A stretch of 25,722 nucleotides of DNA from a virus. The notes under the pieces are model-generated. The model was not told where the DNA came from. It did no database searches and saw only the letters and a program-made list of their open reading frames with translations. The position numbers and the translations under genes were made by a program. Position 1 is the first letter of the stretch; each line of letters begins with the position of its first letter. This document shows positions 1-25,722 of the stretch, piece after piece. The DNA is taken from positions 1 to 25,722 of IMG/VR virus record IMGVR_UViG_3300006802_000492; one strand, written 5' to 3'.

Positions 1-1
1 A

Positions 2-55
2 AAAGAAAATAAGCCTGTTATAATGTGGGTTGGTTTAAATAAAAGGAGGCAGTGA
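2..55 (+). CDS. 3' end of an upstream gene (partial)
   Basis: Frame 2 is open from the window edge to a TGA at 53-55 and encodes about 17 residues ending VGLNKRRQ. The stop lies 4 bases before the ATG of the next gene and the ribosome binding site of that gene lies inside it, which is the same tight packing seen along the whole left arm. The fragment is too short to identify. It could also be a chance open frame. Confidence 0.45.
   Translation, partial: KENKPVIMWVGLNKRRQ
43..49 (+). promoter_or_regulatory. Strong Shine-Dalgarno site for the gene at 60
   Basis: AAGGAGG matches the anti-Shine-Dalgarno core and sits 10 bases before the ATG at 60. It is among the strongest sites in the window and supports that start for the 61-residue protein. 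Confidence 0.7.
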
Positions 56-59
56 TTTA

Positions 60-245
60 ATGGAAGATCTTATCGAAGACTCTTGGGCTTATGCTTTTGC
101 TATGAGCTTAGGTACAAAACAACCTAACGAAAAGATCAAGGCACGTTTCATAGTCTTTGCAAAAGACAGACTATCTTTGACTGCTACAGGAGATGATGTT
201 ATAAATATTATTCCTGATTTTATAAACTATCTAGGAGAGTGGTGA
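60..245 (+). CDS. Small hypothetical protein, 61 aa
   Basis: I do not recognise this 61-residue protein. It starts at an ATG 10 bases after a near-perfect AAGGAGG and its TGA overlaps the ATG of the next gene (TGATG). It is mildly acidic at the N-terminus (MEDLIED) and ends in an aromatic residue (LGEW). No signal peptide, membrane segment or cysteine pair is visible. Its place just ahead of the SSB-like and primase-helicase genes suggests an accessory role in early or replication functions, but that is only positional inference. Confidence 0.7.
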   Translation: MEDLIEDSWAYAFAMSLGTKQPNEKIKARFIVFAKDRLSLTATGDDVINIIPDFINYLGEW

Positions 246-415
246 TGTATGTTGAAACAACAAAGTCAGAGCTGACTAGGTTTAAGAATACATATGAAGG
301 TGATATGTATAGAGACAAGGTGACTATGCAAGTTACCTTTTTATCAGATGATAAGGTAGCCATATCATTTGGTGAGTTTACTAATGGCTATGAAAAGTTT
401 TTAAAAACTAATTAG
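245..415 (+). CDS. Small hypothetical protein, 56 aa
   Basis: A 56-residue frame starts at the ATG at 245, overlapping the stop of the previous gene as TGATG, and ends at TAG 413-415. The stop is embedded in the ribosome binding site (AGGAG, 414-418) of the next gene, so the three genes look translationally coupled. The protein begins MYVETTKSEL and ends KFLKTN, with alternating polar and hydrophobic residues (VTMQVTFLSDDKVAISF) that suggest a small beta-rich fold. No family recognised. Confidence 0.65.
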   Translation: MYVETTKSELTRFKNTYEGDMYRDKVTMQVTFLSDDKVAISFGEFTNGYEKFLKTN

Positions 416-427
416 GAGAAGTATCTA

Positions 428-907
428 ATGAAAATGATTGACGGTATCCCAGAAGTTATCGAAGGTGTTGCATACTACGCTCATGTCGATGCACCTGTAG
501 CTGACTATAATGAGTCACAGATGCCCGGCACTGGTAAGTTTGGGTGGGAAGTTAATGTAGCTGTAAGTGATGAGGTCTTCTTGAAGTTTAAACAAGCAGG
601 GTTCAATGCTGGTCTACATGAAGCAGGCTCACGCAAGTATACCCCTGATCCTGTTATTACTTTCTACAAGTGGGCTTCTAACTATAACGGTACAGAAAAC
701 ACTGCGCCTATTGTTGTTGATACAAATAAGCAACGAGTGGATTACAAGATTGGTAATGGTTCACGGGTTGCGGTTCAATGGTCAACATTAAACTACGGCA
801 AGATCAAGAAGATCAAACGACCAAGCATCCACGCCTTGCAGGTTCTTGAACTTGTAGAGCATGGTGATGGCAACATACCTTTCACTGAAGACAGGATGGC
901 ATTTTAA
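428..907 (+). CDS. Probable single-stranded DNA-binding protein (OB-fold, phage type)
   Basis: The 159-residue protein has the look of phage SSB proteins of the T7 gp2.5 / Enc34 kind: a hydrophobic beta-strand pattern, a segment with VVDTNKQRVDYKIGNGSRVA (about 96-115), then a strand reading LQVLELV (about 137-143). Such proteins coat single-stranded DNA during replication and recruit polymerase and helicase. The C-terminus is acidic and ends in phenylalanine (EDRMAF); in T7 gp2.5 an acidic tail ending in Phe is the docking element for partner proteins. It precedes the primase-helicase with one small gene between. The start has a good AGGAG. The family call rests on pattern memory and context, not a search. 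Confidence 0.62.
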   Translation: MKMIDGIPEVIEGVAYYAHVDAPVADYNESQMPGTGKFGWEVNVAVSDEVFLKFKQAGFNAGLHEAGSRKYTPDPVITFYKWASNYNGTENTAPIVVDTNKQRVDYKIGNGSRVAVQWSTLNYGKIKKIKRPSIHALQVLELVEHGDGNIPFTEDRMAF

Positions 908-909
908 AT

Positions 910-1125
910 ATGAGTAACTTTACATATAAAACAGAAGAAGGTTTGTATGACGTTGAGCTATTGAACGACGAAGCTAAGCTAACTTACAACTATTTGGTTG
1001 AGGTTGAGCAAGAGCTTGGCTCACTGGCAAAGCGTTCTAATGTATTACTAGCTGCTAAACAAACCTTTATTACAGCTATGAACAACAACCTAGACGAAGG
1101 GGCTTTAGTAACCGAAGAGGATTAA
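910..1125 (+). CDS. Hypothetical protein, 71 aa, helical
   Basis: A 71-residue acidic protein starting 2 bases after the SSB-like gene and ending 5 bases before the primase-helicase. Residues about 20-58 read as one or two amphipathic helices (EAKLTYNYLVEVEQELGSLA) and the tail is acidic (EGALVTEED). No cysteines or membrane segments. Position between SSB and helicase suggests a replication accessory protein. I do not recognise a family. Confidence 0.7.
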   Translation: MSNFTYKTEEGLYDVELLNDEAKLTYNYLVEVEQELGSLAKRSNVLLAAKQTFITAMNNNLDEGALVTEED

Positions 1126-1130
1126 AGATC

Positions 1131-2813
1131 ATGGCATTTGCTAAAACGCATCAACCATGTCCTTTATGTTCCAGCAGTGACGCACTCTCTATCAATACTG
1201 ATGGGAGTGCGGTTTGCTTTTCCTGCAAGGGATACATAAAGAAACACACAGAAGATAATTCAACCAGAGATAATATGATGATATCTAATACTCAAAGAGC
1301 TTTAGAACCAGAGAAGTTTTTAAGTGAAGGACAGTTTGCTGCCTTAACAGACAGACAAATATCATTAGAAACAGCTAAGAAGTACGGCGTTAAAGTAACA
1401 CACGACAGTGCTGGAGATGTCTTTAAACATATCTATCCCTACTATGGAGAGAATGATGTCATTGCCTACAAGACTAGGTTCGTAGGTAACAAGGACTTTA
1501 GATGGCAGGGTATATCAACACAGGCTAAGCTGTTCGGAGAGCATCTCTTCAGACAAGGCGGTAAGTTTGTAACCTTAGTCGAAGGAGAGTGTGATGCTAT
1601 GGCAGCTTATGAGTTGCTCGGATCACAGTGGCCTGTAGTGTCAGTGAAGAACGGTGCTGGTGGTGCAGAGCGGGATGTAAGGGATAACCTAGAGTTCTTA
1701 GAAAGCTTTGATCAGGTGGTCATTGCCTTTGATATGGACACTGTAGGTAAGGAAGCAGCGAGGCGCGTAGCTAGGCTATTGAAGCCGGGTAAGGCGAAGA
1801 TATTGAAATTCCCTGAAGGTTTCAAGCATGCCAATGATCTATTAAAAGCTAACGGGCATAAGCGTTTTGTACAGTGTTGGTGGGATGCAAAGACATACAC
1901 ACCTTCAGGAGTTCTAAGTGTCTCAGAGAACAGAGAGAAGTATAAGAACAGAGAGAAGAAGGTATCTTATCCATTCCCGTGGAAAGGTTTGAACGATAAG
2001 CTGGAAGGTATAAGACAAGGTGAACTCATTACCTTAACAGGTGGTACAGGTCTAGGTAAATCCAGTGTTACGCGTGAGCTAGAGCATTGGCTTATTAAAA
2101 CTACTGACCATAATGTAGGTGTCATCGCCTTAGAAGAAACCTTCAACAGAACAGTTGATGGTATCTTATCTATTGAGGCTAATGCCAAACTACATATCGA
2201 TAGAATAAGAGATTCTTTTACTGAGGATGAGCTAGATAATTTCTTTGATATAATGTATGACAAGGATAACTTCAACCGTGTTTGGATTCATGCACACTTC
2301 GGAGCCAATGACATCGAAGCTATCTTTAGTAAGCTACGGTTTATGATTATAGGTTGCGACTGTAAGTGGGTAGTGATTGATCACCTGCATATGCTTGTGT
2401 CTACCTCAGCTGAAGGTGACGAGAGGCGTACTATTGACGCTATCATGCACCGCTTAAGAACCCTTGTAGAAGAAACAGGGGCTGGTATTATTCTTGTGTC
2501 GCACCTTCGTCGAATAGATGGTAACAAAGGACATGAGAATGGCATCGAGACAGGGTTGAATCACTTGCGAGGATCTCAAAGCATCGCCCAGTTATCCGAC
2601 TGTGTTATCTCACTAGAGAGAAACCAGCAGTCTGATGATCCCATTGAAGCTTCTACTACCCGTGTCCGTGTACTGAAGTCTAGATACACTGGTGATGTTG
2701 GTATAGCTACACACTTGAAGTTCGACGATGATACTGGTAGGCTACAGGAGATGGACATGAGTGACATACAGGTATCTAAAGAAGATGACTTAGTATCATT
2801 GGGATTTGAATGA
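1131..2813 (+). CDS. DNA primase-helicase, T7 gp4 type
   Basis: A 560-residue bifunctional replication enzyme that unwinds DNA 5'-3' as a hexameric ring and lays down primers. Domains in order: N-terminal zinc ribbon with C10, C13, C29 and C32; TOPRIM primase with E151 (LVEGECDA) and the D-x-D at D201/D203 (FDMD); linker; RecA-like helicase with Walker A GGTGLGKSS at 304-312, catalytic E335/E336 region (ALEE), Walker B D417 (VVIDHLH), H458 (LVSHLRR), and a helicase motif around 480-490 (RGSQSIAQLSD) close to the T7 form. The C-terminal tail is acidic with a Phe (EDDLVSLGFE), like the polymerase-docking tail of T7 gp4. Length is close to the 566 residues of T7 gp4. It overlaps nothing and runs straight into the polymerase. 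Confidence 0.95.
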   Translation: MAFAKTHQPCPLCSSSDALSINTDGSAVCFSCKGYIKKHTEDNSTRDNMMISNTQRALEPEKFLSEGQFAALTDRQISLETAKKYGVKVTHDSAGDVFKHIYPYYGENDVIAYKTRFVGNKDFRWQGISTQAKLFGEHLFRQGGKFVTLVEGECDAMAAYELLGSQWPVVSVKNGAGGAERDVRDNLEFLESFDQVVIAFDMDTVGKEAARRVARLLKPGKAKILKFPEGFKHANDLLKANGHKRFVQCWWDAKTYTPSGVLSVSENREKYKNREKKVSYPFPWKGLNDKLEGIRQGELITLTGGTGLGKSSVTRELEHWLIKTTDHNVGVIALEETFNRTVDGILSIEANAKLHIDRIRDSFTEDELDNFFDIMYDKDNFNRVWIHAHFGANDIEAIFSKLRFMIIGCDCKWVVIDHLHMLVSTSAEGDERRTIDAIMHRLRTLVEETGAGIILVSHLRRIDGNKGHENGIETGLNHLRGSQSIAQLSDCVISLERNQQSDDPIEASTTRVRVLKSRYTGDVGIATHLKFDDDTGRLQEMDMSDIQVSKEDDLVSLGFE

Positions 2814-2814
2814 A

Positions 2815-4578
2815 ATGACAAGACTTGTTTTTGATGTCGAGACTGACGGTTTAGATGCTACAAAGATATGGTGTATTGTAGCGCAGGATGTAGATACTAA
2901 AACCATCTACACCTATGGGCCTAATCAGTTAGAAGAAGGATGTGATCTGCTTGAGAGTGCAGATGATTTAGTCGGTCATAACATTATAGGTTTTGATATC
3001 CCTGTTATTCAACGACTAATGAATAGACCTGACTTCAGCAAAGATAAAAATATAATAGATACCTTAGTACTTTCTAGGTTGTTTAACCCAACCCGTGATG
3101 GTGGTCATGGTCTTTCTCGTTGGGGACAGTTATTAAACTTTCCTAAGATTGCTTTCAAAGAGTTTGATGCTTACAGTAATGAGATGCTTACTTATTGTAT
3201 ACGAGATGTGGAGCTGAACACTGCTGCATATTTTAAACTCAGAGAAGAGAGTCGTGGCTTCTCACTTGAATCAATTAAACTTGAGCAAGACATAGCATCT
3301 ATCATGAAGACACAGGAAGAGCATGGCTTCTACTTTGATTTTAAAAAGGCAGAGCTTCTTCTTGCTGAGATACGAGAAAGGATGCAGGTAGTAGAGCAAG
3401 AGGTCACTAATGTATTTCACCCTAAGATAACCAAACTAAAACTGTTCCCTCGTTATACAAAGTCTAGTAGCATTTCAAAGATTGCAGAAGATTCTGAGGG
3501 TAAGGGTGTAAGGTTAACGGAGGAAGAGCACGCCTTGTTCCACGAAAAGAATCATGCTTATCCTTTAAGTATTACAAGGACAACATCGATTGAACTTAAT
3601 CTTGGATCGAGGTTACAGATTGGTGAGTACTTACAAGACTTCGGCTGGAAGCCCACTGAGTTTACTGTTAATGATAGACCAGTAGTTAACGAGAAAACAC
3701 TGAGTCAGATAAAAGGTATACCAGAGGCTGAGCTTATCAAAGAATTCTTTCTGCTTCAAAAGAGAGAAGGTCAGATAAAGTCTTGGCTAAAGTTCCTTGG
3801 CGATGACAATAGAGTACACGGGTTTGTTATAACGAACGGAACTATCACAGGACGTATGTCACATCTAAGTCCCAACATGGCACAGGTTCCTAATGCTGGT
3901 TCAAAGTATGGAGAAGAATGTAGATCATGCTGGACTGTACCCAAAGGATATAAATTAGTAGGTATAGATGCCAGCGGTTTAGAGTTAAGGATGCTGGCTC
4001 ACTACATGGACGACAAGGAGTACACAAATGAAATCATTAACGGCGACATACATACCACTAATCAAAAACTTGCAGGACTTGAATCAAGAAATCAGGCTAA
4101 GACTTTCATCTATGCACTCTTATACGGAGCAGGAGATGCTAAGCTTGGAAGCGTGGCTGGAGGAGGTGCAAAAACTGGAGCAGACCTTAGAAAATCATTC
4201 TTTGATAATCTCCCATCATTTGCACATCTTAAAGATAAAGTTAGCAGAGCAGCATCAAAAGGTCATTTAAAAAGTTTAGATGGTCGTAAGATTTATATTC
4301 GCAGTGAACACGCAGCACTTAACTCTCTACTACAGGGAGCAGGTGCCATCACTATGAAGAAGGCATTGGTTATCTTAGCTGATAAGATCAAAGATATAGA
4401 TGCTCACTTTGTAGCCAACGTACACGATGAGTGGCAGATAGAGGTCATAGCAGAACATGCTGATCTAGTAGGCAGACTAGGTGTCGAGTCTATTATAGAA
4501 GCTGGTAAAGCTTTAAAACTTAACTGCCCCCTTAATGGTGAATACAAGGTAGGAGATAACTGGAGTGAAACACATTAA
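2815..4578 (+). CDS. DNA polymerase, family A, with 3'-5' exonuclease (T7 gp5-like)
   Basis: Replicative polymerase of 587 residues if started at the ATG at 2815, one base after the helicase stop. A TTG at 2806 would add three residues, but the ATG places the exonuclease motif near the terminus as in T7. Exonuclease: D7/E9 (FDVETDGL), D61 (GHNIIGFD), Y127/D131 (TYCIRDVE). Polymerase: motif A D385 (GIDASGLELRML), motif B R425/K429/Y433 (RNQAKTFIYALLYGAG), motif C H537-D538-E539. The residue equivalent to E. coli F762 is tyrosine, as in T7. The distance from exonuclease III to motif A is about 254 residues against about 300 in T7, so the thioredoxin-binding insertion is probably reduced or missing. 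The end overlaps the next gene by 14 bases. Confidence 0.95.
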   Translation: MTRLVFDVETDGLDATKIWCIVAQDVDTKTIYTYGPNQLEEGCDLLESADDLVGHNIIGFDIPVIQRLMNRPDFSKDKNIIDTLVLSRLFNPTRDGGHGLSRWGQLLNFPKIAFKEFDAYSNEMLTYCIRDVELNTAAYFKLREESRGFSLESIKLEQDIASIMKTQEEHGFYFDFKKAELLLAEIRERMQVVEQEVTNVFHPKITKLKLFPRYTKSSSISKIAEDSEGKGVRLTEEEHALFHEKNHAYPLSITRTTSIELNLGSRLQIGEYLQDFGWKPTEFTVNDRPVVNEKTLSQIKGIPEAELIKEFFLLQKREGQIKSWLKFLGDDNRVHGFVITNGTITGRMSHLSPNMAQVPNAGSKYGEECRSCWTVPKGYKLVGIDASGLELRMLAHYMDDKEYTNEIINGDIHTTNQKLAGLESRNQAKTFIYALLYGAGDAKLGSVAGGGAKTGADLRKSFFDNLPSFAHLKDKVSRAASKGHLKSLDGRKIYIRSEHAALNSLLQGAGAITMKKALVILADKIKDIDAHFVANVHDEWQIEVIAEHADLVGRLGVESIIEAGKALKLNCPLNGEYKVGDNWSETH

Positions 4579-5116
4579 TAGTGATTCGGAGATTAACCCT
4601 AAGACAGGTAAGCCTTACTACTATAAAGATAACCCGGCTGCTGTAAAGCTACGTGATTCTAAGAGGATGTACTTGAATGGCAAGGAAGTTTCTAAGAGCC
4701 ATACCCTACATAAATCAGGGCGCTATAAATCATTTCAAGAAGCTGCCTTCTCATCTCTTCCTAAGTACACATTAACCAAGAAAGGTTATGTTTACATCTT
4801 ATCTAACCCAGCATGGGAAGGGTGGTACAAGGTAGGCATGGCTGCTGACATTAACGATAGAGTGAATAGCTACCAGACAGCAAGTCCACTACGCGACTAC
4901 TATCTAGAGCATTACATTGTCACATCCGACAGGCGAGCAGCAGAGAAAAAGATACACGATAAACTTATAAAAATATCTAAAGGTGTAGCAGGTGAGTGGT
5001 TTGATGTGCTACTATCAGAAGCAGTTGATGTTTTAACTAAACACACAAACGAGATACAGGATGACGAAGAAGAAAATAAACAACTCAAGCTTGAGCTTAG
5101 ATACTCTAGTAGCTGA
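4565..5116 (+). CDS. T5orf172 / GIY-YIG-like nuclease
   Basis: A 183-residue protein starting at GTG, inside the last codons of the polymerase gene. Residues about 72-160 match the T5orf172 (MUG113-like) branch of the GIY-YIG nuclease superfamily: YVYIL (75-79) in place of GIY, YKVG (88-91) in place of YIG, then R99, E127 within AAEKKIHDKL, and a GEWF strand (143-146). The N-terminal 70 residues are basic, with NPKTGKPYYY and a HTLHKSGRYKSF stretch, and may bind DNA. The acidic C-terminus (QDDEEEN) overlaps the next gene by 56 bases. Substrate unknown; it might act on host DNA or in phage recombination, or be a domesticated mobile-type nuclease sitting between polymerase and exonuclease. Confidence 0.8.
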   Translation: MKHINSDSEINPKTGKPYYYKDNPAAVKLRDSKRMYLNGKEVSKSHTLHKSGRYKSFQEAAFSSLPKYTLTKKGYVYILSNPAWEGWYKVGMAADINDRVNSYQTASPLRDYYLEHYIVTSDRRAAEKKIHDKLIKISKGVAGEWFDVLLSEAVDVLTKHTNEIQDDEEENKQLKLELRYSSS

Positions 5117-5951
5117 CATATATAAATCATTATCAAACTTATCCAAGGGTAAGGCTCTTAAGATAGATGATAAAGATATAGAAGATTTCGGAGAGAGTGT
5201 AAAGAAGGCTGTTAAAAGCTGGGCATCTCCGCACAAGCAGTCAACTGGTTTAAGAATGTCTAACATAGGACACCCAGCAAGGAAGCTGTGGTACGAGTCT
5301 AGAGTATCGTTAGCAGATGAATCAAAGCACATGCCAAATGAAGCTACACAGATTAAGTTCCTGTATGGACATCTGCTAGAAGAGTTGTTAGTCTTATTCA
5401 TTAAGATGTCAGGACATGCGATAACTGATCAACAGAAAGAAGTAACTGTTAACGGTATCGTTGGTCACATGGACTGTAAGATAGATGGTGAGGTTGTAGA
5501 TATTAAAACAGCATCTAACTTTGCATTTAAAAAGTTCAGTACTGGCTCGTTAGTTGACGATGACCCTTTCGGATATATCGCACAGTTAGCAGCTTATGAA
5601 ACTGCTGAAGGTACAGAGGATGGTGGTTTCTTAGCAATCAATAAAGAGTCAGGTGAGCTGGCTTTATTCAGACCGGGGCCTTTCTCAAAGCCTAACATTA
5701 GTAAGCACATAGATAACCTTAGAGCATCAATAAAAAAAGAAACACCCCCTGATAGATGCTATGAAGATATAGCTGATGGCGTTAAAGGTAACAAGCGGTT
5801 GGCTTCAGGCTGTACCTATTGTTCTTTTAAAAACAAATGCTGGGCAGATGCTAACAACGGTAAAGGCTTAAGAGCTTTTAAATATTCTACAGGTTTAAAA
5901 TATTTTACAAGGGTAATTGCCACACCTAAAGTTGAGGAAATTTATATATGA
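5061..5951 (+). CDS. PD-(D/E)XK exonuclease, Cas4/RecB-like
   Basis: A 296-residue nuclease. The fold signature is present: a helix with YGHLLEELL (102-110), D138 in GHMD, D147-x-K149 in VVDIKTAS, and Q175 in YIAQLAAY. The C-terminal cysteines C251, C254 and C260 have the CxxC-x5-C spacing of the iron-sulfur cluster in Cas4/AddB-type nucleases. The usual N-terminal cluster cysteine, before the R-x-LWYE motif, is absent here (HPARKLWYES, 71-80); C233 is the only other candidate ligand. In T7-like phages the gene in this place supplies the 5'-3' exonuclease (T7 gp6) that degrades host DNA and processes concatemers, so that is the likely role. The start at 5061 gives a 56-base overlap with the previous gene; no later ATG precedes the conserved core closely enough. 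Confidence 0.85.
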   Translation: MTKKKINNSSLSLDTLVADIYKSLSNLSKGKALKIDDKDIEDFGESVKKAVKSWASPHKQSTGLRMSNIGHPARKLWYESRVSLADESKHMPNEATQIKFLYGHLLEELLVLFIKMSGHAITDQQKEVTVNGIVGHMDCKIDGEVVDIKTASNFAFKKFSTGSLVDDDPFGYIAQLAAYETAEGTEDGGFLAINKESGELALFRPGPFSKPNISKHIDNLRASIKKETPPDRCYEDIADGVKGNKRLASGCTYCSFKNKCWADANNGKGLRAFKYSTGLKYFTRVIATPKVEEIYI

Positions 5952-6235
5952 ATGGTCGTGTCGCTAAAAGAATTCACAATCAATCAAAAGCTATTGCAAC
6001 AGAGTGGCTGAAGTCTATGCTCTCTGAGACAGAAGCTGCTAAGGTTACTGTTAATAATCTACCTAAGACTAACGCTTACTCTTATTTAAACGGTACAGCT
6101 TACTCAATGCCTTATTCTTTGAAGGGTTCTTCGCGTATCATAAAGATGATTATTAAACGCAACCCACTTACACTCATTGAAAATATAACTGCTGCTACAA
6201 TTTCAGAGTATATAAGAGCTACTAAAAGATCATGA
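5948..6235 (+). CDS. Hypothetical basic protein, 95 aa
   Basis: A 95-residue basic protein that starts by ATGA overlap with the exonuclease gene, with GAGGA just upstream inside that gene. The N-terminus (NGRVAKRIHNQSK) and the middle (GSSRIIKMIIKRN) are rich in Lys and Arg, so nucleic acid contact is possible. No cysteines, no membrane segment. Its stop overlaps the next start, again as ATGA. No family recognised. Confidence 0.7.
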   Translation: MNGRVAKRIHNQSKAIATEWLKSMLSETEAAKVTVNNLPKTNAYSYLNGTAYSMPYSLKGSSRIIKMIIKRNPLTLIENITAATISEYIRATKRS

Positions 6236-6390
6236 TAGTAGAAAGCCAACCAGAAGATATGATACTTATGCTTGCTAATTTCTTTGTAGTTGAGAAATCT
6301 ACAATGAGAGAAGTACCTATTGAGATTGTACAACAGCTACTCGTACTGTTAGAATTAGAACTCATTAAACGGAAAGGCGCTATTCACTAA
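6232..6390 (+). CDS. Small hypothetical protein, 52 aa
   Basis: A 52-residue frame starting at ATG 6232 (ATGA overlap with the upstream stop) and ending at TAA 6388-6390, which overlaps the ATG of endonuclease I (TAATG). Coupling at both ends argues that it is real. It begins MIVESQPEDM and contains an amphipathic Leu-rich helix (IVQQLLVLLELELIKRKG) with a basic end; the pattern resembles a small winged-helix or helical DNA-binding peptide, but that is a guess. Confidence 0.65.
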   Translation: MIVESQPEDMILMLANFFVVEKSTMREVPIEIVQQLLVLLELELIKRKGAIH

Positions 6391-6839
6391 TGAGCAGAAA
6401 ACCTAGAAAAGTTAGACCAGTAGATCCTGATAAATCCAGTGACTACGATTCAAAATGGGAAAAAACCCTACATAATACTATCTTAAAGGATTGGACACAT
6501 CATGATGACGCTGTTCCTTACACAGTAAATCACGTATACCACCCTGATTTTGTACGTGTGATAAAACGTAAGAAGATTTTATTAGAATCTAAGGGACGCT
6601 TCTGGGACTATGCTGAGTTTAGTAAGTACATATGGATTAGAAAAGCTTTGCCTGCTGACATAGAGTTAGTGTTCTTATTTGCAAACTCATCAGCGCCTAT
6701 GCCACAGGCTAAGCGTAGAAAAGATGGCACAAAACGTAGCCACGGTGAATGGGCTACAGATAATAACTTTAGATGGTATACCGAAGAAACATTACCTGAC
6801 TCATGGAGAAGCGAGTATGAAGAAGAACAGGCTGAATGA
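6390..6839 (+). CDS. Endonuclease I, Holliday junction resolvase (T7 gp3-like)
   Basis: A 149-residue resolvase of the T7 endonuclease I family. The catalytic set is visible: E24 (SKWEKTL), D53 (YHPDF), E66 and K68 (LLESKG), matching E20, D55, E65 and K67 of the T7 enzyme, which is also 149 residues. Downstream similarity continues through DIELVFLFANSSAP and the SHGEWATDNN/W..TEETLPDSW region. The enzyme cuts branched DNA before packaging and helps break down host DNA. It starts at TAATG and overlaps the DUF3310-like gene by 23 bases. Confidence 0.92.
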   Translation: MSRKPRKVRPVDPDKSSDYDSKWEKTLHNTILKDWTHHDDAVPYTVNHVYHPDFVRVIKRKKILLESKGRFWDYAEFSKYIWIRKALPADIELVFLFANSSAPMPQAKRRKDGTKRSHGEWATDNNFRWYTEETLPDSWRSEYEEEQAE

Positions 6840-7146
6840 CATCGTACCTGAACAATGGGACTCAGCGTGTAAGGCTAGTTACAAAAGTAATTTAATAGAT
6901 AACACCGTAGAAGATTTAATAACTTACGATGTTGTTTATAAACCTAAGCATTACAATTCTGGAGAAGTAGAATGTATTGTTGCTATGCAATCCATGTTAA
7001 CTCCAGAAGAGTTCAGAGGTTATCTGCGTGGCAATTCTTTTAAATATAGATGGCGTTACCCTAGTAAAAATGGTATAGAGGACATTTCAAAAGCTGAATG
7101 GTACGAGAAAAAACTAAGAAAGGTTTTAGAGAGCGATGGACAATAA
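6817..7146 (+). CDS. DUF3310-like protein (T7 gp1.7-type nucleotide kinase relative)
   Basis: I start this 109-residue protein at ATG 6817, preceded by GGAG at 6805-6808, within the end of endonuclease I; the frame is open further upstream but that part only shadows the endonuclease. Residues 42-80 carry the DUF3310 signature: YKPKHYNSG..ECI, then LTPEEFRGYLRGNSFKYRWR. This domain occurs in many phage proteins and in T7 gp1.7, which has been reported to phosphorylate dGMP and dTMP. That fits its place upstream of MazG and ribonucleotide reductase. Activity in this short single-domain version is inferred. The stop overlaps the next start by 11 bases. Confidence 0.8.
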   Translation: MKKNRLNDIVPEQWDSACKASYKSNLIDNTVEDLITYDVVYKPKHYNSGEVECIVAMQSMLTPEEFRGYLRGNSFKYRWRYPSKNGIEDISKAEWYEKKLRKVLESDGQ

Positions 7147-7285
7147 CTATTTAGATGCCAAAACAGAACGCCGTAGTAGATATAACAAAAAAGTTAAATC
7201 TAAAAGCATTAAGAAAGAAAGGAATATTAAAAAAGCTTTAGAAAAAGAACTGCGAAAGTTAGAATCTACAGAGGCTTTGAAATGA
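7136..7285 (+). CDS. Small very basic helical protein, 49 aa
   Basis: A 49-residue frame from ATG 7136 to TGA 7283-7285, overlapping genes at both ends (11 bases upstream, ATGA downstream). It is extremely lysine/arginine rich (RRSRYNKKVKSKSIKKERN) followed by a heptad-like helix (IKKALEKELRKLEST). The composition suggests a nucleic-acid-binding or charge-neutralising peptide. Its overlaps with both neighbours and lack of a competing frame support it as a gene. No family recognised. Confidence 0.6.
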   Translation: MDNNYLDAKTERRSRYNKKVKSKSIKKERNIKKALEKELRKLESTEALK

Positions 7286-7569
7286 GAATAGTTGCTACGT
7301 GTTTAGTACATATTAATATATTATTTATTACTTTGGTATGTCTCATAGTATCCCCAGCATTGTTGCTCATGGGATGTAGTGTCATAGCTATACGTTACTT
7401 ACAAACAAAAACACATACAGACGAAGAGAAGTTTAAAGAATATTGTTGGAACCTGTATGTATACAACGCATCAGAAAGATCTGACGAAGGCGAAGAGCTT
7501 ATTACTTTTCATACTTTTATGGAGAAATACAAAGACTTTCTTAAAAATAAATACAAGGAAACTAAATGA
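7282..7569 (+). CDS. Small membrane protein, 95 aa
   Basis: A 95-residue protein whose residues 3-42 are strongly hydrophobic (ILFITLVCLIVSPALLLMGC is the core), long enough for one membrane helix plus a second, or a hairpin. The remaining half is cytosol-like and charged (THTDEEKFKEYC, FMEKYKDFLKNKYKETK). No lipobox or clear signal cleavage. It sits inside the nucleotide-metabolism cluster, which is an unexpected place for a membrane protein; a role in host takeover or superinfection control is possible but not shown. Confidence 0.7.
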   Translation: MRIVATCLVHINILFITLVCLIVSPALLLMGCSVIAIRYLQTKTHTDEEKFKEYCWNLYVYNASERSDEGEELITFHTFMEKYKDFLKNKYKETK

Positions 7570-7877
7570 ACTTCAATGAATACCAAGAACAAGCAGAGGC
7601 TTTTGCTACTTATGATAATGTTTTTTATCCTTATGCCAGCCTTATGATCGAAGCAGGAGAGCTTGTTGATTTATTTGTCAAGCCTCTACTGCGCGGAGAT
7701 GTTAAAGTTGTTAGCAAAGAAGAAGTAATTGCAGAAGCTGGTGATGTACTGTGGAATCTTGCAGTGCTTTTAAAGAAAAATAATATTGCATTTGAAGACG
7801 TAGCAATATATAACATAGAAAAATTAACTGGACGCCTTGAAAGGGGCACCATCAGAGGTGACGGAGGTAATCGTTAA
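7566..7877 (+). CDS. MazG-like nucleotide pyrophosphohydrolase
   Basis: A 103-residue all-alpha NTP pyrophosphohydrolase. The metal-binding motif ExxE...ExxD is visible as E29/E32 (IEAGELVD) and E57/D60 (EAGDVLWNL), in the spacing normal for MazG folds. It would hydrolyse (d)NTPs to monophosphates, cleaning non-canonical nucleotides or altering the alarmone/nucleotide pool; phage MazG proteins usually prefer dNTPs. It starts by ATGA overlap with AAGGA upstream, and its own 3' end contains GGAGGT (7863-7868), the ribosome binding site of the reductase gene, so the two are coupled. Confidence 0.88.
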   Translation: MNFNEYQEQAEAFATYDNVFYPYASLMIEAGELVDLFVKPLLRGDVKVVSKEEVIAEAGDVLWNLAVLLKKNNIAFEDVAIYNIEKLTGRLERGTIRGDGGNR

Positions 7878-9808
7878 TGGATAATTACAGTAAGTTTATA
7901 GCGGCCAGTAGGTACGCTCGTTGGCAGGACGACAAAGGTAGGCGTGAGACATGGGAAGAAACAGCCCAGCGTTATGTAGCCTATTGGGGCAACAAGATTG
8001 GTAGTGATGAGAAGCAGAAGATCACAGACGCTATTGTTAATCTAGAAGTAATGCCTTCCATGCGTTGTGTCATGACGGCAGGGCCAGCCTTGGATAGGGA
8101 CAATGTAGCAGGGTTTAACTGCTCTTATTTGCCCATAGACCACCCTAAAGCTTTTGATGAGTTGATGTATATTCTCATGTGTGGAACAGGTGTAGGCTTC
8201 TCTGTGGAGCGTCAGTACATTGCAAAGCTTCCTGAAGTTGCAGAGAAACTGCATACAACAGATACTACTATTGATGTTGCAGATAGTAAAATTGGTTGGG
8301 CTAAGGCAATGAGGCAGCTTATTGCTATGCTTTATGCTGGTGAAGTCCCAAGCTGGGACGTAAGTAAAGTCAGAGCTGCTGGTGAACGCCTAAAAACTTT
8401 TGGCGGTCGTGCAAGCGGCCCTCAACCTTTAGTTAATTTGTTTCAATATACTGTAGAGCTTTTTAAGAAAGCAGCAGGGCGCAAGTTAAACTCTCTTGAA
8501 TGTCATGACCTGTGCTGCAAGATTGCTGAAGTTATTGTTGTTGGTGGTGTTAGACGTAGTGCCTTAATCAGTCTTTCAAATCCTTCTGATGGTCGCTTGC
8601 GTAATGCTAAGAGTGGGCAGTGGTGGGAAGAGCAGGGTCAAAGAGCCTTAGCTAATAACAGTGCTTGTTATACTGAGAAGCCTGAATTTAATTTCTTTAT
8701 GGATGAAATGAAAGCTTTATACGATTCTAAGTCTGGTGAACGTGGTGTCTTTAGCCGGGTAGCAGCACAAAAGATTGCAGCACGTAATGGAAGACGTGAA
8801 ACAGCCCATGACTTTGGTACTAATCCTTGCTCTGAAATCATTCTACGCCCTAATCAGTTCTGTAACTTGTCTGAAGTTGTTGTACGAGCTGATGATACTC
8901 TAGACAGTCTTAAAGAAAAGGTTCGTATTGCGGCTATTCTAGGTACTCTCCAAGCTACTTTAACAGACTTCCGCTATCTAAGAGCTATCTGGAAAAAGAA
9001 TACCGAAGAAGAAGCCTTGCTTGGCGTTAGTTTAACAGGTATCATGGATGCCAAGATCACTAACTCCGGTAAAGACTTAGGTAACATTTTAGAAACTTTA
9101 AAAGAAGTAGCAGTAGAAACAAATAAGAAGTGGGCCAAGCGTCTAGGGATTAACCAAGCAGCAGCTATTACTTGTGTTAAACCTTCTGGTACTGTTTCAC
9201 AGCTTGTCAATAGTGCTAGTGGTATTCATCCTCGTTTCAGTCCTTATTATATCAGGACAGTACGTGCAGATTCTAAAGACCCTATGGCTCAGTACATGCT
9301 ACAGGCTGGTTTCCCTTGTGAAGTAGACTCTACTAAGGTAACTCGTAAGCCTTCTGTAGACGGCGATAGGAGCCATCTAAAGCCTACTGAACAAGACCTA
9401 TATCATGGTACTACTCTTATCTTTAGTTTCCCTGTGAAGTCCCCTAAAGGCGCTATATACACTACAGACATGGGTGCCTTAGAGCAGCTAAAGCTTTGGA
9501 AGATTTACCAAGACAGCTGGTGTGAACATAAACCTTCTATCACAGTTTATTATAAAGACGATGAGTTCTTTGATATATGTAGCTGGATGTGGAAGAATTT
9601 TGATATGATGAGTGGCATCAGTCTGCTACCATATAGTGATCATACTTATGACCAAGCTCCTTATACTGAATGTACTGAAGCTAAATATTCTGAGGTATTA
9701 AAGACTATGCCTGAGTTTGATTGGGAAGCTTTATCAGCTTTTGAGTTTGAGGACATGACCACAGGCAGCCAAGAGCTTGCTTGTGTTGGCGGTATGTGTG
9801 AAATCTGA
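7877..9808 (+). CDS. nrdJ: Ribonucleotide reductase, class II, adenosylcobalamin-dependent (monomeric)
   Basis: A 643-residue reductase that makes deoxynucleotides using a thiyl radical generated by coenzyme B12. The residues follow the Lactobacillus leichmannii RTPR pattern: C82 (FNCSYLPID) for C119, the finger loop C318-x-E320 (NPCSEIILRPNQFC) with radical cysteine C318 and C329 for C408/E410/C419, and a C-terminal redox pair C636/C641 (CVGGMCEI) for C731/C736, with identical spacings in the loop and the tail. Other conserved pieces are GRASGPQPLVNLF and GGVRRSALISLSN. The stretch from the first Cys to the loop is about 50 residues shorter than in RTPR, so the allosteric insertion may be reduced. 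No separate radical-generating subunit is needed. TAATG overlap with the mazG-like gene and a strong GGAGGT. Confidence 0.95.
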   Translation: MDNYSKFIAASRYARWQDDKGRRETWEETAQRYVAYWGNKIGSDEKQKITDAIVNLEVMPSMRCVMTAGPALDRDNVAGFNCSYLPIDHPKAFDELMYILMCGTGVGFSVERQYIAKLPEVAEKLHTTDTTIDVADSKIGWAKAMRQLIAMLYAGEVPSWDVSKVRAAGERLKTFGGRASGPQPLVNLFQYTVELFKKAAGRKLNSLECHDLCCKIAEVIVVGGVRRSALISLSNPSDGRLRNAKSGQWWEEQGQRALANNSACYTEKPEFNFFMDEMKALYDSKSGERGVFSRVAAQKIAARNGRRETAHDFGTNPCSEIILRPNQFCNLSEVVVRADDTLDSLKEKVRIAAILGTLQATLTDFRYLRAIWKKNTEEEALLGVSLTGIMDAKITNSGKDLGNILETLKEVAVETNKKWAKRLGINQAAAITCVKPSGTVSQLVNSASGIHPRFSPYYIRTVRADSKDPMAQYMLQAGFPCEVDSTKVTRKPSVDGDRSHLKPTEQDLYHGTTLIFSFPVKSPKGAIYTTDMGALEQLKLWKIYQDSWCEHKPSITVYYKDDEFFDICSWMWKNFDMMSGISLLPYSDHTYDQAPYTECTEAKYSEVLKTMPEFDWEALSAFEFEDMTTGSQELACVGGMCEI

Positions 9809-10010
9809 AGCTAATCTAGCATCATTTAGAATACTAATTGATTCGAGAGGCAACCTAGTAACAGAAATTTCTGGGTTGCCTTACGATGAAATAAGTAGTA
9901 TATTCAAGGACGAAGATGCGTTTCTCATCAGGAAGATTGTAAGAGAGAGTCGCATCAAATTTACTAAACTCCATAACTATCTTGAAAACGAACTGGCGGC
10001 CTTACAATGA
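9798..10010 (+). CDS. Hypothetical protein, 70 aa
   Basis: An open frame overlapping the reductase 3' end. There is no ATG; I prefer the GTG at 9798, giving 70 residues (VKSEANLASF...), but TTG or GTG codons back to 9777 are possible. The protein is mixed-charge with an amphipathic helix at the end ([18 protein letters not shown]). Its TGA overlaps the ATG of the next gene. No family recognised. The non-ATG start makes the 5' end uncertain. Confidence 0.55.
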   Translation: MKSEANLASFRILIDSRGNLVTEISGLPYDEISSIFKDEDAFLIRKIVRESRIKFTKLHNYLENELAALQ

Positions 10011-10228
10011 TAACAGAAGATATATACGTAACTCAGAATATAGAACTACCTATTGTTACTGTGTTAAGATTAAACGTAGACGCAATAGGTTATTTATCAA
10101 ATGCACAAGCAGAGAAAGCTACTCTACCTACAATTCTAAAATTAATGGAGAATCATTCTTCATATATAATAGAATTGTCGGATAAGATTAGTAAGTCACA
10201 ACGTGTAGATTTAAAAGCAGTTAAGTAG
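10007..10228 (+). CDS. Hypothetical protein, 73 aa (last gene of the plus-strand arm)
   Basis: A 73-residue protein starting by ATGA overlap. It begins [10 protein letters not shown], has a central hydrophobic strand ([15 protein letters not shown]), then a helical Leu/Ile-rich part ([19 protein letters not shown]) and a basic tail. No Shine-Dalgarno is obvious, consistent with coupled re-initiation. It is the last gene of the left arm and its stop overlaps the stop of the minus-strand gene at 10221 by 8 bases. No family recognised. Confidence 0.6.
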
Positions 10229-10358
10229 GTTTCTTTTTAGATCGTCGGGAAGTTTCAAGAGCTATAGCAACTGCTTGCTTTTGAGGCTTCCCTTCTTTCT
10301 TTAAAGTTTTAATATTTTTAGAAACTGTTTTAGCTGAGTATCCTTTCTTTAAAGGCAT
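10221..10358 (-). CDS. Small basic phage protein, DUF6496-like, 45 aa
   Basis: A 45-residue frame starting [20 protein letters not shown] and ending RRSKKKPT. Short proteins with an MPLKKG start, a T(I/V)[18 protein letters not shown] core and a basic tail recur in many marine and other phages (the type called DUF6496), with no known function. About one residue in three is Lys or Arg. It starts at a TAATG junction with the 94-residue gene and is the last gene of the late operon; its stop overlaps the convergent plus-strand gene. Confidence 0.75.
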
Positions 10359-10642
10359 TACCACTTCTCCCTGTCAGCCCAGTAAGCTGCTGACATCTTA
10401 CCCTTCTTAATATTCTCACCGTGACGAGCTTTAAAAGACGCTCTCTTCTTCTTCATCGCTTCAGACTCACCAGCTTTAGGTTTGCCTGCTGTCGATGCTC
10501 CTTGTTCTCCAAAGCGTATGGTCTTGACCTTATCGCCTTCCTTAGCTACAACTACGTGACTCTTCTTAGGATGGTCTGGAGTTCTCTTAGGTTTGTTAAA
10601 ACCGCTAACACCAGCTCTTTCTAAACGTGAATCTTTTTTCAT
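10358..10642 (-). CDS. Conserved basic phage protein, DUF6321-like, 94 aa
   Basis: A 94-residue basic protein. It shows a recurrent marine-phage pattern: [20 protein letters not shown] near the N-terminus, then [26 protein letters not shown], and a C-terminal [20 protein letters not shown] followed by YWADREKW. Proteins like this are usually annotated as hypothetical (DUF6321-type). The middle is flexible and rich in Gly, Lys and Ala; the end is helical and basic. Its partner downstream is the DUF6496-like gene, linked by TAATG. The conserved length and motifs suggest a virion or DNA-associated function but none is known. Confidence 0.78.
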
Positions 10643-10797
10643 TTGTCGTTCCTTCTGTTATTCCATAGTTCAAATATAACACGCACTTTTTCTTTCAGTG
10701 TCTCTATATCGTTGTGCATTTTAGCTAGTACAATGACTAGCGTTATAAACCCTACAGCCACAGGCCAAGCAGTGTTAATAAACTCTAAAGCTGTCAT
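10639..10797 (-). CDS. Small membrane protein of the lysis cassette (holin or spanin-like candidate)
   Basis: The real start is the ATG at 10797 (52 residues), preceded by AGGAAATAGG in the end of the 3-TM holin gene. Residues about 8-26 form one membrane helix (NTAWPVAVGFITLVIVLAKM), followed by a charged amphipathic helix (DIETLKEKVRVIFELW) and a basic tail. One N-terminal membrane helix and a short coiled coil fit a pinholin, antiholin or i-spanin-like part; it is too short for a normal spanin. Position after the holin and endolysin supports a lysis role. ATGA overlap with the next gene. Confidence 0.72.
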   Translation of the reverse strand: MTALEFINTAWPVAVGFITLVIVLAKMHNDIETLKEKVRVIFELWNNRRNDK

Positions 10798-10798
10798 C

Positions 10799-11185
10799 CT
10801 ATTTCCTTGTTTTTTCGAGGGTTCTAAGCCCACCAAGACCAAGCATCCCTAGTAGTACAGGGAGCATTGTATCTAAAGGTATGAGTGGTACAACAATAGT
10901 AGATTCTAATAATGCTAGTACAAAATTAGCACATGGTATTACTAAAAAATTGCCTGCCATACCCAATACACACACCCATCCTGTTGCTGGTCGCCAGCCT
11001 GACTGAAACCAGTTACCTGCTGCCTCAGTTTTGTTAACTGCTATTTGGGCCAGTGCATTTTCTTGCGCATACTTCTGTGACATTGTTACAATTTCATGCG
11101 CCAAAGCATTCTTCTGATCTTTATCCTCAATGAACTTATCTAATAAGCCTGTTACTGGCCCTATGAGAGAGTCTAAGAGAGCCAT
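10799..11185 (-). CDS. Holin, 3-TM superfamily (gene-transfer-release type)
   Basis: A 128-residue protein when started at ATG 11185, which has GGAG upstream; longer starts into the peptidase gene are unlikely. The pattern fits the 3-TM holin family (PF11351): a helical N-terminus (LIGPVTGLLDKFIEDKD), VNKTEA, then SGWRPATGW (62-70), two or three hydrophobic helices spanning about 68-117, and a final LGLGGLRTLEK. Such proteins are found in alphaproteobacterial gene transfer agents and many phages and make the membrane lesions that release endolysin. It lies directly after the M15 peptidase gene with a 1-base gap. Confidence 0.88.
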   Translation of the reverse strand: MALLDSLIGPVTGLLDKFIEDKDQKNALAHEIVTMSQKYAQENALAQIAVNKTEAAGNWFQSGWRPATGWVCVLGMAGNFLVIPCANFVLALLESTIVVPLIPLDTMLPVLLGMLGLGGLRTLEKTRK

Positions 11186-11186
11186 A

Positions 11187-11555
11187 TTAGTAGCTCCATA
11201 CCCAAGGGCGTGTATGATTATCAGTCTCGTCGAGATCATCTAGGTGTATGAATCTACCAGAGCCTTTCTGATTAACGCCTATACCACCTATATTCATGCT
11301 AAAAGCTTTCTTAAGAAGCTGATGAGCCTTCTCTCCTTGAACAGCAATATCTATTGCCCTTCCTGTTGAATGAGCACCCGGACCTGATGTTTTCTTAGCC
11401 TCGATAGGGTGATCTGGACAACGATAAGCAGAGCTAACAACAAAAGGAAAGCCAAGCTGCTCGCGCAGGAACTCTACTTTAGCCATGAAGTCTGCATTCA
11501 TGCCTTCTTTTCCACAGTGTTGGCAGGCTAGTTCTGCGGCAGTAAAATATTTCAT
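11187..11555 (-). CDS. Endolysin, peptidase M15 family
   Basis: A 122-residue zinc peptidase of the M15_3 type that would cleave peptidoglycan cross-links. Zinc and catalytic residues are visible: H62 and D69 in GAHSTGRAIDI, H104 in RFIHLDD, with SSAYRCPDHP (41-50) forming the usual loop and a final RPWVWSY. CQHCGKEG near the N-terminus (11-18) is a CxxC also common in this phage family. No signal peptide, so export would depend on the holin next to it. The start overlaps the LysM gene as ATGA. Confidence 0.93.
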   Translation of the reverse strand: MKYFTAAELACQHCGKEGMNADFMAKVEFLREQLGFPFVVSSAYRCPDHPIEAKKTSGPGAHSTGRAIDIAVQGEKAHQLLKKAFSMNIGGIGVNQKGSGRFIHLDDLDETDNHTRPWVWSY

Positions 11556-12430
11556 ACTTTTAATTTTCCTAAGTTTATTACTACCGGACTACCTTCCCCT
11601 TCTTTACTACCAAAAAACTTACCTATGTTTCTTAATTGTTTATAGCCAGATTTTCCAGCTTCTGCTACCCCTTTAGCAAAGTCCAGAGCATCAAAATCAC
11701 GAGCATCGTTAAAATTATAACGATCAATAACTAGAGTATTACCATCTTCATCTTCTACAATGTTAGCAGCACCTAGTAAAGTTTTTAAAGAATATGCAGG
11801 ATTTGTAATTTTAGAAATAAATGCTATATTATCTTCATTAGTGGCATATGTTCCACCTATATCTGCGTATGCGTTTGCTTTACCTGTTGTATCATAATCC
11901 TCGTAGTCAATTTTCGTAGTGTTTTTATTTTTAACGGCTTTAACCACCTCTATTAAAGCTGCTCTTTCTTCAGATTTTAAATCTTTTTCAGTGACGGTAT
12001 TTTCCACACCTGCTATATCGTATAAAAACTGCCTTACATTAGCAGATAACAAAGGCTCATCAACCTTTTTAGGAACAGGTTTTTTCTCTGTTAGTAAACT
12101 AGGTCGTTCTGTGCTTGCTGAAGCCGATGATATAAAGAAATCTTTTGCCTTATCCAATATATTGCGCTCGACAGCGACAGGCTGGGGCTTATCCTTACGC
12201 TTTAGAGGTGTTGGTTTTTTTGCTTGTTGTATAGAACGCTCTATCTGTTGAATTTCTTTTGCTTCTTGTTGTTTCTCTGCCTTAGCTGGTATTACTAATT
12301 TTTTACCTGCTCTAATTTTATTAGCGTCTTCAATTTGATTAGCTTCTGCGAGTTCCCGCATATCAACACCAAGATCAAGTGCGATCTGAGACAACGTGTC
12401 TCCGCTTTGTATCGTGTAATTTAAAGCCAT
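11552..12430 (-). CDS. LysM-domain protein, probable virion-associated
   Basis: A 292-residue protein with one N-terminal LysM module (about 4-48: YTIQSGDTLSQIALDLGV, then ANQIEDANKIRAGKKLVIP), which binds the GlcNAc chains of peptidoglycan. A lysine/glutamine-rich linker follows (about 49-85), then an unknown acidic region (NVRQFLYDIAGVENT onward) with no recognisable catalytic site and a C-terminal VINLGKLKV. No signal peptide. Between a giant ejection-type protein and the endolysin it could anchor the injection machinery at the cell wall, or assist lysis. The linker to the 1513-residue gene is 27 bases with AAAGGAAA before the start. Confidence 0.8.
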   Translation of the reverse strand: MALNYTIQSGDTLSQIALDLGVDMRELAEANQIEDANKIRAGKKLVIPAKAEKQQEAKEIQQIERSIQQAKKPTPLKRKDKPQPVAVERNILDKAKDFFISSASASTERPSLLTEKKPVPKKVDEPLLSANVRQFLYDIAGVENTVTEKDLKSEERAALIEVVKAVKNKNTTKIDYEDYDTTGKANAYADIGGTYATNEDNIAFISKITNPAYSLKTLLGAANIVEDEDGNTLVIDRYNFNDARDFDALDFAKGVAEAGKSGYKQLRNIGKFFGSKEGEGSPVVINLGKLKV

Positions 12431-12457
12431 TATTATTTTCCTTTCTTTAAAAGTATT

Positions 12458-15400
12458 TTATTTTTTAGTTTTACTTATCACCACAGCCACACCACTTATA
12501 CCCTGCTTACTAGGCACGGTAGAAACTTCAAAAGATTTACCTAATACATCAGCAACATAATTTTTAAGTTCTCCTATAGTAAAACCTTTCTGATAAGAAC
12601 CTGTAGATGTGGTGTAGGCTAACGACTCCTCTTTTACTGGTTTAGCATTAGAAGATGACATTCCTTTTTTAGCTGCACCAGCATCCCATGTCTGTATTAA
12701 TGCCTTTCCACCTACCTTTAAAGCCTTTCCTATATTTACAATAGCTTCATTCCTCAACGCTGGTGGTAGTACGTTAATAACATTAGTACTTATGATTTTA
12801 CCATATGTATCTTCAGGTACTTCTTTAGGGCTTTTAAACGTAGGTACAAAGTCTACATCTGGAAAAGGTTCAAAAGTATCATCTATTTTATTAGCTTGTG
12901 CGTTCAGGCCTTTCCCTGCTCCGTAGTCTAAAGACTTACCTGTAGCCCCTAGTAAGTCCAAGTAAGAAGATGCTTTAGTGGCTGTAGCTACTGTGTTAGC
13001 TCTCTGCGTAGTCCTTGAAGCACTGTTCTCCAGCAGAGCAGCATCTAGGTCATCCACAGGTTTAGCTACTTTGTCATCAACTGCTTTAAAAGCCATTTTA
13101 CCTAGCTTAACAACGGCACCCCCTATACCAAACCCCATACGCCCTAATGGATCTGTTACAATACCACCACCTTTAAAACCTAATCGGCGTAGAGGATCAT
13201 CATTATCTACGAAAGCAGCGCCGGCCTGTTGATCATAAGGAACACCTGTCATTTTATCTATACGTTGCTCAGGTTTTACAGGTACATTAGGAACATTTAA
13301 AACCTCGCCGCCTAGTTTGTAGACAGCCCGTTGTTTAGTTTTTGGGGGCGTTACTTCAATTAGTGGCTCACCTGTAATTTTTTCTGCGTAACCAGACACC
13401 TGCGAAACCACAGGCAATGAAACAGTAACCCTTTTCAAAGCTTTTAAAACCTCCCCCTCGCTCACATCAACACCGGCTTTAACACCACCTTTTAACACAT
13501 CGAATAACAAACCCAACGAAGGTATTAAAGATTCTCCTATACCTTCATCATAGGTAATAGCAGATTTAAATGTTTCTATAGCTTTATCCAGCACGGCGTT
13601 ATTAAAAGCACCGCTAAGCTTCATTGAATTACCAATAAAGTTAAGTGTGCTAACAGTACTTTTTTTGTCGTCTTCATCGTCACTAATGTAAGTAGGGCTA
13701 AGTGTCCTTTTTAACTCTAAGAAAGCTCCATAGACGGGTGCTGCTGCTAGTATTTTTATAGCTAACTTAGCATCTCCATTTTCAACTCTACCTAAAAGTG
13801 TATTTGCTTGTGTTGTTTTTGCCTGTGCCCAAGACATAAACTGCCCTATTGATCTGATAGCAGAATTATTTGTTTGTGTAAATAACAAACGATTACCTAC
13901 AGAAGGTATAATAGCATCTCTATCTGATGAGCTACGACCAGCAATATCTAACAAACTTCCAATAGAGGAATCGTTTTCAAAAGCTTTTTCAACTGTTTCA
14001 AAATTACCAATCTGAACTAAATCATCTTTAGTTAATTTCATTTCTGATAATTCTTTCAGTTCATTTTTATTTAGTTTTTGTTTCTTAGCCAACTCAAAGG
14101 CTCTGTTGACACCAACATCATAAGCAAAGTTACGAGACATCTCCGTTACTTTCTTTAGTCCCACAGAGAAAAAGTAGAAGTCGTTTATGTTATCTAGCCG
14201 TGTTGAAAACGTCCCACCTGTTGACCCTTTCCGCATGAAAGAAGATAAGTCTCTTTCATAATCCTTACTATACTTAAAATTACTCATCTCTGAGAACTGT
14301 ACTTTCTCCTTGCCTGCACGTTGTGCCAAGGTTTTAAAAGCTGCACCATAAGAGCTGTTAGTAAAAGGCTGCACCAAGTCGCCAAGGTTAACAATAGATA
14401 CTGTTGTTAAGTAGGTTACGTTTGCTAAGGTTGTGAAAGCTTTTGTAAAGACATCTAATTCAGTGTTTAGTGTACTACCGTAGCCACCCCAATAAGCTTC
14501 AGCAGAGCCTGTAAGTTGCGTTTCGTAAGCTGTTAGTTGTTTTTTTAACTTCTCAGCAACAGCGGTAGGTTTATCTTTAATAGCCTTTTCAAAAGCTTTT
14601 CTTGTTTCTTGAAGTGCTATATTAAAAACTTCTCCGTTTGCACCAAAAGCCTCAGAAAATTCAGAAACTTTTATAGCTGCTGTACCAGAAGAAGCTAACG
14701 AATCACCTGCATGAATATGCAAGTATCCTTTCTCGTACATAAATTTAGTAGCTTCTACATCTGTAAGCATTCGCTGTTTTTCAAAAGCATCAGCAGCTAC
14801 TCTGAACTTATACTCGCCTTTAGCATTCTGCGTAAAAATAGGTACATCTGAACTACCAGCATACAGTTTATTTTTAACATTAATGAAACGCCCAGATATC
14901 TTCTCTGCCATAACAACTGCTTTATCTCTAGCTTTTACTGCGTCTTCTTCTGTAAATGATTTATTTTTTACCTTTGCCCTGTTTCTTTCTTGAATAACAA
15001 CAGCATCTTGTAAATCTTTTACAAACTGACCGTAGTCACCATCAACACCACTTCTATCCCACACCTGATGTAGGCCATAGTTCTCAATCTTTTTAAATAC
15101 TATACCTACTTCTTCCATCCTAGCCGCTGTTCTATCCTGAAGATCCTTTAAAAGAGGGACTATTCTTTCTATTTCTGTAATATCTTCTACATCTAAAGGG
15201 ACTAGATCTTTACGCAGCCCTGTATAACCAGCTGACAGGTCCCCTATTTTTACATATCCACGCATTACCTCACCAGCAACAGTGTTAATAGCTGTATTTT
15301 TATTGTCTAAAGCATCATAGTTTACATCTTTTCCAAAAGCCTGCTTTGCTCGTGCAGCAAAAGATCTTTCGGCAGGAGCACCAATAATCTGAAACAGCTC

Positions 15401-16999
15401 TGATAAGTAATCAGCTTGTAGACGCTGTGTACGACCCTCTACAGACTCTACATTAGAATCTAGTTTACTGAATAGCTTATTACCTATTATCTTATTCCAC
15501 CCTCCCATAGCATCCATACGAACCGCAGTGCTCATACCTGTCACATACTTCAACTGTGATGCTGCTTTATTTAACCAGCTCTCACCAATATCTTGTATTA
15601 GTAATTCGCCTGTCTTTTTGTCCAGATTAGTAAATGTTTCAGAGCGTTGAATCTTTTTCTGCGCCATCCCTATAGCTACACCAGTACCAACATAAGAAAG
15701 TATATGGCCCCAACCATCATCTTCTTCTATTGTACTAAGACCCATCACGCCGCCCGCTGCCCCAAAACCAACAGGCCTTGCTGTTTCGTAGAGAACTTTC
15801 TGCATAATGTCAGCAGTTAGATTACCAGTAGTAGCCATGTCTTCTAAAACATCTACAGCTTTTTCAACACGTAACTGACTTGAACTGATTACATGTTCTT
15901 TTAAAGCATTGTGCTTCTGTGTAAGTTTATCAGTTAACTCTTTTCTCTGAGGGTCTTTTTTCTTAAGCGCAGCTATAGATTTATTTATATCATTTATCTC
16001 TTTAGAAAGACTAGATATAGTAGTTACTTTAATAAGCTCTTCTTCTTTTATTGGAGCTTTCTCAACAATCTTAGCGGTTGAGGTAGCTAAAGAAGTTGTT
16101 TCTTCTTGTGTAAGTTGCACAGTCATTGACTGCCGCTGACCTCTTTGGAAGCGATTAAAAGCTTTTACAAAATCTATCTGTGGGCTATCCTCAGTAAGCA
16201 TGACTTCGCCTTGTTGTATACGAGCATCTAGATCTAAAGTGCGCCTCCATTCTTGAATAACCTGATTCATAGGCTTCAAAGGTTCTTCTAGTACAGTAGG
16301 TACAATTTTTGTAGTATCAGCTAGATCCGCTGTTATCTCTTCTAAAATTTCAACAGGTTGTCCGTTGGTTTTACGGTTACTAATAAAACGAGAGAGAGCA
16401 TCGCCCCCTAAAGCAACAGTTCCGCCAAGAACAGCACTCACAACAAGATTAGTGTTATCTACTTCACCTTTTAATGCATAATCACGTAACGCAGATTCAC
16501 CAGCAGCTACACCAGCACCTGTAGCTACTACAGCAACTTTCCCCGCTGCTGCTACTTTAGTCCAAGGTATTAAGAAAGTTACTGGGTCTACTAAAGAAGA
16601 GCTTACCCTACCGCCTAAAACAGTCAGCGGCTCTTCCCCTTCTGTTAACCCACGAAACTCCGGGAAATCTGCAAGGATTTCTTTTTGTCTTTCAGCTTCT
16701 ACTTCTTTAAAAGATTCAGTAATTGTTTTATCACTACCTATACTTCTATAAGCAGCTTTTAAACCCCTGCCTAAACTACCCAGTATCTGAGGCTCTTGTG
16801 CAAAACCATAAGCAAGCTGACGGGCTGTAGATATGCTCTCGTAGTCAGGTTTTTTAAAAGCTTTAGAAAAATCAAAAACAATTCCATTTTCTTTTACGCT
16901 ATCGCTGATAGTTATAGGATCTACAGTAGCCTCATTATCTAAATCTTCTTCTGTTTTAAAAGCTTTAGAAAAATCAAATTTTATAAGCGGTGCTTCCAT
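12458..16999 (-). CDS. Giant internal virion/ejection protein with C-terminal methyltransferase-like domain
   Basis: A 1513-residue protein, the last large gene before the lysis cassette, in the place and size class of T7 gp16. N-terminus: two copies of FDFSKAFK (8-15 and 42-49) and a related IDFVKAF (275-281). An Ala/Gly/Val-rich hydrophobic stretch follows at about 150-210 (TKVAAAGKVAVVATGAGVAA; VVSAVLGGTVALGGDAL) that could insert in membrane. A long, mostly helical middle has no recognised catalytic site. At 1268-1290 there are two DPLxRxGF units with Gly-rich ends, then residues about 1340-1513 form a class I SAM-dependent methyltransferase-like domain: motif I LDYGAGKG (1357-1364), IISTNVINVLPP (1402-1413), GGKALIQTWD (1430-1439). 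This resembles polyvalent proteins injected with phage DNA. Ejection is inferred from context. Confidence 0.8.
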   Translation of the reverse strand: MEAPLIKFDFSKAFKTEEDLDNEATVDPITISDSVKENGIVFDFSKAFKKPDYESISTARQLAYGFAQEPQILGSLGRGLKAAYRSIGSDKTITESFKEVEAERQKEILADFPEFRGLTEGEEPLTVLGGRVSSSLVDPVTFLIPWTKVAAAGKVAVVATGAGVAAGESALRDYALKGEVDNTNLVVSAVLGGTVALGGDALSRFISNRKTNGQPVEILEEITADLADTTKIVPTVLEEPLKPMNQVIQEWRRTLDLDARIQQGEVMLTEDSPQIDFVKAFNRFQRGQRQSMTVQLTQEETTSLATSTAKIVEKAPIKEEELIKVTTISSLSKEINDINKSIAALKKKDPQRKELTDKLTQKHNALKEHVISSSQLRVEKAVDVLEDMATTGNLTADIMQKVLYETARPVGFGAAGGVMGLSTIEEDDGWGHILSYVGTGVAIGMAQKKIQRSETFTNLDKKTGELLIQDIGESWLNKAASQLKYVTGMSTAVRMDAMGGWNKIIGNKLFSKLDSNVESVEGRTQRLQADYLSELFQIIGAPAERSFAARAKQAFGKDVNYDALDNKNTAINTVAGEVMRGYVKIGDLSAGYTGLRKDLVPLDVEDITEIERIVPLLKDLQDRTAARMEEVGIVFKKIENYGLHQVWDRSGVDGDYGQFVKDLQDAVVIQERNRAKVKNKSFTEEDAVKARDKAVVMAEKISGRFINVKNKLYAGSSDVPIFTQNAKGEYKFRVAADAFEKQRMLTDVEATKFMYEKGYLHIHAGDSLASSGTAAIKVSEFSEAFGANGEVFNIALQETRKAFEKAIKDKPTAVAEKLKKQLTAYETQLTGSAEAYWGGYGSTLNTELDVFTKAFTTLANVTYLTTVSIVNLGDLVQPFTNSSYGAAFKTLAQRAGKEKVQFSEMSNFKYSKDYERDLSSFMRKGSTGGTFSTRLDNINDFYFFSVGLKKVTEMSRNFAYDVGVNRAFELAKKQKLNKNELKELSEMKLTKDDLVQIGNFETVEKAFENDSSIGSLLDIAGRSSSDRDAIIPSVGNRLLFTQTNNSAIRSIGQFMSWAQAKTTQANTLLGRVENGDAKLAIKILAAAPVYGAFLELKRTLSPTYISDDEDDKKSTVSTLNFIGNSMKLSGAFNNAVLDKAIETFKSAITYDEGIGESLIPSLGLLFDVLKGGVKAGVDVSEGEVLKALKRVTVSLPVVSQVSGYAEKITGEPLIEVTPPKTKQRAVYKLGGEVLNVPNVPVKPEQRIDKMTGVPYDQQAGAAFVDNDDPLRRLGFKGGGIVTDPLGRMGFGIGGAVVKLGKMAFKAVDDKVAKPVDDLDAALLENSASRTTQRANTVATATKASSYLDLLGATGKSLDYGAGKGLNAQANKIDDTFEPFPDVDFVPTFKSPKEVPEDTYGKIISTNVINVLPPALRNEAIVNIGKALKVGGKALIQTWDAGAAKKGMSSSNAKPVKEESLAYTTSTGSYQKGFTIGELKNYVADVLGKSFEVSTVPSKQGISGVAVVISKTKK
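12461..12982 (-). other. Methyltransferase-like domain within the 1513-aa protein
   Basis: Residues about 1340-1513. The glycine loop LDYGAGKG (1357-1364) is a good motif I for SAM binding. The acidic EPFPDVDF may hold the motif II acidic residue that contacts the ribose, IISTNVINVLPP is motif IV-like, and KALKVGGKALIQTWD is the usual motif VI to strand-5 pattern. The closing part has TGSYQKGFTIGEL and GVAVVISK strands. No DPPY or NPPY motif is present, so it is not a typical N6-adenine or N4-cytosine DNA methylase; the target could be DNA, RNA, protein or a small molecule, or the domain may be inactive. Confidence 0.75.
16853..16978 (-). repeat. 24-bp perfect direct repeat encoding FDFSKAFK
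   Basis: Two identical 24-bp copies lie at 16853-16876 and 16955-16978, 102 bases (34 codons) apart, both in frame in the 1513-residue gene. Each encodes FDFSKAFK. Identity at codon level over 24 bases suggests recent duplication or tight conservation of a short peptide motif. Confidence 0.85.
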
Positions 17000-17013
17000 T
17001 TTAAATACCTGTA

Positions 17014-18792
17014 TTAATCAAACAGTTTCAGATAATTATTTCTTTTTTCTTCAAGCTGCTCTATAAGCTGTGGAGAAAGATTAGGATTTCCATCTTTATC
17101 TTTATAGCCACTCCTAATAGCTTGTTCATTGAGCGTGTTGTACAATAAGTCAAAACCTTCATTTATAGCTTTTATTTTAAAATCATTTGGAATTACAGGG
17201 TCTTTTACAAAACTAAACTGATTATTAAATTCATCTTCTTCTAAAGAAACATAAAAAGGAGCAATCTTTTGACTTGTAACAGCAGCGATATCTCTGCCTG
17301 CTCCTGAACTCTTAGCACGTTCATCAAGGGTTTCTACTGAACCTAAACTGTTTTTAATAAAATCAATACCCGCTGTAGGATATTTAAAAACTCTTTCCAT
17401 CCTAGCTGGCTCATTAGATTCATACCATGATTTTTCTATCTCAGGTTCATTAACGAGGTTATTATTTATCTGATAGTTAATATAATCATAAGCTAGTTGC
17501 GTCCTTGCGGCAGGATTAATCTTAACTACTTCAGCAGGACTCAACTTAGAAAGCACCCCTTGTAACTCGTAAGCAAACTGCGGCATGAGTGTATCTGCTA
17601 CAAAAGCTTGAGAAGATTTCTGAATTTCTATATACTTATCAGTATCCTTTTTAATATCTTCAGGTGATCCTTCTACATCAAATAAACTAGAAGCTGTTAT
17701 TGTCTCTAGTACTTGCATAGACTCACGTCCATCCGGCCTAGCTATGTACATGTTCACAAGGCCTTTAGTTTCTGTTGGGCTTATATTAAGAGCTTTTTTT
17801 ACCAATGCTTGTTGAAGTTGCTCAGGATTTGTAACATTTTTACCATCAGTAGTATTTAAAAAAGCAGCGATTTCAGGATTTTTTTCGGCTACAGCAGCAA
17901 GGTCTGCACTATCCTGCAAAGAAACAACAGCTTCTTCAAACTGTCTCCCTTTTAGCAGTGGGCTGATTCCGGGATTCTTAGCTTGCCAAGAAGCCACGGC
18001 ATTAGTAAGGCGTCCGTTATTAAAACCTTCTAATTTTTTAATCTGTTCAGTAAGAGACTTCATGTAACCGCCTTCTTGGAGCTGAGTAAATAACTCGTCA
18101 TCCTCTTCATCAAATTTAGTAGACCCTGTTAGAATATATTTAGCTCCAACAGCTGCCGGATCTTTACCTGTCAGCTTACCTGCCCAAGTACTAAGAAGTT
18201 TTTTACCTGCTGATTTACCAAAGAATTGAGTAGTGTCAGCAGCTCTTTCTTTTAACACATCTACATCAGGGCTTAATGCCGCGTAGTCCCTTACTTTAGT
18301 AAGCATATCTAATTTTTCTTGTGCTGTTGTGTAGATGGTGTCTTGGCTATCCGCAATAATTTTATTAATAATAACTGCACTCTTAGCATCAGCACCATAT
18401 GTAAGCTCTAGTTCAGTTTTAAAATCAGCAGTTGCTTGTGACACTAAAGTATCTAAGGGGCTTCTACCACCTGTGCTAAGCTGATCAATTTGTTTAGTTA
18501 ACCTCTGCTCTATTTTATCAGCCGCTTTAGCTTGGCGGGCTATAATACGACCTTGTTCAGTTTCAAAATATTTCTTAGCGTTATCACCTAGAAATATATT
18601 ACTTGCTACTTCTGTAGCCCCTGAGACAAGAGCCTCACTAGCTCCTTTAAGAAGGGGAGCTGCTATATAACTAATGTATTGATCTCGCCTAGCATCTTTA
18701 CGGGCTTTCTCTTCTTCTTCTCTGCGTCTTTTAAACTCAGCGCCTTGGGCAGATCCTAGAATTGAATAAGCTTCTCCTAACGATGTAGCCAT
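17014..18792 (-). CDS. Probable internal virion protein, 592 aa (T7 gp15-like position)
   Basis: A 592-residue, mostly helical protein with no family I can name. The N-terminus carries a highly charged helix (EFKRRREEEEKARKDARRDQ, about 19-38), then a weakly hydrophobic segment (YIAAPLLKGASEALVSGATEV). The rest is Ala/Lys/Asp-rich helix without cysteines, a signal peptide or catalytic motifs that I can see. Gene order (small acidic protein, this protein, giant protein, lysis) matches T7 14-15-16, so a role in the internal core or DNA ejection tube is plausible. Its start directly abuts the stop of the 175-residue gene, which favours coupled translation. Confidence 0.72.
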   Translation of the reverse strand: MATSLGEAYSILGSAQGAEFKRRREEEEKARKDARRDQYISYIAAPLLKGASEALVSGATEVASNIFLGDNAKKYFETEQGRIIARQAKAADKIEQRLTKQIDQLSTGGRSPLDTLVSQATADFKTELELTYGADAKSAVIINKIIADSQDTIYTTAQEKLDMLTKVRDYAALSPDVDVLKERAADTTQFFGKSAGKKLLSTWAGKLTGKDPAAVGAKYILTGSTKFDEEDDELFTQLQEGGYMKSLTEQIKKLEGFNNGRLTNAVASWQAKNPGISPLLKGRQFEEAVVSLQDSADLAAVAEKNPEIAAFLNTTDGKNVTNPEQLQQALVKKALNISPTETKGLVNMYIARPDGRESMQVLETITASSLFDVEGSPEDIKKDTDKYIEIQKSSQAFVADTLMPQFAYELQGVLSKLSPAEVVKINPAARTQLAYDYINYQINNNLVNEPEIEKSWYESNEPARMERVFKYPTAGIDFIKNSLGSVETLDERAKSSGAGRDIAAVTSQKIAPFYVSLEEDEFNNQFSFVKDPVIPNDFKIKAINEGFDLLYNTLNEQAIRSGYKDKDGNPNLSPQLIEQLEEKRNNYLKLFD

Positions 18793-19320
18793 TTATTTTT
18801 CTCCTAACAAAGAACGTGGTGGTTCTATATTTTCTATTTTAGCACTTAGCTCAGCTGGGAATTCTTCGTCTTTCTGCGGGTTTTTAATAGAAGAAAGAGA
18901 ATCATTTAACATCTGCATACCGCCTCCAGCTGATTCTTGTTCATCTTCATCTTCATCATTACTGATAACAAATTCAACATCAGCCCTTTCTGCTAAAGAA
19001 GCAATCATATAGGCTAAAGGCTCAGCTACAATTAACATCATATCAGGGTTTATTAAGCCTTCTGAAAATGATTTGTAAACAAGAACCTTAACAATATCCA
19101 TTACAGTAGTACCGTCTTCTAAAGCATCTAACACTTTTATATATATATTCTCTTCTGTTAAAAGCTCAAAGAAGTACTCTAAAGCCTTTGTCCTATTTGT
19201 ATAGACAGGTGGCCCTTCAAATGGATGAGGAGTATCAGGAGAATTAGTTAAAGAGTGTCCGGGTATGGGCCTTTTAAAAGATGTACCTGCTTTATAGAAA
19301 GCTTTATCTAGGTCTGACAT
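18793..19320 (-). CDS. Acidic structural-type protein, 175 aa (T7 gp14-like position)
   Basis: A 175-residue acidic protein. It has a Pro-rich N-terminal part (HSLTNSPDTPHPFEGPPVYT, 22-41), a helical core with two hydrophobic helices (TKALEYFFELLTEE; LINPDMMLIVAEPLAYMIASLA, about 89-110) and a strongly acidic run, DEDEDEQE, at 122-129. The C-terminal 45 residues are disordered-looking. The size and operon place match T7 gp14, a membrane-pore ejection protein, but there is no sequence proof. It stops exactly at the start of the 592-residue gene and begins 16 bases after the 362-residue gene. Confidence 0.7.
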   Translation of the reverse strand: MSDLDKAFYKAGTSFKRPIPGHSLTNSPDTPHPFEGPPVYTNRTKALEYFFELLTEENIYIKVLDALEDGTTVMDIVKVLVYKSFSEGLINPDMMLIVAEPLAYMIASLAERADVEFVISNDEDEDEQESAGGGMQMLNDSLSSIKNPQKDEEFPAELSAKIENIEPPRSLLGEK

Positions 19321-19336
19321 TAGTTATATTCCTTTA

Positions 19337-20425
19337 TTAAGCTGCAAATTGCTGCATATAATTGTCGTAATAATTCTTGGTGTTAACAGCACCACCCCAC
19401 ATTCCATCAGGAGAAGTACCTGAAGTATACTGGTAAACGTAGGAAGTATAGTCATCTACCTGTGAAGCTTGTATAGCTTGTGAGCTTCTGTAAGTACCTG
19501 CATTAGATCCCCACGGTGTCTTAGCTTCATACTCTTCTGGTGGATTTATCATTTCCATAAGTTTACCAGTTACCATACTTGTTGCTATAGCTCCGGGCAT
19601 AGCCTCTGCTTTAGCTATAGCATCTCTACCCATGTCACCACTAACAACATAATTTGTGGCTCTTCCCGGCAAAGCTTTTACATAGTCTAAAGCTTGTCCG
19701 GGCAGTGCTGCTACACGACCTAGCAAAGAAGGAGGAGGTGCTACAGCCGCAGGGAAAGCAGCGCCACCGGGATAACCCACAGGCTGCTGTAAGGACTGTG
19801 TAAAATCAGGAGTTTTCCCCATTACACTTTCTAAAGCTTTTGGATCTTGTAAAGTTGTAGTAGCTACAGGCGCTGTAGAAGGAAGCGGCATAGCCCCAGC
19901 AGTAGCAGCAACACTACTTGTTCCTAGAAACTCAGCACCCTTACCTACAAAAGCATCAAAGTTATTCACCATTGCCTTACTATACTGACCCCAAGCTTCT
20001 CCTACAGATAGGTTAGGCATGACAGCACCTGCTGCTGTTTTAAGTCCTAGCTTACCGCCAATATACCTACCAGTAGCACCAAAGAACTCAGTAACAGCAC
20101 CAGTAACAGTTTTAAAACCAGCCTTAGCTACACTTGCAAACTGACTAGCTTTCTGCATAACCCAGCCAGCGCCTCTAGCAAGAGAACCCATAACACCTGT
20201 TGCTGTTGAACCTGCTAAGCCTGCTGCTGCTCCTGTAAAGGCTCCGCCTAGAGCACCTAGAGCCATATTGGCAATACCCGGCAGGATAAAGAACATGGCA
20301 ACCTGTCCAAGTATACCTGCCTTATTGACAAGCTTGCCAAAGCTTTTAAATGCACTCTTGACTGCCTTACCAATTGCCTTAAACGGCTTTTTAATACCTT
20401 TCCAAAGCTTACTAAAAAATCCCAT
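19337..20425 (-). CDS. Amphipathic, glycine-rich membrane-active virion protein, 362 aa
   Basis: A 362-residue protein. Residues 1-36 are a basic amphipathic helix with Phe and Lys in rhythm (KKPFKAIGKAVKSAFKSF), followed by a hydrophobic Gly/Ala-zipper region (about 38-85: ILGQVAMFFILPGIANMALG, then GAFTGAAAGLAGST). This looks like a peptide that lies in and crosses membranes. The middle is Ala/Gly/Pro-rich; the end is Tyr/Ser/Gln-rich (DDYTSYVYQYTSGTSPDGMW). Similar N-termini occur in other marine podovirus structural proteins of unknown role. A part in the ejection apparatus fits best. Start has AGGAGT. No catalytic motif. Confidence 0.74.
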   Translation of the reverse strand: MGFFSKLWKGIKKPFKAIGKAVKSAFKSFGKLVNKAGILGQVAMFFILPGIANMALGALGGAFTGAAAGLAGSTATGVMGSLARGAGWVMQKASQFASVAKAGFKTVTGAVTEFFGATGRYIGGKLGLKTAAGAVMPNLSVGEAWGQYSKAMVNNFDAFVGKGAEFLGTSSVAATAGAMPLPSTAPVATTTLQDPKALESVMGKTPDFTQSLQQPVGYPGGAAFPAAVAPPPSLLGRVAALPGQALDYVKALPGRATNYVVSGDMGRDAIAKAEAMPGAIATSMVTGKLMEMINPPEEYEAKTPWGSNAGTYRSSQAIQASQVDDYTSYVYQYTSGTSPDGMWGGAVNTKNYYDNYMQQFAA

Positions 20426-20439
20426 ATTCTAAACTCCTA

Positions 20440-23400
20440 TTACATTTTTATACCAATTTCATCTAAAATTTTGAACAAAGCTGTTCTTTGAGCTACTATC
20501 TTTGTATCGGTGCTGGTCATGAAAGCTTCGTTCTGAAGAGCTGACTGAATAACTGTTATTTTCCTATCAAGATCAGCTTGAGATACATTCAAATCAAAAG
20601 CAGCTAGATCACGCATTTCCTGCCACAGCTGAGCCTGAGAGGTAGCTGTAAGAGCAAAGCTATTCTGTACACTTTGTTGGTTAGCTGCATTCTCAGCGGC
20701 AGTATCTGCTAGGTTAGCATTTCTTCTCCAAGCAATATTAGCTTGTTCAATAGCTTGTGCATTAGCAGCATTCCACTGATCTCTTTGATAATCAAGATTA
20801 GCATTAAACTGTTCTACTGATGTAGTAATCTGAGCATTAAACTTATCAGCTTCTAAAATATTTGCAGAGTCTAAGGCTGAAAGCTTATTAGCTTCTGAAA
20901 CATTAAACTGTTCCATTGCATTTGTTTGGGCGCTATTAAACTGATCAGCCTGTAGCTTTAGACTAGACATGAACTGCATTGTCTGAGTTTCAGAAGTAGC
21001 GTTAAATTGAGATGCTGCATTTGTAGCTGCTTGATCAGATAACAAACGCTGTTGTAACATCTGTTGATCTAATATAATAGCCTGTTGCTCATTACCTAGA
21101 TTAGTCATATCCATAGCTAAAAAGCTTTTAGCATTCTCTATAGCTAACTTAGTTCTTTGATCAATATTAGCCATGTCCATAGAAGCCATAGCCGCTGCGT
21201 TTTGCATAGCTGCTTGTTGATCAGCACTAAACTTAGTCTGTGTCATGGTCTGCATAAACTGACTATTAGCAATAGCCATTTGTTGATTAGCATCCATTTG
21301 TTTCATGTCTAAGTTGCCATTCATTTGCGCATTAAACATAGCTGCTTCTTGTTTATTTGAAAGGTTTGCTAAGCCCATTTGCTGTGCAAGTTGTGCATTG
21401 ACTTGACCAGCCTGCATCTTCTTTTCATACATTTGAAGTTCAGCAACATTCTCAGCACTCATAGATTCTGAAGCTGCTTGATTCTTTTGTGTTAGATTAG
21501 AAAGACTGATTTTTTCAGCAGTTGAAAGTCTTGCAAGATCTGCATTTTGTCGCAAGGATTCATTCTGAGACATTATAGTAACGTGATTGTTTAATTCTTG
21601 GAATCTAAAACGATTAGCCTCAGTAAAGTTTGCTGCATCTGTAGCAGATCTTTCGGCAAGATTAGCCAGCTCCATTTGCTGCTCGTTGCCTAGATTAACA
21701 AGATCCATTTGTTGAGCTAATTCAGCATTAGATTTTCTAAAGTCTACAAGAACATTAAGATTAGCAAGCCTTGTCTGTTGTTCAGAAGTCATGTTAGCTC
21801 GTGAAGTGACATTCTTTTCACTAAGTTCTGCTAGTTCTACTTTTAAACTAGCATCAAGATTTACTTCTTTCATTCTTTGTTCAAGTTCAGCTTTTCTAAT
21901 GCTTCTATCTACAACCGCATTTAAACGTGCTAGTTCAAATTGATTTTCAGCTGTAAAATTAGCAGAATCTGTAGCTGCTTTTTCAGAAAGGATAGCTAGA
22001 CGCATTTGCTGATCATTGGACATATTAGCCATGTCCATCTGCTGTGCAAAAGTAGCATCAGTTTTACGGAAGTCTATTAGGGTCTGTAGGTTTGTAAGTC
22101 TTTCTGATTGTTCGGCAGTCATTGTATCTTTAGCGGCTGCATTTAATTCAGAAATTCTTTGCATCTCAACCTGCAAGGAAGCAGAAAGATTAGCTTTTTC
22201 CATATCCTGTTTTAAATCAGCAGTGCGTACAATCCTATCTACTTGAGCATTATAACTAGCTAGTTTTGATTGCTGTGCTGCGCTTAGGTTTTCTGAACCA
22301 GCAGCATTAAGAGCTTGAAGATTTGCAAGGTCTGCTTGTGCAGCAACATTTAACGTAGCAATAGCTGCTTGTTGTTTCTGAGCAGACTCTTGCTGTGCTT
22401 TTTCCTGTGCCATCTTTGCATTAGTTAATGCTGTCTGCTGTTCTTGTTCAGCAGTAGTTAACACAGCTTGTTGTTTAAAAGTTCCTTGCTGTAATTTAAT
22501 CTCATTAGCCATCTGTGCTGATTGTGAAGCAGCTGTCTGAGTATTTGCAAGGTTCTGCATACGGATAGTCATTGTATTCTGAGCAGTAGCTAAATTAACC
22601 TGCTGTTCATTTGAGAGGTTCTGAGCTGCACGTTGCTGAAGAGCCTGTGCGTTGCTCTGAGCCATTGGTAAAGCACTCTGTATGATAGCATTAAAGAGAG
22701 CATCACGGCCTACAGTGGACGCTGTGAGGCCTCTCTGAGCCATCTGCTGCTCTATAGCGGCTACTGCTGGCCTAGCCCATGCTGGTGTCTTACCTTCTTC
22801 CATACCTGCTAAAAGCTGTTCCATCTGTACGGAAACAAGTGCTTCTTGTGGTAAGGCGGCTACAGCTGCTACAAGGTTCGGAACTTTTCCACTATCTATA
22901 GCTGCTTCTGCCTTTGCTGGATCTTCGGACAACGCAGCACTTACTGCTTTAGGTACGTTAGCTACTACAGCCAGCATATCAGCAGCACCAACACTACGAG
23001 CTTCTCCTGTCACTGCTTGTCTTGTAGCAGCTTCCAATGTAGGAACACCACCAATTTGAGCAGCATTACCTTGTGGCACAGTACCTGTAATAGCTTGACG
23101 GCCTTCAAGGTCTACAGAAGGGGCAGTACCTAGTTCTTGTGCAATTCTAGTAGAAGCTTCGCCTGTTTGAGCTACACGCTGAGATGCTACTTTAAAAACA
23201 GGTAGATCTGCAATATCTGTAGGACCGCCCTCAGCTGTGAAGTCACTAGCATAGTATGTTGCTTGGGCTGCTACTTCTTCAGGCGGAATACCTAACCTAT
23301 CAGAATATTCTTTATTAGCTGCTGTGCCTACTTGTAGTGTTCTTTCTTGAGCTAGTTTATATTCTGGAAGATCTTCAACATTAACACCTCTTTCTTTTGC

Positions 23401-24762
23401 GAGGTTTAGTAGACCAGCTTTTTCTTCTTCACCTATGATAAGACCTTCTCGTGTCGTAACTTTAGGGCCTTCTACCTCTTCAACAGTAAACTTCTGATCT
23501 GTTGTAACACCTGTTACATAATCTTTAGCTTCAGGACGAGCAGCTGCAACACCTTTAGCTGCTTCTTCAGCCGCTAAATCCCTGCCAGCTGCAACAGCTT
23601 CTTTTGTCAGTGCTTTTTGTTCTTCTACTTTAGCTACTGCTTCAGGACTAACAGCCCCTATTGCTGCTCCTGTAGGCGCTGTTTCACCAGCTTTAGCAGC
23701 TTCATAAGTCTGTGCTGTTACTTCTTGAGCTGTAGTGTCTGCCGCTACTTCACCTTCTGTCAATGTATTTTTAACGGCTTCAACAGCTTTAGGAGCTTCA
23801 ATGCCAGCAAGCTCATCTATTTGTTGAATATCACCAGCAGCTGTGGCAATACCGGCATCAGTAGTAGCTGCCATAGATTGAAAATCATCCATGTTTAACT
23901 CAGCCATCTTTGCCAGTTCTGCTGGTGTTTTTTCGTATGAAGTACCAAAAGCAGTTACAGTATAGTTACCTGTTGTTGGGTTATAAGTTGTTTTCATATC
24001 ACCACTAGCCGCAGCAGGTAGCTTATTAACAGCCTCTAACATCTTTTCAGGATTAAAACCGCCTATAGGATTACTTGTGGGGGCCGCCGCTTGAGCTGCT
24101 GCTCGATCCCTTATTACTTTTTCACTCTCTGCTTTAGCGGCTTCATTAGCCTCTCTGGCAAGCTTTTGTTCTGGTGTTTCTTTGGCGGCTTCAGCTTCAG
24201 CTCGTTGTACTGGTGTTACATCACCTTCTAATGGCATATTATTTATTCCTGTATTATTAGTTATAACTGGGCTGGTATAAGTATAGGAAGGAATGGTTGT
24301 ATTAACTGTTCCTACACCTGTGGGTGCGGAAGCCGGGTTACTTGCTGCAGTTCCTATAGAGGTCAAAGGAGCATTATAATTTAAAGGAGCATTTACTTGT
24401 CCTCCAGTACCTATATAATCACCAGCACTTAAAGACATATTATCCATTGTTGTTACAGGCGCTGTATAACCGCCTACCATTGGCCCTATTCCCTCCCCTA
24501 AGACAGCAGTAGGAGGAGCAAAAATTCCTGTTCCTTCTTGTACAATTACACCTGCTTCTTCAACTGGCGGTTGATTTTGTTGTACAAACTCTGCTTTTGA
24601 AACTAAAGGGGCATTAGCTCCACCAACTCTTCCTGCAGGAACAGCACCTGTCATAGAAGGGCCTGCACTATACTGCCCTACATTTAACACTGTAGCATTA
24701 GAAATCATAGAGTCTGTCATCCAGCCCCCTAAGCTACCACCAATGCTCCAACCTGCTGCCAT
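20440..24762 (-). CDS. Giant virion protein with long hendecad coiled-coil, 1440 aa
   Basis: A 1440-residue protein, no recognised enzyme domain. Residues 1-460 are Gly/Ala/Thr/Pro-rich and probably flexible or beta-rich. Two related 55-residue segments begin at 464 and 519 (DLPEYKLAQ... and DLPVFKVAS...). A conserved-looking block AWARPAV...AQRGLTASTVGR...AIIQSALPMAQSN lies at about 661-705. From 715 onward the chain follows an 11-residue rhythm: N-(L/M)-(S/G)-N-(D/E/K)-Q landmarks at 715, 913, 1023, 1133 and 1221, six 55-residue repeats at 803-1132, and nine QFN-type hendecads at 1252-1350. The last 90 residues form a different helical end. It is Gln/Asn/Ala-rich and lacks cysteines. Fibre, core rod or ejection-tube roles are possible; a tape-measure role is less likely in a podovirus. 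Confidence 0.75.
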   Translation of the reverse strand: MAAGWSIGGSLGGWMTDSMISNATVLNVGQYSAGPSMTGAVPAGRVGGANAPLVSKAEFVQQNQPPVEEAGVIVQEGTGIFAPPTAVLGEGIGPMVGGYTAPVTTMDNMSLSAGDYIGTGGQVNAPLNYNAPLTSIGTAASNPASAPTGVGTVNTTIPSYTYTSPVITNNTGINNMPLEGDVTPVQRAEAEAAKETPEQKLAREANEAAKAESEKVIRDRAAAQAAAPTSNPIGGFNPEKMLEAVNKLPAAASGDMKTTYNPTTGNYTVTAFGTSYEKTPAELAKMAELNMDDFQSMAATTDAGIATAAGDIQQIDELAGIEAPKAVEAVKNTLTEGEVAADTTAQEVTAQTYEAAKAGETAPTGAAIGAVSPEAVAKVEEQKALTKEAVAAGRDLAAEEAAKGVAAARPEAKDYVTGVTTDQKFTVEEVEGPKVTTREGLIIGEEEKAGLLNLAKERGVNVEDLPEYKLAQERTLQVGTAANKEYSDRLGIPPEEVAAQATYYASDFTAEGGPTDIADLPVFKVASQRVAQTGEASTRIAQELGTAPSVDLEGRQAITGTVPQGNAAQIGGVPTLEAATRQAVTGEARSVGAADMLAVVANVPKAVSAALSEDPAKAEAAIDSGKVPNLVAAVAALPQEALVSVQMEQLLAGMEEGKTPAWARPAVAAIEQQMAQRGLTASTVGRDALFNAIIQSALPMAQSNAQALQQRAAQNLSNEQQVNLATAQNTMTIRMQNLANTQTAASQSAQMANEIKLQQGTFKQQAVLTTAEQEQQTALTNAKMAQEKAQQESAQKQQAAIATLNVAAQADLANLQALNAAGSENLSAAQQSKLASYNAQVDRIVRTADLKQDMEKANLSASLQVEMQRISELNAAAKDTMTAEQSERLTNLQTLIDFRKTDATFAQQMDMANMSNDQQMRLAILSEKAATDSANFTAENQFELARLNAVVDRSIRKAELEQRMKEVNLDASLKVELAELSEKNVTSRANMTSEQQTRLANLNVLVDFRKSNAELAQQMDLVNLGNEQQMELANLAERSATDAANFTEANRFRFQELNNHVTIMSQNESLRQNADLARLSTAEKISLSNLTQKNQAASESMSAENVAELQMYEKKMQAGQVNAQLAQQMGLANLSNKQEAAMFNAQMNGNLDMKQMDANQQMAIANSQFMQTMTQTKFSADQQAAMQNAAAMASMDMANIDQRTKLAIENAKSFLAMDMTNLGNEQQAIILDQQMLQQRLLSDQAATNAASQFNATSETQTMQFMSSLKLQADQFNSAQTNAMEQFNVSEANKLSALDSANILEADKFNAQITTSVEQFNANLDYQRDQWNAANAQAIEQANIAWRRNANLADTAAENAANQQSVQNSFALTATSQAQLWQEMRDLAAFDLNVSQADLDRKITVIQSALQNEAFMTSTDTKIVAQRTALFKILDEIGIKM
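20713..21009 (-). repeat. Nine tandem 11-residue units, QFN type
   Basis: Residues 1252-1350 divide into nine consecutive 11-mers. Most begin Q-F-N or a close variant (QFN, QFM, QFN, QFN, ALD, KFN, QFN, QWN, QAN). The 33-bp period is exact over 297 bases with no insertion or deletion. Confidence 0.85.
21367..22356 (-). repeat. Six in-register 165-bp coding repeats (55 residues each)
   Basis: Residues 803-1132 of the 1440-residue protein split exactly into six 55-residue units with no gaps: starts at 803, 858, 913, 968, 1023 and 1078. Units 2 and 4 share (I/V)DFRK at positions 39-43 and AQQMD at 49-53. Units 3 and 5 share QQM at 6-8, ATD at 18-20 and ANFT at 22-25. Units thus alternate, giving a 110-residue supra-period. 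The DNA copies are diverged, so this is an old repeat. Confidence 0.85.
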
Positions 24763-24765
24763 ACT

Positions 24766-25032
24766 TTATAATCCTTTTAAATAATTTTTTATGGTTGGAT
24801 CAGCTTCAGCATAAAGCTGCAACACTAACCAACTTTCTTTGTTTTTAATACCAACAACAATATTTTCTTCGTCAGTTAAAAAATAACTATCTTCGTGTTT
24901 ATATAATCTATAACCTAGTGTTGAATTACTTTTAAAATATTTTAAAAATATTTCTTCATATTTTTGATCAGTTACTATAGTTAATATAGGAAAATTAATA
25001 CCATAACTAATGTCTTTTAATATTATAAACAT
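24766..25032 (-). CDS. Hypothetical protein, 88 aa
   Basis: An 88-residue protein with beta-like hydrophobic runs (MFIILKDISY; INFPILTIVTD; ESWLVLQLYAEAD) and an AT-rich coding sequence. No cysteine, no signal peptide. It ends 3 bases before the start of the 1440-residue gene and supplies the AAGGA that precedes that start. It could be a small chaperone or minor structural protein, but I do not recognise it. Confidence 0.65.
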   Translation of the reverse strand: MFIILKDISYGINFPILTIVTDQKYEEIFLKYFKSNSTLGYRLYKHEDSYFLTDEENIVVGIKNKESWLVLQLYAEADPTIKNYLKGL

Positions 25033-25044
25033 TTAAAGATTATA

Positions 25045-25314
25045 TCATATTTTAAAGAAATATACAAGGCTAGATACAAGAGTTGTTATAACTATCCAAA
25101 ATAATCTTTCACTTGTTTTACTTATATCACTATTTTTTTCTACAGCCGTTTTTAAATTTATTAAAGCTTCTTCTTGTTTATCTAATCTAAATTCTAATCT
25201 GTCTATACGATGACTAGAAGCATAGATTTTTTCCTCTACTCTAGCAATGCTTGAGATAGCCTCAGCCAGTTGATCTAACTTAGACTCTATCCGACTAAGG
25301 CGTTCCTCACTCAT
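25045..25314 (-). CDS. Coiled-coil protein with C-terminal membrane anchor, 89 aa
   Basis: An 89-residue protein. Residues 1-65 form a charged heptad helix (LSRIESKLDQLAEAISSIAR; HRIDRLEFRLDKQEEALINL), followed by a single membrane helix at about 70-88 (ERLFWIVITTLVSSLVYFFK). This layout is that of XhlA/hemolysin-XhlA-like phage membrane proteins, which work with holins in lysis or attach structures to membranes. Here it is far from the lysis cassette, ahead of the giant virion genes. Confidence 0.75.
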   Translation of the reverse strand: MSEERLSRIESKLDQLAEAISSIARVEEKIYASSHRIDRLEFRLDKQEEALINLKTAVEKNSDISKTSERLFWIVITTLVSSLVYFFKI

Positions 25315-25334
25315 AGTTAGTATTCCTTTTTAAT

Positions 25335-25625
25335 TTACCAAGGTAGTCCAGAAGCCGTCACAGGATTAGCCTGAAGCTCCAGATTTGCATCTAGACCAGC
25401 CTCAATCCCTTCTACGTCCAGTGCTTCTTGTACCCAGCCAGTGACTACTTCAAGCGTCAGGTCTTCAAAAGGCACAAAGCCTTCAGCATCTGGATCAGGC
25501 TGAAAAGATACAGTGCCATATGAGCTGGCCGTATGATCTCCAGCAGTCTTGGTAGCTTGCCAATGGGCTACAGTTACGCCGCCGTTAGCTGTGTTTCGCT
25601 CTAGTTGTGCAATAGTCCAAATCAT
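25335..25625 (-). CDS. Conserved marine-phage protein, DUF7936-like, 96 aa
   Basis: A 96-residue acidic protein. It begins MIWTIAQLERNTANGGVTVA, has HWQATKTAG, SYGTVSFQPDP, FVPFEDLTLEVVTGWVQEAL, and ends NPVTASGLPW. Short proteins with this W-T-I start, the DLT..(V/I).GWV middle and a P.(S/T)A.G.PW ending are common in cyanophages and other marine phages (DUF7936-like), function unknown. It overlaps the upstream partial gene by ATGA. Its place among structural genes suggests a minor virion or assembly protein. Confidence 0.78.
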   Translation of the reverse strand: MIWTIAQLERNTANGGVTVAHWQATKTAGDHTASSYGTVSFQPDPDAEGFVPFEDLTLEVVTGWVQEALDVEGIEAGLDANLELQANPVTASGLPW

Positions 25626-25722
25626 TTTTGTTTCGCCTTATTGTTAAGAAATGCAAAGGTTTCCATGAGCTTGTAAGCCTTGGCAACCCATTCGTCGTCT
25701 TTCGGAGTGTCAGTATAGTTCG
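25622..25722 (-). CDS. 3' end of a structural-operon gene (partial)
   Basis: The last 32 codons of a gene that enters from the right edge, ending TGA at 25624-25622 with an ATGA overlap onto the 96-residue gene. The visible peptide, DTPKDDEWVAKAYKLMETFA then FLNNKAKQK, is a charged helix. Too little is visible to name it. Confidence 0.7.
   Translation of the reverse strand, partial: NYTDTPKDDEWVAKAYKLMETFAFLNNKAKQK

What the first reader, a model, noticed from the sequence alone, without database searches (positions are those of the whole stretch)
20440..22620. Strict 11-residue rhythm over more than 500 residues of the 1440-residue virion protein
Landmarks of the form N-(L/M)-(S/G)-N-(D/E/K)-Q fall at residues 715, 913, 1023, 1133 and 1221. 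The gaps are 198, 110, 110 and 88, all multiples of 11. A hendecad period gives a straight or slightly right-handed coiled coil rather than the usual heptad supercoil. As a continuous helix this region would exceed 70 nm (about 1.5 angstrom per residue), longer than a typical podovirus capsid is wide, so it must fold back, lie along a tail or fibre, or form a tube outside the head.
Basis: partly seen in the sequence, partly recalled or inferred. Interest (0 to 1): 0.75.

Follow-up and report, generated by a model that had tools for sequence, protein, structure and literature searches.

The report
Eleven-beat ejection protein of marine podoviruses
A 1440-residue protein of an ocean bacteriophage, probably one that helps push its DNA into the host cell, really does repeat every 11 residues for about 670 residues, and its relatives gain or lose length in this stretch only in whole 11-residue steps (110 at a time among close kin), which points to a rigidly phased helical device rather than a simple straight coiled coil.

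Summary
The landmarks sit exactly at 715, 913, 1023, 1133 and 1221. The 11-residue register runs unbroken over residues 700-1367 (668 aa) and recurs in about 150 relatives without one phase shift. Every gap found inside the array in three alignments is 11, 55, 110, 121 or 220 residues; the flanks are full of 1-6-residue gaps. Among close relatives the array length changed at least 12 times, always by multiples of 110.

Hydropathy has no peak at 3.67 residues (the straight coiled-coil signature); its peaks are at 2.75 and 2.2. On a helical wheel this gives two opposite hydrophobic faces, a Gln stripe and a charged face. The same pattern matches the hendecads of the phiX174 DNA-translocating H tube (P about 0.006), but not a hydrophobic-core hendecad coiled coil (P 0.95). 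AlphaFold2 gives one 166-residue helix in a short relative. In this protein it folds residues 790-1100 into turns every 22/33 residues at conserved Ser/Thr/Asp caps, so a continuous 70-100 nm rod is unlikely.

Best reading: an ejection protein of an HMO-2011-like short-tailed phage, with a Gln-striped helical-conduit core plus an expandable folded module. Virion location and oligomeric state are inferred.

The parts
20440..24762 (-). 1440-aa hendecad-array protein (H), complete ORF
   Evidence: the ORF listing; relatives in 26 phage records and more than 100 IMG/VR loci
22846..24762 (-). Residues 1-639: Ala/Thr/Glu/Pro-rich region, variable in length and full of small indels; probably disordered (inferred)
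   Evidence: composition; indel spectrum; 44 Pro in residues 1-699; the equivalent region of the short relative is mostly at pLDDT 30-45
22654..22845 (-). Residues 640-703: conserved junction (P-WA...MA-RGL-S....NAI..SA-PIAQ), the family anchor; low-confidence short helices in AF2
   Evidence: alignment A7; tblastn
22291..22653 (-). Residues 704-824: Gln-rich hendecads (21% Gln), strong Gln stripe at 3.67
21466..22290 (-). Residues 825-1099: amplified 55/110-residue units (5 hendecads each), predicted helix-turn-helix with caps at 860, 882, 915, 937, 970, 992, 1025, 1047, 1080
   Evidence: AF2; cap conservation; 110-residue length steps; deletion breakpoint in relatives L027/L035 at 890-901
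20662..21465 (-). Residues 1100-1367: C-terminal hendecads (15% Gln), the block shared with short relatives
   Evidence: continuous helix in the short relative
20440..20661 (-). Residues 1368-1440: C-terminal tail outside the register, with small indels, and stop codon
19337..20425 (-). 362-aa neighbour, basic amphipathic N-terminus then long hydrophobic Gly/Ala stretch; probable membrane-active internal virion protein
   Evidence: sequence; synteny; weak tape-measure PHROG hit 0.032
18793..19320 (-). 175-aa neighbour with RPIPGQSLT...PPxFT motif, found downstream of H in nearly every locus that reaches it
17014..18792 (-). 592-aa neighbour, putative internal virion protein
   Evidence: synteny
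12458..16999 (-). 1513-aa neighbour; relatives match PHROG 'virion structural protein' families and a giant endolysin-tipped profile
11552..12430 (-). LysM plus endolysin domain, matching the C-terminal end of the giant profile that its neighbour's relatives also hit

Best explanation
H is an internal virion (ejection) protein of an HMO-2011-like short-tailed phage. Its hendecad segments are alpha-helices of about 3.67 residues per turn with two opposite hydrophobic faces, a Gln stripe and a charged face. That pattern suits helices packed side by side around a polar lumen, as in the hendecad part of the phiX174 H DNA-translocating tube, and not a classical two- to four-stranded coiled coil. 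The conserved core (residues about 704-824 plus 1100-1367, present in all relatives) would form the conduit wall after ejection. The middle block of amplified 55/110-residue units (825-1099) folds into helical hairpins and acts as an expandable spacer. Selection keeps the 11-residue phase, so only whole-hendecad length changes survive. Shown: rhythm, phase lock, length quanta, wheel pattern, gene context. Inferred: virion location, oligomer, DNA passage, role of the spacer.
For: Zero phase shifts in 58 unique relatives and in 97 more, where 86 of 86 re-entries through a phase-free state came back in register. Array gaps only 11/55/110/121/220 residues against hundreds of small gaps outside. 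Length changes of exactly 110n in near kin, at least 12 events. Hydropathy power 0.6 at 3.67 against 36 and 32 at 2.75 and 2.2; Gln power 25 at 3.67 (mean of 54 arrays). Helical wheel: hydrophobic axis 123/303 degrees, Gln about 196, charge about 36. The phiX174 H hendecads fit the 11-column profile at one rotation (+15.7 bits, P 0.006; G4 P 0.003; alpha3 same rotation, P 0.07; short-member profile P 0.024), aligning H's Gln 1 and 8 with the Gln positions 7 and 3 here; tetrabrachion does not fit, P 0.95. The phiX174 H tube is lined mainly by Asn/Gln/Arg (PMC7354561). Conserved cluster H - 362 - 175 - 592 - 1513; relatives of the 1513-aa protein match virion structural families. Same portal as HTVC104P in 8 of 11 related contigs. 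AF2: 166-residue helix in the short relative; hairpins in the unit block with caps.
Against: No sequence homology to any solved structure or any named family; Foldseek finds nothing significant (best E 0.63 and 0.70). Both AF2 models are of low overall confidence (mean pLDDT 52 and 57; pTM 0.29 and 0.21) and monomeric. The Gln stripe is weak in the unit block. Three hendecads of H are a small sample, and the permutation test on the wheel itself is only suggestive (joint 0.013). No proteomics was found for this protein.
Confidence: 0.5

Rival explanations
1. Continuous straight hendecad coiled-coil rod over the whole array, about 100 nm at 1.5 angstrom per residue.
For: Unbroken register; almost no Pro; AF2 predicts a single 166-residue helix in the HTVC033P relative.
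Against: No hydropathy peak at 3.67, unlike tetrabrachion; AF2 breaks in 790-1100; cap residues S/T/D/N/G in 79-100% of sequences at all ten predicted helix starts checked, against 0-94% (mean about 0.5) at position 3 of neighbouring hendecads; all 14 array prolines fall at or next to one predicted helix start, window 861.
Confidence: 0.12
2. The whole array is an ordinary alpha-solenoid or helical-hairpin repeat domain (55-residue module), with no tube function; the 11-residue rhythm is a relic of how the module arose.
For: AF2 hairpins and 55/110 spacing; cap conservation; length changes of 110 in near kin.
Against: Distant relatives differ by multiples of 11 that are not multiples of 22 or 55; the short relative is predicted as one long helix through NLSN motifs; loops normally tolerate odd indels, none seen.
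Confidence: 0.25
3. Tape-measure-like or ruler protein setting a tail or channel length.
For: Tape measure proteins are long, alpha-helical and can carry 11-residue repeats in which partial-repeat deletions mostly abolish plaques (TP901-1, PMC5099701).
Against: Relatives are short-tailed (PMC9038755; PMC6918029); the array varies from about 175 to 1122 residues within one phage group; no aromatic 11/18 pattern as in TP901-1. The tape-measure PHROG profile hits all 14 control genomes, so its hits mean little.
Confidence: 0.08
4. No structural selection: 11-fold indels merely reflect recombination between 33-bp or 330-bp repeats.
For: The 110-residue units are 60-80% identical at DNA level in some relatives, and the window against L027/L035 event looks like recombination between units.
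Against: Single-codon indels, common in the flanks, are absent from the array; 11-residue units are too diverged for slippage (no tandem repeat found).
Confidence: 0.05

Closest known systems
phiX174 (Microviridae) DNA pilot protein H, residues 151-183 hendecads of the decameric tube (PDB 4JPP)
   Same: 11-residue helical repeat, Gln stripe, same order of residue types around the helix; carried into the host to form a DNA conduit in phiX174 (PMC7354561)
   Different: No sequence homology detected; H has 3 hendecads followed by heptads, here about 16-100 hendecads and no heptads; ssDNA phage, encoded in another kind of genome
T7-type ejection (internal virion) proteins gp14/gp15/gp16
   Same: Cluster position, order of small, medium and giant gene, short-tailed phage, lytic domain next to the giant gene; ejected proteins forming a trans-periplasmic tube in T7 (PMC8954989)
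   Different: H is an extra gene ahead of the set and has no T7 counterpart by sequence; such a phased repeat is not described for the T7 proteins in the review read
Siphophage tape measure proteins with 11-residue repeats (lactococcal TP901-1)
   Same: Long, helical, 11-residue units, sensitive to register (PMC5099701)
   Different: Those are marked by Trp/Phe at 11 or 18 spacing in long-tailed phages; here Asn/Gln/Leu, only 11, short-tailed relatives
HMO-2011-type hypothetical proteins (HMO-2011 gp25, HTVC104P gp61, HTVC033P gp56, CRP-2 gp49) and CHOED_013 of Vibrio phage CHOED
   Same: Homologous and syntenic, all annotated hypothetical
   Different: Arrays of about 175-350 residues; the window protein adds the amplified middle block

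Membership tests
Hendecad right-handed coiled coil (tetrabrachion type) | Hydrophobic seam, hydropathy period 3.67 | tested here: not met
   Power 0.3-0.6 at 3.67 here; tetrabrachion control 6.0 over 52 residues
Hendecad right-handed coiled coil (tetrabrachion type) | Unbroken 11-residue periodicity | tested here: met
phiX174 H-type DNA pilot protein | Sequence homology to H | tested here: not met
   No PDB chain reached E 1 with the family profile; no phiX-like record among the tblastn hits
phiX174 H-type DNA pilot protein | Hendecads with inward amide side chains | tested here: inconclusive
   Gln stripe at 3.67 and column-order match P 0.006 (phiX), 0.003 (G4), 0.07 (alpha3); that the stripe faces inward is inferred
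phiX174 H-type DNA pilot protein | Oligomeric tube through the envelope | not testable with these tools
   Only monomer prediction available
Podovirus internal virion / ejection protein | Gene in the internal-virion cluster of a short-tailed phage | tested here: met
   Conserved order; portal and tail protein of HTVC104P type in related contigs; short tails by EM in PMC6918029
Podovirus internal virion / ejection protein | Present inside virions and ejected | not testable with these tools
   No proteomics found in the papers searched
Podovirus internal virion / ejection protein | Homology to T7/P22/N4 ejection proteins | tested here: not met
   No Pfam, PHROG or PDB match
Tape measure protein | Long-tailed phage, tail length follows protein length | tested here: not met
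   Isolated relatives are short-tailed (PMC9038755, PMC6918029)

The most novel reading that the evidence does not exclude
A two-state, self-extending conduit: in the virion the 55/110-residue units are stored as helical hairpins, and on ejection they open into continuous hendecad helices. The 11-residue phase is kept across every turn because the extended state needs it, and copies of a 10-hendecad unit lengthen the channel in fixed steps of about 16 nm.
Probability: 0.13. Interest if true: 0.85.

Novelty: new variant of a known kind. Interest (0 to 1): 0.57.

Why it matters
[quoted passage not shown] A protein family in which all natural length changes keep an 11-residue phase, in steps of 110 among close kin, is a strong natural experiment on helix phasing. 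It also offers a recombinant target, about 460 aa in HTVC033P, for testing whether dsDNA podoviruses use a Gln-striped helical tube like the one known from phiX174.

Tried and rejected
Pfam, PHROGs and PDB sequence searches of H and its alignment: nothing. Profiles of the 175-aa and 1513-aa neighbours against PDB: nothing. Foldseek of both models: only non-significant all-helical matches (Protein A repeats, Vipp1/ESCRT-III, BAR domains). Tape-measure profile phrog_167: uninformative, hits all 14 control genomes. DNA-level tandem repeats: none. A beta-solenoid reading of the 2.2-residue peak was dropped: the composition is helix-forming with little Gly and almost no Pro, and AF2 gives no strand. 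The apparent break in L062 is a frameshift, probably an assembly error, not stop-codon recoding. I first read the array as one continuous helix; the AF2 breaks, cap conservation and the proline site made me give that up for the middle block. Spacing differences whose N- or C-anchor scored weakly (truncated loci) were not used. A scan of bacterial genomes found only seven weak or MAG-borne relatives, not followed.

Full report
OBSERVATION. The ORF at 20440..24762 on the minus strand encodes 1440 residues. The rhythm is far beyond chance: identity at lag 11 is 0.164 against 0.092 +/- 0.0115 in 2000 shuffles, and only multiples of 11 stand out among lags 1-59. A hidden-Markov-style scan with a phase-free null state finds one unbroken register from 700 to 1367 (668 residues), with a super-repeat of 55 and 110 residues.

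FAMILY. Relatives occur in 26 annotated phage records (Pelagibacter HTVC103P/104P/115P/033P, Roseobacter CRP phages, HMO-2011, Vibrio CHOED, Aeromonas MQM1, Pseudoalteromonas Slicky01, Rhizobium and Sinorhizobium phages) and in more than 100 IMG/VR contigs. Protein length runs from about 460 to over 2000 residues and array length from about 175 to 1122. In 58 unique sequences no phase shift was found. In 97 more, all 86 re-entries from the phase-free state came back in register, where 10 of 11 would be out of phase by chance; the sequences are related, so this is not a product of independent trials. Inside the array the gap lengths are 11, 55, 110, 121 and 220 only, while residues 1-640 and the C-terminal tail carry hundreds of gaps of 1-6 residues and other lengths. 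The distance between the N-terminal junction and the C-terminal anchor differs from the window by -220, -110, 0, +110, +220, +330 or +440 in near relatives, and by other multiples of 11 in distant ones. Part of the C-terminal anchor lies in the array, so the multiple of 11 there restates the register; the multiple of 110 is extra. On a tree built without the variable unit, at least 12 length changes are needed. The closest relatives (L027/L035, 95% identical flanks) lack exactly one 110-residue unit, with the breakpoint between two homologous positions (890-901 and +110). Duplicated units are up to 80% identical in DNA in L045, so tandem duplication or unequal recombination makes the steps, and selection on phase filters them (inference).

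HELIX TYPE. In 54 arrays hydropathy has mean power 0.6 at 3.67 residues, 36 at 2.75 and 32 at 2.2; Gln has 25 at 3.67. On an 11-residue helical wheel the hydrophobic positions 2/10 and 8/4/11 form two opposite faces (axis 123/303 degrees), Gln points to about 196 degrees and charge to about 36. The tetrabrachion hendecad coiled coil, as a control, has its hydropathy peak at 3.67. The three hendecads of the phiX174 H tube fit the family profile at one rotation (+15.7 bits, P 0.006 when only column order is permuted), G4 H at the same rotation (P 0.003), alpha3 H at the same rotation with P 0.07, and the profile of short members alone gives P 0.024; tetrabrachion gives P 0.95. phiX174 and G4 H are near-identical here, so they are not independent tests. 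At that rotation the H residues Gln 1 and Gln 8 fall on positions 7 and 3, the Gln-rich positions here. The phiX174 tube is a decamer of helices, 170 angstrom long, with 18 of 23 inward residues being Asn, Gln or Arg, and its first part is built of hendecads (PMC7354561). This is a resemblance of working principle, not homology.

STRUCTURE PREDICTION. AF2 of window 640-1440 (19 sequences) has mean pLDDT 52, but 65-83 over most of 790-1100, where helices start at 861, 883, 916, 938, 971, 993, 1026, 1048 and 1081: alternating steps of 22 and 33, that is 55 per unit. At the residue before each of these starts, and before the next one in step (1103), a cap-type residue (Ser/Thr/Asp/Asn/Gly) is present in 79-100% of sequences, against 0-94% (mean about 0.5) at position 3 of neighbouring hendecads. 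Prolines are 14 in 30,631 array residues, and all lie at the predicted start at window 861 or one residue before it. So the middle block very likely folds back. AF2 of the short relative HTVC033P (35 sequences) instead gives helices of 76 and 166 residues, the first running straight through two NLSN motifs, pLDDT 76-88 over 281-390. The core hendecads and the amplified units therefore differ: Gln is 21% and 15% in 704-824 and 1100-1352 but 9% in 825-1099, and the Gln stripe weakens there. Both models have low pTM and nothing significant in Foldseek.

CONTEXT. The gene is followed by genes for 362, 175, 592 and 1513 residues in conserved order wherever loci reach that far and the neighbours are recognisable. 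Relatives of the 1513-aa protein match PHROG virion structural families and a giant profile whose endolysin end is the separate LysM gene next door in the window. Related contigs carry the HTVC104P portal (8 of 11) and tail protein (7 of 11). HMO-2011-type phages are described as short-tailed (PMC9038755) and CRP-1 to CRP-3 have short tails by EM (PMC6918029). The position matches that of ejection proteins, which in T7 leave the head and form the trans-periplasmic tube (PMC8954989).

VERDICT. The rhythm is real, longer and stricter than claimed. It is not a classical hendecad coiled coil, and one continuous rod of 70-100 nm is improbable for this protein. Most likely it is an ejection protein with a Gln-striped helical core and an expandable folded block; the location and the conduit role are inferred, not shown.

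Noticed in passing
window 11552-12430 (-) and 12458-16999 (-): The LysM/endolysin gene matches the C-terminal end of a 2564-position PHROG profile (phrog_7348) that relatives of the adjacent 1513-aa protein also hit, suggesting a lytic tip that is split off here and fused elsewhere.
   Followed up: partly
window 10358-10642 (-): A small basic 94-aa protein matches phrog_7595 strongly (6.8e-41) and weakly the microvirus 'minor head protein and DNA pilot' profile phrog_220 (2.8e-6), perhaps by basic low complexity.
   Followed up: partly
window 19337-20425 (-); L044 8053-9369: The 362-aa neighbour starts with a basic amphipathic helix and a long hydrophobic Gly/Ala stretch; it hits a tape-measure profile weakly, but that profile also hits all control genomes.
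   Followed up: partly
L008 4570-5019 (HTVC115P); L012 106-2220 (HTVC033P): Cargo genes next to H in pelagiphages: an annotated toxin-activating lysine acyltransferase, two 2OG-Fe(II) oxygenases and a putative ferrochelatase.
   Followed up: no
L062 about 8376: The H gene is frameshifted in the middle of the array, probably an assembly error.
   Followed up: partly
window residue 861 (about 22182): Twelve of 58 relatives have Pro at this one array site and almost nowhere else in the array, a natural marker of a helix start.
   Followed up: yes
L196 (Aeromonas sp. RU39B) and L190-L195: The junction motif occurs in seven bacterial genome records, mostly MAGs; possibly prophages or phage contigs binned with hosts.
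   Followed up: no
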